Shown here one piece after another: positions 1 to 55,558 of a stretch of DNA of 55,558 nucleotides. Within the stretch, counting starts at the first letter, position 1. Every line of letters begins with the position of its first letter. The notes below the pieces were generated by a model. The model did not search any database. It was not told where the DNA came from and worked only from the letters and a program-made list of their open reading frames with translations. Position numbers and translations under genes: made by a program. The stretch comes from a virus, in IMG/VR virus record IMGVR_UViG_3300021492_000002, positions 1 through 55,558 of that record. One strand, given 5' to 3'.

Positions 1-1
1 T

Positions 2-232
2 AGTTATGAGTGGTTGACGTTAAAGGTAAAAGAGGATGGTGTATTTTTAGATGCTATTGTTGTTAAAGCATATGATGATTCAGATAATCGTATTGTAATG
101 CATCATGCCAATCTTGCTCCTGATTACGGTACATCTGATGTCTATCCTATTATGACAACATGGTTTGGGTATGCTTTAGTAGGTGTTGAAGATAGTTCAC
201 GTATTGATCATTTTGTGGTTGAAAAGATTTAA
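2..232 (+). CDS. C-terminal part of a beta-rich protein, cut by the window edge
   Basis: The reading frame is open to the left edge, so only the C-terminal 76 or so residues are present; a TTG at 14 could be mistaken for a start but nothing supports it. The tail (…SSRIDHFVVEKI) resembles the last strand of concanavalin/laminin-G-like sandwich domains, in which a 'vD.f.v' strand closes the fold. By position, ahead of a long run of beta-rich proteins, it is probably another virion or adhesin component. The domain guess is weak; the existence of the gene is well supported. Confidence 0.6.
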   Translation, partial: SYEWLTLKVKEDGVFLDAIVVKAYDDSDNRIVMHHANLAPDYGTSDVYPIMTTWFGYALVGVEDSSRIDHFVVEKI

Positions 233-246
233 ATTTTATGTATAAT
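219..246 (+). promoter_or_regulatory. Candidate sigma-70-like promoter before the structural operon
   Basis: TTGAAA (219-224), a 16-base spacer and a perfect TATAAT (241-246) lie across the stop of the upstream gene and just before the SD (GGAGG at 253-257) of the gene at 264. The 16-base spacing equals that of the promoters near 20.2, 27.4 and 40.6 kb. The predicted RNA start falls almost on the SD, leaving a very short leader, so the call is uncertain. Confidence 0.4.
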
Positions 247-263
247 AATATTGGAGGATTAAC

Positions 264-3200
264 ATGGGTTTCTCAATAATACCATCGGATCATTATATAA
301 AGCCCGGTCGGATAACAGCAGCAGATATTAACCGGGCGTTTGATGATATAAATAATAGGCTTGGTGGCTCAAATTATGTTTTACCGCTTCTTGTTGCAGA
401 TACCAATATTATTTATCTTTCGCGCATTAGTGAATGGGGTCCTGATGATGTTGAAGTACATGTGAGAGATGTGACCCCTTATTCTACTGATCCAGCAACA
501 AGGACAGGTACGCTAAAGATATTGCCAAGTATTCCTACCGGTAGTTGTGTAAAGGATACCTCCACATGGGAGATTACTATTGAAGGTACGACGATTGGAT
601 CTGGGACGTTTGATGGAGCAACGCATGAGTTTAGTGGTATAGCTTTATATGGTAAGACGATAACAGTACATTTTCATTTTGATTTTGATGATTCGGTTGG
701 ATTTTTAGACGTAAGGGAGAAGGTTTTATTTAATTTCCAGCTTGCTGTAGAAGCGTTGACTGATGCTACTGATAAGCCCTGGAGTTATTATACAATTGTT
801 GGACGCGCCGAACCACTGCCTTCATTTGCGTCTTCATATCCCCATGTGCTTGTCAGATTTGATTCAAGGGTTGTTGAGACAGATGCTACAGGGACGGCTA
901 TGGTTACTGGTACCGTGTACTTTTCGTGGGGTAGTGATACGACAGGTACACATTGGGAGATCTATAAGGTTATTGATGGTACGGAGACATTAATATCATC
1001 AGGAACTGATGCTATATCAGAAAAAAATTTTAGTTTTAATGTTACTCTTACGGATGAGCGGGAGAAGGAGGTTATTTTAAAGGTTATTCTTGGTAATAGT
1101 ACATTTCCTAATGTGACTTTTACTGATAAGTGTTGGGTGATAACTGATATATCTAATGCTTTACCTCTGATTGAACAGATACCTTCATGTGTTGTTATGC
1201 CCCCACTGTGGGAGTCATTCTATACTGTTGGTTCGAGTACTTATGTCTATACATTCTATCTAACTACATCAGCTACCCATTGGGTTGGTGTTGATGATGA
1301 TAAGCGCGCGCTTAAGTTAGATATAGAGAACGACAATTATGAGATCAGGAAAACTGATGGTACATGGGCAACAATCGCTGATGCCGTTGAGAAAGTAATA
1401 GCTATTGCCCATACGCGTAATGCTAGTGGTAGCGAAAATATTTATGTATATGATCCTTATACATTAGATAGTTACATCTATGCAGGTGATGGTAACATAC
1501 CTTCCGGGGAGACCTTACTATATGTTGATTTTCTTGTAATGTTATCAAAGCAATATGATTACAGTTACATCAAATCACCCGGCGGTACTTATACCTATAA
1601 TGACAGTCCTATAGAATTTTTATATACAATAGCTGAACATGATACTGGTTTTACAGTTGTAGGTAGCAGGTCACATACGACTCATGTGCATTATTATCCT
1701 ATTTTGTCATCTTGTATTGCATTTTTTGATCCTACTAATATCAGCATGGAAAGTGGTGGTGGTGTTAGCACCCTTAGGGCTATTATTTTGAATGCTCCGT
1801 TACAGGAAGCCGATCTTATAAAATATGGGTTTATTAGCAGTTCTGCATCACCAACGTCGAAAATTGAATATCAGTATGTTATATCATGTCTGGAAGCCCC
1901 TGCGGGGATGACAGTTGAGATATATGATGATAGTGATAGCGACTGGCATCCTATTACATCAAGTAGTTATACCATTGATATAGGCGAACTTGATGGTGTA
2001 CCGGCTTATTACAGTTTCCCCGTACGTGTTGTTGGTACTACTACAGCTAATATTTTATTTAATGTGGAATTAGTTGCCAAATATCACGATGCGTCGGGTA
2101 CTGTTTCAACAGTATTAATAGAGCGCAGACATATAGCATTGGCTACGTTTTTATCTGGGGGCGCGGCGGCTTATGCAACCTCTCTCTCATTACCCCGCAC
2201 TAATTTCATGGTTTTTGTTGGTGGATATGGTATGGGTATACCGACGATTGCGAAACCAGATGTTAGTGATATTTACTTAGATAGCAGCACTCATTTGTAT
2301 TATCTTGGGCTCATCGCTCGCGAACCATTGAAAATTGCTTATGGGGACACTATAGAAGATATCATAGGAGGTGAATCAAGACTTGGTGGTGTAACACTAG
2401 AGGATATATCAGCATCCATGCTTGGGTATCGTCTTGATATGGATATTTTATTACCAGCGGGAGTGCTAAAGAGTGAAATCTATGTTGCTTATGATCCATC
2501 ATCAAAACATATCATAATAAGTAGCGAGTTTACAGGTGGTTGTATTCCTATAGGTGTATTAATAATTGAACGTTATGCTGAAACATTGTATCCGTCGTTG
2601 AAATTCATCCCCTATGTACACACGTATGTATATGAGGCAACACGTGGCTTAGAGGTGGGCCGCTTCGGTTTGGTGGACAAGGTTGGGGCAGATAGTCCTG
2701 TTATTGTTGCGACAACACATTTTGAAAATGCTGATGATTTGACAAATTTGCTTGCGCTTATGAATATTGGTGATAGTTGTTTGCTTATTGGTGAGAATTA
2801 TGCGAGTAGCGATTCCCTGAGATTCCCTTATGTGATGGGTGTAAGGAAGCTTGCGGAGGATAAGGTAAAGCTTACGATGCTTACTGATGTGGGTATGGCA
2901 ACTGTTTTAATGGAGAGTGCTAGCAAGTATGTTTATCCAGTATTAGATGTATTTAGAATTTATTATTTGGATGCATCCGGATCTCTACATACAGTCCCAC
3001 CACCTATGGGGGCGGTATATACAGGTTCAGCTATAACTGATACCCTTGTGCCATTAGCTGATTTGGGTGACGATCGAAAAATATTAGAAAATATTGGTGA
3101 GAAAGTTGTTATCATAGTTGAGCCATACATATATGTCGATAAAACTCTTTTACCTGATCCAAATATTAATATTATGAAAATGGAAGTTGTGTGCTCTGGT

Positions 3201-3380
3201 TCATATTCGATGGGTAGTGGAATACTTGTGCGACATTTTATAAGACTTGTTGATGAACATGGTATACATCATATAATGAGTATACCTGTGAAAATCATGT
3301 TATTTGGGTCTATGTATAATGCTCTTGGTGGTTGGGGTACATCTGGTGGTTCTGGTGGTCCATTTACACCTATAAGCTAA
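264..3380 (+). CDS. Large beta-rich putative virion structural protein
   Basis: This 1038-residue protein is the largest of the left-hand operon. I recognise no family. It is rich in Val, Tyr, Asp, Ser and Thr with few helices, as in multi-domain tail, fibre or adhesin proteins; around residues 185-290 the alternating strand pattern looks Ig-like. It has no signal peptide and ends in a flexible Gly/Ser stretch (GGWGTSGGSGG). The ATG follows a good SD (TTGGAGGATTAAC), and the stop overlaps the next start as TAATG, so translation is coupled. A tail-tip or baseplate role is inferred from neighbours only. Confidence 0.7.
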   Translation: MGFSIIPSDHYIKPGRITAADINRAFDDINNRLGGSNYVLPLLVADTNIIYLSRISEWGPDDVEVHVRDVTPYSTDPATRTGTLKILPSIPTGSCVKDTSTWEITIEGTTIGSGTFDGATHEFSGIALYGKTITVHFHFDFDDSVGFLDVREKVLFNFQLAVEALTDATDKPWSYYTIVGRAEPLPSFASSYPHVLVRFDSRVVETDATGTAMVTGTVYFSWGSDTTGTHWEIYKVIDGTETLISSGTDAISEKNFSFNVTLTDEREKEVILKVILGNSTFPNVTFTDKCWVITDISNALPLIEQIPSCVVMPPLWESFYTVGSSTYVYTFYLTTSATHWVGVDDDKRALKLDIENDNYEIRKTDGTWATIADAVEKVIAIAHTRNASGSENIYVYDPYTLDSYIYAGDGNIPSGETLLYVDFLVMLSKQYDYSYIKSPGGTYTYNDSPIEFLYTIAEHDTGFTVVGSRSHTTHVHYYPILSSCIAFFDPTNISMESGGGVSTLRAIILNAPLQEADLIKYGFISSSASPTSKIEYQYVISCLEAPAGMTVEIYDDSDSDWHPITSSSYTIDIGELDGVPAYYSFPVRVVGTTTANILFNVELVAKYHDASGTVSTVLIERRHIALATFLSGGAAAYATSLSLPRTNFMVFVGGYGMGIPTIAKPDVSDIYLDSSTHLYYLGLIAREPLKIAYGDTIEDIIGGESRLGGVTLEDISASMLGYRLDMDILLPAGVLKSEIYVAYDPSSKHIIISSEFTGGCIPIGVLIIERYAETLYPSLKFIPYVHTYVYEATRGLEVGRFGLVDKVGADSPVIVATTHFENADDLTNLLALMNIGDSCLLIGENYASSDSLRFPYVMGVRKLAEDKVKLTMLTDVGMATVLMESASKYVYPVLDVFRIYYLDASGSLHTVPPPMGAVYTGSAITDTLVPLADLGDDRKILENIGEKVVIIVEPYIYVDKTLLPDPNINIMKMEVVCSGSYSMGSGILVRHFIRLVDEHGIHHIMSIPVKIMLFGSMYNALGGWGTSGGSGGPFTPIS
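1301..1314. repeat. Perfect 14-base GC-core palindrome
   Basis: TAAGCGCGCGCTTA reads the same on both strands and lies inside the coding sequence of the large structural gene. It is one member of the dispersed AAGC-(GC core)-GCTT family described in the findings. Confidence 0.75.
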
Positions 3381-4429
3381 TGTATAAGTATGTTAACATA
3401 GATGAAGCCGGTAGTAATGTTATTCCATTGTTTACGATGCATGGGCATATTATGCCGTGGGTTGTGCATAATGTATTTGCTAGTGAAGAAGGCTATGCTG
3501 CAACGGGTTATTACCTCCATCCATTTGATGTTGGTGGTATTAAATATTACTTTTATCATGAGCTTCCATCGGTGCCATCTACATTGAATGTTTATAGAAT
3601 TGATGGGGTACCATTGATTGAGCACGTTGATTATGATTTAGTTGGTAATAGGGTTTATCTTGATTGGTATTGGAGGTATGAGTCTATTATTATTGAAGCC
3701 GACGGCGTGAAGTTGGCTGCTGATTGGAGACCATATGAATTGTCAACAGAGCCAGTAGCTGATGCTAAGCGACACCATTTTCTTGTTCCTGTTGGAGATA
3801 TAATTGAATTTGACGGTTCAGAAGCAGGGCTTCACTATTATTATCCGCGCCTTATCCCTAGGAAGGTTTCAATGCCACCTGTTTATTATGATAGGTTTGA
3901 TTTAGTCTGGACACCGCCTTCTGGTACTATGTTATATGTTAAAGCGAAGCGGAAGAGATTTATAATTTATCAGACAGTACCATACGTAACATTAGATTTG
4001 GCGCACTATTATACATGGGATGGTTCTACATATGTTGAACATGATGTTAGTGATGTGTTATATTTTAAAAATACGGGGGAGATAAAATTTGATGATTATG
4101 TACCTTATGATGAAATAAGTTTCAAGGTTGTATCTGTTGATGGGATTGTTATGAACTTAAATATAAATCCTTCGAATCTTGAGTTATTGTCGAGGACCGA
4201 ATTCATGCCATCATTTTTAGTTGGTTATGCCATGGCATCTGATGCATTTCTTGTATCAGTTAGAGGATTTGACCACCGCATTCATTACTATGATTTTGGA
4301 GATATTAAGTCTGAGTTACACGGTATTACTGATGTTTTTTGGTTATGTGAATATAGATTATTAGATCCTCTGAAACGGTTAATGATGGTAAGACATGATG
4401 TCCATCGAAGGAGAGGAGGATATGTATAG
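3380..4429 (+). CDS. Putative virion structural protein
   Basis: A 349-residue protein of unknown family, rich in Tyr, Asp, Val and Ile with a beta-sandwich-like pattern and no signal peptide. The frame extends upstream to an ATG at 3332, but that would overlap the previous gene by 49 bases with an unlikely Trp-rich N-terminus; the ATG at 3380 overlaps the upstream stop as TAATG and is the better start. The basic C-terminus (RHDVHRRRGG) overlaps the next gene, whose strong SD is embedded there. Position suggests a tail or baseplate subunit; nothing more specific can be seen. Confidence 0.65.
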   Translation: MYKYVNIDEAGSNVIPLFTMHGHIMPWVVHNVFASEEGYAATGYYLHPFDVGGIKYYFYHELPSVPSTLNVYRIDGVPLIEHVDYDLVGNRVYLDWYWRYESIIIEADGVKLAADWRPYELSTEPVADAKRHHFLVPVGDIIEFDGSEAGLHYYYPRLIPRKVSMPPVYYDRFDLVWTPPSGTMLYVKAKRKRFIIYQTVPYVTLDLAHYYTWDGSTYVEHDVSDVLYFKNTGEIKFDDYVPYDEISFKVVSVDGIVMNLNINPSNLELLSRTEFMPSFLVGYAMASDAFLVSVRGFDHRIHYYDFGDIKSELHGITDVFWLCEYRLLDPLKRLMMVRHDVHRRRGGYV

Positions 4430-4841
4430 TATTGGTGAGACAGCCATTATACCGGTTTTATTTTTTGATGAGTCATATAGTCTGATGGATCCTGTTGAAT
4501 TGGAAGGGGAGTATGTTACCCTTACGATGTATCGTCTTGATGCAGCACCGTCTGTAGCGAAATTTATTGATAACTTTAAATGGATATACACAGGGGCTGC
4601 AGGCTTGTACGATCTAGAGGTTGTTGTTGAGGAGAATATACTAAGTGGTGGAGATTATTATATTGGGGCAACGAGATATGATGTGGGTATTTATGCATTA
4701 AAGGTTAAGCCGCGGCTTCCTGGCACTTATTATATTGTTGTAGAGGCTCATGCATCTGGTCTTGCTAGTGAATGTACTTTACAAACCTTTACCGTAAGAT
4801 TCATAGAGAAGAGAGACCCATCATTATTATTAATGGAATGA
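4422..4841 (+). CDS. Small beta-domain protein, Ig-like type
   Basis: This 139-residue protein begins MYSIGETAIIPVLFFDESYS. The start is fixed by an excellent SD (AGGAGAGGAGGAT) directly before the ATG at 4422; an earlier in-frame ATG at 4395 lacks one. The end of the sequence (residues ~95-130: YALKVKPRLPGTYYIVVEA…CTLQTFTVRFIE) has the 'G.Y.v.v.a' strand pattern of Ig-like or carboxypeptidase-regulatory-like domains. It overlaps both neighbours by a few bases and shares its general plan with the next two small proteins, which suggests a set of related accessory virion domains. No function can be assigned. Confidence 0.6.
   Translation: MYSIGETAIIPVLFFDESYSLMDPVELEGEYVTLTMYRLDAAPSVAKFIDNFKWIYTGAAGLYDLEVVVEENILSGGDYYIGATRYDVGIYALKVKPRLPGTYYIVVEAHASGLASECTLQTFTVRFIEKRDPSLLLME
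4707..4718. repeat. Perfect 12-base GC-core palindrome
   Basis: AAGCCGCGGCTT lies inside the small beta-domain gene, where it is read as Lys-Pro-Arg-Leu. It is a member of the dispersed GC-core family. The same core at 22216 is read in the same frame but that at 35781 in another. Confidence 0.75.
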
Positions 4842-5242
4842 GTGAGTTAGCAACAGCGCGTGGGCTTCATCGTATAGTAATGTCGTTACCTGATGATGCA
4901 TATACGGCAACTATAAAACGATTTAAGGATTCGTTATTGTATGAGGAATCAGTTAATCTTGAGAAGCTTGATACAGAAAAGTATCTCCTAGAGTTTGTTG
5001 ATAAGTCGAGTGGTGATGGCTTGATATTTATCCAAGTTGTTAATTCTGTTGGTGATGTAGTAGCTTTTGAGGCCATTGGGGTTAGTGAGGTAAAAACAGA
5101 TGTATTATGGTTAGTTGGTTATGCAGATACCTATGGTGTACGTTATCCATTAGCAAAGGATGCATTTGTTATATTAAATCATAGTGATTTGCATTATCTG
5201 ATAAGGAAGAAATTAAAAGGTAACAGGTTTGGGAGGTCATAA
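4838..5242 (+). CDS. Small beta-domain protein, probably virion-associated
   Basis: A 134-residue protein of unknown family. The ATG at 4838 overlaps the upstream stop (ATGA); the frame continues upstream to 4772 but without SD support. The first half (RIVMSLPDDAYTATIKRFKD…LLEFVDKSSGDGLIFIQVV) has a beta-sandwich-like alternation similar to the two flanking small proteins. The C-terminus is basic (IRKKLKGNRFGRS). Overlapping start and stop signals place it in the same translationally coupled operon. Presumably a minor virion component; its role is unknown. Confidence 0.55.
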   Translation: MSELATARGLHRIVMSLPDDAYTATIKRFKDSLLYEESVNLEKLDTEKYLLEFVDKSSGDGLIFIQVVNSVGDVVAFEAIGVSEVKTDVLWLVGYADTYGVRYPLAKDAFVILNHSDLHYLIRKKLKGNRFGRS

Positions 5243-5739
5243 TGAATGTTGCGGTTGATAGATTCGTTGTCTTGCCTATAACATTTAGAACTAGTGGTGG
5301 GTATGCTACATTAGATCCATCTACGAACATAGATGTGGATATCACATATCTTCCGAATTTCGATAGTGATGATGGATCGACGGCAGTCAGTACATATAAT
5401 ATTTTTAACCCCCTAAGTGACCCGAATGTTTGCATTCTATCCTTCCTGTCATCGAAGAGGGGCATCTATATAGTAAAGGTAACATATACAGGGACTGAAA
5501 TATTATCAGAGCCACCAACTAAATATTTTGTTGTAACATGTGGTAATGATTATGATCCACCGCTAAAGCATACATATGTATATAATCCTCTAACTGGTAA
5601 TGTATCTGAGGTTCATACAGATTATTACAAAGATAGTGAGAGTACTGAAACCATTTTCAGGAAGAAGATTGTTGGGTTCGTCTATGAAGAGGATGGTGGT
5701 GAAGCACGGCTTAATGAGGTAACGGATAAGAATGAATGA
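5242..5739 (+). CDS. Small beta-domain protein with acidic C-terminus
   Basis: This 165-residue protein has a strong SD (GGGAGGTCATA) and a TAATG overlap with the gene before. Residues ~50-100 (…ILSFLSSKRGIYIVKVTYTG…KYFVVTCG) again show the 'G.Y.vkvty' pattern of an Ig-like strand pair, suggesting that it is the third of three related small domain proteins. Its C-terminal third is polar and acidic and probably extended. No enzyme motif is seen. Inferred to be part of the virion assembly encoded here. Confidence 0.6.
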   Translation: MNVAVDRFVVLPITFRTSGGYATLDPSTNIDVDITYLPNFDSDDGSTAVSTYNIFNPLSDPNVCILSFLSSKRGIYIVKVTYTGTEILSEPPTKYFVVTCGNDYDPPLKHTYVYNPLTGNVSEVHTDYYKDSESTETIFRKKIVGFVYEEDGGEARLNEVTDKNE

Positions 5740-5969
5740 TACGTAGGGAAAGAGAAACATATGCTGGGGCTGTCTATGTAACTGGTATACCGCTGCCTCT
5801 GACACCAAGAGCGTTTGATGGATTATACATCGGGGGACTTCTTTTGCCTTACTATGTCCCCAATGAATTCTATGATCGGTTGCAGACAGATACTGTTAAC
5901 TTTATAAATGCTGTCTTTGACTTCTGGAGGCCGGCGGGCTTATGTCACTACGTCTATTTGAAAGATTAG
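5736..5969 (+). CDS. Small protein of unknown function (77 residues)
   Basis: A short protein whose ATG overlaps the preceding stop (ATGA) and whose 3' end overlaps the next gene by 28 bases. It contains hydrophobic turns rich in Pro, Gly and Tyr (PLPLTPRAFDGLYIGGLLLPYYVP) but no clear membrane helix or signal peptide. The frame is supported by the tight coupling to both neighbours. I do not recognise it; it could be a small structural adaptor. Confidence 0.5.
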   Translation: MIRRERETYAGAVYVTGIPLPLTPRAFDGLYIGGLLLPYYVPNEFYDRLQTDTVNFINAVFDFWRPAGLCHYVYLKD

Positions 5970-7153
5970 GTCTAGGAACAACTGATATAGATCGGACGAT
6001 CGATATCCTATTAGAGTTGCGTGATGCGCTTCAGCAGCTATCTAGGTGCGAGAAGCGCAAGCTATTAGAATCATATACTGATTTTGGTGGTTATCCATCT
6101 GATTTCAAGGAGCTTGTTGCCTTATTAACAAAGATCGAGGCATATGTTGAACTGATTGAACAGCGTTATCCTGCATTTAAGCAGTTCATCGATGATGTTC
6201 TTCGGTCACTTTATGATGTAAGACATCTTACATCTAGTGCTGTTTTTTCCTATATGGATGGTATTAATATCGATTATTATCCAGCACCTCATCTGTCATC
6301 TGTAACCGAAGAGGTTGATGTTAATGATATAGATGTTAGTGTTGTACCTTATACAGAGGATATCGAGGTTGGTGAGCATTTTATTGCATGTAGTCTTGAG
6401 CGTCAGGATAACATACAAAAGATTATATTATCTTTTAAATCTCCTATAAAGGCAACACGGATATGGATGCCAATTTTTGGTGCTAAGGTTGGGAGACTGC
6501 TTATTAATACAGTAAGCGCGGGCTTCGATTACTGGTATGGATACATTGTGCCAATCCATAGGGTTATTAATGCTGATGATAAGGTAACTATTGTTGTGGA
6601 GATGATGATGAAGCCGCGCTTCGAGGCTGTTAAGAAGCCGGCCGATGTGTGGAAATTATATAAAAAGCCTACTTGGATTGGAGATGCGGTTATTTTGAAG
6701 CCGCGCTTGGTATTAGATATATCATCAGGCGCGGGGCTTCTTGAAACAACAACATTACCAATGGTATTCGGCGATAATGGTAGTGTTGTACCGTTTGTCA
6801 AGGTAAATGGAATTTATTTCCCTGCAATTAGTCGTGAATATAGTGGATTACCATTTCCATTTCACTATGATGGGCGGTATTATTATTTCCCTATTTATAC
6901 ATCTGGTGATTTCACATCTAGTACGCCTCTTATGGGATATCGTACTGAGTACCGGTTATTTAAATCGTCATCACTTCCGGAGTTATCATATGAGGTTGAT
7001 TTTTCAGGATTTACACACTGGGTGTTTTGGAATCCTTGGAAAAATAAAATTGAAGCATATCCTTCGGAGGGATTGTTTGCTATACCTCATCTTGAGAGTG
7101 AGTTGATTATGATGCCGCCTCCTCCGACGGAATTGCCAGAGGCGCATGAATAG
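5942..7153 (+). CDS. Helical N-terminus plus beta domains, putative virion protein
   Basis: A 403-residue protein. Residues ~12-95 are predicted helical with heptad-like spacing (IDILLELRDALQQL…ELVALLTKIEAYVELIEQRY…FIDDVLRSLYDV), followed from ~110 by beta-rich sequence with a jelly-roll-like segment (~145-215) and a Pro-rich acidic tail (MMPPPPTELPEAHE). This helix-then-beta plan recurs in the genes at 7560, 10392 and 11810, so they may be diverged relatives filling similar places in one structure. It starts inside the previous gene. GC-core words are dense here (near 6515, 6610, 6634, 6698 and 6727). Confidence 0.6.
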   Translation: MSLRLFERLGLGTTDIDRTIDILLELRDALQQLSRCEKRKLLESYTDFGGYPSDFKELVALLTKIEAYVELIEQRYPAFKQFIDDVLRSLYDVRHLTSSAVFSYMDGINIDYYPAPHLSSVTEEVDVNDIDVSVVPYTEDIEVGEHFIACSLERQDNIQKIILSFKSPIKATRIWMPIFGAKVGRLLINTVSAGFDYWYGYIVPIHRVINADDKVTIVVEMMMKPRFEAVKKPADVWKLYKKPTWIGDAVILKPRLVLDISSGAGLLETTTLPMVFGDNGSVVPFVKVNGIYFPAISREYSGLPFPFHYDGRYYYFPIYTSGDFTSSTPLMGYRTEYRLFKSSSLPELSYEVDFSGFTHWVFWNPWKNKIEAYPSEGLFAIPHLESELIMMPPPPTELPEAHE

Positions 7154-7161
7154 AGGCCAAA

Positions 7162-7563
7162 ATGGCAAGAGATATTGAATATAGGACATATGAGCCATAT
7201 GAGATACCGCGTGATGTCAGTCCTATATGGGTTGCGCCCCATATTGGCGACTTCGATGCTTATAGTATTTATAACTATTATCTATCTTATGTTGTTGAGA
7301 AGGTTTTGAGGTTACCATATGTTGATATTAAGGATGAGGTAGTACAACAGGGGCCGGGCTTATTCATCCCCGGTAAATATATCTTCCGTATCAAGCGTTT
7401 TGTTGCTGATGATGCGGTGCCAATTTACAGATTAAGAAAGGGCATCATTTATGTTTATGAGGAGATTAATAATATTCAAGTTTTAGAGGCTATTGTTTTG
7501 GATGAGCTTAAGTATGCGGCGGGCTTAATCAATGATGGAACATTTGGGCCTTATCTCAGATGA
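7162..7563 (+). CDS. Putative minor structural protein (133 residues)
   Basis: The ATG at 7162 follows AGAGGCC and starts MARDIEYRTYEPYEIPRDV. The protein is rich in Tyr, Ile and Val, has no membrane segment or signal peptide, and matches no family I know. Several phage baseplate-wedge-type proteins have this size, but there is no motif to support that. The stop overlaps the next start (ATGA). Confidence 0.55.
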   Translation: MARDIEYRTYEPYEIPRDVSPIWVAPHIGDFDAYSIYNYYLSYVVEKVLRLPYVDIKDEVVQQGPGLFIPGKYIFRIKRFVADDAVPIYRLRKGIIYVYEEINNIQVLEAIVLDELKYAAGLINDGTFGPYLR

Positions 7564-8285
7564 AGGTTTATAGGAAAATAGATGCGTTTCCCATAGGTGA
7601 TGTTTTAACAGAGCTGTCTTCGATGATGTACAATGTAGATCAGACCGTTGGTCGTTTATCTCATGTTGTGGATAGGATCGATGGTGTTTCTGATTTATTT
7701 GATGAATATATAAAATTATTGCAGACAGTAGCAATTTATACAGAAGATCTTATAGGATTTGGAACATTTGAGAATATCCCCTTGGATGCTGTTGAAACGA
7801 ATGGTACTGTGATAAATGGCAAACTCTATTCCTATGTTCCTGTTGATAGTAAGTGGATTGTTAAGACGACTGTTGAAGGTCATTTATATATGGATGGTAG
7901 TGAGGTACCGATACCAAGTGAGTGTGTTGCTGAGGGGCATATAGTATTTTATGAAGGTGGTACTACGGAGGTGTTAAATCCGACAAATGTTGGGATGCTC
8001 TTTGATCGTGATATAAGTAAGGCATATCACTTGGAGGTTGCTGTTCCGGTAAATTATGAAGGAAGGATGGCACGTATTGCTGATGCATTATTTAAGATTA
8101 ATTTGCAGCCAAGAGATGGCATGGTTTTTGTTGGTGAGCTAAGGATTTATGTTAAAAGTGGTAGGATTAATGATATTTTAATTAATGGAGTATCAAGGAT
8201 GGTTGATTTGAAGTTTAAGGAACCATATATGGTATTAGAGGTTTTTGATGAGGTGGGAGACATATGGATTTACCTGAAATCATAG
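7560..8285 (+). CDS. Helical N-terminus plus beta domain, putative virion protein
   Basis: A 241-residue protein. Residues ~10-65 form likely amphipathic helices (VLTELSSMMYNVDQTVGRLSHVVDRI…LFDEYIKLLQTVAIYTEDL); residues ~70-235 are beta-rich (GTVINGKLYSYVPVDSKWIV and onward), ending in a strand-like tail. This resembles the layout of the 5942, 10392 and 11810 genes. Translation is coupled upstream by ATGA, and the 3' end overlaps the following gene by 22 bases. Probably a repeated appendage subunit; no specific function is visible. Confidence 0.55.
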   Translation: MKVYRKIDAFPIGDVLTELSSMMYNVDQTVGRLSHVVDRIDGVSDLFDEYIKLLQTVAIYTEDLIGFGTFENIPLDAVETNGTVINGKLYSYVPVDSKWIVKTTVEGHLYMDGSEVPIPSECVAEGHIVFYEGGTTEVLNPTNVGMLFDRDISKAYHLEVAVPVNYEGRMARIADALFKINLQPRDGMVFVGELRIYVKSGRINDILINGVSRMVDLKFKEPYMVLEVFDEVGDIWIYLKS

Positions 8286-8494
8286 GATCAAGATTATCGA
8301 ACATTTCTGGTATGTGGATAAAGTTAGACCGGGAAGTTTTTGGCAGGAATATTGATGTATTTTTTGCGGAGTGGGTATCAAGAGATTATGATCGTCGTTT
8401 GGCTTTTGCTTTATGCAGTCATACGGAAGATAGTGCTGAAGGATTTAGGTATCAAGCACCAGATCTTTCACCTACCCCGAGAGGGGGTCTGTGA
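8264..8494 (+). CDS. Small protein of unknown function (76 residues)
   Basis: The start at 8264 has a good SD (GAGGTGGGAGACAT) inside the end of the preceding gene. The product is a soluble-looking 76-residue protein (MDLPEIIGSRLSNISGMWIK…) ending in a Pro/Gly tail. Its stop overlaps the next ATG as TGATG. I recognise no domain. Confidence 0.5.
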   Translation: MDLPEIIGSRLSNISGMWIKLDREVFGRNIDVFFAEWVSRDYDRRLAFALCSHTEDSAEGFRYQAPDLSPTPRGGL

Positions 8495-10380
8495 TGAGAC
8501 CATTTATCGAACGCATAGTTCAAGACTATTCTGATAATTATGCATCAGTGTGGCGGTATTTAGAGGAATTTACAGATATCAAAGGGATATATTTTGATTT
8601 TGTTCCTACATCATTTAAGCGTTACTATGGACCATGGTATCCATTAGAATTTAGGGGGCATCGCTTTTTCTATATAGATCAAGATTCTCCATTCTATCCA
8701 TCTGATGTACTTGTTTTCTCACCATATCATATTGAAACAAGAGGTGATGCATTTTCATATCAGCAGACATCTGATCCATGGATACCAGTGATATTTTCTT
8801 ATGATAATGTAAAATTATCTATATATGGTGATGTTGTTTATAAGTTAAAGATAGGGGATAGCTTACAGGTATTTATACCTTTCTTACCTTTGATAGGGAA
8901 AATAACAGGTGATTTTTATTGTTCATATAGCGGGAAAAAGTTGTTGTATGTGTATCCTACTGTTGGTGGATTGAGCAGTGGGGTTGGTTGTATTACAACG
9001 CATACAGGCACGGGTGCAGCAGATACACGCTTTCCTGTATTGCATCCATTTGATCTAGATAGCGAGTTATCGTGGGATCAATTACTTGTTGAGTATCCCG
9101 GTATTCACTGCTTGATACCTAGTAAGGTATCGATAGTATTTACAGATGTTATCGATGTGAATTGGGATGAATTAAATGGTGAAGGTTGTGTTTGGTGGGA
9201 ATCAGGAATACCATATCTTCTACCTAGAATTGATGCAAAAGCTATTAAGATGCATTTATTTTCCGTGTCGGGAAGTAATGCTTATTGGAATATTGTTGTA
9301 TCAGTACCATCTTATTCTATTAATAACATTATTGATTTGTTGATGAATGAAACTCATTCAGTTGATGAGGAAGTTGCACCAACATGGAATGATAATGTTC
9401 TTATTTATGATTTTAGTGATTTATTTATATATACTGGGATATATAAGCTTGAAGGGAGGGTGAATTTTTGTTATAGTGGTACTATTATAGAGACAGATAT
9501 TCCTATTTCATTTGGGGTGCTACATATTGGGGATGTTGATGTTGAAATAACCAAAAAGACATATGTAAGTACTGGGGCAACTATTGTAACATACACCATA
9601 AGTAGGGGATTTGTCGAGTGTGATAGATTGAAGTATGAGATTGCTTGGAAAGAGGGGATGGAAACAAGGTATATGGAATTGGGATATTCAATCGGACAAT
9701 TAGATGCTTCACGTTCGGCAACGGATTTTAAGTTACGCATTTATTACAATGATGAGTTGGTGAAAATAATTGATATTACAGACATCAATGAAATAATGAT
9801 TAGTGATGTACCTTTGCCAATTGCTTATTACATATCTAATGAGAACCGAGTGCATGTTGAGTGGGATAATGAGACATATGAATGTTACGAAAGACTCATT
9901 AATATAACGGGTACCACATCATGGGTTGCCCTATCATCATCTCCTTACGATTGGTATCCTGCTGTTGGTGTTAACCTTGCTGCTATTTATAAACTTAAGC
10001 ATAGAACACTGGGAATAGAAGGACCGAGTATTACAGTAGAAATTAATAATGAGTTAGTGCGTACTGAGATTGTTGATGTCAATCGCAAATACATAGAAGT
10101 CGGTGAGATTGAGATTGACGCTTATGCGCGCAGGCCTCAGCTTTATTTTGTCTATGATACAGTTATCCCCAATGGGGCGGCGGGCTTCAAATTCCTAGTA
10201 TATGGTGACTTTGATGAAGCTAATTTATCTTACAGTTTTGATGGAGTACACTTTCAGCCATTTACCATGGGTGATATTATCTATTTCCCTGAGGTACCAA
10301 ATTTAGATCATCTATGGGTACGGTTTGAATCAAGTAATGTTAGATATGTGCAAAGTGCATATATTAAGTTTATCTTTTAA
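8494..10380 (+). CDS. Large beta-rich putative virion protein
   Basis: A 628-residue protein starting MRPFIERIVQDYSDNY. The ATG at 8494 overlaps the upstream stop (TGATG) and follows AGAGGGGG; a GTG three bases earlier is less likely. A short helical start (~residues 1-30) is followed by about 600 residues of beta-rich sequence. The last ~80 residues (FKFLVYGDFDEANLSYSFDG…) look like a final sandwich domain. Aromatic-rich, no signal peptide, no enzyme motifs. It is the second-largest protein of the coupled operon and fits a fibre, receptor-binding or tail-tip subunit by context only. Confidence 0.6.
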   Translation: MRPFIERIVQDYSDNYASVWRYLEEFTDIKGIYFDFVPTSFKRYYGPWYPLEFRGHRFFYIDQDSPFYPSDVLVFSPYHIETRGDAFSYQQTSDPWIPVIFSYDNVKLSIYGDVVYKLKIGDSLQVFIPFLPLIGKITGDFYCSYSGKKLLYVYPTVGGLSSGVGCITTHTGTGAADTRFPVLHPFDLDSELSWDQLLVEYPGIHCLIPSKVSIVFTDVIDVNWDELNGEGCVWWESGIPYLLPRIDAKAIKMHLFSVSGSNAYWNIVVSVPSYSINNIIDLLMNETHSVDEEVAPTWNDNVLIYDFSDLFIYTGIYKLEGRVNFCYSGTIIETDIPISFGVLHIGDVDVEITKKTYVSTGATIVTYTISRGFVECDRLKYEIAWKEGMETRYMELGYSIGQLDASRSATDFKLRIYYNDELVKIIDITDINEIMISDVPLPIAYYISNENRVHVEWDNETYECYERLINITGTTSWVALSSSPYDWYPAVGVNLAAIYKLKHRTLGIEGPSITVEINNELVRTEIVDVNRKYIEVGEIEIDAYARRPQLYFVYDTVIPNGAAGFKFLVYGDFDEANLSYSFDGVHFQPFTMGDIIYFPEVPNLDHLWVRFESSNVRYVQSAYIKFIF

Positions 10381-10391
10381 GGGATAGAGAT

Positions 10392-11813
10392 ATGACAGAA
10401 GATAAGTTACTACAACTAATACATAATGGGGAGTTTGATGATTATATTGAAACGCTGAATCTTAGGATTAAAAAGTTGCGCAATATAGCTGATGATTATG
10501 CAAAGTTAATGGATGCGATAGAAACAAGTTTTATGTATGATTTAGATATTATCCAAAAGTGGAGCATACATGTCCTACGTGACTATCTGAGGAAGAGATT
10601 TGATGTTGTATGGGAGTGGAAGATTTCTGATTGGGATTTGGCTAATATAAAGGCGCAGTTAGCTCACAGTATTGTTGTTGATGGTGTGATGATTAAAGAT
10701 CTTTATATTTTAAATGGCAGAAGGGTTACATTCGAAGGTACATATCATAATTTAACAGATGTTAATGAGGATACATACTTCCGTATCCATGGTTACCGTC
10801 AGGCAGCTGTAGCTTTCCAGATACAGATTAGTAAAGGGGTAAAATATTTAGCAATAAACATGTTCCCCCGTTGGCATCAGTATGTATATTTAATGTCGAC
10901 TGATGGGCGAAGGTTATCTAATACAGTTCTCAATGCTGGAATTATCCTTATACCAGTAAAGGAGCCTGGCGATTATTTCCTTGTTGTTGGTGAGTTATTT
11001 GATAGAGAAAGCATCATAATGATATCGGATATTATTGCGTTGGGGGAATATCAGGATGTACCAGAGGTTACGTTCTCGTGGAAGCCGGCGGGCTTCTACA
11101 ACTATTTCTTTGCTTATCCATTATTGGCAGGTAAGACGGCTTTGAAGGTAACAGATGGTACTAATAGTGTGGATATTTCATATGGTATTAACTTTATACA
11201 AAAGTGGATGGTTGAGGAGTCTGAAGCCCATGCTTCAACCAGCATTGATTATTTAGGGACCCATTACGATAAGGCTTATTTAGTGGATTCAATATCACCT
11301 ATTGTTGCCAAAAAGATGGAGGGGGAGCGGCTTATTTACTATTTCCCCAAGTTAACCACTGTTAAAGGAAATGGCCGGCTTTTACAACTTGATCTAACCT
11401 GGAGATTCACGCGCCCTATTGACATTGATGGTGAAAGATCATTAATCGGTGTTTTTAAGTCTGATGGTAGTGATTTTGAGATTGACGGCATCTATTTATC
11501 ATTTAGTGAGCCTTTATATTTCATTGACAGAGATTATTTTTATATAAAGGATAGCAGGGGGCATATATATCTTGTATTTAGACGTGATCCAAGTGAATTA
11601 GAAGCTGGTGATGCGATATACTGGTATAATCTAAAGGATATGAGCATTAAGGTTAAAGCAACACATGGTGGTGTGTTGTTCATGGGTTCGGATAACACAT
11701 TGTTACCATTGGCACCTAAGCGTCCAATCAATTTTGAGTTAGGCGGTTATGGTGAAGGTCCATTATTAGCCCCTGGTGGAACTCCTATGGAAGAAGAAGA
11801 GGAAATATCATGA
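10392..11813 (+). CDS. Coiled-coil N-terminus plus beta domains, putative virion protein
   Basis: A 473-residue protein. Residues ~1-80 are strongly helical with heptads (YIETLNLRIKKLRNIADDYAKLMDAIETSF…WSIHVLRDYLRKRF). Residues ~115-205 look like a discoidin-like or jelly-roll domain (AVAFQIQISKGVKYLAINMF…YFLVVGEL), with further beta sequence after. The C-terminus is acidic (PMEEEEEIS). This is the clearest example of the helix-then-beta plan repeated in the operon. SD GGGATAGAGAT precedes the ATG, and the stop overlaps the next start by ATGA. A fibre or baseplate arm role is an inference. Confidence 0.6.
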   Translation: MTEDKLLQLIHNGEFDDYIETLNLRIKKLRNIADDYAKLMDAIETSFMYDLDIIQKWSIHVLRDYLRKRFDVVWEWKISDWDLANIKAQLAHSIVVDGVMIKDLYILNGRRVTFEGTYHNLTDVNEDTYFRIHGYRQAAVAFQIQISKGVKYLAINMFPRWHQYVYLMSTDGRRLSNTVLNAGIILIPVKEPGDYFLVVGELFDRESIIMISDIIALGEYQDVPEVTFSWKPAGFYNYFFAYPLLAGKTALKVTDGTNSVDISYGINFIQKWMVEESEAHASTSIDYLGTHYDKAYLVDSISPIVAKKMEGERLIYYFPKLTTVKGNGRLLQLDLTWRFTRPIDIDGERSLIGVFKSDGSDFEIDGIYLSFSEPLYFIDRDYFYIKDSRGHIYLVFRRDPSELEAGDAIYWYNLKDMSIKVKATHGGVLFMGSDNTLLPLAPKRPINFELGGYGEGPLLAPGGTPMEEEEEIS

Positions 11814-12826
11814 AGATTGATGCACAATATTTTGAAAATTATTTCAAGCAATATGCTGCACTTGCGCATGATATCTCCAATCTTGTTGCTTATTACCAGA
11901 ATATAACAAACATATATGATGCATTTGGAAGTGCTTTATCTGTGTTCTTCCCTGTTGAAAAGGATGAGTATTTTGTAGCTAACAAAACATTAAGGACCGT
12001 TGAATCGATTTTATCTCTCACACACCATGTGGAAACCGAGCTATCCTTTATCCGCCTGAGCACCAGTACTAACTTAAGAGTCATTCCGGCTGTTGAAAGG
12101 ACTATTGGTATTAGTAGTGTCAGAGAAGCACATGGTGTTACAACATCTATAACATATGGTGCAACGAGCCGTGAGCCATTATCATTGATAAACAGAATTT
12201 TTGTAGACGAATCACTTTATTGTGAATTGCTGTTACCATATACGGACCAATGGATTCTTGATGTAGGGTTTACTCTTATGGAAACAACCCATTGGAATAC
12301 GTTAAAAGTTTTGCAAATTCCGCCAATAGTTGTCAATATAGACAGCATTGAGGTTGGTGGTATTAATTATGAGCCTTATAATAGGCAATATCCTCATCTA
12401 TTTCAGCTTCCTGATACAGCAATTAATGCATTTAAAATCACAGGTTCATCTGCTGAAATCATTGTGAGCGGGGCTTCAGCTTCAATCATCGGATTCACAC
12501 ACATAGGAGTTTATTATAGGCGTTATCATACATATGGTGTATTTAATGCTTATTTCCATAATGATACAGATAGAGAGATATCCGTAAGTCCTGTGTATTA
12601 TATACCACCTCAGTTGTATGAGGATTATGACACTGATAGTGATATTATCATTGTAAAGTTATATAAAACAAGTACCTCACCATCGGGATTTGAACTGATT
12701 TGGACATCTCTATCACCGACATCGATTATCCTTGATGCTGATAGTGATATATATGTTGAGGTTGAGTTAAGAGGGAATGAAAAATATACGCCTTTATTTT
12801 ATGGTATTAAACTTATAGAGGTCTAA
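11810..12826 (+). CDS. Helical N-terminus plus beta domains, putative virion protein
   Basis: A 338-residue protein coupled to the gene before by ATGA. Residues ~5-45 are helical (YFENYFKQYAALAHDISNLVAYYQNITNIYDAF), the rest beta-rich with a sandwich-like segment at ~195-300 (…AFKITGSSAEIIVSGASASIIGFTHIGVYY…). The plan matches its neighbours at 5942, 7560 and 10392. No signal peptide, no catalytic motif. Assigned to the virion structure by context only. Confidence 0.55.
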   Translation: MKIDAQYFENYFKQYAALAHDISNLVAYYQNITNIYDAFGSALSVFFPVEKDEYFVANKTLRTVESILSLTHHVETELSFIRLSTSTNLRVIPAVERTIGISSVREAHGVTTSITYGATSREPLSLINRIFVDESLYCELLLPYTDQWILDVGFTLMETTHWNTLKVLQIPPIVVNIDSIEVGGINYEPYNRQYPHLFQLPDTAINAFKITGSSAEIIVSGASASIIGFTHIGVYYRRYHTYGVFNAYFHNDTDREISVSPVYYIPPQLYEDYDTDSDIIIVKLYKTSTSPSGFELIWTSLSPTSIILDADSDIYVEVELRGNEKYTPLFYGIKLIEV

Positions 12827-12827
12827 A

Positions 12828-13130
12828 ATGACGGATAGTGATTTCACAGCTTTGCAGCAGCGTGTTGCTCAATTGGAAGAAACCGTTTTGGAGTGCATAA
12901 CAATCGTGCGTTCGTTGAGTGGAGTGATGGAATTATTACAGCAACGTATTGCTGATTTGGAAGATAAATCATCATTACTAGAGAAGGAGGGAGTTTTACT
13001 GAGTAATGATGATTATCAGCGTTATAAGGATATGTGGAATCGTTTGCTTATATTAGAGCAAAAATATCGTGAGTACTTAGCAAAATTACTGCGCAGTTTA
13101 AGAGAAAAGCATGTGGATCCTCTCGAATAG
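12828..13130 (+). CDS. Coiled-coil protein (100 residues)
   Basis: Almost the whole protein is heptad-repeat helix: LQQRVAQLEETVLECITIVRS then LLQQRIADLEDKSSLLEKEG, and a second helix at ~65-95 (WNRLLILEQKYREYLAKLLR). The two 'LQQR(V/I)A(Q/D)LE' stretches look like an internal duplication. Such small coiled coils typically serve as trimeric connectors or assembly chaperones for phage fibres; that role is inferred. It follows the previous gene after one base and overlaps the next by 20. Confidence 0.6.
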   Translation: MTDSDFTALQQRVAQLEETVLECITIVRSLSGVMELLQQRIADLEDKSSLLEKEGVLLSNDDYQRYKDMWNRLLILEQKYREYLAKLLRSLREKHVDPLE

Positions 13131-14385
13131 TTATATTGAGGATGATAAGGCAACCGTTTTCTATGCGGCTTCAGATGATGAGTTACCAGCAATTTTATTC
13201 AAGGTTAATGATCATTATGAATGTATGTATGTGCATGGGAGAGGCCGGCCGGCTTCACTAACATCTGGTTATGTGAGACTCCCTCGTGCTAGTACTCGTT
13301 ATTATCACATAAGAACGAAATCTATTGACAGAAACATTTATGAAATTGTCCTACCGCGCCCACGGACCGGGATTGTTGCATTATATGACCTACAGTCTGA
13401 TACGTTTGTGCATGAGCTGCATTTATCAGAGCCAACAACTGATTTCGAGCATATCGTTGTTGATATTGCTGGTAACATGTTACGCATCCATATCCCCGAT
13501 AAGGTATATGGTGATTGTTATGTTACATATCATAGCACATCCACACCACCCTCACAACCCAATATTGTAACATCATTTCCTATTGTGAAAAATGGGACAT
13601 ATAATGTTGAGATAACAGAGCCGGGCCTCTACAACATTTACGTTAGAGATAAATCAGGTAATCTGTTGGGGCCTCATGCTGCTTATTATGATCCAACATT
13701 TGATAAGAAGATTGTTCTATCATCCTTAAGGCAGGTAAGTGGGGTTGTCGTGGGCACTGTTAAAAGCAATTATTATCCTGTCGTTGTTTTTAGGTGGATG
13801 GGTGAATTAGATCGGTATGTATATTTAACTACATTATTCGAGGGGCAGGATTATTTTGTAGATGAGGATCCATTCTTTGGGCAGAATATTTATGCATGTG
13901 GTTACACGAAGGAGGGTGAGGCATTTCTTGTATCTTCAGCTAGTTTGGTATTTTATCCTTGTGAGTATCTTACTGCTCCATTTCTATCCGTTGCTAGATT
14001 AAGTGAGGAGGATTTATACATGGAAGTAACAAGGATTATTGAGCATGTTATCGTCAGAGATGGGCTACGCACGGCACGCGTTACTGTTTATCCCAATCCC
14101 GATGCAAGCGGTTCGTACACAGTCCTTGATGATAGTACTGATTATCCACTCTCTCACTATGGTGATGTATTAGTCGACAGGAAATATGTTTTTGTTATTA
14201 ATAGATCTGGCACATCTATTTATGTTGCCCCCAATACAGTTTCAGGTAGTGACATTATTTCAACAGGCATAGAGATCCCTAATAATACTTATAAGATATT
14301 GGAGATAGAGACACTTCCAATGCTTTTTAGGCTTTCCAGTAGCCCATCGGCAGGTGGTAAGGTAATTATATGGGAGGTTGGCTAA
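13111..14385 (+). CDS. Beta-rich putative virion protein
   Basis: A 424-residue protein beginning MWILSNSYIEDDKATVFYA inside the end of the coiled-coil gene. It is made of several short beta repeats; two stretches, ~residues 150-190 (…NGTYNVEITEPGLYNIYVRDKSGN) and ~260-290, resemble Ig-like or bacterial adhesin strands. The C-terminus (~360-420) looks like a cupin- or sandwich-like cap (ISTGIEIPNNTYKILEIETLP). No signal peptide. The downstream start overlaps its stop (TAATG). Probable structural protein without a recognised family. Confidence 0.55.
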   Translation: MWILSNSYIEDDKATVFYAASDDELPAILFKVNDHYECMYVHGRGRPASLTSGYVRLPRASTRYYHIRTKSIDRNIYEIVLPRPRTGIVALYDLQSDTFVHELHLSEPTTDFEHIVVDIAGNMLRIHIPDKVYGDCYVTYHSTSTPPSQPNIVTSFPIVKNGTYNVEITEPGLYNIYVRDKSGNLLGPHAAYYDPTFDKKIVLSSLRQVSGVVVGTVKSNYYPVVVFRWMGELDRYVYLTTLFEGQDYFVDEDPFFGQNIYACGYTKEGEAFLVSSASLVFYPCEYLTAPFLSVARLSEEDLYMEVTRIIEHVIVRDGLRTARVTVYPNPDASGSYTVLDDSTDYPLSHYGDVLVDRKYVFVINRSGTSIYVAPNTVSGSDIISTGIEIPNNTYKILEIETLPMLFRLSSSPSAGGKVIIWEVG

Positions 14386-14615
14386 TGATTGGATTTGCGC
14401 GGGTTAATGAGTTTTTTGATGTTACAGAAAAAAACGGTATAGCTAATAAACTATCTGATGCAATAATAAGGCAGATAGCTATGGAGAAGCCGGCTTCATA
14501 TAGATTAGATGGGCATGAGCTTAAGGTTGAGTATATCGTTGATGACGGCTACGGACTGCTTATTCTATTCCGTCCTAATATGCAACAGTTAGTATATATT
14601 AGAGATGGGAGATAA
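14385..14615 (+). CDS. Small protein of unknown function (76 residues)
   Basis: The ATG at 14385 sits on the stop of the previous gene (TAATG) and has an ideal SD (GGGAGGTTGGCTA); an upstream in-frame ATG at 14370 lacks SD. The protein (MIGFARVNEFFDVTEKNGI…) ends LLILFRPNMQQLVYIRDGR. No domain is recognised. A perfect GC-core palindrome lies in the gene at 14486. Confidence 0.5.
   Translation: MIGFARVNEFFDVTEKNGIANKLSDAIIRQIAMEKPASYRLDGHELKVEYIVDDGYGLLILFRPNMQQLVYIRDGR
14486..14497. repeat. Perfect 12-base GC-core palindrome
   Basis: GAAGCCGGCTTC, a member of the dispersed family, read in frame as Lys-Pro-Ala-Ser in the small gene around it. Confidence 0.75.
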
Positions 14616-14943
14616 GGATAACATCAGGTTGTTATTGGAGGAGATGTTAAGCCGCCTTGGTGATAAGCATATTAGTAATGGTGATGCTGAGATTATAGCT
14701 AGGGCTATTACGTCCCGTCTGAAACCGTTTTTTGATAATGTAATACTACGCACAGTACAGAAGGTATCAGGTAGCGATGAGATTTCTAAGGAGATCCAAG
14801 AACTACATGATTTAATCAATGATAGGTTTACTGAGTTGCAGGTTGAGGTTGTGAAGAAGAAGGATACGATTTATTTATTAGCTAATTTAATTGCGCTTCT
14901 TGCCAATGTTATCTTGCTAGTTTTTAATCTGATGCCGAAGTAA
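14605..14943 (+). CDS. Tail-anchored coiled-coil membrane protein, holin- or spanin-like size
   Basis: A 112-residue protein. Residues ~1-45 are helical and charged, ~50-85 form a coiled coil (EISKEIQELHDLINDRFTELQVEVVKKK), and residues ~90-110 form a single hydrophobic helix (IYLLANLIALLANVILLVFNLM) just before the C-terminus. This is a tail-anchored layout, seen in some phage haemolysin-XhlA-like or spanin-type proteins, but there is no sequence proof of either. It lies at the end of the structural operon, before a short hairpin and the 14974 gene. A role at the inner membrane is likely. Confidence 0.5.
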   Translation: MGDKDNIRLLLEEMLSRLGDKHISNGDAEIIARAITSRLKPFFDNVILRTVQKVSGSDEISKEIQELHDLINDRFTELQVEVVKKKDTIYLLANLIALLANVILLVFNLMPK

Positions 14944-14948
14944 AGGAG

Positions 14949-14961
14949 CCCTCTATGAGGG
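14949..14961 (+). promoter_or_regulatory. Short hairpin in the leader of the 14974 gene
   Basis: CCCTC-TAT-GAGGG forms a 5-bp stem with a 3-base loop in the 30-base gap between two genes. The GAGGG arm is the only SD-like sequence before the ATG at 14974, about 12 bases away, so folding could reduce ribosome access. No T run follows, so a terminator is unlikely. The stem is short and could be chance. Confidence 0.3.
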
Positions 14962-14973
14962 TATAAAAATGCG

Positions 14974-17352
14974 ATGCTTTTATTATGGACAAATATCCCG
15001 GAAGCACGGGGATATATTGTTTATAAAGCCCCTCACTTTGTCTATCCAACAGGGAAGTTATCGGAACCGAAGTGTGTTTGTAAAGGGGATAGTGATACAT
15101 CGGATCCAGGTTTTAGCGTGCCCTCCTATGTTGATGATGGATTAAAGGGATTTTTAAGCCCGCCAGAAGGTTATAATTTTTATGCCTATACCGAAAGCAA
15201 TCACTTAGAGGTTGATACAGGTGTCTATGTTGTTGTTGCGATTAATGGTATTTGTGCATCAAGTTATTCAAATCCTGTTAGCATTGTTTCCGAGTTGGAA
15301 GAAAAAACTATATCAGTAGCTATAAGAGAGGTGCCTGTTGATGATACTGTTGTAGCCAAGCGTTTCTGTCGGTGGGGTGTATTTTTAACAAAAGTACATT
15401 GGAATTTTAATATTGATAGCATTATAAGTACTGACTATAATGTTGACATTGAATTCAGCACTCTAACCAGCGGTTCCTTTGTACTTACTGGTGTACCTCC
15501 TACTGGTAGTGAGGATGTATCAAGTAGGTCATTTTATAAGTATGCTTTCGAGCCATTAGTCATTAAGGTCAGCACTGATGGCTGTTCTATCAGTCAAGTA
15601 AATATTGCTATCGATGTTGTTTTGATTGAATACCCACTAGATGTTATAAGGGTTGCCCTAGAGAAAACAACGGTTATAGATCGTTTTGATAAACCCGAGC
15701 CATCCTTAGATTATGTCACAACGGGTTATCTTAGGAAGCCATTGATATTAGATTGGATTTATGTCGACACATCTGGTTCTTTAGATGCATATTTATTATT
15801 GCATAAGCGCGGGCTTTATCACCACTATGGTTTGTCATTGGATAATAAGTTTAAGCCACCGCTTATTTTAAGTGATACGGATGATCTAGCACTATATACC
15901 AAGGGTGATCCAGGTTCTGTAGTTATGGTAAGTGAAGGCCCGCTTCAGGTAAAGCAGGATAAGTTACCTGACATGAAGGATGTTTATTTTGAGGGCGGCT
16001 TCCTCTTAGGGCATGATAGAGAAATAAGACGTATATATCTGTTCAAGGGGGCAATTAAACATATTGATGTCCAATTTTACAAGCAGCATGATGATGCCGA
16101 ACTGACGGTTTATACACCACAGGCGGGGCTTCAAACATTTTTCATCCCTAAGGATATATTATCTGCGCAGTTCGTTACAGATATTCCATTTGATGCTGGT
16201 TCATATGTAATAATAAGTTCAACAGAAGAGCATCCTATTACTGTGGATTGTGATGTGCGTATTGAGATATGGAGAGAGTATCCACCTTGCATATGTGAAA
16301 TTACTGTTGAAGAGGAGGAAGAGGAGGGTGCGCGGCCTCTCATTTACGATGGCACTTATTTTGAAGGCGGGGCTAATGGCTGGCGCTACAAGACATATCC
16401 TTTCCAAGCACATCTATCAAAGGTGATGTTTCTTGGACATGACTTGTTTGATGTACCTGTGCGATACAATTTCTATATTAATGGAGATCTGGTAAAGACA
16501 TATGATCTTAATTTCTCAACTAGCCGCCTTCTGCAATTTGATGTAGATATAACAGTCCCAGCTAATGGTGTCCTTGTTATCGAACAGATTATTATGGATC
16601 GTACAATGTATGAGGTTACAAGGGATGTTGATGTCATATGGTCGCTTACCTTTGAGGGTGAAGGAGCATATATAGCAACATACACGGCGGCTGATTCTGT
16701 GCTCTTGAATTCGCCATCATCTAATAGTACAACAGAATTCCAGCTTATTGATGCTATTACATTTCCACATGCTGTTCATTTGACAGGCATGAGTGCTTCG
16801 GCGGCTTCTGGTAGTGATAATGCTGTATACAAGGTTGAAATACCGGATTTAGACATTAGCTATGAATTTACAGGTACATATCTATGTGACCCTGTTGTAG
16901 AGGTACCGCCTTATACTGCTATAAGGGCTTATTATAAGGTTGATGACCCTGAAGGAGGTGAGGTTGCATACCCACAAGTCCTTTTGCATATAGGCTTTTT
17001 GGCTGAACATGAGGAGTTTGTTGATCTTGATAATGTGGGTATATTTTGGTTGAGAGAGCATAGCGGGAGTCTGTATGACACTATTACTCATCAGCTTGCT
17101 TTGCCGAGTGGTACTTATAGGTGCATCTTCTTGCAGGCATCTGTTTACCAAACGCCACTGGATGAAGCAGATATTATTATTGATATAGGGGGGAGCGGAG
17201 ATACTCTTAATGTGAAGCCGGGGCTGCATAACATTTACAAAACAACGGATTTCACCTTTGGTAATATGGATACGGTTACAGTTAATTCAAGCGACCCGCG
17301 GCTTATGCACGGTATTGTTATCATGGCTATCTATCAGAAGGTTGAGACATGA
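14974..17352 (+). CDS. Large fibronectin-III-containing putative tail protein
   Basis: A 792-residue protein. The N-terminus (LLLWTNIPEARGYIVYKAP) has the 'L.W…GY.VY' signature of a fibronectin type III domain, running to about residue 110; such domains are common on phage tail surfaces. The remainder is several beta domains separated by a short Cys-containing and Glu-rich linker near residues 435-450 (CICEITVEEEEEEG), after which a similar domain type seems to repeat twice. No signal peptide. ATG at 14974 is the first in-frame start after a stop; its SD is weak or partly in a hairpin. Many GC-core words occur in this gene. Confidence 0.6.
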   Translation: MLLLWTNIPEARGYIVYKAPHFVYPTGKLSEPKCVCKGDSDTSDPGFSVPSYVDDGLKGFLSPPEGYNFYAYTESNHLEVDTGVYVVVAINGICASSYSNPVSIVSELEEKTISVAIREVPVDDTVVAKRFCRWGVFLTKVHWNFNIDSIISTDYNVDIEFSTLTSGSFVLTGVPPTGSEDVSSRSFYKYAFEPLVIKVSTDGCSISQVNIAIDVVLIEYPLDVIRVALEKTTVIDRFDKPEPSLDYVTTGYLRKPLILDWIYVDTSGSLDAYLLLHKRGLYHHYGLSLDNKFKPPLILSDTDDLALYTKGDPGSVVMVSEGPLQVKQDKLPDMKDVYFEGGFLLGHDREIRRIYLFKGAIKHIDVQFYKQHDDAELTVYTPQAGLQTFFIPKDILSAQFVTDIPFDAGSYVIISSTEEHPITVDCDVRIEIWREYPPCICEITVEEEEEEGARPLIYDGTYFEGGANGWRYKTYPFQAHLSKVMFLGHDLFDVPVRYNFYINGDLVKTYDLNFSTSRLLQFDVDITVPANGVLVIEQIIMDRTMYEVTRDVDVIWSLTFEGEGAYIATYTAADSVLLNSPSSNSTTEFQLIDAITFPHAVHLTGMSASAASGSDNAVYKVEIPDLDISYEFTGTYLCDPVVEVPPYTAIRAYYKVDDPEGGEVAYPQVLLHIGFLAEHEEFVDLDNVGIFWLREHSGSLYDTITHQLALPSGTYRCIFLQASVYQTPLDEADIIIDIGGSGDTLNVKPGLHNIYKTTDFTFGNMDTVTVNSSDPRLMHGIVIMAIYQKVET

Positions 17353-18263
17353 AAAAGATAATTTTTATAATATTAATTATGGCGGTGGTTTCCATATCAC
17401 AGATTATTAGCGTTGGTGAGAATAGAGCTATTATCAACTTTGGTTCTTATGAAGGCGCGAAACTGTTGATCTATGATGATGTCCATGAGCTGTATTGGTA
17501 TGACGGTTCTTGGAGCAGTGATCCCAATGAATTGGGAGGTTATACATCAATACGGTATCCTATGGAAATAACGGGGTTGGTACCGGGCAGGAAGTATTGT
17601 TTGAAGGTAGTTGGATTATCGGGTACTGCTTATAATGCACTTTCATCCACCTATTGTTTTAATACTCTTGTTAAACCTATCAAGAGATTTACAAGTTGGG
17701 ATAGTATTTATGTGGATATAGGTGTTTTTGATACCATAAAGGGGAATTTTATGATGTTTTTCCCTTATAATACAGAGCCACCGCATGTAAGTGGGCTTCT
17801 CTATCTAAAGAGATCTGGTGATGTTGATACGCTTATGTATTGGAATGGGATTCGTTGGGTTAAACTCATAGAGGTTGGAAGTGCAGGATTTGCCACTTTA
17901 TATGATGGTTCTGGCATCCGTGGTGGTACTTATAATGGTACGTCTGATGTGACGTGGTATATTGAGCCGAGCGCTACTATTGATACTCTCGGTGATAGTA
18001 TTTTTGTTAAGGATAATTCCATAGACAGTATAAAAATAAAAGATAAGTCAATTGCAACATCTGATATTGCACCAACGGGTAATAACGGGCAGGTATTAAC
18101 AATTGATGGTGGAAATGTTGTGTGGGGTGATGCTTCTGGTACAGCTCCAAGCGACCATGCATTTGATGTGCTTATAACTAATGAATCATTAGAGAAAGAG
18201 TGGAGAACACAGCCAGGCTTAAAGAGAGCAACGACAACAAATTTTGTTATATATAGATATTAA
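17349..18263 (+). CDS. Secreted fibre-like protein with signal peptide
   Basis: A 304-residue protein with a clear Sec signal peptide (MKK IIFIILIMAVVSIS, cleavage probably near residue 18-20). The mid-region resembles a fibronectin-like fold; the C-terminal half has the tail-fibre style 'G.nGQVLTIDGGNVVWG' (~residues 245-260), typical of fibre shafts in phage and bacterial fibre-like proteins. The last residues, ATTTNFVIYRY, are mirrored at the ends of the next two proteins. ATGA overlap with the structural gene upstream. A signal peptide on a phage fibre-type protein is odd: either it is exported to the cell surface, or the hydrophobic start serves membrane association. Confidence 0.6.
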   Translation: MKKIIFIILIMAVVSISQIISVGENRAIINFGSYEGAKLLIYDDVHELYWYDGSWSSDPNELGGYTSIRYPMEITGLVPGRKYCLKVVGLSGTAYNALSSTYCFNTLVKPIKRFTSWDSIYVDIGVFDTIKGNFMMFFPYNTEPPHVSGLLYLKRSGDVDTLMYWNGIRWVKLIEVGSAGFATLYDGSGIRGGTYNGTSDVTWYIEPSATIDTLGDSIFVKDNSIDSIKIKDKSIATSDIAPTGNNGQVLTIDGGNVVWGDASGTAPSDHAFDVLITNESLEKEWRTQPGLKRATTTNFVIYRY

Positions 18264-18275
18264 TAGGAGGTAATA

Positions 18276-20231
18276 ATGAAAATATTAAAAATAATAGGAG
18301 CTATCTTACTGTTGTCATCGATGGCGTTAGGTGTTGTACCGGGCAAGCTTATGTATATGGGAAGGTTGGCTGATGCCGACAATCATGTTGTTAATGGATA
18401 TGTAGAGATGAGGTTTAAGTTCTATTCAGATAGCACAGGGACAACGCCTTTTAAAACGATTGAGTTTGTTGGTGATGATTCCATTGAGGTTTCGGCAGGT
18501 TACTTCTTTGTTGTTATGGATTTATCAGATGTTATTGATTCGCTTAATCAGACAGTGTATCTTGAGGTTGATATTTATAATAAAGGCACATCTAGTTGGG
18601 AAACATCTGCAGAGAGGGAGAGGCTTGTAGCGCAGGTGCCTTATACGATATGGGCCCGCCGATCGGCTGTTGCTGAGACTGCAAATGTTGTTGGTTCTGG
18701 TGCTGTGCAGACAAGCATGCCTATAACAGGTGATGGCACATCTGGTAATCCAATTTCGCTTACATATGGTTCGGGGCTTACACTTTCAAGTTCGGTGCTA
18801 ATTATAGACTTTGATAATAGCACTATTGATACCAATTCATCAGGTCAGATTAGAGTTAAACCGGGTGGTATAACATCAACAGAAATTGATGATGATGTGA
18901 CATTTACTAAGATTCAAAACTCATCTGGGACACTGCAGTTTGTTATTACTGATGGCAATACTGCACTACAGTTTGCAGCATCTGGGATCAATAGTGTTAG
19001 TTTTGATTCTGATAACCATAGAGTTACATATACAGCAGAGGCTAATACCAATGTACCTATTACAGGTGATGGTTCATCCGGATCACCTATTAGTTTAAAT
19101 TATGGTAATGGACTTACATTATCAGGATCGGATCTTATTATTAATGAGAGTGATATCCCATATACACCATCGGATGTGTCTGATTGGGATGGTAGTACAG
19201 ATCCTGGAAATGTGAACGATGCATTGGATCAATTAGCTAGTAGAACTGCCAATATTGAGAGTGGTAGCAATAATAATTATATCCGCAATCAATATTCATC
19301 TGCGCAAGCAGCAAGTTTTTGGATTAATGGAAAAGGTAAAGCTAGTCAATTAATTGCTGATGATGAATTCTTATTAGGCGATGTATTAAACATCTATCTA
19401 AGTAGTGATACAGTATATTATGTGTCTGATTCTGTACTGTGTTTTGGTGGGGGCTTAATTATCGAAGAAGACAATGATGTGAAATTAACGGGTGATCTTT
19501 ATATTCCGAATGCTACTGTGAATACTGCAGCAAGTACATTATTAGCTATAACAAATGGCAAAGTAGAAAAAATTCTAAAGTCAAGTGTTACGGCTGGTGT
19601 GTCTTCTATTACAGGAGGACTTGGTCTAGAACCCGATGATGCATCTACAGGTGACATTACTATGACTGTTGACATGACAGAGCTTTATCTTAAAGGACTG
19701 GTAGCAACTACATATGATTCGTTAAGGGTAAAAATAGATGGTAATACAATATGTTTTGGTGGCTCTAATGAATTACAAATTTGTTATGGTGGTATATCAA
19801 CAAATCATATTAGCGATGGTACAATTATTGATAATGATATATCTTCCAGTGCGGCTATACAGTGGACGAAGATAAGCAAATCGGGATCTTCCATAGATGA
19901 TTTAGGTGACGTAAGTACGAGTTCAGCAGCTTCAGGGGATATATTATATTATGATGGAAGTAAATGGACAATCCTTTCGGCTGGAACAAGTGGCTATGTA
20001 CTTCACACGAATGGAGCTGGAGCGGCGCCTTCATGGAGCACAATGGCCGATCTAATAGCAGGAGATGGTCTAAAATATACATCAGCCGGGAATTATAATG
20101 GTATAAATGATAAAACACTTCAAATAGATGTAGCTGATTCATCTTTAACATTTTCTGATTCCAAGTTAAAGGTTTCATTAGGCAAAGCGACCTTGACAAC
20201 AACAAATTATAAAATATATAGAAATTATTAA
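18276..20231 (+). CDS. Secreted tail-fibre-like protein, first of a tandem pair
   Basis: A 651-residue protein with a signal peptide (MKILKIIGAILLLSSMALG). It is followed by the N-terminal domain known from bacterial fibre-like proteins (VPGKLMYMGRLADADNHVVNGYVEMRFKFY…), in which 'GRL.d…v.G.y.m.F.iY' is the usual pattern. The shaft has fibre motifs (YTPSDVSDWDGSTDPGNVNDALDQLASR) and ends LTTTNYKIYRNY. It is clearly paralogous along its length to the next gene, with a near-identical central stretch (NIYLSSDTVYYVSDSVLCF). SD AGGAGG precedes the ATG. Role: probably a surface-exposed adhesive or receptor-binding fibre, but the export signal is unexplained. Confidence 0.65.
   Translation: MKILKIIGAILLLSSMALGVVPGKLMYMGRLADADNHVVNGYVEMRFKFYSDSTGTTPFKTIEFVGDDSIEVSAGYFFVVMDLSDVIDSLNQTVYLEVDIYNKGTSSWETSAERERLVAQVPYTIWARRSAVAETANVVGSGAVQTSMPITGDGTSGNPISLTYGSGLTLSSSVLIIDFDNSTIDTNSSGQIRVKPGGITSTEIDDDVTFTKIQNSSGTLQFVITDGNTALQFAASGINSVSFDSDNHRVTYTAEANTNVPITGDGSSGSPISLNYGNGLTLSGSDLIINESDIPYTPSDVSDWDGSTDPGNVNDALDQLASRTANIESGSNNNYIRNQYSSAQAASFWINGKGKASQLIADDEFLLGDVLNIYLSSDTVYYVSDSVLCFGGGLIIEEDNDVKLTGDLYIPNATVNTAASTLLAITNGKVEKILKSSVTAGVSSITGGLGLEPDDASTGDITMTVDMTELYLKGLVATTYDSLRVKIDGNTICFGGSNELQICYGGISTNHISDGTIIDNDISSSAAIQWTKISKSGSSIDDLGDVSTSSAASGDILYYDGSKWTILSAGTSGYVLHTNGAGAAPSWSTMADLIAGDGLKYTSAGNYNGINDKTLQIDVADSSLTFSDSKLKVSLGKATLTTTNYKIYRNY
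20193..20220 (+). promoter_or_regulatory. Candidate promoter before the second fibre-like paralogue
   Basis: A perfect -35 box TTGACA (20193-20198), a 16-base spacer and TATATA (20215-20220) lie in the last codons of the upstream fibre gene. The expected RNA start is about 15 bases before the ATG at 20243, leaving the SD (AAGGGGTGG) in the leader. The geometry matches the promoters at 27.4 and 40.6 kb. The sequence is also coding, so it may be fortuitous. Confidence 0.4.
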
Positions 20232-20242
20232 GGGGTGGAACA

Positions 20243-22198
20243 ATGACGCGCTATATAGCTATAATTGTATTGTTATCTTTTACACTATCATTTGCCCTTG
20301 TGCCTATGAAGATTGTATATAAGGGGCGGCTTACTGATGCTAATAATAAGGTACTAGATGGTACTTATGACATGATATTTAGGATTTATGATGGTGGTTG
20401 TAATAGTGATTGTTCGGAGTGTACAGGTACCAAGCTCACTGACGATACGGTATCTGTTGAAGTGAATGATGGTTATTTCCATCATGTTATTGATCTATCA
20501 TCTTTATCATTAGAAAAGTTAAATAAGCAGCTGTTTTTGGAGATATGGGTTAAATATGGAGATTTTGAAAGGCTGTGCCCTCGTGAGACGCTATACACGA
20601 GGGCTCCTTATACTATATGGGCGAGATCAAGTGCTGTGGCTGAAACAGCAAATGTGGTAGGAAGCGGGGCTGTTAATACAAGTGCACCTGTTACGGGTGA
20701 TGGGACAGCAAGCGGTCCTATAACATTATCATATGGGGGCGGGCTTACCCTATCAGGAAGTGCATTGATAATCGCATTTGATAATAGTACTATTGATACC
20801 AATTCTGCTGGAAAGATCCGTGTTAAACCTAGTGGTATTACATCGACAGAAATTAATGATGGAGTTGTGTTTTCATCTATACAAAACAGTTCTGGTGCCG
20901 AGCAATTTACTGTTACTGATGGCAATAAAGCATTACAATTTGCTGCATCGGGGATGAATTCCGTTTCGTTTAATTCGACTTATAATCGTGTTACCTATAC
21001 AGCAACGGCTTCAGTAAGTGCTCCTATCACAGGTAATGGAACATCGGGATCACCTATAGGTCTTAATTATGGTACTGGGCTTACATTATATAGTTCAAGT
21101 TTGATTATCGATGAGGATAATATTCCTTATACGCCTAGTGATCTAACTGATTGGAGTGGTAGTACAGATCCAGGTGATGTTAATGATGGACTGGATCAGT
21201 TGGCTGATCGTATAACTTCTATTGAGGAAGGTAATAACACAAGTTATATCCAGAATCAGTATAGCACAACACAGTCAGCGAGTTTTTGGATTAGTGGAAA
21301 TGGTAGAGCCAGTCAATTGATAGCTGATGATGAATTTCTATTAGGTAATGTATTGAATATTTATCTCAGTAGTGACACAGTATATTATGTATCTGATTCT
21401 GTACTGTGTTTTGGTGGCGGCTTAATAATTGAAGAGGATAATGACGTAAAGGTAAATGCCGATCTTTATATCCCAAGTGCATCTGTAAATGCGTCAGCAG
21501 AAACACTGTTGGCTATAACAGATGGTAAGGTTGAAAAGATATTGAAATCTAGTGTCGTAGCAGGTGTATCATCTATAACTGGTGGACTAGGGCTCAATCC
21601 TGATGCTACGACAGAGGGTGATGTTGTAATGACTGTTGACATGACAGAGCTTCGTCTTAAAGGACTAGTAGCAACTACATATGATTCACTAAGGGTCAAA
21701 GTAGATGGCAATACGATATGTTTTGGGGGATCTAATGAATTACAAGTTTGTTATGGTGGTATATCGACAAATCATATTAGTGATGGAACTATAGTTGATA
21801 ACGACATAAGTGCCACAGCCAACATAGCATGGATAAAAATTAATAAGTCTGGTTCATCCGTAAATGATTTGGGAGATGTTAGTGCATCAGGGGCAGCCAC
21901 TGGTGCGCTTCTTTATTATAATGGTTCATCGTGGATCGATTTATCTCCAGGTACTAGTGGTTATATCCTGAGAACTAATGGAACAGGCTCGGCGCCTTCA
22001 TGGAGTACATTAAATACCTTATCAGCAGGTGATGGATTGACATATGTTTCAGGTGGGCCATATGATGGTACAAATGATTTAACATTGAAGGTTAATGTAG
22101 CTGATGCATCGCTTACTATTATAGGAGGTGGGCTTGCTGTTACGCATGGAAGCCCGGTGGCTACATCAGATAATTTTAAGTTATATAATAATCATTAA
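20243..22198 (+). CDS. Secreted tail-fibre-like protein, second of a tandem pair
   Basis: A 651-residue protein, exactly as long as the gene before and similar throughout. Signal peptide MTRYIAIIVLLSFTLSFA, then VPMKIVYKGRLTDANNKVLDG, the fibre-type N-domain, here with an extra Cys-rich loop (GGCNSDCSECTG). The shaft shares long identical stretches with its partner and ends SDNFKLYNNH. The pair is a tandem duplication that has diverged mainly in the N-domain and the tip, which would fit alternative or joint use in binding. SD AAGGGGTGG. Confidence 0.65.
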   Translation: MTRYIAIIVLLSFTLSFALVPMKIVYKGRLTDANNKVLDGTYDMIFRIYDGGCNSDCSECTGTKLTDDTVSVEVNDGYFHHVIDLSSLSLEKLNKQLFLEIWVKYGDFERLCPRETLYTRAPYTIWARSSAVAETANVVGSGAVNTSAPVTGDGTASGPITLSYGGGLTLSGSALIIAFDNSTIDTNSAGKIRVKPSGITSTEINDGVVFSSIQNSSGAEQFTVTDGNKALQFAASGMNSVSFNSTYNRVTYTATASVSAPITGNGTSGSPIGLNYGTGLTLYSSSLIIDEDNIPYTPSDLTDWSGSTDPGDVNDGLDQLADRITSIEEGNNTSYIQNQYSTTQSASFWISGNGRASQLIADDEFLLGNVLNIYLSSDTVYYVSDSVLCFGGGLIIEEDNDVKVNADLYIPSASVNASAETLLAITDGKVEKILKSSVVAGVSSITGGLGLNPDATTEGDVVMTVDMTELRLKGLVATTYDSLRVKVDGNTICFGGSNELQVCYGGISTNHISDGTIVDNDISATANIAWIKINKSGSSVNDLGDVSASGAATGALLYYNGSSWIDLSPGTSGYILRTNGTGSAPSWSTLNTLSAGDGLTYVSGGPYDGTNDLTLKVNVADASLTIIGGGLAVTHGSPVATSDNFKLYNNH

Positions 22199-22213
22199 TA
22201 AGGAGTGGTTGTT

Positions 22214-24298
22214 ATGAAGCCGCGGCTTCTTCTACTCATCAGCATTTTTATGATTATTAATGCATGTTTAGCAGGAGTGCCTAAAGTATTAATGATAAAA
22301 AGGCAGTTAGCTAGTAATGATGGATCTGTTATAAACGGAGATACGACTATTGCTATATGTATATATGACGTTGGGTGTAGTGGTGATGATTGTCCTGATG
22401 CATGTACCGGTAATCCTATAGTATGTGATACGCAGGTAGTAACTGTAAGTGGCGGCTACTTCTATTTTAAATTGGATTTATCATCAGTAGATGATTCCTA
22501 TCTATCTGATACTTTGTATCTTATGGTATCGGTAAAGAATGGTGGGTCTTATGAGGATTTATGTCCTAGGGAAACTCTTTATGCGACGCATGCATGTGCA
22601 CTGAGTTCACATATTGCAGATAAGTCATATAATAGTGATAGTTTAGGCGGGCATCCACCTGATTATTATTTGGATAATACGATTGACACATTTATTGCAT
22701 ACTGGGATTCCATAAGAAACATCCCTGAAGGTTTTGCGGATGGAGTTGATAATGAAGGAGTTAAAGGTGAAGGGAAAATATATCTAGTAGCATATTGGGA
22801 GAATGAGTCAACTTTAACTTATGATAATTCTTTATATTGGGATGCTGTAAATAATAGATTAAAAATAGGGCCGATGGAAGGTGTGATACCAAGTGGCATG
22901 TTACACATTGATGGAAATGGTGCAACAGGTGTTGACGAGATATATATTGAGAATCCAGGTGATAATATATTTATAAATTTTATAGCAGATGGAGATAAAG
23001 AAGCAGGCATTAAATTTAGTGGGAGTTTCACTCTTGCCCGGTTGGCTAGTACACATGACTTAAGACTTTTAAGGATTTATAATAGCACTTATGAACCATC
23101 ACTTTATATAAAAAATTCTAATGGATATGTAGGTATAGGCACAGATACACCATCAGCCAAGTTTGATGTAAACGGGGCTGCAGAAATAAATGGACAGCTT
23201 GATATGACAAGTCATAAAATTATAAATCTTACTGACCCTACTAATTCACAAGATGCTGCTACTAAAGCTTATGTTGATGCACAGGCAAGCAATGATGACC
23301 TTTCCGACAATGTTCTAAATGACCTTTCAGATGTGAATGTGACCCCTTCGGACGGTCAAGTTTTAAAATATAATAGCTCAAGTGGAAAATGGGAGGCTGC
23401 TGTTGACGATACAGGTCACTATGAACCCAAAGATACATTTATAGCATACTGGGATAGTATCCGCAATATACCGAACGATATAGCTGATGGTGACAATTTT
23501 GACACACTTAAAGCAAGTTGGTCTTATATAAAAGACATTCCGTCAGGGTTTGCTGATGGAGTTGACGACACGGGACATTTCGAACCAAAGGATACATTTA
23601 TCGCCTACTGGGACTCCATTAGGAACATCCCCAACGACATTGCCGATGGTGATGATATAGACACAATAAAAGCCGATTGGAATAACATTAAAAATATGCC
23701 TTCTGATTTTGCGGACGGAGTTGATGACACAGGTAAAACAATTGGTATAAAAGACACGATGATAGCTTACTGGGACTCTTTACGCAATGTGCCGTCAGAT
23801 TTAGCGAATGGCGATGATGTAGATACATTTATTGCGCACTGGGATTCAGTAAGAGGTAAACCACAACTGTATTGGATAAATTTGTATATTAAATTGGATG
23901 GAGATACTATTATTGATACAGTTTACAATCAAGATACAGTAAAATCAAAGGCAGTTGATAGTCTTAATTATAGAGTTGTTATTGCTAATCATTTGCATGG
24001 TGGTTCTAACCATTGGAAAGTGGAATCAATCGTGGCTTCGACGACAATTGATGATTCAACGACAGTTTATTTATGTGATGCTTCAGATGAAGCAATAACT
24101 CTAACTTTAACAGAACCTTCGGAAAATAAAGATAGATTATTAGTTATTAAAAAATTAGATAACAGTGCAAATAAAGTTACCATTGATGCTGGTTCGAGCA
24201 CGATTGATGGTTCGCAAACATATAACTTGAATTCACAGCATCAAAGTATTATATTAATATGTGACGGAACAAAATGGTGGATTATAGCGGATAAATAA
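22214..24298 (+). CDS. Secreted or lipoprotein-like tail-fibre protein with repeats
   Basis: A 694-residue protein. The ATG at 22214 has AAGGAG eight bases upstream; a GTG at 22205 is less likely. Its hydrophobic start (PRLLLLISIFMIINACLAG) ends in a Cys, so a lipoprotein signal is possible. The N-domain (GVPKVLMIKRQLASNDGSVINGDTTI) is of the same type as in the two preceding genes, with Cys pairs. At ~310-350 is a typical phage fibre motif (SHKIINLTDPTNSQDAATKAYVDA), then repeats of DTFIAYWDSIRNIP units (~405-555). The C-terminal ~90 residues match the phage-tail pattern '…LVIKKLD…VTID…IDGS…I.LICDGTKWWII'. A receptor-binding tip is likely. Confidence 0.65.
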   Translation: MKPRLLLLISIFMIINACLAGVPKVLMIKRQLASNDGSVINGDTTIAICIYDVGCSGDDCPDACTGNPIVCDTQVVTVSGGYFYFKLDLSSVDDSYLSDTLYLMVSVKNGGSYEDLCPRETLYATHACALSSHIADKSYNSDSLGGHPPDYYLDNTIDTFIAYWDSIRNIPEGFADGVDNEGVKGEGKIYLVAYWENESTLTYDNSLYWDAVNNRLKIGPMEGVIPSGMLHIDGNGATGVDEIYIENPGDNIFINFIADGDKEAGIKFSGSFTLARLASTHDLRLLRIYNSTYEPSLYIKNSNGYVGIGTDTPSAKFDVNGAAEINGQLDMTSHKIINLTDPTNSQDAATKAYVDAQASNDDLSDNVLNDLSDVNVTPSDGQVLKYNSSSGKWEAAVDDTGHYEPKDTFIAYWDSIRNIPNDIADGDNFDTLKASWSYIKDIPSGFADGVDDTGHFEPKDTFIAYWDSIRNIPNDIADGDDIDTIKADWNNIKNMPSDFADGVDDTGKTIGIKDTMIAYWDSLRNVPSDLANGDDVDTFIAHWDSVRGKPQLYWINLYIKLDGDTIIDTVYNQDTVKSKAVDSLNYRVVIANHLHGGSNHWKVESIVASTTIDDSTTVYLCDASDEAITLTLTEPSENKDRLLVIKKLDNSANKVTIDAGSSTIDGSQTYNLNSQHQSIILICDGTKWWIIADK
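22216..22229. repeat. Perfect 14-base GC-core palindrome at a gene start
   Basis: GAAGCCGCGGCTTC covers codons 1-5 of the fibre gene (read Lys-Pro-Arg-Leu). The identical 14-mer at 35781-35794 is read Glu-Ala-Ala-Ala-Ser in the helicase, so the DNA word is kept while the peptide is not. Confidence 0.75.
23432..23890 (+). repeat. Alternating peptide repeats encoded with different codons
   Basis: Within the fibre gene an A-B repeat of about 53-54 residues occurs: A units (DTFIAYWDSIRNIP type) start at 23432, 23591, 23753 and 23822 (the last shortened), with B units (…IKDIPSGFADGVDDTG type) between. A further A-like unit lies at 22685. A1 and A2 encode identical residues over 21 codons, yet 13 of those codons differ, all synonymously. 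Confidence 0.8.
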
Positions 24299-24300
24299 CT

Positions 24301-25686
24301 ATGAAACCGATAAACAGGACAACAACGCTAATATATAAGAAGGGGCGCAGGGTCAAGGTCGAGAAGTATATTAAGAGGATTTATTATCCTGACCACAACA
24401 ATCCTAAAGTTCTAAAGCCCATCATAACAGAACCTAAAGACGCAAAGATATATTATACTGGCTACAAACACGAAATAATTGACCACGATTTACTTATAGG
24501 GTTTTCTCCAAAATATAACGACTTGCCGTTCTTACGTTTTACTGACCCGAAGACAGAAAACACATGGGCTTTATGGATAAAGGGGTTCGGTAAAAATATA
24601 CCGAAGACAGGAATCCGCCCTAAATCAATCGGTAAATTAAAATACGGTATGCACTATGAGATTGACCCAAATGTTGAACTTAAATTTGAAATCTTAGGAC
24701 ATATGATTCGTAAGATTATTGTTGTTCACAAGCGCCCCGAATGGAATGAAATAACATTTATTATATCACGATTTGGTGGACATTTGATAACAGGCAAAAC
24801 TTTCGGCAAGTCCGAACCCTTATTAGCCTTTCGTAAAAACGATATAAAGCCATTATTTAAATTTTTGCGCCCCACAGTATATGATTCAAGCGAGCCCTTA
24901 AAATACCATAAACCTATGCTATTTCTTAATAATATACGGACAGGGGTTTGGGAATTAAAGATAAAGCTTTCGGGAAAGTGGCTTGATGAGGCGAAATATC
25001 CGATTTATATAGACCCGACACTTGAACTCCAACCAGATGCTGATGAAGGATATGATACTTTTATAGCCAATGATGGTTCTAGTGATTATCTTCTTAATTG
25101 TGGTGTTTTTATTGGGTTGCAGTTGAGGGCTGATAATTCTCGTGGTGAAGTAAAAAATATATTAATAAAATTTGACCTTAGCGATATTCCACAAAATTCA
25201 ACAATTATATCTTCTATCTTAAGTTTATATATGTATAGTAATCACGGCGATATAACAATCCGCAAATATCGAATTTTGCGAGACTGGGGTGAGGGAAACA
25301 AAAATGTAGCTGAAGCAACAGAAGGAGAAAGTTCTTGGGCGTGGTATGCCCGACCTAACGAATGGTCAATTTGGGGGGCACAGAGTATCGGTGAAGATAT
25401 AGCTGAAGCAGATGATGATGATACAACTATTTTATATTCGCAAGGTCGTAATATCTGGGTTGACTTTGATGTAACTGCCTCTACACAGCAAATTATAAAT
25501 ACGGGAATAAATTATGGTTGGAAACTTGGTGGTGTTAATGCACCATTGCTAAAATATGTGCGCTTTGAAGCATCAGATTGGGATATGCATCCCAAACTTA
25601 CTATAGAATATGATGATATATACTGGCATATTGGCAGAGTAGGTTGGGAAGGTCAAGGAAGACCGTTTAAGTGGATTTTTGATTGA
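24301..25686 (+). CDS. DNRLRE-domain protein (carbohydrate-binding-like)
   Basis: A 461-residue protein without a signal peptide. Residues ~250-450 fit the DNRLRE/CBM96-like beta-sandwich domain: 'YDTFIAN…', 'VKNILIKFDLSDIPQNSTI', 'ILSLYMYSN', 'YRILRDWGEGN', 'WVDFDVTASTQQI'. Such domains are common in bacterial extracellular proteins and often bind polysaccharide. The N-terminal half is basic (KKGRRVKVEKYIKRIYYP) and unrecognised. The gene starts two bases after the fibre gene. Its base and codon style differs from neighbours (more C-ending and CCG/CGC codons, no GC-core palindromes), suggesting more recent acquisition. Likely a tail-associated glycan-binding component. Confidence 0.7.
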   Translation: MKPINRTTTLIYKKGRRVKVEKYIKRIYYPDHNNPKVLKPIITEPKDAKIYYTGYKHEIIDHDLLIGFSPKYNDLPFLRFTDPKTENTWALWIKGFGKNIPKTGIRPKSIGKLKYGMHYEIDPNVELKFEILGHMIRKIIVVHKRPEWNEITFIISRFGGHLITGKTFGKSEPLLAFRKNDIKPLFKFLRPTVYDSSEPLKYHKPMLFLNNIRTGVWELKIKLSGKWLDEAKYPIYIDPTLELQPDADEGYDTFIANDGSSDYLLNCGVFIGLQLRADNSRGEVKNILIKFDLSDIPQNSTIISSILSLYMYSNHGDITIRKYRILRDWGEGNKNVAEATEGESSWAWYARPNEWSIWGAQSIGEDIAEADDDDTTILYSQGRNIWVDFDVTASTQQIINTGINYGWKLGGVNAPLLKYVRFEASDWDMHPKLTIEYDDIYWHIGRVGWEGQGRPFKWIFD

Positions 25687-25717
25687 CGGTCTTTAATTAT
25701 CCATATTAAGTATATGT

Positions 25718-26191
25718 ATGAAGTTACAAAGTCTTAATATCATATTAGCGTTTATTGTTTTGTTGTTTTTTACCGACTTATCTGCAAAAACATTAGGTTA
25801 TGGTTTGATCACAGGATGTGATGTTTACCATACATATGGTGGAACTATCGGGTTCTTTACATATGGAGGACTAAAGTACTGGGGTATATCATTATCTTAT
25901 CATCAATCATGGGATGGCGATTACTGTGGTGCTAATATTACTGTGAATAATTCATATCGGTTCGAGTTCTCAAAACATATTGGTGTAAGCATAGGCAGTT
26001 TGACTGGTGTTGGTATTTTATTTACTGACAGAGTGCTGAGTGAGCATATTGAAAGTTTCATTGGGGTATTTTATAAGTGGAAGCGGGGCTTCCTTGAACT
26101 TGCATTACATACAATGGTTGATCCTTACCATAAGAAGACGTCGTTTAATAACTGTTATACAATACAAATAAAGTATTTTAGGATATTTTAG
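25718..26191 (+). CDS. Small secreted barrel-like outer-membrane protein
   Basis: A 157-residue protein with a signal peptide (MKLQSLNIILAFIVLLFFTDLSA, cleavage after SA). The mature part alternates polar and aromatic residues in strands (LKYWGISLSYHQSW, IESFIGVFYKWKRGFLELALHT) and ends in an aromatic strand, IQIKYFRIF. A final aromatic residue is the usual signal for BAM-dependent outer-membrane barrels. Its size suits an 8-stranded barrel. It precedes a holin-like gene and resembles in style the protein at 26737, so a role in lysis, envelope change or superinfection exclusion is possible. The barrel is inferred from pattern only. Confidence 0.5.
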   Translation: MKLQSLNIILAFIVLLFFTDLSAKTLGYGLITGCDVYHTYGGTIGFFTYGGLKYWGISLSYHQSWDGDYCGANITVNNSYRFEFSKHIGVSIGSLTGVGILFTDRVLSEHIESFIGVFYKWKRGFLELALHTMVDPYHKKTSFNNCYTIQIKYFRIF

Positions 26192-26201
26192 GAGGCTTAT
26201 T

Positions 26202-26441
26202 GTGGCAAAGGATAATAAAAAGAAAGACAGTGGTAAGAAACCATTTTGGAAGAGCAGAACCTATTGGGGTTTGTTTATAGCAGCCATAGGTATGGTACTA
26301 AGCAAATACGCAACATCACCATGGCTGTCAATGATCGGGCATTTTTTGGAAACCTTTGGTCTTTTGCTTGCAGGTTACGGTCGTGCTAAAGCAGTAAAAC
26401 AGATAATTTTTAAGGATAAAAATAATGGAGGTGAGGAATGA
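26202..26441 (+). CDS. Holin-like small membrane protein
   Basis: A 79-residue protein with a basic start (MAKDNKKKDSGKKPFWKSRTYWG), two hydrophobic helices (~23-36 and ~46-60) around a short turn, and a charged tail (KAVKQIIFKDKNNGGEE). The 'KSRTYWG.FIAAIGMVL…GLLLAGYGRAKA' pattern is that of a widespread class of phage and bacterial holin-like proteins, which form inner-membrane lesions that trigger lysis. The start is GTG with an ideal SD (AGGAGGCTTATT). It is coupled to the next gene by ATGA. No endolysin is recognisable nearby. Confidence 0.7.
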   Translation: MAKDNKKKDSGKKPFWKSRTYWGLFIAAIGMVLSKYATSPWLSMIGHFLETFGLLLAGYGRAKAVKQIIFKDKNNGGEE

Positions 26442-26737
26442 ATATCATGGAGGTTTTTGGCAATATGGATTCGCCAATATTGGGCGCGCTTCAGCTCGTA
26501 CTTAGATTCCTTGCTGGTAAGTTCGTTAAACCGTGGTACGACGGGCAGCATACCTATGCTAAGTATCTTATAACAGATGAAGCGCAGGCCCTTTATGATG
26601 GTCTATTGCTTCTTAGAGAAAAAACAACTGATGAGGAGAAGAAGAAGACCATAGAGCAGATAATTGAGCTTATACGGAGTGTGTTTGAAGCCGCCGAGTT
26701 TGGCGTGGACTTTAGGGGTGTTGAAATTGGCGACTGA
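26438..26737 (+). CDS. Helical protein after the holin, unknown function
   Basis: A 99-residue protein that is mainly helical (…ALQLVLRFLAGKFVKPWYDG… and KTTDEEKKKTIEQIIELIRSVFEAAEF). The first helix is hydrophobic enough to lie on a membrane but is not a clear transmembrane span. ATG overlaps the holin stop, and its own stop overlaps the next start (TGATG), so it is made together with the holin-like protein. It might be a holin partner or antiholin; there is no direct evidence. Confidence 0.5.
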   Translation: MNIMEVFGNMDSPILGALQLVLRFLAGKFVKPWYDGQHTYAKYLITDEAQALYDGLLLLREKTTDEEKKKTIEQIIELIRSVFEAAEFGVDFRGVEIGD

Positions 26738-27225
26738 TGAGAAAGGTTATTGTAACATTATGTGTGTTATTTAGTTTGATTGCTGCACAGGATTTTTCCT
26801 TCCATTATTCTCCATGGGAGGCTCAGCAGGCTAGAGCTGAATTAGATTACCGATTATGGAGAGGAGGCATTGTTTATGCTAAATTTGGTATGTGGAACCA
26901 TTTTGGTGATGAGAAGGGCGCCGGTCTATATTTCGGTCTACCTGTGAAAGTTTCATTATATCAGAATATTCTTAAGGCACAGGCTTCAACTAATTACGGT
27001 TTTGGATACTTGTATCATGGTGATAAGCTTAACAAATATGCAAACGGACAGGTGAATTTTGTTCTCCATATCAAGATTGGAAATACCTACTGTCTTACAT
27101 GTTGCAAGGAGTATTCTAAGGATGTGTACCTTGATATCGGGATAGGTTATACGCTCTTTAGATATAAATATGATGATTATAAGGATGTCATTTCTATATT
27201 TTTCGGTGTATCATTTATAAATTGA
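26737..27225 (+). CDS. Small secreted barrel-like outer-membrane protein
   Basis: A 162-residue protein with a signal peptide (MRKVIVTLCVLFSLIAAQ). The mature part has repeated amphipathic strands (AELDYRLWRGGIVYAKFGMW, AGLYFGLPVKVSLY, INTYG-like turns, VYLDIGIGYTLFRYKY) and ends VISIFFGVSFIN, a strand-like C-terminus. There is a Cys pair (CLTCC). It is of the same general type as the protein at 25718, and the two flank the holin-like gene. Phage-encoded outer-membrane barrels may block receptors or help disrupt the outer membrane; which applies here cannot be told. Confidence 0.5.
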   Translation: MRKVIVTLCVLFSLIAAQDFSFHYSPWEAQQARAELDYRLWRGGIVYAKFGMWNHFGDEKGAGLYFGLPVKVSLYQNILKAQASTNYGFGYLYHGDKLNKYANGQVNFVLHIKIGNTYCLTCCKEYSKDVYLDIGIGYTLFRYKYDDYKDVISIFFGVSFIN

Positions 27226-27241
27226 AATGAAAGGAGGTCCA

Positions 27242-27445
27242 GTGGATTTACGTATTATTATCTTGGTTATTTTGCTCCTCACCATTCTTTATGTTGCTGG
27301 TCCAAAGGGATTTAGTTCACCCTATCATGAGTGGTCATGGTGGGATGCTCAGATCGGTCTGGCTACATGGGTACCCCCACCTGATACCTTACCTGAACTA
27401 GACACCCTTAGTATCCGTTTTGAATTCAGGGTGGTTGAAAAATGA
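27242..27445 (+). CDS. Small single-span membrane protein, spanin-like candidate
   Basis: A 67-residue protein. An AAAGGAGG SD four bases before the GTG at 27242 favours that start over the ATG at 27227, which would lie on the SD itself. The product has one N-terminal hydrophobic span (RIIILVILLLTILYVAG) and a short Pro-rich external part ending in a strand (SIRFEFRVVEK). Being last in the holin cluster, it could be a spanin-type or other lysis helper, but it lacks a lipobox or coiled coil to prove it. Confidence 0.5.
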   Translation: MDLRIIILVILLLTILYVAGPKGFSSPYHEWSWWDAQIGLATWVPPPDTLPELDTLSIRFEFRVVEK

Positions 27446-27446
27446 C

Positions 27447-27474
27447 TTGACAGTTGGCGCTGGCTTCATATTTT
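27447..27474 (+). promoter_or_regulatory. Promoter for the 27.5-33.7 kb operon, possibly leaderless
   Basis: TTGACA (27447-27452), a 16-base spacer and TATTTT (27469-27474) fill the gap between the lysis-type cluster and the gene at 27482. The -10 box ends only seven bases before the ATG, and no SD precedes that ATG. The first gene may therefore be translated from a leaderless or nearly leaderless RNA. Confidence 0.5.
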
Positions 27475-27481
27475 CTAACAT

Positions 27482-27877
27482 ATGATAGAAAGAAAAAGGA
27501 AAAAGGGGTACTACAAAATTTTTGCTTTCTACAACCCACAGACAAAGAAGCTCGCCTTCTCCCTCCACTGGAGAAAGCATTCGAATGGTACATGGTCACA
27601 CATATGTGATTCGGTTTATACAGATGTTAGCAAGGCATCAAAAGCGATCCAACTGTTGACAAAATTCATTAACAAGAATATTTACAAGAGGTATAAGGTC
27701 AAGGTTATCCTTATAAGCGGATTTCCATCATCGATTGTACCTCTTGGTGTTTTATCTGATAGGATTGTGTTCGTATCATATTATAATGAAAAACAATATA
27801 AGAGGTTATTAAAATTATCGGAGAGTAATTTGGTGGGAAGCCGGCGCCGCAATGAAGTACGTATATTTAATAAATAA
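27482..27877 (+). CDS. Protein of unknown function, first gene of the D operon
   Basis: A 131-residue basic protein (MIERKRKKGYYKIFAFYNPQ…) with likely alpha/beta character: ~residues 65-95 read VKVILISGFPSSIVPLGVLSDRIVFVSYY. No domain recognised. The ATG has no SD but lies just downstream of a good promoter, unlike all other genes here, so it may be leaderless. Its high Lys/Arg content would suit nucleic-acid binding. It overlaps the next gene by 26 bases. Confidence 0.5.
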   Translation: MIERKRKKGYYKIFAFYNPQTKKLAFSLHWRKHSNGTWSHICDSVYTDVSKASKAIQLLTKFINKNIYKRYKVKVILISGFPSSIVPLGVLSDRIVFVSYYNEKQYKRLLKLSESNLVGSRRRNEVRIFNK

Positions 27878-28160
27878 GGGGAGGGTGAAGCGCGCGCTTC
27901 TTGATACTACAAAACAGAAGCGCGCCTCGAAGAAGCTTGTCGAATCATATGTCAAGCAATATGGCAGCCTGCCTAAGGCTATTGCCAAGCTCATTAAAGA
28001 AGGCTATAATGTCATACCGACAGAGATAGGCTTAGTAAAATTAATGAATGTTATACATAATAATAAATCTTTGTATGTCCCTGTTGTTCTGTTCAATGAT
28101 GTTATTATAAAGGCGGTGGCTTCCCTTCAATTCAATGTCAAAGTGAAAGGAGGATCATGA
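27852..28160 (+). CDS. Small basic protein of unknown function
   Basis: A 102-residue basic protein (MKYVYLINKGRVKRALLDTTKQKRASKKLVESYVKQYGSLPK…). Helical in the first half with strand-like ends; there is no recognisable family. It starts within the previous gene and its stop overlaps the next start by ATGA, so it belongs to the same message. A perfect 14-base GC-core palindrome lies at 27887. Confidence 0.5.
   Translation: MKYVYLINKGRVKRALLDTTKQKRASKKLVESYVKQYGSLPKAIAKLIKEGYNVIPTEIGLVKLMNVIHNNKSLYVPVVLFNDVIIKAVASLQFNVKVKGGS
27887..27900. repeat. Perfect 14-base GC-core palindrome
   Basis: GAAGCGCGCGCTTC, read Lys-Arg-Ala-Leu in a small basic gene; a family member with alternating GC core, followed at 27916 by the related GAAGCGCGCCTC. 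Confidence 0.75.
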
Positions 28161-29017
28161 GCAAAGTGTTATCATATCTTAGAAGCTGCGCGGCTTCCTA
28201 CATTGAAAACGAACTTGAATATGCCTATAATGCGTGGATTTATGGTGTTAGGCCTGTGCTTTCGTGGCAAGTACTCCCTCTTATCAACATATCAGATGAG
28301 GCGGCTTATGGAATTGTATCATTTGATATGGAGCATCCAACATTAACGCAGGGGCTTGCTCTCTGGTCACCATTTTTGTTTAACACCTATAGAAACTTGT
28401 ACAAGGTCATGGCTCAGGATGTTGACAAGCGCAATATTCTTTTGTATCCACATCATCTCTTTCTCACGAATGAGAAAGATAAGAAACTCCATGATAAGTA
28501 CACCAAAAAGATCTCGCAGGATATGCCAATCATATGGCAGTCATCATATGTACCGCCATTTATTTATTCATATATAGCAGAAACGCCTGTGGAACATACA
28601 GATTCCATCCCCAGTGGGTTTCTGAAGAAACCATTGGATAACAGGCTACCAATTGTAGCGACAGATTATTTAACATCTGAATCAATGAATCCTTTTTCTG
28701 CCTATCTTACATCAATACCCACATTTGATGCCTTTTACATGGCATGGACATTCAAGTTGTTCCCGGATCTTGTTATAAAACAATGTGATTTGACTATATT
28801 GCCAGAGTTAAGAAGGCAAGTTGTTGCAGTTCTATTATACACCTTGTTCCCTGATAGCGAGCTTGAGCCTCTTATGGAAAAATATGATCTGAAGGAGTTT
28901 TCATCGTTTCCCGAATTTATCCGTCCATATTTGGAATTTATAAAATCATTAAAGGCACAAGAAATAATATATGCACAGGAGAAAGGAGGAAGTGATGAAT
29001 TCATCATTTACGATTAG
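28157..29017 (+). CDS. Protein of unknown function (286 residues)
   Basis: A soluble-looking, mostly helical protein (MSKVLSYLRSCAASYIENELEYAYNAWIYG…) with many aromatic and Pro residues. No motif recognised. The SD (AAAGGAGGATC) is strong, the start overlaps the preceding stop by ATGA, and the end contains the SD and start of the uracil-DNA glycosylase gene. Its constant position beside DNA-repair and replication genes suggests a role in DNA metabolism, but nothing in the sequence demonstrates this. Confidence 0.5.
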   Translation: MSKVLSYLRSCAASYIENELEYAYNAWIYGVRPVLSWQVLPLINISDEAAYGIVSFDMEHPTLTQGLALWSPFLFNTYRNLYKVMAQDVDKRNILLYPHHLFLTNEKDKKLHDKYTKKISQDMPIIWQSSYVPPFIYSYIAETPVEHTDSIPSGFLKKPLDNRLPIVATDYLTSESMNPFSAYLTSIPTFDAFYMAWTFKLFPDLVIKQCDLTILPELRRQVVAVLLYTLFPDSELEPLMEKYDLKEFSSFPEFIRPYLEFIKSLKAQEIIYAQEKGGSDEFIIYD

Positions 29018-29699
29018 TAAACTTTACAGAGATTATGGAGTGGGCCTTTTTGCTGATGCATCACTATTATTCAACATGAGTAATTGTCAAGCATGTCCTG
29101 TCAAGGAGGATCCGATTATCGATCTTAGAGACCCACCTGTGAAGTATTTGGTTATTGGGGATTACCCGGGTCTAGAGGAGCATCAGGGAAGGCGGCTCTT
29201 TATCGGGCCAGCAGGGAGATTCCTGAGAGAGCTTTTGACTAAGGAGGGCATTGATAATGATAATGTGGCATTCCTGAATGCCTTCTTATGTTATGGTGCG
29301 CATAATCGTATTAACCATAACAACCCCATTTACTATTGCCAACCAAGGATTTTATATTATATTGCCTATTATAATCCTGAGGTTATTATATGCATGGGAA
29401 GACATGCCTGTGGTGTATTGGAGATACCGAATCAGGATCTTTATGATAAGCCGGCTGCTTATCGTTTGGAGACACCATGGTTTGAGGCCTATTTAGTAGC
29501 AACAATTAACCCAGCGTTGTATCTCAGGAATAAGTGGTCGGATGTTTTATATAAGAATATATTAATGGCTGCGAGATTAGCCAAGTGTCTTGGTGATTAT
29601 GATTGTCCAACGATTGAGAGTGTTTCGATAGGATTTCCAGATAATGTGCAAGAAACAAGACCAAGGGGGATCACATGCAATATGAACGAGGGGTATTGA
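28995..29699 (+). CDS. Family-4-like uracil-DNA glycosylase with altered motifs
   Basis: A 234-residue protein of the iron-sulfur uracil-DNA glycosylase superfamily, which removes uracil from DNA. Visible: cluster cysteines C31-x2-C34, C115 and C133; motif 1 region VIGDYPGLEEHQGRRLFIGPAGRFL (~53-77) against the usual GEAPG..ED..G.PF.G.AG; 'FLNAFLC' (~93-99); 'VIICMGRHA' (~130-138); and motif 2 TINPALYLRNK (~170-180), where the usual His of HPA is Asn. The ATG at 28995 has AAAGGAGG; an earlier in-frame ATG at 28971 does not. The changed motifs mean activity or substrate may differ. Confidence 0.82.
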   Translation: MNSSFTISKLYRDYGVGLFADASLLFNMSNCQACPVKEDPIIDLRDPPVKYLVIGDYPGLEEHQGRRLFIGPAGRFLRELLTKEGIDNDNVAFLNAFLCYGAHNRINHNNPIYYCQPRILYYIAYYNPEVIICMGRHACGVLEIPNQDLYDKPAAYRLETPWFEAYLVATINPALYLRNKWSDVLYKNILMAARLAKCLGDYDCPTIESVSIGFPDNVQETRPRGITCNMNEGY

Positions 29700-30076
29700 G
29701 TGATAAGTATGTCGATGTTGATCTAAAAAATCTGAAACTTATCCGTATTAATGCACTACCGCAGACTATACAGTCATTATATCGTATGACAGTACAAAAT
29801 CTACGTAGGGCGCCTATAGTTATTGAAGCCCCCACCTTTGAGTTATTTAATCGTATTGCAGCACAGTTTGGAGCGCAAGCTGATCGCATAAAAGAAACGC
29901 GACCATTCGCAAGATTTCTGTTTGTTGCATATGCTACATATGAAAGGGAAACGTATAAACGTGAGACAATCGATGTACCAGTTATCATTTTTTATGATTT
30001 AGGTACTGATGTAGCAACGTGGTTAGCGCCCCGATTTTTTATCCCAAAGGTAGACTTAACAAAGGAATTAGAATGA
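29675..30076 (+). CDS. Protein of unknown function (133 residues)
   Basis: Starts MQYERGVLSDKYVDVD inside the end of the glycosylase gene with SD AAGGGGG. Alternating hydrophobic strands and helices (APIVIEAPTFELFNRIAAQFG, VPVIIFYDLG) suggest a small alpha/beta fold. I do not recognise it. ATGA overlap with the next gene. Confidence 0.45.
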   Translation: MQYERGVLSDKYVDVDLKNLKLIRINALPQTIQSLYRMTVQNLRRAPIVIEAPTFELFNRIAAQFGAQADRIKETRPFARFLFVAYATYERETYKRETIDVPVIIFYDLGTDVATWLAPRFFIPKVDLTKELE

Positions 30077-30615
30077 TGATTGTTAGCAAACAATGCATCG
30101 GAACTGATAGAGGTCTTATCTCGCCAAGGAAGTTGGAGCCAGGCTTCATTGTCTACTCATATGCGAAGAATGTATGGATACCAAATATTTTATTGGATAT
30201 CGAGGAGGCAGGCTTCATTAACGTATTACAAATTAAAACATCCAATCCTATAGTAGGGACAATTCATGTGCCTAACATGATAGGGGTAAGATTACATGGG
30301 CGGCTTCTCCTTTTAGACAAAGAACGTTTAAATGATCGGATGCGCATAGGAATTGTTTATGGTTTTCCCATCCTTTTTGAAATAGCAAGGACTATAAGGA
30401 GTCGTATTGGTAAATTATATTTGGGGTTAGTGAATTTGCATAATAAAAATGTGCATCATAGATTACTATTAGATAGAACGCGTAAGTATCATAAGGCAGT
30501 GCCGAAGTTTGGTACTGTGCGCATAAAGGAATTTAAATGGTGTAAGATGTTGGCATATAATTTGGTATTGGAGTATGACCTTCCTACAGTAGTCAATTTG
30601 ACATTACAATTCTGA
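30073..30615 (+). CDS. Basic protein of unknown function (180 residues)
   Basis: The ATG at 30073 overlaps the upstream stop (ATGA) and follows AAAGGAATTAGA; the frame is open to 30019 without SD support. The protein (MMIVSKQCIGTDRGLISPRK…) is basic, with strand-rich sequence to ~residue 100 and a helical basic part after (ARTIRSRIGKLYLGLVNLHNKN). Two 'AGF' stretches coincide with GC-core words. No family assigned; nucleic-acid contact is possible given its charge. Confidence 0.45.
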   Translation: MMIVSKQCIGTDRGLISPRKLEPGFIVYSYAKNVWIPNILLDIEEAGFINVLQIKTSNPIVGTIHVPNMIGVRLHGRLLLLDKERLNDRMRIGIVYGFPILFEIARTIRSRIGKLYLGLVNLHNKNVHHRLLLDRTRKYHKAVPKFGTVRIKEFKWCKMLAYNLVLEYDLPTVVNLTLQF

Positions 30616-30626
30616 AGGAGGTTGGG

Positions 30627-32420
30627 ATGCAATTTATACCAGTAGAACATATATATGACATAACAGCCCTGCTTGCAACATATCTCCATAAATATGGTCC
30701 TGATTGGTTGAGAAAACTTAGAGAGGATTTGAAAACAACGCCATTATCGAAGCTTATGGCTAATGTTGCTACTGATATCGATATAAGCAGGATGGATGAG
30801 GAAACCGCTCGCTTATATGATTCATTATCGAAAATAGGCGGGCGCTTCGGCATAAGACGCTCACTTAATGCATTCATTACCATGGATATTGATACCTATA
30901 AAGCCAAACTAGAAGATAATAGGTATAAGCTACTCCAAGAATTTAAGTATGAATTCAATGATCCTACTTTTTTATTAAATCCCCCTGACGATGCTCCTGT
31001 CCCTAATGTAACAGAATTCGGTCAGTTCTTAGGTATTATTGATGCTCTTGTATCAAGGGCTATTCCTTTTGCTATAATAAAGGATGATGCGCTACATGTT
31101 ACATCATTATTCATAAAAACATTCATTAACATGCGTGACCTTGGATTATTTGAGAATACAACATTTGAGAACACTCATTTTCTTATTCATAATGAACAAC
31201 CGGTTGTATGGCAATCATTTGCTGAGGTAATGCAATATAGTGGTCCTTATTTAAGCAGTTTCGATACGGTATTTGTGATGCCTGAATTTCAGGGTTCCTA
31301 TGATGAATGGCAATTTATTCTTAGTCTTATTGAGCAAGCAGGTATTCCGATTTTATTTGTTGAAGGTCGAACGATTGAACCGTTCGTAAGTTACTTAACA
31401 GGTTATCTGAAAGATCAATCCGATATTGTTATATTAGATCCTAAAGAAACGAAGAGGCCGTGGGTTAATTATCTTATTAATTTCAGGAATAGGGTAAGAA
31501 GCACGCTTCATATAGGTCCAAAGTTGCAACCCACAGAGACAACGAAAGCTTATAAGTCTTATGTTCGTTCAGCGCTTCCAATTATTAAGCAGATGGAGCA
31601 TGAGAACATTTCATCTTTTATAAGCAAGCGCTTCTTCGAGCAGGAGAAAATTGTTGATGATATTATTAAGTGGATTCTCTTACACAAACATCTTGCGGTA
31701 AAGGAACCGCTGAAGCGGCCTTTTAGTATGCTATTTGTTGGTACAACAGGTACGGGTAAGAGCTATCTCGCGCGGCTTCTTATTGAATACTTCGATGTTC
31801 CTTCGTATACCATACATGGTAGCCTATTTAGTGAACAACATACGATAAGGATTTTATTAGGCGCGCCACCTAGTTATGTGGGTTTCGGTTTAGTACCTGC
31901 CTTCGAGAAGTTCTTATCACAACTAGGTGGATCAGACCAATTTCCTGCTGGTATCCTTGTTATTGACGAAGCTGAAAAGATGTGTCTTGAGGTTGTGAAT
32001 CGCATATTGGTGCCTCTTCTAGATGGTGAAGGCATACAGTTTGCTGATGATAAACATATTGTCCCGTATAATCTTATGGTGATCGCAACAGCTAACGGTG
32101 ATGCAGCAGAGCTATCTAAAAGCATAGGATTTGAACAGCAGGTTCTTGATGATCAAAAAATGGTGATGGAGGCCATTGAGAAGTACATGACACCAGAGGT
32201 ATTGGCCCGCTTCACGGCCGGGTATTTCTTTTATCCTCTTTCGGTTGATGCTTTGTATAAAATTGCTGTTAGGGAGTTTAAGCGATATGCTAATGATTTG
32301 TTTAACGATGAAGTGGCGAAAAAATTACGATCGTTTGCAGAGAGGGCCAAGCATGCAAGAGATGTGGAGCGGCAGGCCCTCATGTATGCATTCTCATTGG
32401 TGAAAGGGGGTGATTTATGA
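30627..32420 (+). CDS. ClpA/ClpB-like double AAA+ ATPase with inactive first domain
   Basis: A 597-residue AAA+ protein. The second domain is clearly of the Clp/HSP100 type: lead-in 'FFEQEKIVDDIIKWILLHK' (~335-353), Walker A GTTGTGKS (372-379), the Clp-style GAPPSYVGF pore region (~410-418), Walker B ILVIDEAEK (443-451, Asp447/Glu448), sensor-like 'MVIATANGD' (~485-493) and 'PEVLARF' Arg-finger region (~527). Residues ~100-290 resemble the first AAA domain in layout but lack Walker motifs. SD AAGGAGG. Clp ATPases remodel or feed proteins to a protease; no Clp protease is visible here, so it may remodel DNA-protein complexes or borrow host ClpP. Confidence 0.85.
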   Translation: MQFIPVEHIYDITALLATYLHKYGPDWLRKLREDLKTTPLSKLMANVATDIDISRMDEETARLYDSLSKIGGRFGIRRSLNAFITMDIDTYKAKLEDNRYKLLQEFKYEFNDPTFLLNPPDDAPVPNVTEFGQFLGIIDALVSRAIPFAIIKDDALHVTSLFIKTFINMRDLGLFENTTFENTHFLIHNEQPVVWQSFAEVMQYSGPYLSSFDTVFVMPEFQGSYDEWQFILSLIEQAGIPILFVEGRTIEPFVSYLTGYLKDQSDIVILDPKETKRPWVNYLINFRNRVRSTLHIGPKLQPTETTKAYKSYVRSALPIIKQMEHENISSFISKRFFEQEKIVDDIIKWILLHKHLAVKEPLKRPFSMLFVGTTGTGKSYLARLLIEYFDVPSYTIHGSLFSEQHTIRILLGAPPSYVGFGLVPAFEKFLSQLGGSDQFPAGILVIDEAEKMCLEVVNRILVPLLDGEGIQFADDKHIVPYNLMVIATANGDAAELSKSIGFEQQVLDDQKMVMEAIEKYMTPEVLARFTAGYFFYPLSVDALYKIAVREFKRYANDLFNDEVAKKLRSFAERAKHARDVERQALMYAFSLVKGGDL

Positions 32421-32824
32421 ATTCAATAACAATCGTCGGTACCATTGCTAGCAAGATAATGCATACAAATGGTCAATACGGTTGTTACCTGAAGGATGAT
32501 GATAACCTGTTTTACGTCTGGATGAGTGAGGGTATTATAAAGAGGGTGAAGGCCGGGTCCATATTGAACAAAGGCACCGAGGTTTTTATTATAGGGCGTG
32601 TAATACATACATTTAATAAGAATGGCAAGACGATCATTGCTGTCGGCGCCTATAAGCTACAACCCCTTGCATCAGTTGCTCTTAAGAACAGCATTGTGTC
32701 TCCCAATAAGCCGAAAAAGAAGAAGGAAGAGAAAAAAGTTGTTGAAGATGAGGACGGAAACGATATAATACCTGTTAATGTCAGGGATATATTAAATGGT
32801 CAATTTGAAGGAGAGGAAGCCTAA
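32417..32824 (+). CDS. OB-fold, SSB-like protein
   Basis: A 135-residue protein. Residues ~1-85 show the single-stranded-DNA-binding OB pattern: MNSITIVGTIASKIMHTNGQ… (first strand), a mid-region with aromatic 'LFYVWM', and 'GTEVFIIGRVIHTFNKNGKTIIAVGAYKLQPL', comparable with 'vyVEGrL…..dG…..v.a..v..L' of SSB proteins. Then comes a Lys-rich linker (KPKKKKEEKK) and an acidic tail (VVEDEDGNDIIPV…FEGEEA), as in SSB C-termini that recruit partners. ATGA overlap with the AAA+ gene. Beside a replication operon, a phage SSB role is the best guess. Confidence 0.5.
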   Translation: MNSITIVGTIASKIMHTNGQYGCYLKDDDNLFYVWMSEGIIKRVKAGSILNKGTEVFIIGRVIHTFNKNGKTIIAVGAYKLQPLASVALKNSIVSPNKPKKKKEEKKVVEDEDGNDIIPVNVRDILNGQFEGEEA

Positions 32825-33126
32825 TGGAAGTTGGGAAGATTTTATCTGCCTTTGTTAATAGAACAAGTGATGAAAAATATCAATTCCTGAAGAATGAGTT
32901 TGGTACATTATTGAAGTCGAGTAAGGAGCAAATTCCGCAGGATGTATTGGATCTTTTATTCGCTGTAACATATTATATACGGATTAACCCTACCCTTCTG
33001 CGGGGGCTTTCATATGTAGAATCATTAGTCAAGGCCGGCTTTAAGAATCCACGTCTTGATGAACTAAAGGATTCTATTGCAGAAGCACATAAAATTGCCC
33101 GTGAGATATTCATTTCAACAGACTAA
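32824..33126 (+). CDS. Small helical protein of unknown function
   Basis: A 100-residue protein whose start overlaps the stop of the OB-fold gene (TAATG). It is largely helical (MEVGKILSAFVNRTSDEKYQFLKNEFGTLLKSS…; LDELKDSIAEAHKIAREIF). It may be a partner of the OB-fold or AAA+ protein, since all three are translationally coupled. No family recognised. Confidence 0.5.
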   Translation: MEVGKILSAFVNRTSDEKYQFLKNEFGTLLKSSKEQIPQDVLDLLFAVTYYIRINPTLLRGLSYVESLVKAGFKNPRLDELKDSIAEAHKIAREIFISTD

Positions 33127-33139
33127 ATAAGGAGAAACA

Positions 33140-33562
33140 ATGAGCAAAGAAAATATAAAAGCACTTAAAAAATCACTAAGGAAGCGCATTGAATCGCACG
33201 TTGATTATTTGCAGAGGACTTATGGTGAGCTTTTACACACTAATGAGGTTTGTGCAATATGTGGAATCCTGCATGATACAATGACCTTTATTACAGATAT
33301 CGCAACAGAGATTGGGAAACTTGGTGCTGATGAGCAACGTGCTGTATTGGTCAATTTAATAGTATCATGCATAAAGCTTAAAGGCATAAAAAAGGTTTTG
33401 GTTATACCAATAAAGATGGGCTTATCCTTCCTATTTAAGACACTTCGCTTAACAGAAATCGAGATACCTGAAAAGCAGGCGAAGGCGATAATGTCCATAT
33501 ATGGTATGCTCTTTATGATAATCTCAATGGTGAAGGCAAAGGTTTGTGATGGAAGAAAATAA
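33140..33562 (+). CDS. Helical protein of unknown function (140 residues)
   Basis: Good SD (AAGGAGAAACA) before the ATG. Basic helical start (KENIKALKKSLRKRIESHVDYLQR), a Cys pair with His (CAICGILHDTM, ~38-48) and a hydrophobic helical C-terminal half (KVLVIPIKMGLSFLFKTL; AIMSIYGMLFMIISMVKA) that might insert in a membrane. No family recognised. The last codons overlap the start of a very short gene at 33549. Confidence 0.45.
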   Translation: MSKENIKALKKSLRKRIESHVDYLQRTYGELLHTNEVCAICGILHDTMTFITDIATEIGKLGADEQRAVLVNLIVSCIKLKGIKKVLVIPIKMGLSFLFKTLRLTEIEIPEKQAKAIMSIYGMLFMIISMVKAKVCDGRK

Positions 33563-33722
33563 GAAGACAAAGCCAATAGCTATTGGTATTGAAGAAATGC
33601 CATTGTACAGATCCTACCTTGATCATTACTTTATGCAGTTTTACCAGTTGATGGAATCCTTCAAGAAGTGGTTCTGTAATCTATCGGAATATCTTGGGAA
33701 GGTTGATTGGTACTATCATTAA
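33549..33722 (+). CDS. Very small protein ending at a shared stop
   Basis: A 57-residue reading frame starts with ATG at 33549, overlapping the end of the previous gene by 14 bases, and runs to TAA at 33720-33722. It encodes MEENKKTKPIAIGIEEMPLY… followed by an aromatic, possibly helical stretch (YLDHYFMQFYQLMESFKKWF). It exactly fills the space up to the opposite-strand sigma-like gene, and the two stop codons overlap in the palindrome TTAA, which argues for both genes being real. Function unknown. Confidence 0.55.
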   Translation: MEENKKTKPIAIGIEEMPLYRSYLDHYFMQFYQLMESFKKWFCNLSEYLGKVDWYYH

Positions 33723-34426
33723 GCCGCCGGCTCATCAATAATAATTGTCCCGTCAATAATCCATTCTTCAAGCTTATGAGCTTCATCAGTACTCAAACCG
33801 TAACCAATGCAGAACCCATGTTTACCCATTAATAGTGTTGATCTAATGAAGGCAAAAACGGTTGGATCGAGGTTCTCTTCCATTATGCTAAGAATCTTAC
33901 TTCCTACATCTGGTGGAGATAATTCTCTATGCGTATCAATGTCCTCATCTATTGGGATAAATCCATCCTTGGCAAGTTTGACAGCTTTACTTAGTGCTGA
34001 TTCATCATCATCGAGATCAATATTAGCCTCTGTTGTACCTGGTAATGCGATAAAATATCCACTTCTTGTTATAGCCCGTCTGATAGCCTTTCTGACATTG
34101 TAAAATACGACAGAGCTGAATGTACTCCCCTGTTCACATCTCCATGTTCTGATAGCGTTATGTAATCCTATGATAGCGATGTCATACATCTCTTGGCGCT
34201 CAAATGGTGCCCAGTGAAAGTAGTTTGTGATGATATCAACAATTAGCTTATGTGAACGCCTTATAAGCTCTTGGAAAATGCTATCATAAAGAGGTTGCGT
34301 ATCGTCGATTTTAGTAATAAGCGCTAGTTCATCAGTTTCAAGCCAGCGGAAAGCAGTTGCATATTCCTCGAACGATGCATAATCATATGTGGTGCGAGTT
34401 GTTGTTTGGTTTTCAATTTCTATCAT
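33719..34426 (-). CDS. Sigma-70-like RNA polymerase sigma factor
   Basis: A 235-residue protein. Residues ~60-118 resemble sigma region 2: 'HKLIVDIITNYFHWAPFERQEMYDIAIIGLHNAIRTW' then 'EQGSTFSSVVFYNVRKAIRRAI', to be compared with 'DL.Q.G..GL..A…FD…G..FSTYA..wIr.aI.RAI'. The C-terminal part (~180-235: SILSIMEENLDPTVFAFIRSTLLMG…YGLSTDEAHKLEEWI) could be a diverged region 4. It likely redirects host RNA polymerase to phage genes, as late sigma factors do. It has no SD and is coupled by ATGA to the gene upstream of it on its strand. Divergence leaves some doubt. Confidence 0.7.
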   Translation of the reverse strand: MIEIENQTTTRTTYDYASFEEYATAFRWLETDELALITKIDDTQPLYDSIFQELIRRSHKLIVDIITNYFHWAPFERQEMYDIAIIGLHNAIRTWRCEQGSTFSSVVFYNVRKAIRRAITRSGYFIALPGTTEANIDLDDDESALSKAVKLAKDGFIPIDEDIDTHRELSPPDVGSKILSIMEENLDPTVFAFIRSTLLMGKHGFCIGYGLSTDEAHKLEEWIIDGTIIIDEPAA

Positions 34427-34761
34427 GATATGATTTTTATTGTTGCTTCTATGTTATATTGAGTGTTTTTAAGGTCTGTATCTTTGCTGGGAAGCATATA
34501 TAGGATAAGCTCGCCGTCGGGCTTATAGGTGATAGCTTTAAATGGGCTATTATCTAATAACCATGTATTACCTGATTCATATTCGTTGTGTGCCAACAGA
34601 TACGCAAGAACTAATTGTTTTTTTGTGTTGTTATGCTTTGATACTATTGATTCATATAGTTGTCTATAATACTTCATCCTCAGGTAGTAGCGCGTGCTTA
34701 TAATCACCCCCGCTAATAGTATCGATAAATTCGTCAACAGTAAAATAACCCACGATATCAT
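34423..34761 (-). CDS. Small protein, possibly with an N-terminal membrane span
   Basis: A 112-residue frame whose ATG at 34761 has a very strong SD (AGGAGGAAGGAC) but overlaps the helicase gene by 98 bases. With that start it has a hydrophobic span (WVILLLTNLSILLAGVIIS) and would be membrane-anchored. A second ATG at 34677 (MKYYRQLYESIVSKHNN) overlaps the helicase by only 14 bases with a weaker GAGG; the span would then be an artefact of the other frame. The rest (~30-112) is a soluble alpha/beta sequence without known family. It is coupled to the sigma-like gene by ATGA. Confidence 0.5.
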   Translation of the reverse strand: MISWVILLLTNLSILLAGVIISTRYYLRMKYYRQLYESIVSKHNNTKKQLVLAYLLAHNEYESGNTWLLDNSPFKAITYKPDGELILYMLPSKDTDLKNTQYNIEATIKIIS

Positions 34762-36172
34762 GTCCTTCCTCCTGATAAGTTTTTATTCTCTTTTTCACTA
34801 ATCCTTGTAATATTCCATCCTTATCATGGTCATGTAGATCAACAATCATTGGTTTACTTTTTCCTGTCGCGTGTCGGAGGATCCTACCAATAATCTGTAC
34901 ATGTAGCAGCTTGGATGCAAATGGTGTTGCATTAACAAGGCAATCGAGTCTTGGTAGATCAAATCCTTCCATAATTATTTCAGTAGTCGCAATTATTATC
35001 TGCTTAAGCTTAATGTTCTGTCGTTCCTTTTTCTTTCTTTGTGAATGTATCGCTCCAACATCATCAGGATTAACTCCCTCTTGTTTGATGAAGTTATCAT
35101 AGAGCCCATCAACCATCTTCCTTGTCGGTGTTGCAACGATTACATATTTACCTCGTTTATAAAGAGCCATTATAATGTTGAGAAGCATTCTGAGTCGTTC
35201 TTTATCTTTTGTGATGCGTGATTTTAGGTGAGCTATTTGTTTACGTGTATCTGATAAGAATGATGTAGATGGATATGTGCGCTCTGTATCAACGATATAA
35301 ACATCAGCGCGCCACAGAGTTGGATCTGTTGCTGATATTAAATCTTTACCGAGAAGCCAATGTACAACAGGGAAGAGGCCGTCGGTTCTATATGGTGTTG
35401 CTGTTAATCCTAGGCGGTACCTTGCTGGTGATAGAAGTACTGTGCGGAAGAACATTGGTGCAGAAACACGATGTACCTCGTCAGCTATGAGGAAGGGAAA
35501 TCGTTGTAGAAGCGGCGCCTTCTTCTCCATATTTCTGAAGAACCATTGATATGTAGCTATCAGGATGTCAGCATTTTTATAGTTTTTATCCTGAGTGGTT
35601 GCTATTTTCACATTCTCAAGAAACCTATGTGCTGTATTGTACCACTGATCTTGGAGAAGTTTTGTGTGGACCAATACTACTGCACGTTTTTTACAATGTG
35701 CTATAAGATAGAGAGCAACAACTGTTTTCCCGGATCCTGTGCGTGCTTGTATTATGCCACACTTTTTCTTTAGCCATTGTGAAGCCGCGGCTTCCTGATA
35801 ATCACGCAGCTTTCCATCAAAGTGCACATCCTTAATGTCTGGTGTTGTAATACGTTTATCATAATATTTTATGTTGTATGTGAGTAGAAGATCCTTTACA
35901 GGAGCATAAAGAGGTACAAGTAGATAACCGTTTTTGACGGTGTAGAATTTTAAATATTCGGCTTCTCTAATTTCAGGTATTTTTGTACCTGCCTCCATAG
36001 CTGAAATACCTGTGTAATAAGGGTTCTTGATGATGAAGCGCCGGCTTAATCTGTAATCAAAAGCTACCTTATCCTTGGGGATAGCAAGCAGATTGCTGAT
36101 AATAATAGCATTCTTCGGCTGATTATAAAACATACTTATATGTAGGTCTGTAATAGCAATCCATTCATCCAT
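34664..36172 (-). CDS. SF2 DNA helicase, UvsW-like
   Basis: A 502-residue superfamily 2 helicase. Visible: RDYQ (Q-like, 123-126), Walker A ARTGSGKT (143-150), 'VLVHTKLLQDQW' (Ia, ~166-177), DEVH (231-234), LTATPYR (256-262), 'VIVATPTRKMVDGLYDNF' (motif IV region, ~340-357), 'QIIIATTEIIMEGFDLPRLDCLV' and 'QIIGRILRHA' (motifs V-VI, ~395-445). The N-terminal ~110 residues are a separate alpha/beta domain. T4 UvsW-type helicases process recombination intermediates and R-loops and help switch between replication modes; that role fits the neighbours. SD GGAGG nine bases before the ATG. Confidence 0.92.
   Translation of the reverse strand: MDEWIAITDLHISMFYNQPKNAIIISNLLAIPKDKVAFDYRLSRRFIIKNPYYTGISAMEAGTKIPEIREAEYLKFYTVKNGYLLVPLYAPVKDLLLTYNIKYYDKRITTPDIKDVHFDGKLRDYQEAAASQWLKKKCGIIQARTGSGKTVVALYLIAHCKKRAVVLVHTKLLQDQWYNTAHRFLENVKIATTQDKNYKNADILIATYQWFFRNMEKKAPLLQRFPFLIADEVHRVSAPMFFRTVLLSPARYRLGLTATPYRTDGLFPVVHWLLGKDLISATDPTLWRADVYIVDTERTYPSTSFLSDTRKQIAHLKSRITKDKERLRMLLNIIMALYKRGKYVIVATPTRKMVDGLYDNFIKQEGVNPDDVGAIHSQRKKKERQNIKLKQIIIATTEIIMEGFDLPRLDCLVNATPFASKLLHVQIIGRILRHATGKSKPMIVDLHDHDKDGILQGLVKKRIKTYQEEGHDIVGYFTVDEFIDTISGGDYKHALLPEDEVL
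35781..35794. repeat. Perfect 14-base GC-core palindrome in the helicase
   Basis: GAAGCCGCGGCTTC is read Glu-Ala-Ala-Ala-Ser on the minus strand, just before the Walker A region. It is identical to the word at 22216-22229, which is read in another frame. Confidence 0.75.
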
Positions 36173-36178
36173 TGTGTA

Positions 36179-36823
36179 TTACCTCCGGGATTTAACGCTT
36201 ACCTGTGCTCCGTTATAATAGCCGCTCCTCATCGGCAGTATAACAGAGCTATGTTTCACATGCTTATGATATGGCTCGCTTTGATGGCCTAACTTCACAT
36301 GAATAATAGTTATGTTATTATTTGGTTCAATAATATAAGGCACATTGGTTCTCATTAACAAAGCATACAGGAGAGGAAATCTATCATATGGTATGTCAAA
36401 TTCGTCAGGTAGCTGTTTTACTATTTTGCTCTGATATGTTTTCTTCGCAAATGAAACAATGTGTGCTGGGACAGGAAGACTTTCATCATTTAAAAGATAG
36501 TCAATACATGCATCGGGAGGGACATCTATAACCTCAAAAAGGTCTGTTATGTGTCTAACATGGATTGGTTCTTGATCATTTATATTGATGAGCCTAACCG
36601 GGAATGTTCCTTCCAGTCCATTTTCAAAGTCAGGATAGATTTCATTTATTTGCTTCAAATATGCAGACATAGGTAGTGGCAAGACAGTCTTGTTGACATA
36701 TACAGTATCGTATGGAATGCTATACAATTTATGTATGTAACGGCTTTTATAGAAGTCCATGAAGTAAAATGGCGGTGTTGGATCAAATTTGAATCCCTGT
36801 GGTGTTAAATACCATATTTTCAT
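36179..36823 (-). CDS. Protein of unknown function (214 residues)
   Basis: Begins MKIWYLTPQGFKFDPTPPFYF with a good SD (AAGGAGTAACT). Mixed alpha/beta, rich in Tyr, Pro and His, with a His-containing C-terminal segment (KLGHQSEPYHKHVKHSSVIL) and a basic end (SVKSRR). No family recognised. It sits between the Hint-like gene and the helicase on one message, six bases upstream of the helicase start, so a role in DNA processing is plausible but unproven. Confidence 0.5.
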   Translation of the reverse strand: MKIWYLTPQGFKFDPTPPFYFMDFYKSRYIHKLYSIPYDTVYVNKTVLPLPMSAYLKQINEIYPDFENGLEGTFPVRLININDQEPIHVRHITDLFEVIDVPPDACIDYLLNDESLPVPAHIVSFAKKTYQSKIVKQLPDEFDIPYDRFPLLYALLMRTNVPYIIEPNNNITIIHVKLGHQSEPYHKHVKHSSVILPMRSGYYNGAQVSVKSRR

Positions 36824-36832
36824 AGTTACTCC

Positions 36833-37498
36833 TTATAGATGGATAAATATTCCTGGCGCTATTATAATGGTGTCCTCATCGGTAACAAGGTCGAATACAA
36901 CACCACTGTAATCTTCAAATATTCTAACCTCTTCAACATTGCGCACCCAGCCATCGAAGTTTGTTCCTCTCCACTTGTGTAGAGCTGGCGGCTTCCTATT
37001 ATCAGATACAATAGGTTTTAATGTTATTGCAGGTAATCTATCGCCGCTACGCAGTTCCTTGGCATCAATGTATGTCCATCCGCCCTGTCTGATAACACCT
37101 ACTCCAACATCAGCGGCGATTATAAATGTGTTAACCCTTAATGGATCTTCATCTATTGGTTGTTCCATACGTACAGCGACGGCTGCTCCCTTATAGTGAC
37201 GTATGGTCGCGCGCTTAACATTCTTCTGACAGAGAGCAAGTTTGCGTTGGTGAAGCGCGCCGGTTCTATCGTATGTTACAACCGTTGTGGCTATATCACT
37301 ATAACGCCTTAGCATTTCATTCCGCTCGAGATAGTCAAGGTTCGGATAAAGGACCTCCCATGCAACAAGACCTTTTGTTTGTTGTATGTAATTCCATGCA
37401 TCTCTAAGTGTAGGAGCTGACATGTATTCAGTCACATGTAGGTAACCACCTAATGAAAGGATATAGGCATCAATTATTTTAAAGGATCTGACGAACAT
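36833..37498 (-). CDS. Hint-domain-like protein lacking intein catalytic ends
   Basis: A 221-residue protein. The C-terminal half resembles the Hint fold of inteins and hedgehog proteins: 'GVIRQGGWTYIDAKELRSGDRLPA' (~135-158) is like 'v.T..G…I.eL..GD.v', and the end 'GVVFDLVTDEDTIIIAPGIFIHL' (~199-221) is like intein blocks F and G '.VyD..V…HnF…GI..HN'. The penultimate His is kept, but the final Asn is Leu and no Cys or Ser is seen at the expected first position, so splicing is not expected. The N-terminal ~115 residues are unknown. The ATG at 37498 has GGGAGGTGAAA; a GTG at 37504 is less likely. Confidence 0.5.
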   Translation of the reverse strand: MFVRSFKIIDAYILSLGGYLHVTEYMSAPTLRDAWNYIQQTKGLVAWEVLYPNLDYLERNEMLRRYSDIATTVVTYDRTGALHQRKLALCQKNVKRATIRHYKGAAVAVRMEQPIDEDPLRVNTFIIAADVGVGVIRQGGWTYIDAKELRSGDRLPAITLKPIVSDNRKPPALHKWRGTNFDGWVRNVEEVRIFEDYSGVVFDLVTDEDTIIIAPGIFIHL

Positions 37499-37509
37499 TT
37501 TCACCTCCC

Positions 37510-37710
37510 TTATGAAATAGATTCATCTAATTCATGTATTATTATTAACATATCATCCACGAGTTCTTTCCTTTTCTTCACTAGATCTCTTAAGCGTCGC
37601 TCCAATGAGCTTGCGGACTGTATATCGAGAAGGCGCAACAGAATCCAAAATAGATTGTAGACTAGATCGGGCCTTCTTAATTTCCTTGTCAAATTCGATA
37701 TATTTATCAT
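37510..37710 (-). CDS. Possible nested small coiled-coil protein
   Basis: A 66-residue frame starts at 37710 with a very strong SD (AGGAGGTCTTGTT) but overlaps the end of the Cas4-like gene by 158 bases. It continues 43 bases past that gene's stop, into the short gap before the Hint-like gene. The product is helical and charged (LERRLRDLVKKRKELVDDMLIIIHELDESIS). The SD coincides with codons for Arg-Arg, so it could be chance, but the frame does account for the non-coding gap. Confidence 0.3.
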   Translation of the reverse strand: MINISNLTRKLRRPDLVYNLFWILLRLLDIQSASSLERRLRDLVKKRKELVDDMLIIIHELDESIS

Positions 37711-38239
37711 AACAAGACCTCCTATAGCGACAGTGGTCGCAGATACCGCCGATCATCACACCTAATCTGAATGGATATCTCAAGGACGTGTACAGGTAGT
37801 CAGTATAATCATTAAAGCTATCAATAATATATAGATAATTACGACGTTGCACAAGTACTTTTTGTATATCAGCTGCCATATTGAACAGCCAGAGATAGAC
37901 AGAACCAACTAAGTGAGCAAGACGGAATGATATACTAGGATTTAATGGAACCCAAATTACATCCTTCTTTATTGTTGTGTAAATGGTGCCTTTAATATTT
38001 ATAATATTAATTTTATGTCCTTGATAATGTAGAGTAACTTGGTTTGGTAATGGTTTAGATTTAAGTGAAAGTAAATCATAATGGAGTTTCCGTTCATCTA
38101 CATAACCTTTTGATATGTCTTTATAAGGAGAGAGACCTGAGTATATGAAGCCGGGGCAGATGAGTTTACCAGCAATGCTCAGAATTGATAACCTCCGGGG
38201 AATTTGTGATTCTACATATGTCCTTGTTGTTTGTTTCAT
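37553..38239 (-). CDS. Cas4-like protein with iron-sulfur cysteines but no clear active site
   Basis: A 228-residue protein. It keeps the cysteine layout of Cas4/AddB-type nucleases: one early Cys (C28 in GKLICPGFIY) and a C-terminal cluster C167-x2-C170-x5-C176 (ICDHCRYRRSC). In between, 'GTIYTTIKKDVIWVPL' (~84-99) sits where a catalytic G.(I)D and D/E.K would be, but those acids are missing. A helix with Q-x6-Y-like spacing follows (~126-137). A complete Cas4-like nuclease is encoded at 40679. It may be a structural, non-cleaving relative. Start overlaps the primase-helicase stop by ATGA. Similarity is by pattern only. Confidence 0.42.
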   Translation of the reverse strand: MKQTTRTYVESQIPRRLSILSIAGKLICPGFIYSGLSPYKDISKGYVDERKLHYDLLSLKSKPLPNQVTLHYQGHKINIINIKGTIYTTIKKDVIWVPLNPSISFRLAHLVGSVYLWLFNMAADIQKVLVQRRNYLYIIDSFNDYTDYLYTSLRYPFRLGVMIGGICDHCRYRRSCYDKYIEFDKEIKKARSSLQSILDSVAPSRYTVRKLIGATLKRSSEEKERTRG

Positions 38240-40581
38240 ACTACTGGTTCCGATAATTCAAACATCTCCGTTGTTGCACGGCGGAGCTTATAATGGAGAA
38301 CCTCTGAGAATCCTGATATCTTATTTTTTCTAACATAAACCTCAACAATGGGATTGATTAATAATTGCGTCCCCGATGCCAATATAAATGGATCTCGTTC
38401 TTCCCAGATGTATTCCTCTGGAGTTGCATCTAATTGTTTAGCAAATCTACTGTCAATGTGTAAGTTAATATCGGGTTCGAAGCCGGCCTTCCTCGTATCA
38501 GAAAAGTCTGATAAATCCCCATGTTTTTCCTTACGTAGCTCTGCTGTTGCAAATACAGGTACATTGTAAAACATGCTCATTGCTTTAACGGATTTGTAAA
38601 TATTTGACATTCGTATGTATTCATTGTCTCCTAATCCGCCTAGGTTATTGATAGAATCTATAAAGACAATAGGATATTGTCCTTCTGCTAGCACCTGTTC
38701 TATTAACCTGGAAAGGAATTCAACCGTATTGCCATCGCTTACATCTGTAATAATGATACGGGATGCCATGTTATTCTCAAAGAAGGCGAGGGCTTCCTCG
38801 ATTCTTTCAACAGCTTCAAGGGCAAAAGCTGAGCGCTTTCTTCTAAGCTTTGCATAGTGTCTGATGTGGTAAATAGGCACAGACGAAAGAATACCAAGTA
38901 GGTTCAGGTATACTCGTTTCCGCGAGTCATCGGTTGTATGATAAATTACCGTTGCATCAGGATTGTTTTTGAGTAACTGAATCATAAGATTCCTGATTAA
39001 TGAACTCTTTCCCACATGAGGATCACCACCTATAACTGTAAATGATTGTTCCTTACCGATACCATCGAATTGTAATTTAGCAAACTTCGGCCAGTCAATT
39101 TTAAAGTATTCAACTTTCTTAGGGTTTAGGAGGGTTGACTTAAAATCATCGAAGTCTTTAAGTACTGATTGTACGAGCGATTTCAATTCAGCATGATATG
39201 ACTTTTCTATTTCTTCAATTTGTTGAGCAGCATCCTTAAGCGCGGCCACACGCACTTTATTACTATCCCCATATTTTATTACATTAGCTAAATTAAACAA
39301 TAAGCGTTCGACTCGTTTATCACGTTCAACTAATGCTTGAAGCCGCCGCTTCTTTATCTCCTCCTGTAATTCCTCAATTGATATATCAACCTCTGCTGAA
39401 AGAAACTTAATCCATTTAATCCGTTCAGAGGCTTGTTCTATGGTTGCAATGAAATCTAATATGTCATCAAGCTTACCTTTATACTGATCAAATAGATAGC
39501 GATAAACAGGGATATTTATCGATGCTTCCTTTATTTCGCGCTTCCACCCTCTCTTACCTGCTATATTGAAAAGATATTCATCAGGATCCTTATAGTTCTT
39601 TGCGTGTCCATATGACCAGTCGAATATGTAAAGTGTGCCATAGAGAGGGTAGATGCGCTGAACAATGCTTGGTGTTGCTTTCCTGCCTGCATCATCATTA
39701 TCAAGCATTAATACGACGCGCTCAAAATCTAACTGTTTAAGAAGGCTAACCCGGGTATCATTCAAATGTAGTCCCATTAATGCAACAGCTGGTAAGCCGG
39801 CATATTCGAGTGTAATCACATCAGCTGGCCCTTCAACAATATAGAGGACGGGTTTTGTCTCACGATTTGCAACATTATGGATATTAAAGAGCGTGCTTGA
39901 TGGGTTGAAGTGCTTACCTTTTGAGGTTAATAAATATTTAGGAGTTTCACCATCTGGTTGCCGTACAGCAAATCCAACGATATGGGATTTTATGTCCCGT
40001 AAGACAAATAATATATTCCCGCGCTTGAAAAACTTACTATACTGTGTATCAAATATGTCCTGTATGGTTTTTAATTCCTTATCGGTGAATGTTTTTTGGA
40101 TGTATGACATAAATATATTTTTATCAGGAATAGCATATACATCAAGATCTGTCAGATATTTGAGCTCACACCATTTTCTACGAGATAGGATGGCGCGGGC
40201 TTCCTCTGTGAATCTCAGATCACGTAGAACCGAGACAAGCTTATCAAGCAGATAATCTATCGTATTTTCCTTGCGCTTGTATGTAGATATGTCAATTCCT
40301 AGGAACCGTTTCGCAAGTTCCCTTACAGTCGTTGTAATGAATTCAGGTCCGCTTATTGGCATGCCCTCCATAATATGTGCCAACTTAAATACGTCAAAGT
40401 ATTCGCCACAACGGAAGCAATAACCTCCTGTATGGTCAGCATTCATGTACCCCGATAGATCACGATCGTTATGAGCATGTTCTTTATATCTTGGGCATTG
40501 GAAGGCACGCCCCTTAACTGTTAATCCAAGAGAGCGAAGGTATTCAGGAAAGAATTGCTTAAGCTTTTCCTTTAGATCCAT
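38236..40581 (-). CDS. Fused DNA primase and replicative helicase
   Basis: A 781-residue replication enzyme. The N-terminus has a primase zinc-binding motif (C29…H35 or H37…C55-x2-C58). A TOPRIM catalytic domain follows, with Glu250 in 'YIVEGPADVITLEYAG' and D294/D296 in 'LMLDNDDAG'. Residues ~480-780 form a DnaB/RecA-type helicase: Walker A GGDPHVGKSS (518-527), a 'TTDDSRKRV' segment, Walker B IVFIDS (638-643), and 'VFATAELRKE' (~675-685). This resembles the T7 gp4 arrangement: one protein unwinds DNA and makes primers. It is first in a leftward operon, with AAGGAG before the ATG and a promoter at 40631-40658. Confidence 0.95.
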   Translation of the reverse strand: MDLKEKLKQFFPEYLRSLGLTVKGRAFQCPRYKEHAHNDRDLSGYMNADHTGGYCFRCGEYFDVFKLAHIMEGMPISGPEFITTTVRELAKRFLGIDISTYKRKENTIDYLLDKLVSVLRDLRFTEEARAILSRRKWCELKYLTDLDVYAIPDKNIFMSYIQKTFTDKELKTIQDIFDTQYSKFFKRGNILFVLRDIKSHIVGFAVRQPDGETPKYLLTSKGKHFNPSSTLFNIHNVANRETKPVLYIVEGPADVITLEYAGLPAVALMGLHLNDTRVSLLKQLDFERVVLMLDNDDAGRKATPSIVQRIYPLYGTLYIFDWSYGHAKNYKDPDEYLFNIAGKRGWKREIKEASINIPVYRYLFDQYKGKLDDILDFIATIEQASERIKWIKFLSAEVDISIEELQEEIKKRRLQALVERDKRVERLLFNLANVIKYGDSNKVRVAALKDAAQQIEEIEKSYHAELKSLVQSVLKDFDDFKSTLLNPKKVEYFKIDWPKFAKLQFDGIGKEQSFTVIGGDPHVGKSSLIRNLMIQLLKNNPDATVIYHTTDDSRKRVYLNLLGILSSVPIYHIRHYAKLRRKRSAFALEAVERIEEALAFFENNMASRIIITDVSDGNTVEFLSRLIEQVLAEGQYPIVFIDSINNLGGLGDNEYIRMSNIYKSVKAMSMFYNVPVFATAELRKEKHGDLSDFSDTRKAGFEPDINLHIDSRFAKQLDATPEEYIWEERDPFILASGTQLLINPIVEVYVRKNKISGFSEVLHYKLRRATTEMFELSEPVV

Positions 40582-40594
40582 ACCTCTTTTCTCC

Positions 40595-40622
40595 TTGACA
40601 AAGGACTAACACTCAATATATT
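40595..40622 (+). promoter_or_regulatory. Rightward half of a face-to-face promoter pair
   Basis: TTGACA (40595-40600), a 16-base spacer and TATATT (40617-40622) would start RNA near 40629 and drive the Cas4-like nuclease and the secreted-protein genes. Its boxes are mirror-symmetric to those of the leftward promoter about position 40626.5. Confidence 0.7.
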
Positions 40623-40630
40623 CTATCAAT

Positions 40631-40658
40631 AATATAGGTTAAGAAGGCTTTTTGTCAA
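40631..40658 (-). promoter_or_regulatory. Leftward half of a face-to-face promoter pair
   Basis: Read on the minus strand, TTGACA (40658-40653), a 16-base spacer and TATATT (40636-40631) would start RNA near 40624 and drive the primase-helicase operon. It points towards, and overlaps the footprint of, the rightward promoter, so one RNA polymerase should exclude another. Confidence 0.7.
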
Positions 40659-40678
40659 GTGAAAAGAGAGGGGAGCAC

Positions 40679-41608
40679 ATGTTAATGGAATTAATCGATC
40701 GCTTCTTAGTTGAAGAAGCTGTTAAAGATGTTTATAAGCGTGATCCTAATCGTGTGCGTCCTACTGAAGCATCAGTGAAGATTGATGGTATCGTATATGG
40801 TTCATGTTTAAGATCTTCATGGTATTCATTGAAGCATTTTAAGCCGCGCCCTCCTGATGCACGTGCCCTTCGTGTAATGGAGGTTGGTAAAGCTCTAGAA
40901 CAATTAGAAGCGGAGCGATGTAGGCGGATGGGTATTCTGGTTGAGAAACCATTGGATTTTAAGGTACCGAATCCACTAGAACCAAATCAAATTATAAGCG
41001 GCCGTAAGGATTTTTATGTGCATGTTGATGGGCATGATTATGTAGTAGAATACAAAACTGGCTCTGGGTACCCCTTTGAGAAGAATGTTATTAAGGGGGG
41101 TAAGTCAACAATTGATCATGTACTACAGATATCACTATACCTTCATTTCGGAGACATAAAGCGCGGGCTTCTTGTATACCTTGATAGAGGCTATTCGCAC
41201 TATAAGGAATTTCTTATCTATGTTGATAATGATGGTCACATATATCAAAACAATAAGGGCATCGGTATCAAGGTCGATGATATTCTAATGCGTTATAAAG
41301 AGCTTTATCAGTATGTTACTAAAGGTATATTACCACCGAGGGATTATATTCCCTTCTATACTTATGATATGGCAACAGCTGTTAAAGAAGGACTTCAACA
41401 TGGACGGATCTCGAAATCAATGGTTACTAAATGGGAGAAGGGGAAGGCGCCGCTTATGGATTGGCACTGTCGTTATTGCCCGTTCATTCAGTATTGCATC
41501 TTCGATGTAAAGAATCAGGAGGAAGCGGATGAGAAAATTACTGGTTATAATATCGATAATTTTATTTTTGAATATTATCGTTCCTTCCTTAGCCAGCGCA
41601 AGCGTTAG
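40679..41608 (+). CDS. Cas4-like PD-(D/E)XK nuclease with iron-sulfur cluster
   Basis: A 309-residue RecB/Cas4-type nuclease. Visible: early Cys43 (YGSCLRSSWY), catalytic core 'ISGRKDFYVHVDGHDYVVEYKTGSG' with D111, E124 and K126, a following Q160-x3-Y164-type helix (HVLQISLYLHF), and C-terminal C264-x2-C267-x5-C273 (WHCRYCPFIQYC). Together these define a 4Fe-4S Cas4/AddB-like exonuclease, used by many phages in recombination and replication end processing. The ATG at 40679 follows GAGAGGGGAGCAC; a TTG at 40652 lies in the promoter and is rejected. First gene after the face-to-face promoters; the next gene starts inside its end. Confidence 0.87.
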   Translation: MLMELIDRFLVEEAVKDVYKRDPNRVRPTEASVKIDGIVYGSCLRSSWYSLKHFKPRPPDARALRVMEVGKALEQLEAERCRRMGILVEKPLDFKVPNPLEPNQIISGRKDFYVHVDGHDYVVEYKTGSGYPFEKNVIKGGKSTIDHVLQISLYLHFGDIKRGLLVYLDRGYSHYKEFLIYVDNDGHIYQNNKGIGIKVDDILMRYKELYQYVTKGILPPRDYIPFYTYDMATAVKEGLQHGRISKSMVTKWEKGKAPLMDWHCRYCPFIQYCIFDVKNQEEADEKITGYNIDNFIFEYYRSFLSQRKR

Positions 41609-42908
41609 CTGTTATCTTAATAGAATATGGTACAATACAGCTGACGGACACCATTACATGGAATTGTTCATTGTTACGTTTGACGACACACCCTTTTGCA
41701 TTTATGATACTCTACATAATCTATATTATGATCCTACAAACTTTAAATGGCAATCAGATCGATATGATTGTCGCTTTACAGCAGCATTATATGAAATAAA
41801 GATGGTTCCGGGAACCCGGTATACGATTGCAATTGTTGACACAGACTCATTACATACAATATTAAGTGATTGCATTTTTGATACCTTTGGTGGTGTTTTG
41901 GATACATCACCTGTTTACCATGTTGCTGATTCACATCTAGTTAGATATTCCTTAAAGGTGGGGCGTTCGATATTTGTGTATGACTCAGCGCAGGTTAATA
42001 ACATTGGAACGTGCCCTGTACCTTTTGATACTGTTTTTGCCAAAGCATTTATGATTAAGAATGCTGATGGGACATGTACAATGCTCAGGCCTAGCAGAAG
42101 CAGTAAGTTCAGCTCTGTTTTTGCGGGCTTATATTATGATGGCTGGATATGTGGCCGCTGCTATAAATTTATTGTACCTTATGATAGTGTTGAATTTCTC
42201 GGTGTTGGATTCTCCGCAAGAACACGTACAGATCCACCGCCTGATGCTATTGAAGCTGAGCAGATGAAAATTGTAATAAATAATGCGGATACGATTTATA
42301 TTTCCATACCAGGCCCAGCCTTCATGCATAATTTTTTTGATTCAACAATCATGTTACATGAGGATGATACAATTGAGATATGCTTTTGCACACCACCAAA
42401 TAGTAATGCTGACTGTCATTATCGAGATGCACAAGTACTATTATTTGGGAATATTTATGGTTATGCATCAGTTATAAGGACTGAAATGTTTTTCATTGCA
42501 TCAGGGATACCTGATTTGGAGTTCAATCCCATGATGTTTACTACAGATCCAATGGGTGCGGGGCCTCTTGTAATAACAATGCGCTGGATTAAATCATACT
42601 ATGATGCAATGGGAGATTATCCAACTTATAATAGTTTGTACAATATCATAAGCTTTTTATATAGGTTATCACCAGAGGAATTCGATCTAAAAATAATGTT
42701 CTCAAGACATTTGCTTACCAATAATACGAAACAGCTTCATACATATGGGATGATTCCATCAACTATTATGTATGGTTCATTAGATGATGATTATGATCTT
42801 TATGTATCTGGTGATGAATATATAAGACCATATGTCCCCGTTATCATAGCGCCAAAGGTTAATGCTACTAGGCCACTGATGGCAACATTATTTATAGGAT
42901 TCCGATGA
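41529..42908 (+). CDS. Secreted protein with signal peptide, Cys-rich family
   Basis: A 459-residue protein with a Sec signal peptide (MRKLLVIISIILFLNIIVPSLASA). A perfect SD (AGGAGGAAGCGG) and the signal-peptide codons lie within the last 80 bases of the nuclease gene. The mature protein is beta-rich with many Cys, consistent with disulfides after export. Residues ~155-190 (NNIGTCPVPFDTVFAKAFMIKNADGTC) recur in related form in the genes at 43246 and 44587. No known domain or enzyme motif. Probably on the cell surface, in the periplasm or in an extracellular structure. Confidence 0.6.
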   Translation: MRKLLVIISIILFLNIIVPSLASASVSCYLNRIWYNTADGHHYMELFIVTFDDTPFCIYDTLHNLYYDPTNFKWQSDRYDCRFTAALYEIKMVPGTRYTIAIVDTDSLHTILSDCIFDTFGGVLDTSPVYHVADSHLVRYSLKVGRSIFVYDSAQVNNIGTCPVPFDTVFAKAFMIKNADGTCTMLRPSRSSKFSSVFAGLYYDGWICGRCYKFIVPYDSVEFLGVGFSARTRTDPPPDAIEAEQMKIVINNADTIYISIPGPAFMHNFFDSTIMLHEDDTIEICFCTPPNSNADCHYRDAQVLLFGNIYGYASVIRTEMFFIASGIPDLEFNPMMFTTDPMGAGPLVITMRWIKSYYDAMGDYPTYNSLYNIISFLYRLSPEEFDLKIMFSRHLLTNNTKQLHTYGMIPSTIMYGSLDDDYDLYVSGDEYIRPYVPVIIAPKVNATRPLMATLFIGFR

Positions 42909-43312
42909 AAAAGATTGTTTTTATAATATTGTTAATATGTATAATAGCTTCACCTGCTGATATTAAGGTTTTTATTGATGCTATTGTTGATACCACATAT
43001 GGTGTTAATGGCTATAAATGGTGGGTCTTTTATAAGTTTGGTGACAGCACATATTTTGTAACCGATTGGGCACAGCCAATAAAGCAGTCAAAGATAAGTA
43101 ATGACACTCTTACCATATTTATCCCATTCTATGTATTCTTTGAAAATGATAGTTGCATAAGGCAGGTTGCTCTCTATCCTGTTCCTGGTACTGGTATGAG
43201 TTTGCATGTAAGAATAAGGGAGAAGACAGGAGTCGTAAAGAATTCATGTCTAAATATAGACTTTACATATTCATCCTACTTGCGTGGTGGTGTTTGGTAT
43301 CTCAAGCCATAG
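42905..43312 (+). CDS. Small secreted protein with signal peptide
   Basis: A 135-residue protein with the start MKKIVFIILLICIIASPADIK, a short signal peptide. The mature ~115 residues are beta-rich with two Cys (ENDSCIRQVA; KNSCLNIDF) that may pair. ATGA overlap with the gene before; the next gene starts 67 bases before its end. Unknown function. Confidence 0.55.
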   Translation: MKKIVFIILLICIIASPADIKVFIDAIVDTTYGVNGYKWWVFYKFGDSTYFVTDWAQPIKQSKISNDTLTIFIPFYVFFENDSCIRQVALYPVPGTGMSLHVRIREKTGVVKNSCLNIDFTYSSYLRGGVWYLKP

Positions 43313-44238
43313 GGCAGACTGTTATATCGGACAGTGCGGAGAATTGGTATAAGTATCGTGTTTCCAGTATTTATTGTTACGGAGGCTGGGAGTCGCCGGC
43401 CTCTGTTATAAACTACATTGGTCTGTGCAGCATACCATTTGATTCAATCTTTGCCTATGTATATATGGTATCAACAGATTCAGGTTGTTTTCCTATTTTG
43501 ATATTAAAAAGGCAGCGTGTTTGGTTGGGGTTTCGCTACATAGATGGGAAGGAGAACTGTAATTACAATCTATGTGTGAAGGGGGAGGATAGCTTATTAA
43601 TTGAAGTTATCTCAAGGGTTAATGATACTGTATGTCTTAACGACACCTGCATGGTAACCCCATTTGTGTATCACTATGTTAAAACTGATACGGCGGAAAC
43701 GCTTATTAATATTTGTACTAATGGTTCTAATGATGTGGTTATCAATGTTTATGGTGATGCTGTTTATTATGAAGCCCGCACCTATCCATTTTTTAATGTC
43801 TTAAGAGATCACGCTCTCTTTCCTATAACATTGTCATGGATTGAGTGGGTTAGCAAGTTGTTACATAGTGATTCATTAAACGTACGCAGTTTTTTAGATA
43901 TTTACTTTACATCAGAGGTTATGGGATATCCTGTTTTACCAGAGGAATATAAGTATGCGCTGGTTTATACTGATAGTATAAATTATAGTTATGGACCCCC
44001 ACGTTGTCCTGTCACTGATGAATGTTATATCGATTATGGTTATTTGTTTAGATGGGGTAAGAATAGTTATCTAAGTGGCTGGCTTACATACTTCAATCCT
44101 TATGAACATTCTGGTATCAAAGACACAACAATCAAGGAAGGGGTTTATTGGTTCACAACAAGAAGGAAGATAAATGGCACGAATACATTTTATAAAGGTT
44201 ACATTCATCCTACTATTCCTTGGTCTTTCTATCATTAA
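43246..44238 (+). CDS. Secreted protein with signal peptide, Cys-rich family
   Basis: A 330-residue protein. I take the ATG at 43246 (MSKYRLYIFILLAWWCLVSQAIGQ) because it gives a clean signal peptide; the frame is open further upstream to 43153 but that start would bury the signal. The mature N-terminus contains 'NYIGLCSIPFDSIFAYVYMVSTDSGC' (~50-75), closely like a segment in the 41529 protein, then more beta sequence with Cys pairs. Its signal peptide is encoded in the end of the previous gene. Function unknown; exported. Confidence 0.55.
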   Translation: MSKYRLYIFILLAWWCLVSQAIGQTVISDSAENWYKYRVSSIYCYGGWESPASVINYIGLCSIPFDSIFAYVYMVSTDSGCFPILILKRQRVWLGFRYIDGKENCNYNLCVKGEDSLLIEVISRVNDTVCLNDTCMVTPFVYHYVKTDTAETLINICTNGSNDVVINVYGDAVYYEARTYPFFNVLRDHALFPITLSWIEWVSKLLHSDSLNVRSFLDIYFTSEVMGYPVLPEEYKYALVYTDSINYSYGPPRCPVTDECYIDYGYLFRWGKNSYLSGWLTYFNPYEHSGIKDTTIKEGVYWFTTRRKINGTNTFYKGYIHPTIPWSFYH

Positions 44239-44668
44239 TGCTCAGTGTGTTCAGCAGGTTAATGCTGTTTCCAGAAGCGACGGCTTCCCTGATATATTAC
44301 TGTACATCAATGGTCTTTATGACCGTTCATATGCAATAAAAGTCGAATATGTCATGTGTGATTCTATTGATACCCTTATCTATCGCGGTAGTGGGGCTTG
44401 TTTATTAATCGGTAGTGAGCACATATTTATCTTTAATGATATTAATATCGCACATATAAGAGTCCCTGTTTTGCCTGGGCATGACTATGATTTATATATA
44501 TCTGCATTAGGTATAACAACATCGGGAAGTGATACAACAATAAGATATCACTTTTATTATGAGATAGAAAATGTGGAGGAATGGATATGCAAAGAATTAT
44601 TAATAGATACAGTAGTTGTCGATACATTGGATACATTTCCATCCTTTCCATCCTCATCAGTGTATTGA
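44174..44668 (+). CDS. Small secreted protein with signal peptide
   Basis: A 164-residue protein with signal peptide MARIHFIKVTFILLFLGLSIINA and mature start QCVQQVNAVSR. SD AAGGAAGATAA. Beta-rich, with Cys residues and an acidic, Thr-rich end (LLIDTVVVDTLDTFPSFPSS). The first 65 bases overlap the previous gene and the last 82 contain the start of the next. Resembles the small 42905 protein in plan, so small and large secreted genes alternate. Function unknown. Confidence 0.55.
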   Translation: MARIHFIKVTFILLFLGLSIINAQCVQQVNAVSRSDGFPDILLYINGLYDRSYAIKVEYVMCDSIDTLIYRGSGACLLIGSEHIFIFNDINIAHIRVPVLPGHDYDLYISALGITTSGSDTTIRYHFYYEIENVEEWICKELLIDTVVVDTLDTFPSFPSSSVY

Positions 44669-47127
44669 TCAATGTTTCATTAGCTGATCCTATAGTATGT
44701 GGGACTGAGTCTAATAGTAAGTATGAGGATGTTGATAGTATGGATTTGATTTACATCATTAAAGGAGATACAAATCATGCACAGATAGGACGGTGCGAAG
44801 ATTCATATTTTAAGGCTATTTATTCAAAGGCTTTTTATCTTGTAACAGATACAGGTTGTATCCCCGTTCAGGGTGCTGGAGGTTCGCCTCTTGAATGTGA
44901 TAGTTGTAAATTTTTCTCTACATTCTGGAATATGTTCATCCATACCAATGGCGAGACATTATATGCGGAGCAACCACACTTCAGGGAAAGTGATGATGGG
45001 GACACATTTATCTTTTATGATGCTTATTCTTCTCTATCACCAGGTAACAGGATGTTATGGATCAACGTCGAAGATATTTCACCTGATACGATAAGGATTA
45101 GTACTGACCAAAATAATAAGATCCTTAGTATTGGTAAATTTAAAGAATTGTTATTATGTGATCCATCTCTTGGGGCAACTAATTTAAGGGTTGATACGAT
45201 TTTGTCATGTAATGATAATCTAGTAGTAAGCCCACCAGTTCTTTTTATGGATTCTACAACGCTTGTAAATGGCGATATACATTGGAATGAGTTGGATTCC
45301 ATCATCCAGTATCGTATCGATGAACCCCTTGATAGTATCGGTATCAGATATCTATGGATGTCTGGTGGAGAGCAATGTACACTTGACTTGATGATAAAAA
45401 ATACTCCTATATTATTCCAGTTCCTAAATAGCTATATTAATGTTGTTGTTGGTGATAGTGAAATGACGCCTAAAGATTTTGCAGAAGATTTTTGTCCTAT
45501 TGAATGCACTAGTGCTAACCATTATAATGCTTGCCTTGCGGATACTGACACATTGATAATTTTTAGGATTGATCCGGGAGCTGCTGGCACAATAGCTGTT
45601 GATCAGATTATTGTGCACTATGAAGCCGACACACTATTTTCACATGATACAACGGATGATACACTAATCCTTAATGATGGTACAACAGAGCATATCTATG
45701 TGCCTGTACCAACAGCAGGTAATGTTGGTTACAATTTGGTTGTTGGTGATACATGTAATTGGGGTAACCCCATAGGATTACATTCAGGTGGTGGCAGTAC
45801 AGACACATTAATATTTAGAGTAGGGCGCGGGCTTCGTGTTTATAATGATAAATTAGAATTATATTTAGATACAGAAAACCCTGGCTTAGAATTTAACGCT
45901 ACTGAAGATGAGTGTACGCTTTATACGTTAAGGGTAGCTAATATTGATTCAACACACATAGCAGATAGTTCCATATCATGGGTTGATCTCAGCATTGCTG
46001 TAATGGAGAGCATAAGGACCGGTAGATTGCGGGTGTTGTGGGATCCAATGAATCAAGCACTTAGTTGTACTGATGATTTGACCGATACTGTTTCCCATGT
46101 AAGGACAGTGAGACTGATACCTCCTATACAGGCTCAATCAATAGGTGATACAGGGATATGTATCTATTTGGATTCTGTTGCTATAGGCCAAACATGTGGA
46201 TGTAATGCTATCGAGCCTCTTTACAAAGAGGGAAGAGCTATAGGATTACATGCTGATACATCACTCTTTACTGTTAGTGGTGGTTATCTAACGTTGAAAC
46301 ATCCTTTCATCTCTAAAGTATTTTTCAATTATAAATCAACATCCTGTGTTGATACAGGTGATAGCAGTCCTAAAGGATCTAAAATGTATGATTATTTGGT
46401 TATTAATGTTGAGGAACCATTAGTTGCAGTAGGCAGCACCCCTGTTGATACCCTTGATACAACCAAGATACAACTTTCACTAGCATATGATGAAGATCTA
46501 TTCACCATTGACACAACAGCACCTGATACATGCCAGCTTACCATAAGGGATAGGAGCATAACATGGAGATACATTGACACAAGTGTTGCTGATACCATAT
46601 GTAACCGTTGCGGGGGCGGGGCTTCACTTTCGGGATGGGATACAATACAGATGTTTCCTCAGTACAGCAATTGTATTGTCCTTAATAGTACATCCTCTGA
46701 TGGTGTATTAGACGTAATGATTGATCCTGATAATGATATGGACATGCCTGTATATAGATGGCGATCTAACTATAATAGCTCTTTCCAGACGATTATTTTA
46801 CATGTAGTACAACCATTGATTGCCACAGACTCAACATTGGATACGATTAAAATATTATTCAGATATAGGAGACCGAGCATTCATGCGGACATAAAGCTTG
46901 ATTATAGGCTACTGGACAGTACACGCAGCACAATAGCTAGTGGTTCCAATATTACAATTGTTGGGTCTCCATTTCCTACAGGTCCTCCCAAAACACATAC
47001 ATATAAAATAACATGTGATGATATAAATATAACAAGATATATCCAACTTGACATAAAGATGAGGAGTAAATATGGTGCGCCGATTTATCTGGGCGACATT
47101 AGTATTATTTATAAGCGCCGCTATTAA
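44587..47127 (+). CDS. Large secreted fibre-like protein, Cys-rich family
   Basis: An 846-residue protein. The ATG at 44587 has GGAGG eight bases before; one at 44581 is too close. Signal region RYIGYISILSILISVLINVSLA, then mature ADPIVCGTESN. Near ~55-80 'AQIGRCEDSYFKAIYSKAFYLVTDTGC' repeats the family segment of the 41529 and 43246 proteins. The rest is long beta-rich sequence with many Asp-Thr pairs (DTLDTTKIQLSL, SHDTTDDTLIL), Cys pairs and fibre-style repeats such as 'GLRVYNDKLELYLDTENPG', typical of shaft domains. Likely an exported, possibly adhesive, surface protein. Confidence 0.6.
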   Translation: MQRIINRYSSCRYIGYISILSILISVLINVSLADPIVCGTESNSKYEDVDSMDLIYIIKGDTNHAQIGRCEDSYFKAIYSKAFYLVTDTGCIPVQGAGGSPLECDSCKFFSTFWNMFIHTNGETLYAEQPHFRESDDGDTFIFYDAYSSLSPGNRMLWINVEDISPDTIRISTDQNNKILSIGKFKELLLCDPSLGATNLRVDTILSCNDNLVVSPPVLFMDSTTLVNGDIHWNELDSIIQYRIDEPLDSIGIRYLWMSGGEQCTLDLMIKNTPILFQFLNSYINVVVGDSEMTPKDFAEDFCPIECTSANHYNACLADTDTLIIFRIDPGAAGTIAVDQIIVHYEADTLFSHDTTDDTLILNDGTTEHIYVPVPTAGNVGYNLVVGDTCNWGNPIGLHSGGGSTDTLIFRVGRGLRVYNDKLELYLDTENPGLEFNATEDECTLYTLRVANIDSTHIADSSISWVDLSIAVMESIRTGRLRVLWDPMNQALSCTDDLTDTVSHVRTVRLIPPIQAQSIGDTGICIYLDSVAIGQTCGCNAIEPLYKEGRAIGLHADTSLFTVSGGYLTLKHPFISKVFFNYKSTSCVDTGDSSPKGSKMYDYLVINVEEPLVAVGSTPVDTLDTTKIQLSLAYDEDLFTIDTTAPDTCQLTIRDRSITWRYIDTSVADTICNRCGGGASLSGWDTIQMFPQYSNCIVLNSTSSDGVLDVMIDPDNDMDMPVYRWRSNYNSSFQTIILHVVQPLIATDSTLDTIKILFRYRRPSIHADIKLDYRLLDSTRSTIASGSNITIVGSPFPTGPPKTHTYKITCDDINITRYIQLDIKMRSKYGAPIYLGDISIIYKRRY

Positions 47128-50100
47128 TGCTTACCCTGTTACAGCAGTTAATAGTCTTCCTGATAGCTTTACTACATCTTTAAGGATTATTGATATCGAA
47201 GGCCGGCCTATTAAGGTTTCCTCTGTTGATACCATTATTATTGAGACATTTTATGATACTATTAATACACATGACACGATTTTATTTCTTACGTCATATA
47301 CAAGTATTTTCCAGTTTATTGAGTGGATAAAATATTATAGTGGAAATTACTATGTAAGGTTGAAGCCCGGCTTCGGTAGTAAAGGGACAAGTACTGATTC
47401 AATAAGAGGGCCGTGGCCTCCAGTAATGCATGAGGTTTATCAGGGAGATACATTATACTTGTATGCCCGTATTTACTTACATATAAGGTGGGCACCATTT
47501 GAACATGCGTGGAACGATCAATTAAGTTACATACGATTATTATACATATGGAATTCAACAGCAAGCAAGTATGTCCTTCACAAGATATCTACAGTGCAAT
47601 TCGATCCAATTACTATTGGAAGGACAAACAGGCATGAGCTTTATAAAGAGGGATTGTTTTGGGGATTAAATCTACGGAAGATCTATTTTCATTGTGATAC
47701 TACCATTACGACGGCTTCAAGTCCTAAAACTATTTGTTACTTACACTACCCCGTTGACCTTGAGCTGATTCACAAGAAATTTTCGACTTATGACCGTTAT
47801 TTTATATTAAACAGTCTTAATATGTGTCGTTTTATTGCTGATAGTGATAGCTCAGCATCAAGTACATCTCCTATAAAACACATAATGAATGCGGGCTTCA
47901 TTGATGACATAGCATCAATTATCTCGCAAGACATATCATTAGATGGTATAGGCTACATCAGTGATATTAGTACGCATCAAGATACATATGTAATCGTTAT
48001 AAATGGTATAACGAAGAGAAAATATCGTTTCTCTGGTATAACAGAGAGTGATTCACTTAATCCTGTTGATTCTGTTGTTGTTTGCAAAGGTTATGGTGTT
48101 TCTGATAGCGTATTATATTTCCGTGCTCATAATGATACGGCTGTTATTGTTCTTAAGGCGCTGGCTTCCGACTCCTTTTACATCGCACTTTGTGCCATCG
48201 TCAAGGTTGACACAACCATTGATAGCTCAAGGCATTTAACTTATATTGATTACTTACCAGTCGGGATTTTTAGGATTCCACGTCGAACAAGTGGCGGCGG
48301 CTTAATAACAAGATTCATATCATGTGATCACTCGGACTTTCATATCGTGCAGCCTGGATTAATGCCAATCGTTTATGATACTCTGTCAGAAATGCCCGAT
48401 ACAATAGGCGCGCCTCTCTTCAGATGGGTTGCTCTTACAAAAGGGATTATAACACATAATGATTCAACTAAGCTAGTAGCCGTTGCCATAATTAAGGACA
48501 CAGTGCTTGTGTGGGATGTAACGAATGATACGACCATTATGTTTGGTTTACCTATTAGTGTGGATACGACATACTATTATACTGAAATAGCATCCCAACC
48601 ATATGATACATCCCTAATCGTATTCCTCCTTGATAATGATGATGAATTATTGTATATCCTTACCATCAACTATGATCTTTCATGGGATACTACAAGCATC
48701 CACCTACCATATCTCGGACAGAGAAAGTTTGTTTTTGCAACAACATGCGTTGACACAGGACCTTACTATGAGTACCCCATAGGGTGTAATTGCGACACAT
48801 CAGATAATGTATGCGATTCATTAAAATGGGATTATGAACTTATAGAACCTATAACGAAGTACTCCTATCATACTATTTATCCACTTGTGTACGATAAAAG
48901 GGACGAGTACTACACATTACTTAATTTAGATGATTCAATTGATGTCAGATTCGATTCTTTGATATATTTCTGGTCAATGACAATAAGAGATCTCATAGAA
49001 GATGCCTTTGACGGCATTCAGTGGATTGATGTTAAACCAACATTAGCTGGCAGATCCAATTTACTTCATCAACCTTTCATTTATTATAAGCTCCCGGGTT
49101 CATGGCACTGGGACATAAGAGGTGGAACATATGGACCTGCTGTTGGTTGGAATAGCAGTTCCGTTTACCATGAATTGAACTGCCGCTATGCATACCTTTT
49201 GTCACCGATACGCAATAATTTATCAGATGGGAGGCTTCGATATTGTCTAAGGGCATACCGCAACTATCCCTTACGCTTAAGATTTGTTTATACAGACCCC
49301 AGTGGTATCTCAAATCCATCAGGGGTATACCCATGTGTTTATAGAATAAGTTTAAAGGGGAAATATTTTTCTAGCACTCGTATGTCAAGTTCATGGTATT
49401 GGGCACACAGAGTCTATCCGCGTTATTCATATGACTTCCAGATAGAAGTAGATCCTGGTACCGTGCCTGAAATGATTATAGGTACATGGTTCATTGAGTT
49501 TACTATGAATTCTGCAATATATACTGACACAGTTTTTATAAGAAATCAGGTTAACCATACGGGTATTAGATACTATGTAGAAGGATTTGATTTTGCTAAT
49601 ATTGATTCTTTATTTACCACCGTTTGGTGGGAATATGGGCGTCCATCGTATGCAACTCTTCAATTCGATTTTTATTTTATTGATTATACACCACCACGAA
49701 GCGGCGCGAGTATTACTGTCCTTGGATATCTTGATAAACACCAAGCTGATACATTATTTAAAAATGATAGCATTTGTGGTAGATGTATTGACACATTGAC
49801 ACCCTATTATATCAATGTAGTACATAGAACAGCTAGTGGATTAATATCATTAACTAACGGGTTTATAGGCTTGATTATGGACAGAGAATTTGATTTCCGC
49901 AATGATGGATGGTTACAGGGGATACCTACATATTATTGGGATAGAAATGCTGAAACATGGCATCCAACTGGTGTTGATAGCCATATTATTGATCTTCACA
50001 TTTATTATGGAAGGCCGGGCTTCATCGATGCAACACCTAACTGTGTAATTACCTATAATGGTTATCGATATCGATCTCGCCATATTATTAATCCTAATGA

Positions 50101-50161
50101 ATATGGGACGTGGGGGTTAAGAAGGCGGCGCTTCTGGAATGGTATTAAGCTCCCGCCGTGA
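47072..50161 (+). CDS. Very large secreted protein with signal peptide
   Basis: A 1029-residue protein, the last of the secreted series. SD GAGGAGTAAAT; signal peptide MVRRFIWATLVLFISAAINA. The early mature region (TTSLRIIDIEGRPIKVSSVDTI…) resembles a carboxypeptidase-regulatory-like or Ig-like domain; a fibre-like segment at ~295-340 (SQDISLDGIGYISDISTHQDTYVIVING) follows, then long beta-rich sequence with few helices. No catalytic motif. Its stop lies 17 bases inside the oppositely directed RecA-like gene, with no terminator between. Probable surface or extracellular protein. Confidence 0.6.
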   Translation: MVRRFIWATLVLFISAAINAYPVTAVNSLPDSFTTSLRIIDIEGRPIKVSSVDTIIIETFYDTINTHDTILFLTSYTSIFQFIEWIKYYSGNYYVRLKPGFGSKGTSTDSIRGPWPPVMHEVYQGDTLYLYARIYLHIRWAPFEHAWNDQLSYIRLLYIWNSTASKYVLHKISTVQFDPITIGRTNRHELYKEGLFWGLNLRKIYFHCDTTITTASSPKTICYLHYPVDLELIHKKFSTYDRYFILNSLNMCRFIADSDSSASSTSPIKHIMNAGFIDDIASIISQDISLDGIGYISDISTHQDTYVIVINGITKRKYRFSGITESDSLNPVDSVVVCKGYGVSDSVLYFRAHNDTAVIVLKALASDSFYIALCAIVKVDTTIDSSRHLTYIDYLPVGIFRIPRRTSGGGLITRFISCDHSDFHIVQPGLMPIVYDTLSEMPDTIGAPLFRWVALTKGIITHNDSTKLVAVAIIKDTVLVWDVTNDTTIMFGLPISVDTTYYYTEIASQPYDTSLIVFLLDNDDELLYILTINYDLSWDTTSIHLPYLGQRKFVFATTCVDTGPYYEYPIGCNCDTSDNVCDSLKWDYELIEPITKYSYHTIYPLVYDKRDEYYTLLNLDDSIDVRFDSLIYFWSMTIRDLIEDAFDGIQWIDVKPTLAGRSNLLHQPFIYYKLPGSWHWDIRGGTYGPAVGWNSSSVYHELNCRYAYLLSPIRNNLSDGRLRYCLRAYRNYPLRLRFVYTDPSGISNPSGVYPCVYRISLKGKYFSSTRMSSSWYWAHRVYPRYSYDFQIEVDPGTVPEMIIGTWFIEFTMNSAIYTDTVFIRNQVNHTGIRYYVEGFDFANIDSLFTTVWWEYGRPSYATLQFDFYFIDYTPPRSGASITVLGYLDKHQADTLFKNDSICGRCIDTLTPYYINVVHRTASGLISLTNGFIGLIMDREFDFRNDGWLQGIPTYYWDRNAETWHPTGVDSHIIDLHIYYGRPGFIDATPNCVITYNGYRYRSRHIINPNEYGTWGLRRRRFWNGIKLPP

Positions 50162-51023
50162 TGAACTTGGCAAGTGATTTATTATTAACGATGCTATCGA
50201 ATGTAGCCTCGCCAGCAATGCGTCTTAATAAAGCATTTATCTTTACTAACATCTTACGAGGGGTTTTATCATAACCAAGAAGCCGCGCGGCTTCCATGCT
50301 TACAAACATATTATCCACCACATCATAAGCAATCTTTATCCCTTCTGTAGGTCGATCCTGTGTGTAGACATTGATAATATCAATATGTAATGAAGCCACG
50401 CTCGAAACCTTTTCAACTTTATATAGTGATTTAATCATCGTCTTTCTAAAATCCCCTCCAGGGCTATCCTTCTTAACCTTCTTCGCCAGTTTCCTGCTCC
50501 AAGCAATATTAGAAACAAAGACAAATGGGACGCGACTGCTCAACCATCTATAAATACCCATCATAAACCTAGAGAAGCCCGCTCTATCAAATGCCTGTGG
50601 TGGCATATTAAATTCGTTTTCCGATATCAAAGCCGCTGCATTCAGAATAAAAACACCAACAAGTGCATCATAACCCGCAACAGCATCATAGATCTCCTTT
50701 TCGATGCTTTGTTTAAATGAATTCTGAAGAATTGTTATATTCCTCTTAATCCTATCGGGTAAGGATTGTAATAACTTACTGTCAGATGTATGTCTTATAG
50801 GATCGATTATTAAAATAGGAAAGGATGATGCCAATGTTGTTGCATAATGGAGTATAAGATCTTCACAATGTGAGTTAGGATACATTAGAAATTCATGGAT
50901 GCCTATGGAAGGAAGAAAGATCCGATCAAGCTCTATTATGCCTGATGCAATGAAAGGATTGTCGTTATTATATATCCCTTCCTCTTCTATGAGCTTTTTC
51001 ACATCAAAATAATCAAGCTTCAT
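50145..51023 (-). CDS. RecA/UvsX-fold-like protein without a P-loop
   Basis: A 292-residue protein whose layout suggests a RecA-type core: 'ASGIIELDRIFLPSIGIHEFLMYP' (~26-50) matches the start of the fold, where 'G…LD..LGGG.P.G.l.ei.G' is usual, but the Walker A 'GKT/S' is replaced by NSHCEDL. 'DALVGVFILNAAALI' (~119-133) fits the Walker B strand, and 'FSRFMMGIYRWLSSRVPFVFVSNIAW' (~150-175) the next helix and strand with a final Asn. It probably does not hydrolyse ATP. It follows the DNA polymerase gene with an ATGA overlap and SD GGAGGGAG, so may be a recombination mediator or polymerase partner. Fold assignment is tentative. Confidence 0.5.
   Translation of the reverse strand: MKLDYFDVKKLIEEEGIYNNDNPFIASGIIELDRIFLPSIGIHEFLMYPNSHCEDLILHYATTLASSFPILIIDPIRHTSDSKLLQSLPDRIKRNITILQNSFKQSIEKEIYDAVAGYDALVGVFILNAAALISENEFNMPPQAFDRAGFSRFMMGIYRWLSSRVPFVFVSNIAWSRKLAKKVKKDSPGGDFRKTMIKSLYKVEKVSSVASLHIDIINVYTQDRPTEGIKIAYDVVDNMFVSMEAARLLGYDKTPRKMLVKINALLRRIAGEATFDSIVNNKSLAKFITAGA
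50279..50294. repeat. Perfect 16-base GC-core palindrome
   Basis: GAAGCCGCGCGGCTTC, the longest perfect member found, read Glu-Ala-Ala-Arg-Leu-Leu on the minus strand in the RecA-like gene. The same 14-base centre occurs at 52581 in the polymerase in a different frame. Confidence 0.8.
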
Positions 51024-53284
51024 ACTAATACTCCCTCCTTTATGTTGAATCCAAACTTCTCCAGTAATTTAGATAATTTATCGGAATAATACTCATATGC
51101 AAGATCAATTTTATCCTTCCAATTCGGATCGTACTCTCTATCGACAAGATGATAATGTCTATTTTTGTTTACGACATATTCAACCTTCGTGCCGTGGGTT
51201 ATCTCACTTATCCCATGTCGTTCCATAAGCTGGCGGGCAAGGCGGGCTTCAACACTATTCTTGTTCTTGTATTCATCAGGCTGACTCTTTGATATCGATG
51301 TAGACATAATAAATTTCTCTACAGGAAACTTTGTAAGATCAAGATACTTATGTAATAATGATTGATCCTCACCATAGAATATAACGCGAACAATATCCCA
51401 TAAACATTCCTTATAAATAGGCGGCTGCTTCGGTGATGCTAAAGCCGATCCCTTAAAGATAATGGTATCACCATCCTTTAGAACATAACTCTTCATGGCT
51501 ATCGAATACATAGCATCATATTCCTCTTGCTCCATGAATGTTGTAATGTTTTCTTTATCAATGCCATACTTCTCATGTATATAAGCCGCGACGGCTTCAT
51601 TTATCTCATTTACATCAACGTAATCTGATATATAAACACCATCGGTATCGTATTCTATAACACTGTCTCCAAGCTTATTAATAACGAAACTTATAACATC
51701 ACGACAGAAGCCAACCACTGCAATAGCAATGGAAAGATCACCTACCTTTGAATTTTTGTTTCCATGTATTCCATAGATTGAGTTCATAACAACCTTACGC
51801 GCAACCTGAGCTGCTTGTGTCGCTTTATACTCAGGACTATCCTTTTTTAACTTTGATAATTTTTTCTTAAGCGTTTTTCTATCGTTATACATCTCCTTAA
51901 GGACGAGACGGTAAATGCTATCAGATGATTGATCTATCTCAACAACAATCGTTTTATCAAGATTATCGTCAGGTACCTCTATGATTAAGGATGTATCCTT
52001 CCAGTACGCATTAATATTATCTTGGTAATCCTTAACCTCGATAATTTTTGTTGTATCGGGACCAGCATTTAATGTTATGAGTGAGTTAGGATAGAAGGAG
52101 CTGAAATCGATTTTATACACAGGTTTGAAGTAACCTTTCTTTTTGACACCGATAAGCGCGCCTTGGTATTTATTCCATATCTTCTTTGTATTAAATGATG
52201 CTATGCGTCCATCTAATCCGTATTTCTGTGCATTGGAGAGAAGCCCGATGACCTTTTTCTTAAATAAGCCGCGCAGCGTTACGATACGTGGTATAAAGGC
52301 AGGGTATGAATTCATAATAGCATCAAGAGGAACCTGCATGTATTCAGCTAGTGCAATAATGTTATCAATGTAACGCATAGCAAGCTGATATGTTAAAATA
52401 ATGTCATTCTGATGGTATCTTTCTAATTCCTTTGTTCCTACCCATTCACTCATGTTCATGTGTGGAAGGCGGATGGCTTCATATCCAAAATACTCACCTA
52501 CCGTTTCCAGCTTTTTATTCTGTAGTTTTCCCAGTAGTGATTGATCTTTGTCAACTGATTCCCATACATCATAATGGAGGAAGCCGCGCGGCTTAATCTC
52601 TATTGACGACCCTTCCTGTGTTGCAAGGAATAGACGCTCAAATTCATCTATAAGGTCCAATCTTACACATCTTTCATAAATGTAACGCAGATCGAAGTGC
52701 TTGGAATAATAACCTGCTAAAACAGTAGGTTTTACTTCTGCAATAGTCCTAAGAAACCACAGTAATAGTTCCCTTTCCTCCTGTTCTGTACCTGATGTAT
52801 ATCTTGCTAATAGCCGTTCTCCATCATAGATACCCAATGCAATAATAGGATCTGTATCGTAATTGGCAAATTCGCCTGCATGGCTAAGAACCTCGATATC
52901 GAATGATGCTACCCGTACGGTTGATTTACAGTTGAAAAGATGTGGTGCAAAGACATAGAGTGCTTCGTTTGCAGCGAGGTGGAAGTATGGAAGCCGCCCG
53001 TTTTTTAAGCGATGCACCTTGCGTCGGAGATAATTGCGGTCAATTTTGTTAATGGGAAAACCACATACATCTTCATCAACTCTTCTCGATGCAAAGACAC
53101 AGATTGAAGCCGGCTCCAATGTTCCAATAACTCTGAAGCGTGTAAGTTCATAACGCTGCGAGAATGATGGAACAAAAAGTAGCTCCCCTACCGGTAGTTT
53201 AATGTACTTACCATCCTTGTAATCTGTGAGAAGGAAGCCTCGCCCTTTTGCGAAGTATAATTTGAGTGGTACCGATATTTGCAT
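51020..53284 (-). CDS. Family B DNA polymerase with 3'-5' exonuclease
   Basis: A 754-residue replicative polymerase. Exonuclease motifs are complete: Exo I FDIE (D129/E131), Exo II with D198 in 'GYYSKHFDLRY', Exo III Y290-x3-D294. Polymerase motif A is DFSSFYP (393-399), motif B 'KVVMNSIYG' (497-505), and motif C YDTDG (545-549), where most relatives have YGDTDS or YxDTDS, so the last Ser is Gly. No intein or large insertion is seen, and the length is usual for phage enzymes without a long N-domain. SD AGGAGG in a 74-base leader with a possible hairpin. Works with the primase-helicase and SSB-like protein. Confidence 0.95.
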   Translation of the reverse strand: MQISVPLKLYFAKGRGFLLTDYKDGKYIKLPVGELLFVPSFSQRYELTRFRVIGTLEPASICVFASRRVDEDVCGFPINKIDRNYLRRKVHRLKNGRLPYFHLAANEALYVFAPHLFNCKSTVRVASFDIEVLSHAGEFANYDTDPIIALGIYDGERLLARYTSGTEQEERELLLWFLRTIAEVKPTVLAGYYSKHFDLRYIYERCVRLDLIDEFERLFLATQEGSSIEIKPRGFLHYDVWESVDKDQSLLGKLQNKKLETVGEYFGYEAIRLPHMNMSEWVGTKELERYHQNDIILTYQLAMRYIDNIIALAEYMQVPLDAIMNSYPAFIPRIVTLRGLFKKKVIGLLSNAQKYGLDGRIASFNTKKIWNKYQGALIGVKKKGYFKPVYKIDFSSFYPNSLITLNAGPDTTKIIEVKDYQDNINAYWKDTSLIIEVPDDNLDKTIVVEIDQSSDSIYRLVLKEMYNDRKTLKKKLSKLKKDSPEYKATQAAQVARKVVMNSIYGIHGNKNSKVGDLSIAIAVVGFCRDVISFVINKLGDSVIEYDTDGVYISDYVDVNEINEAVAAYIHEKYGIDKENITTFMEQEEYDAMYSIAMKSYVLKDGDTIIFKGSALASPKQPPIYKECLWDIVRVIFYGEDQSLLHKYLDLTKFPVEKFIMSTSISKSQPDEYKNKNSVEARLARQLMERHGISEITHGTKVEYVVNKNRHYHLVDREYDPNWKDKIDLAYEYYSDKLSKLLEKFGFNIKEGVLV
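52581..52594. repeat. Perfect 14-base GC-core palindrome in the polymerase
   Basis: AAGCCGCGCGGCTT, read Lys-Pro-Arg-Gly-Phe on the minus strand; it shares its 14 bases with the 16-base word at 50279, which is read in another frame. Confidence 0.78.
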
Positions 53285-53328
53285 ATCAAAGCCTCCTTTT
53301 CAACTCCTTTACCACAGCGGGCAGAGGG

Positions 53329-53343
53329 GCACCTGTGCGGTGC
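53329..53343 (-). promoter_or_regulatory. GC-rich hairpin in the DNA polymerase leader
   Basis: On the minus strand, GCACC-GCACA-GGTGC forms a 5-bp stem with a 5-base loop about 30 bases before the polymerase SD. An alternative stem (CACAG 53313-53317 with CTGTG 53333-53337) uses part of the same bases. The whole leader is GC-rich in an AT-rich genome. T4 DNA polymerase represses its own translation through a leader hairpin; a similar role here is speculation. Confidence 0.3.
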
Positions 53344-53358
53344 AAAGAGGATTATTCA

Positions 53359-54006
53359 TTACATAATACCAAATGATAATTCTCTTAAATACTCGATCCC
53401 CGTTGCTAGGTTATCAAATCTTACATCAATCATTTCATCGATGAATGGATGCATATGCTTGTCATCCGTTATAACGGCCACTATATGCTTTCGTTGATTG
53501 TATGCCCATGCAAGCTCACATATGCATCCTATTGATATATCACTTGTGAAACCATCTTCGATGATAGCGAATAATATATCCGATTGCGAGAGCATCCAGA
53601 AGTCGCGCCTCATATGATACTTCATTGAAAGAGCCACCTTGTCGGATCTTAATCTAATATAAGTATGATTATCTTTACCGACAGGTTGACCCGGAATAGC
53701 TGCCTCCTTTAACAGAATAGGTAGAAAAACTTTTAAGCCCGCCGACCTTAATTCATCAGCTATTGAGGATAACCTGTGTTTCACTACATCCCAGGGAAGT
53801 CCTGTTATCGGATGCGAAATATAAACAGATAGCTGACGAGTTGCAAATGTTGGACTTGTATTAACAGTTGCGGGTAATGAGTCATTAACGCCATATGTTG
53901 AACCTGTGTTATCTATATGTTTCCAATGTTCCTCTTTACATGGCATCTCGTAAGGATAATTGGGGATTATCTGAGGCCAACCGTCTTTTTCAGGATGTTT
54001 GCACAT
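53359..54006 (-). CDS. Nucleoside 2-deoxyribosyltransferase-like protein
   Basis: A 215-residue protein. The core fits the deoxyribosyltransferase fold: 'LSVYISHPITG' (~59-69), 'LSSIADELRSAGLKVFLPIL' (~79-98), 'SQSDILFAIIEDG' (~140-152) and 'SDISIGCICELAWAYNQRKHIVAVI' (~156-180) with Glu164 as the likely nucleophile, as in 'D.Gt..E.G.A'. Such enzymes swap or remove nucleobases of deoxynucleosides or deoxynucleotides. In a phage it may adjust nucleotide pools or act on modified or signalling nucleotides. ATG at 54006 has GGGAGGTGAG; a GTG at 54012 is also possible. The N-terminal ~55 residues are extra and unrecognised. Confidence 0.68.
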   Translation of the reverse strand: MCKHPEKDGWPQIIPNYPYEMPCKEEHWKHIDNTGSTYGVNDSLPATVNTSPTFATRQLSVYISHPITGLPWDVVKHRLSSIADELRSAGLKVFLPILLKEAAIPGQPVGKDNHTYIRLRSDKVALSMKYHMRRDFWMLSQSDILFAIIEDGFTSDISIGCICELAWAYNQRKHIVAVITDDKHMHPFIDEMIDVRFDNLATGIEYLRELSFGIM

Positions 54007-54008
54007 TC

Positions 54009-54380
54009 TCACCTCCCTTTTGGTATCTCCAATCTCTCTAATATATAATGATGCACATAATACTTGTCAAGGATATTTTTTATATTTATAGATACAGAAT
54101 TTTTGTTAGATTTATTAAGCGCCCGCTTCAATATAAAAATATACATATCCTCATTAAAAAATATAATCAGCAATGGGGTTAAGCCCCGCACAATGGCATT
54201 ATTCCATAGTTTGTCAAGGAGAGACTTCGTTACTCGAAAGCGCGGCTTCCCCGTACTCTTAACCTCGATAGCATACTCATCACTAACAACATCTACATCA
54301 CCATGCGTAGAACCACTAGCTTTTGTAAACCTTCCTTTACATAAGGATCTAACTATTTCCTCGGCTTTTCTCCAGTTCAT
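54009..54380 (-). CDS. Holliday-junction-resolvase-like PD-(D/E)XK nuclease
   Basis: A 123-residue protein with a clear active-site pattern: an early acidic helix (RKAEEIV, E7/E8), 'GDVDVV' with D30, and 'AIEVKSTGKP' with E39 and K41. This is the layout of archaeal Hjc-type and phage resolvases, and also of small restriction-type nucleases ('G.vDv….a.EvKst'). In a replication and recombination setting, branch resolution is the best guess. The ATG at 54380 has no SD, and only 54 AT-rich bases separate it from the gene upstream. Confidence 0.72.
   Translation of the reverse strand: MNWRKAEEIVRSLCKGRFTKASGSTHGDVDVVSDEYAIEVKSTGKPRFRVTKSLLDKLWNNAIVRGLTPLLIIFFNEDMYIFILKRALNKSNKNSVSINIKNILDKYYVHHYILERLEIPKGR
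54042..54070 (-). promoter_or_regulatory. Weak candidate promoter inside the resolvase-like gene
   Basis: On the minus strand, TTGACA (54070-54065) is followed after 17 bases by TATATA (54047-54042). It would start RNA about 30 bases before the deoxyribosyltransferase-like gene. The perfect -35 box is the main support; the location inside a coding sequence and the different spacing weaken the call. Confidence 0.3.
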
Positions 54381-54434
54381 GATTATATGATTATGATATA
54401 CTTGCCCCTAATGTTATTAAAAAATAAATTTAAC

Positions 54435-54947
54435 TTAACAACACAAGAATTTTATATATCTGAATTCCTTTGCATAAATATATATTAAGGCTCCATCTCT
54501 CAGAGCATTTTTCAAATCAATGAAGCACCACTGCTTATCACCCACATTAATAAATCCATTACCACATATAAAATTACCACATTTAGGACATTTATTCACC
54601 AAGTATTGCACCTCCAATATCTCTTCTGGCGTTGCAGAATACTCTTGGTATATAGGAACACAGCAAGACTTTATTCTATAGAAAACAAATGGTGATGCGA
54701 TAAGATATGGTGGTATAAAGTCAACATCTTCAATTGAGGCCGGCGCTTCAGAACCATCAAACGCATTAGTAGTTAATAAATAAATGTTAACTCCACCCAT
54801 ATTAAGAAGGGTGATCATATTATCAAAGAATTTATCATAATCAAAGTTAATAGCAGATTCTATTATCCTGTTAATGTTAGATGATATCGGCTTCAACTTT
54901 AGCTTTTTTGTATCTTTACTTTTAGAGAATATAATATAGTAATACAT
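54435..54947 (-). CDS. Zinc-ribbon protein of unknown function
   Basis: A 170-residue protein. The ATG at 54947 follows GAAGGA with seven bases between and lies just after the upstream stop; longer versions starting at 54962 or 55013 would overlap the methyltransferase gene without better SDs. Residues ~120-150 contain CPKCGNFICG with a later Cys (QWCFI), a zinc-ribbon or rubredoxin-type knuckle. The N-terminus starts with a strand (MYYYIIFSKSKDTKKLKLKP). No family assigned; the knuckle suggests a nucleic-acid or protein-binding role. Confidence 0.55.
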   Translation of the reverse strand: MYYYIIFSKSKDTKKLKLKPISSNINRIIESAINFDYDKFFDNMITLLNMGGVNIYLLTTNAFDGSEAPASIEDVDFIPPYLIASPFVFYRIKSCCVPIYQEYSATPEEILEVQYLVNKCPKCGNFICGNGFINVGDKQWCFIDLKNALRDGALIYIYAKEFRYIKFLCC

Positions 54948-54948
54948 A

Positions 54949-55539
54949 TTAATGTCCTTCATTCTTTTGAAATATCGAAACAACCCTGAATCGATGATTA
55001 GTTGAGCGAACAATACCTATTGTGCCAACCAATTTGTACATATCTTTCCTATACATAGGAAGAATTTGATCAAGCCAGCATAGGAAGCCACCGGGTTCCA
55101 ATACAATCCACGCCTCCTTAACAACCTTGTTTCTATTTATCATAGGTGTGCCATAATGTTCAGCATCCTCAGCCGTATACGGTGGATCGGCAAGAATCAA
55201 ATCGAATTTTTCTGGCGGGAAGTACATAGATAATTCATGTGCATCACCCACTACATCCGGGAATAAATCAGGGTTGATATCAAATGTCGTTTCGCACTCG
55301 CAATTCCATGTACCCTTCTCCACCTTCCCAGAGAACAAATGTAATATTTCTTTAGCATCGGGGAAGAGAGCATGAATCCTACGTAAGTACGACGGAGGAT
55401 ATTCACCATAATATTTTGCCTTTGAACTATAATTGTTGCCAATCATCCATATGCCATATAACCAACCATGTGATACAACGACGGGTGGGTATTTAGGAAA
55501 TTCTTTGGCATAATTCTTTGCTCTCTCTTCCAGTGTCAT
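54949..55539 (-). CDS. DNA methyltransferase with DPPY motif
   Basis: A 196-residue class I methyltransferase. 'ILHLFSGKVEKG' (~65-76) corresponds to the S-adenosylmethionine site, 'FDLILADPPYTAEDAEHYG' holds the catalytic DPPY (118-121), and 'AWIVLEPGGFLCWLDQILP' fits the following strand. DPPY marks N6-adenine or N4-cytosine amino-methyltransferases of DNA. It is short and has no recognisable target-recognition domain, as in many phage orphan enzymes that protect phage DNA. The ATG at 55539 has AAAGGAGAAAT; an ATG at 55554 is less likely. The 3' end almost touches the zinc-ribbon gene. Confidence 0.82.
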   Translation of the reverse strand: MTLEERAKNYAKEFPKYPPVVVSHGWLYGIWMIGNNYSSKAKYYGEYPPSYLRRIHALFPDAKEILHLFSGKVEKGTWNCECETTFDINPDLFPDVVGDAHELSMYFPPEKFDLILADPPYTAEDAEHYGTPMINRNKVVKEAWIVLEPGGFLCWLDQILPMYRKDMYKLVGTIGIVRSTNHRFRVVSIFQKNEGH

Positions 55540-55558
55540 ATTTCTCCTTTCCATTTTA

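Follow-up and report, generated by a model that had tools for sequence, protein, structure and literature searches.

A ClpA-type AAA+ protein of a large tailed phage with one recognisable motor and an IGF loop at the ClpP-docking position

The Clp unfoldases ClpX and ClpA can remodel MuA and RepA complexes. ClpX has one active ring, and human Skd3 (CLPB) carries a single AAA+ module behind an unrelated N-terminal part. The two-motor ClpA is characterized by Walker motifs in both AAA+ modules. Partnership with ClpP is attributed to a short loop, and a portion of PMC7707817 describes the docking of IGL and IGF tripeptides into clefts of ClpP.

Clp proteins have also been reported from phages. 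Passages of PMC7824862 describe jumbo-phage ClpA, ClpX, ClpP and ClpS and propose that phage ClpS delivers targets to the ClpAP system of the host; the steering of a host Clp protease by a phage is thus not a new idea. PMC6102473 describes ClpA as highly conserved in most RaK2-like phages, and a pan-genome table of the 'moraphages' lists ClpA with a count of 24 (PMC12619734). ClpA-like proteins occur in many large phages, and the papers cited here only suggest roles for them. A literature search, judged by title and with most subscription journals outside its scope, returned no study of the protein described below or of a phage Clp protein with a lost first motor.

Here we describe a 597-aa protein encoded in a virus record of 55,558 bases (the window, that is, the whole stretch of DNA that was analysed). 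The protein is very probably a ClpA-type unfoldase. It shares with E. coli ClpA (class I HSP100, TIGR02639) the D2 motifs, the pore loop and a loop of IGL/IGF type in the same place, and it differs from ClpA in having no match to the Clp N-domain, no Walker motifs in its first half, a shorter C-terminal small domain and a smaller size (597 aa versus 758 in the solved E. coli ClpA chain). With one motor, no usual N-domain and the ClpP loop kept, it offers a small and tractable case. On the basis of its sequence, we lean slightly towards the reading that it is a ClpA-type unfoldase that has a targeting region of its own and is able to use host ClpP.

Source genome and the D2 motor

The AAA+ open reading frame is genuine, and its features are collected in Table 1. 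A near-identical protein, in which 10 of the 597 residues differ (98% identity), is encoded by the IMG/VR contig IMGVR_UViG_3300014911_000001 (G001; 175,796 bases), and in the scans that we ran the protein was carried by these two closely related genomes only. Both ends of G001 align with the window, which is consistent with a circular map. The source is a large tailed phage, probably a contractile one. G001 has matches to a tail sheath (a gene of 1,094 aa, PHROG E 2e-8 across the N-terminus), a large terminase, a UvsX-like recombinase and a ribonucleotide reductase, and the window has matches to a family-B DNA polymerase and a primase-helicase. The ribonucleotide reductase permitted no host call, since its matches in 3,748 phage records were all below 60% identity and came from phages of many hosts. 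Scans of viral contigs with the 597-aa protein, its parts and the primase-helicase, which rely on short exact peptides and let distant relatives escape, returned only G001, and no relative was found in a scan of genome contigs. Most genes in the run that contains the AAA+ gene are small, and the run is flanked by a tail-fibre-like region on one side and replication genes on the other; after it, the opposite strand encodes, among others, a DEAD/ResIII-type DNA helicase and the primase-helicase.

Table 1. Positions in the window of the AAA+ gene, its sequence features and the genes downstream
Feature	Position	Strand	Details
AAA+ gene	30627..32420	+	597 aa; Shine-Dalgarno-like AAGGAGG 5' of the start
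N-terminal region	30627..31601	+	residues 1-325; without Walker A/B
ClpA-type D2 AAA+ module	31602..32417	+	residues 326-597; C-terminal small domain shorter than in ClpA
Walker A GTTGTGKS	31740..31763	+	residues 372-379
Pore loop 1 GAPPSYVG	31860..31883	+	residues 412-419, Tyr417
Walker B ILVIDE	31953..31970	+	residues 443-448
ClpP-docking tripeptide Ile500-Gly501-Phe502	32124..32132	+	aligned with IGL617-619 of E. coli ClpA
Arg528, arginine-finger position	32208..32210	+	Arg in 80/80 kept viral relatives
Arg578, sensor-2 position	32358..32360	+	A577 and R578 unchanged across 36 aligned sequences
135-aa downstream gene	32417..32824	+	ATGA overlap with AAA+ gene; predicted beta-rich part, Lys-rich stretch, acidic tail
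100-aa protein gene	32824..33126	+	TAATG overlap with 135-aa gene; no family at meaningful E-value
140-aa protein gene	33140..33562	+	same gene run; no family at meaningful E-value

Profile searches recognised the second half of the protein. Pfam AAA_2 matched residues 366-530 above its cut-off (E 1.5e-16), and the top NCBIfam family was ClpA (E 9.7e-26, residues 324-568 against profile positions 447-682), followed by ClpB (3.4e-18, 65.4 bits), ClpV (6.5e-13, 47.8 bits) and ClpX (0.0017). The ClpA, ClpB and ClpV matches were confined to the D2 part, and the score against ClpA, 90.2 bits, fell short of the equivalog cut-off of 993.15. The phage family PHROG_4871, 'ATP-dependent protease', matched the C-terminal module with E 9.3e-24. 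A DNA polymerase clamp loader was considered and rejected, its match (phrog_168, E 2e-7) being far weaker than that of phrog_4871 (E 9e-24). When solved chains were searched with phmmer, 47 distinct sequences matched, every one inside residues 316-571, and all were named Clp or HSP100-type except 8xon, which is from a ClpC1:ClpP1P2 entry. The AlphaFold model had block means of 62-93 over residues 321-490 (at least 78 in 15 of 17 blocks), and it superposed on the D2 of ClpC and ClpA with Z ~22. These results bear out the first-pass annotation, which had ascribed Clp features to the second ATPase domain, and they place it with the Clp proteins rather than in a plain phage AAA+ family.

The module has everything that distinguishes an HSP100/Clp D2-type motor, that is, Walker A and B, a GYVG-type pore loop, sensor 1 with Asn490, an arginine finger and a sensor-2 Arg. 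We take the Walker A and B motifs, Tyr417, Asn490, Arg528 and Arg578 to hold the roles usually assigned to these positions. Lys378, Tyr417, Asp447, Glu448, Asn490 and Arg528 were identical in all 80 viral relatives that were kept (the best 80 of at least 467). Between the two genomes, dN/dS over residues 326-597 was 0.018, with few amino-acid changes, consistent with purifying selection. The D2 branch measures 2.43, and the median distance between a single relative (L050) and all the leaves of the tree is 1.17; on a branch this long, the D2 may have changed function.

Comparison with other unfoldases places the protein nearest to ClpA. The D2 folds of ClpB/Hsp104 and of human Skd3/CLPB resemble it with Z ~20-22; the ClpB profile came second to that of ClpA, and the ClpP loop that is present here is, to our knowledge, missing from ClpB. 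A Clp N-terminal repeat domain was absent among Pfam matches up to E 1, a range in which HMMER filters can drop very weak ones. Judged on sequence, the truncated C-terminal small domain might affect ring assembly or docking. The protein has an IGF loop in common with ClpX, as a part of PMC7707817 indicates for the latter; it is nevertheless much nearer to the ClpA D2, and the zinc-binding N-domain of ClpX was not among its matches.

We also compared the protein with Clp proteins of other phages. With tblastn at E 0.01, 133 of 50,697 phage records matched, many of them short and unannotated and some possibly bacterial DNA, and a profile scan of IMG/VR yielded at least 600 candidate stretches, at least 467 of which encode a relative, again with some that may be bacterial DNA. 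The earlier remark that HSP100 unfoldases are uncommon in phages does not agree with these counts. The phage ClpA-like proteins (PHROG_4871; RaK2, Atu_ph07, SCTP-2, the IMG/VR relatives and the 'moraphages') are phage-borne as well, have the same D2 and, in nearly all examined, the GF loop; the IMG/VR relatives are only 26-33% identical to the 597-aa protein over D2. Among the 77 kept IMG/VR reading frames longer than 650 aa (from the best 80 of at least 467), 71 were 720-800 aa long and 76 had two or more Walker A matches. The exception, L067, has the D2 Walker A only. It is a full-length viral Clp of 794 aa (reading frame at 1846-4227) in which the D1 Walker A ends in GKR instead of GK[ST] and Walker B reads ILFINDI, and by its sequence it is probably a second case of a lost first motor. 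When our model was compared with viral predicted structures, phage Clps (including the K64-1 ClpA) ranked first, followed by uncultured-phage AAA proteins of 488 aa and 356 aa, which may be other short forms. As far as sequence goes, what is unusual here is the form, namely a shorter protein, no N-domain match and a long D2 branch.

The loop at the ClpP-docking position

ClpA, ClpC and ClpX, the unfoldases that partner ClpP, have a tripeptide between sensor 1 and the arginine finger, and the 597-aa protein has one as well, within the sequence SKSIGFEQQ (residues 497-505). In the profile alignment to solved chains, this loop occupies the position of SIGL in E. coli ClpA. The ClpA numbering, 617-619, was counted from the printed alignment numbering, and it agrees with a passage of PMC7707817 that places E613 within the IGL loop. 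The tripeptide pattern [IVLM]G[FL] occurs three times in the protein (at 172, 418 and 500); being this common, it counts by its aligned position and not as a bare motif. The first-pass annotation had seen no IGF/IGL-type loop, had argued from its absence for protease-independent remodelling and had proposed a search for the ClpP-binding loop. That search found it at residues 500-502, contrary to the earlier reading, and since the loop exists, the step from a missing loop to protease independence fails.

The loop is widespread among viral relatives. At the aligned position, 79 of the 80 kept relatives (the best 80 of at least 467) have [IVL]GF, 69 as IGF, 5 as VGF and 5 as LGF, and L041 is the sole one without it. 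A simple pattern missed the loop in ten loci, nine of which the alignment recovered, and the count given is that of the alignment. This frequency gives weight to the question of what the loop does; if it matters for infection, phage Clp motors work via the host protease. In a separate comparison of four jumbo-phage relatives, Atu_ph07 and LR756504 had GF, SCTP-2 had IGY and RaK2 had IGV, and the last two suggest that phage loops can drift. Between the two genomes that carry the 597-aa protein, the 26 codons from 490 to 515 differ by 6 bases and by no amino acid. The loop was modelled poorly, with block means of 49 and 53 for residues 491-510. A loop of ClpA type is able to confer ClpP docking, and two solved structures fit this general view: 5ofo is a ClpB chain carrying the ClpA loop, and 4d2q bears the title 'BAP form bound to ClpP'.

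Searches of G001 for ClpP and ClpS at E 10 gave no match. The same searches in 14 control genomes gave matches for ClpP in all 14 and for ClpS in 8, of which 13 and 5, respectively, were above the cut-off. Given the intact docking loop and the lack of a ClpP match in G001, the use of host ClpP is our first choice; that this phage ClpA-like motor does use it we regard as an almost evenly balanced proposition.

The first half of the protein

The first half had been described as a dead AAA+ domain. Searches of residues 1-325 with strict and relaxed patterns for Walker A and Walker B found none, and to that extent the description stands; that this region was ever an AAA+ domain is not established, the sequence tests being negative. 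A D1 profile built from 71 Clps of viruses and phages scored negatively in hmmsearch against residues 1-326 (E 0.24); against the whole protein it reached E 0.031, with a match that falls on the D2 Walker A. Alignment of D1 with the first half by hhalign gave 0.8% probability (E 0.07, 29 columns). A PSSM Smith-Waterman score of 41.7 compared with a mean of 50.0 (sd 12.2) for 90 control segments of the same phage and with 45.9 for 40 shuffles; the controls were drawn at random from 149 segments, with the AAA+ gene, the MoxR-like gene and the neighbour at G001 46772-48064 excluded. MAFFT puts the D1 register near residues 24-110 and the secondary-structure reading puts it at 128-275, and as the two disagree we claim neither.

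Structure prediction gives a somewhat different picture. Residues 1 to ~110 are predicted to be mostly helical and residues 128-261 to alternate between helix and strand with low confidence (helices 128-143, 156-171, 195-209, 225-238 and 251-261; strands 148-151, 184-188, 213-219 and 242-246), and the model has block means of 32-62 across residues 1-320. The predicted order in 128-261 suggests an AAA+ core, yet other alternating folds show the same order. Foldseek aligned the model to whole ClpC, ClpA and ClpB chains, mostly over 490-600 columns, with TM ~0.28-0.36 and rmsd mostly 18-26 A. In five of 50 VIA rows the match extended back as far as residues 175-180 of the model, paired with residues 230-238 of the chain, with rmsd 16-21 A. 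Both results depend on a part of the model with low confidence, VIA barely probed residues before 307, and the alignment input to AlphaFold contained Clp D2 pieces.

The low-confidence model would fit a decayed D1 domain in residues 1-325. The other reading, that they are an unrelated phage-specific region for substrates or partners fused to a lone D2, is one that we doubt only a little more than we believe, and it is compatible with any reading of the motor. The absence of a D1 match by hmmsearch or hhalign and a PSSM score below the control mean argue for it, as does the fact that tblastn of residues 1-325 in 50,697 phage records found no homologue (a search with the 135-aa protein in the same records gave no match either), and the alternating helix-strand order suits many folds; the strand-helix order of 148-246, which fits an AAA+ core, the Foldseek alignments with two-module chains and the five VIA rows speak for a decayed D1. 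Constraint on this region is firmer than the evidence on its fold. Between the two genomes, dN/dS was 0.044 for residues 1-125, 0.014 for 126-325 and 0.027 for 1-325, with few amino-acid changes, and by this comparison the first half is under constraint.

Neighbouring genes and candidate roles

The AAA+, 135-aa and 100-aa genes had been proposed to be translationally coupled, and the overlaps between them agree with this. The 135-aa protein had also been called SSB-like with an OB fold, a label that the searches do not establish. Its only Pfam match was tRNA_anti_2 at E 0.13, and its model was all-beta with pLDDT 45; a structure search with this model gave no match at E 0.001, and the model was discarded. 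The SSB profile PF00436 had no match in G001, and the same search was positive in 12 of 14 controls. We searched 84 phage Clp loci (4.4-8.8 kb) by tblastn at E 0.1 with eight neighbouring proteins or parts, namely the 135-, 100-, 140-, 286-, 133- and 198-aa proteins, the UDG-like protein and residues 1-325 of the AAA+ protein. None matched, so this search, which would miss a diverged partner or OB protein, provided no second example of the gene pairing.

The 597-aa protein may, on this evidence, unfold proteins or steer them to the host protease. The single AAA+ ring of residues 326-597 would be the motor of an unfoldase or translocase, which we infer to form a hexamer, and ATP hydrolysis in this D2-type ring would thread a substrate chain through the central channel by means of the Tyr417 pore loop. 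Residues 1-325 would pick the substrate, perhaps aided by the co-translated 135-aa and 100-aa proteins. By docking on host ClpP, the IGF loop would let the phage supply the host protease with substrates of its own choosing; unfolding would also be possible without ClpP. We think it distinctly unlikely that a ClpA cut to one ring and given a new targeting region works with the small partners to re-aim host ClpP as a minimal phage-made degradation motor, with host defence proteins, host transcription or replication factors, or ssDNA-bound proteins as targets.

The motor could instead act without ClpP, dismantling or loading phage replication or recombination complexes with the 135-aa protein, possibly an OB-fold protein, as partner or target. 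We consider this unlikely, while giving it real weight. The setting of the gene fits it: the AAA+ gene overlaps the 135-aa gene, the DEAD/ResIII-type helicase and the primase-helicase are nearby, a family-B polymerase lies within the window, a type-4 uracil-DNA glycosylase-like gene lies upstream, and G001 has no ClpP match. A replication context is plausible for the AAA+ gene, by the indirect evidence of the helicase and primase-helicase genes. However, a protease-independent machine needs no IGF loop, and here the loop is intact and identical in both genomes; moreover, the 135-aa protein is not recognisable as an SSB, and its relatives were not found in the 84 other phage Clp loci, in which a diverged OB protein would have been missed. 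A chaperone for virion assembly or the tail, as suggested in the literature for jumbo-phage ClpA and ClpX, seems very unlikely to us. G001 does have the tail-sheath-like gene, the ClpA-like gene of RaK2 lies among virion genes, two from the sheath, and part of PMC7824862 suggests a translocase or virion-assembly role, but the AAA+ gene studied here lies between the tail-fibre-like region and the replication genes, in the run of small genes and far from the G001 sheath gene. Host ClpP docking by a ClpA-type unfoldase is the reading that we narrowly prefer.

Several other genes of the two genomes were noted. The uracil-DNA glycosylase-like gene (28971-29699, plus strand) matched an archaeal-type NCBIfam profile below cut-off (E 8e-17) and Pfam UDG (E 8e-15). 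A divergent sigma-70-region-2-like protein is encoded at 33719-34426 on the minus strand (PHROG_351, E 4e-8); it may be a sigma factor of the phage, in which case a bacterial host would be indicated. The 223-aa product of 36833-37504 (minus) matched nothing in Pfam at E 0.01 or in NCBIfam at E 1, and by eye its C-terminal end resembles a Hint/intein C-terminus. On the plus strand, 17349-22198 and 41529-50161 encode several proteins, some up to ~1,030 aa, with an apparent secretion signal peptide, as read by eye from the N-termini of the G001 copies. In G001, an AAA+ gene at 48064-49119 (minus; L009:8067-9119), which we take to be MoxR-like, matched PHROG_1297 'ATPase' (E 1e-33), and the adjoining 430-aa gene matched an HNH endonuclease (PHROG_1314, E 1e-16). 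The N-terminus encoded by G001 74808-76052 (minus) resembles, again by eye, a TnpB-type transposon nuclease.

Follow-up and report, generated by a model that had tools for sequence, protein, structure and literature searches.

Export signals nested in another gene are known from overlapped spanin pairs, in which the export signal of the second gene lies in a different reading frame inside the first (PMC6139136). Genes for exported or membrane proteins placed among replication genes are known from T4, where sp (encoding the periplasmic protein spackle) sits between the primase and helicase genes and imm sits beside the polymerase gene. In Bdellovibrio, mosaic adhesive trimer (MAT) fibres combine a signal peptide, a beta-rich domain of ~115-130 aa and a tail-fibre-like stalk (PMC10769870). 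Here we describe an operon in a 55,558-nt stretch of viral DNA, analysed whole and referred to as the window, in which a nuclease gene is followed by six genes (w1 to w6) for predicted exported proteins, five of them with a long overlap into the gene before.

Genome context and layout of the operon

The window is a fragment, ~31% of the ~176-kb genome of a contractile-tailed phage. The polymerase gene matched two contigs in IMG/VR, G001 (175,796 bp) and G002 (147,433 bp), and the window spans the end of G001 and then its beginning, which means that the ~176-kb genome has a circular or circularly permuted form. The G001 metagenome was sampled from hot, deep-sea hydrothermal sediment of the Guaymas Basin (PMC6478937). 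Markers of a contractile-tailed phage include terminase, portal, sheath, PhoH and ribonucleotide reductase, together with a sub-threshold capsid match. The G001 terminase and portal genes (L011:5351-7897 and L011:11382-13802) are each broken by an intein-like (Hint) insertion, and a 223-aa ORF in the window (36833-37504, minus strand), whose C-terminus resembles a Hint/intein sequence on visual inspection, may represent a free-standing intein or the remnant of one. A phage-encoded TnpB-like protein (PHROG transposase) is found at L009:17808-19052 on the minus strand, and neither the window nor G001 has a tRNA.

The six reading frames and their overlaps are as the first-pass annotation had placed them (Table 1); the alternation of small and large proteins that it saw holds for the earlier genes and breaks down at the last two. 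The nuclease gene has further matches to phrog_1990 (Cas4-domain exonuclease, E 1.4e-10) and PF12705 (E 8.4e-05); its ORF opens at TTG 40652, and the ATG at 40679 is preceded by GGGGAG. The 3' end of w6 runs 17 nt into a convergent gene at 50145.

Table 1. Positions of the operon, its promoters and the signal-bearing tail-module genes in the window
Feature	Position	Strand	Remarks
Sigma-70-type promoter TTGACA-16-TATATT	40595-40622	+	drives operon; in G001 at 17428-17455
Sigma-70-type promoter TTGACA-16-TATATT	40658-40631	-	for primase-helicase gene; in G001 at 17491-17464
Cas4-like / PD-(D/E)XK nuclease, operon gene 1	40679-41608	+	phrog_1706, E 1.3e-17
w1, 459 aa, predicted exported	41529-42908	+	80 nt overlap with nuclease gene; signal ~residues 1-22/25
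w2, 135 aa, predicted exported	42905-43312	+	4 nt overlap with w1; in G001
w3, 330 aa, predicted exported	43246-44238	+	67 nt overlap with w2
w4, 164 aa, predicted exported	44174-44668	+	65 nt overlap with w3
w5, 846 aa, predicted exported	44587-47127	+	82 nt overlap with w4
w6, 1029 aa, predicted exported	47072-50161	+	56 nt overlap with w5
F1, 304 aa, signal peptide, tail module	17349-18263	+	N-terminal domain predicted FN3 fold
F2, 651 aa, tail-fibre-like, signal peptide	18276-20231	+	
F3, 651 aa, F2 paralogue (66% identical), signal peptide	20243-22198	+	
F4, 694 aa, tail-fibre-like, signal peptide	22214-24298	+	phrog_1640/2710/11393 tail, E 1e-5 to 1e-6

The placement of the operon beside replication genes was borne out, as two equal promoters stand back-to-back between it and the primase-helicase gene, and both are kept in G001. 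Strong intergenic sigma-70-type sites in G001 lie mostly in the non-structural half, with few before late genes. Taken together with the placement of sp and imm in T4, the paired promoters and this distribution make expression early or in the middle of infection, and a role at the envelope, our best guess. A sigma-factor-like protein encoded at 33719-34426 on the minus strand (phrog_351, E 4e-8) is a possible late transcription factor. The earlier remark that phages rarely spend ~8.6 kb on exported proteins in the early region is weakened, since in a genome of ~176 kb the six-gene set takes up ~5%, and T4 provides a precedent.

Predicted export and nested signal peptides

Each of the six proteins passes a rule-based test for a Sec signal, as had been proposed; the rule, used in place of SignalP, calls for a positive n-region, a hydrophobic core of 9-13 residues and small residues at -3/-1. 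With cleavage sites placed by the rule and by inspection, the predicted signals are MRKLLVIISIILFLNIIVPSLASA for w1 (followed by SV), MKKIVFIILLICIIASPA for w2 (DI), MSKYRLYIFILLAWWCLVSQAIG for w3 (QT), MARIHFIKVTFILLFLGLSIINA for w4 (QC), MQRIINRYSSCRYIGYISILSILISVLINVSLA for w5 (DP) and MVRRFIWATLVLFISAAINA for w6 (YP). A recognisable Shine-Dalgarno sequence lies inside the preceding gene at five of the six starts: motifs such as AGGAGG, GGAGG and GAGGAG precede w1, w5 and w6, GAAGGA precedes w4, and a weaker, short AGGA precedes w2. The weakest ribosome-binding site of the six is that of w3, with a distant GGAG only. Beyond the signals, mature w1 to w6 are rich in cysteine (1.6-3.3%, vs 0.7% in structural-region genes) and poor in lysine plus glutamate (5.5-8.5% vs 11.8%), which by the predicted sequences is the composition of extracytoplasmic proteins. 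All 65 mature cysteines compared are conserved across two or three alleles, and w5 has 23 conserved cysteines; CxxC pairs are not enriched in the operon proteins beyond what their cysteine content gives. Because signals, composition and conserved cysteines agree, the predicted export of the six proteins is well supported.

We then compared the overlaps with the predicted signals. For w1, w3, w4, w5 and w6, overlap and signal length are 80/75, 67/72, 65/69, 82/99 and 56/60 nt, respectively. The first overlap ends 5 nt past the predicted cleavage site and the others end 4-17 nt short of theirs, so the five signals held to be dual-coding are almost wholly so, though not always over their whole length. 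All the overlaps, the five long ones as well as the 4-nt one, are found at the same places in G001, where that between w4 and w5 is 76 nt rather than 82, counted from the same ATG. Shine-Dalgarno-supported overlaps of at least 50 nt occur in 10 of 179 co-directional G001 gene pairs, and four of the ten belong to this operon, whose fifth long overlap (w3, 67 nt, no good motif) falls outside the ten. When the same script was run on ~200 kb of T4, lambda, T5 and N4, it returned a single signal gene with an overlap of at least 40 nt, at T5 22518-22871, which is laid out like an overlapped spanin pair. The tail-module proteins F1 to F4 also bear signals, and none has an overlap of at least 40 nt.

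Differences between alleles indicate how the shared sequence is constrained. Counting equal-length alleles (window against G001 for four overlaps, G001 against G002 for the fifth), 16 of 21 differences within overlaps are at third positions in the frame of the upstream gene; the upstream C-terminus is thereby preserved, and the signal drifts with its hydrophobic core intact. The nesting is most simply explained by gene compaction, the tolerant partner being the signal peptide, since no other part of an exported protein would accept a second reading frame.

Relatives, divergence and the signal-bearing tail module

No match was found for any of w1 to w6 in Pfam or PHROGs, for the four proteins searched in NCBIfam (w1, w3, w5 and w6), or for the two searched against PDB sequences (w5 and w6), and tblastn against GenBank phages returned nothing for w5, w6 or the N-terminus of F3. 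Scans of IMG/VR with w1, w3, w5, w6, the polymerase, the capsid, the terminase and the N-terminal domain of F2 to F4 recovered only near-identical members of the same group, and neither w6 nor the F2 to F4 domain found a relative when scanned against bacterial and archaeal genomes. Within the virus, w1 and w3 have a segment in common (E about 1e-5), of which w5 may hold a trace (E 0.02). The motif ICxRC, noticed after the fact, occurs in the predicted G001 proteome in w1 (ICGRC), w5 (ICNRC) and w6 (ICGRC) only. A likeness of w5 to tail-fibre linkers was seen by eye; profile comparisons gave it no support and we rejected it.

At their N-termini, w1 and F1 can be aligned (E 0.003, 26%). The model of the F1 N-terminal domain has a pLDDT of 89.9, and almost all of its best 50 hits in the PDB belong to FN3 or FN3-like domains (lowest E 0.0099, TM about 0.4-0.5), so that an FN3 fold is predicted. 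An FN3-like domain at the w1 N-terminus is thus a tentative prediction from the alignment to F1; AlphaFold modelling of the whole mature w1 chain reached a pLDDT of only 29.6, too low for a usable structure. F2, F3 and F4 share a signal and an N-terminal domain of ~120 aa and are laid out like bacterial cell-surface fibres. It is with these three, and not with the six operon proteins, that the Bdellovibrio MAT fibres share their layout. Their assignment as MAT fibres found no support at the family cut-off, NF053851 matching F2 weakly, at 15 bits (E 0.012) against a cut-off of 60.

Other predicted exported proteins are encoded elsewhere in the genome. Small signal-peptide proteins resembling outer-membrane barrels occur at 25718-26191, 26737-27225 and L010:871-1413 (minus strand), and such barrel-like proteins suggest a diderm host. 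One of them, B1, has a sub-threshold match to DUF2715, the barrel nature of B1 and B2 being otherwise judged by inspection. Lambda Lom is, like B1 and B2, an exported protein encoded directly downstream of tail genes, with no sequence match shown between them. Two convergent, related, cysteine-rich predicted exported proteins lie at L010:5141-5830 (plus strand) and L010:5831-6538 (minus strand), at 81141 and 81831 in G001; type-IX sorting tails suspected by eye at their C-termini had no match in NCBIfam and were rejected.

All six operon genes are present in G001 (175.8 kb), and G002, which is cut inside w3, carries the end of w3 and w4 to w6. Their dN/dS of 0.04-0.15 indicates purifying selection. 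Synonymous divergence in the operon is 0.23-0.65 (median 0.46), vs a median of 0.24 for 17 neighbouring genes (Mann-Whitney P 0.001), and that of the fibre genes F2 and F3 (0.46-0.55) is at about the operon level. This raised divergence may reflect cassette exchange by recombination, as in host-interaction genes; recombination can also raise synonymous divergence where there is no surface role. The full-length proteins that differ most from allele to allele, encoded at 8491-10380 (61% identity) and 24301-25686 (59%), have no signal peptides and are candidates for virion receptor-binding proteins.

Possible functions and comparison with known systems

The first-pass annotation had listed remodelling of the host surface, exclusion of competing phages, an extracellular matrix and action on neighbouring cells as possible functions. 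Direct evidence does not narrow this list, and surface remodelling or exclusion fits best. We put at about 0.5 the probability that the operon is an early or middle cassette for remodelling the envelope of a diderm host, with superinfection exclusion or adhesion the first functions to consider. In this reading, host RNA polymerase would transcribe the operon during the early or middle phase of infection. The six proteins would be made from a single mRNA with a separate start site for each, and their signals would take them through the inner membrane of a thermophilic diderm host. The proteins would then fold into beta-rich, disulphide-tied forms that work jointly, either in the periplasm or at the cell's exterior. 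The altered cell surface may block further adsorption or injection, or may control adhesion of the infected cell. Phage superinfection-exclusion proteins are usually single and small, and ~2800 mature residues in six parts count against exclusion; no sequence relation to known exclusion proteins was found in Pfam or PHROGs (all six) or in NCBIfam (w1, w3, w5 and w6).

That the six are instead virion fibre or surface components, or an external appendage that virions acquire on release, together with F1 to F4, seems unlikely, though several observations agree with it: four tail-module or tail-fibre-like proteins of the same virus bear signal peptides, the w1 N-terminus resembles that of F1, modelled as FN3 (a domain often found in structural proteins of phages), and the raised synonymous divergence is that of the fibre genes. 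However, the operon, under a sigma-70-type promoter, has replication genes as its neighbours and stands outside the late block, and the signal-less variable proteins described above are better candidates for receptor binding on the virion. Export, moreover, takes proteins out of the cytoplasm, where tailed virions are put together. A role as secreted effectors or matrix proteins, acting on neighbours or holding infected cells to one another, is favoured by the large size and the cysteine-rich, adhesin-like composition of the six and by the dense sediment habitat from which the metagenome of the relative comes. Nevertheless w1 to w6 matched no toxin, enzyme or immunity family in Pfam or PHROGs (all six) or NCBIfam (four), and no outer-membrane secretion signal was recognised, leaving this reading improbable.

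Two further alternatives concern the N-termini themselves. If the N-terminal segments were uncleaved anchors, the proteins would stay attached to the inner membrane on its periplasmic side; cleavage is inferred by rule only and the hydrophobic stretch of w5 is long, but all six have a short core and then small residues at -3/-1 (INA|Q, SPA|D and INA|Y among them), and we give this little credence. It is highly improbable that the hydrophobic N-termini arise incidentally from reading T-rich sequence out of frame, with the true starts further downstream. Hydrophobic out-of-frame stretches do occur in this A+T-rich genome, yet only 27 of 3663 out-of-frame ATGs inside G001 genes (0.7%, the operon's own counted in) pass the signal rule, five of the six starts have ribosome-binding sites, and hydrophobicity is kept despite sequence change, as in the w5 signal, which differs in sequence among three alleles.

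A more speculative reading, which we consider rather unlikely, joins the operon to the tail module: the nested-signal operon, early, and F1 to F4, late, would coat the infected cell with a MAT-like, adhesive complex of several phage proteins. If true, this would be a surface fibre system made by the virus and not by the cell. Large phages of uncultured thermophiles encode many proteins with no known relative, and in this one signals place at least ten outside the cytoplasm; w1 to w6 and F1 to F4 form a testable set for how a phage may refit the host surface. We conclude that the nested arrangement is genuine and takes an unusual form, that its proteins are orphans, and that the biology proposed for it is plausible but unproved.

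Compared with T4, the operon resembles spackle and Imm in that exported or membrane proteins are encoded among primase, helicase and polymerase genes. The T4 proteins, however, are single and small, with no sequence similarity found, whereas the operon encodes six proteins of up to 1029 aa. Spanins form one pair, a membrane i-spanin and a lipoprotein o-spanin, whereas this operon has five nested signals and far larger proteins. The traits of two-component spanins (a lipobox, an i-spanin membrane segment and small size) are not those of w1 to w6, which measure 135-1029 aa; by inspection, the classical lipobox L-[AS]-[GA]-C is absent from the six N-termini, w1 having an atypical SVSC. The arrangement is thus known from phage spanin pairs, and what is new is five nested signal peptides in one operon, a clean natural case, five together, of the signal peptide as dual-coding partner in gene overlaps.
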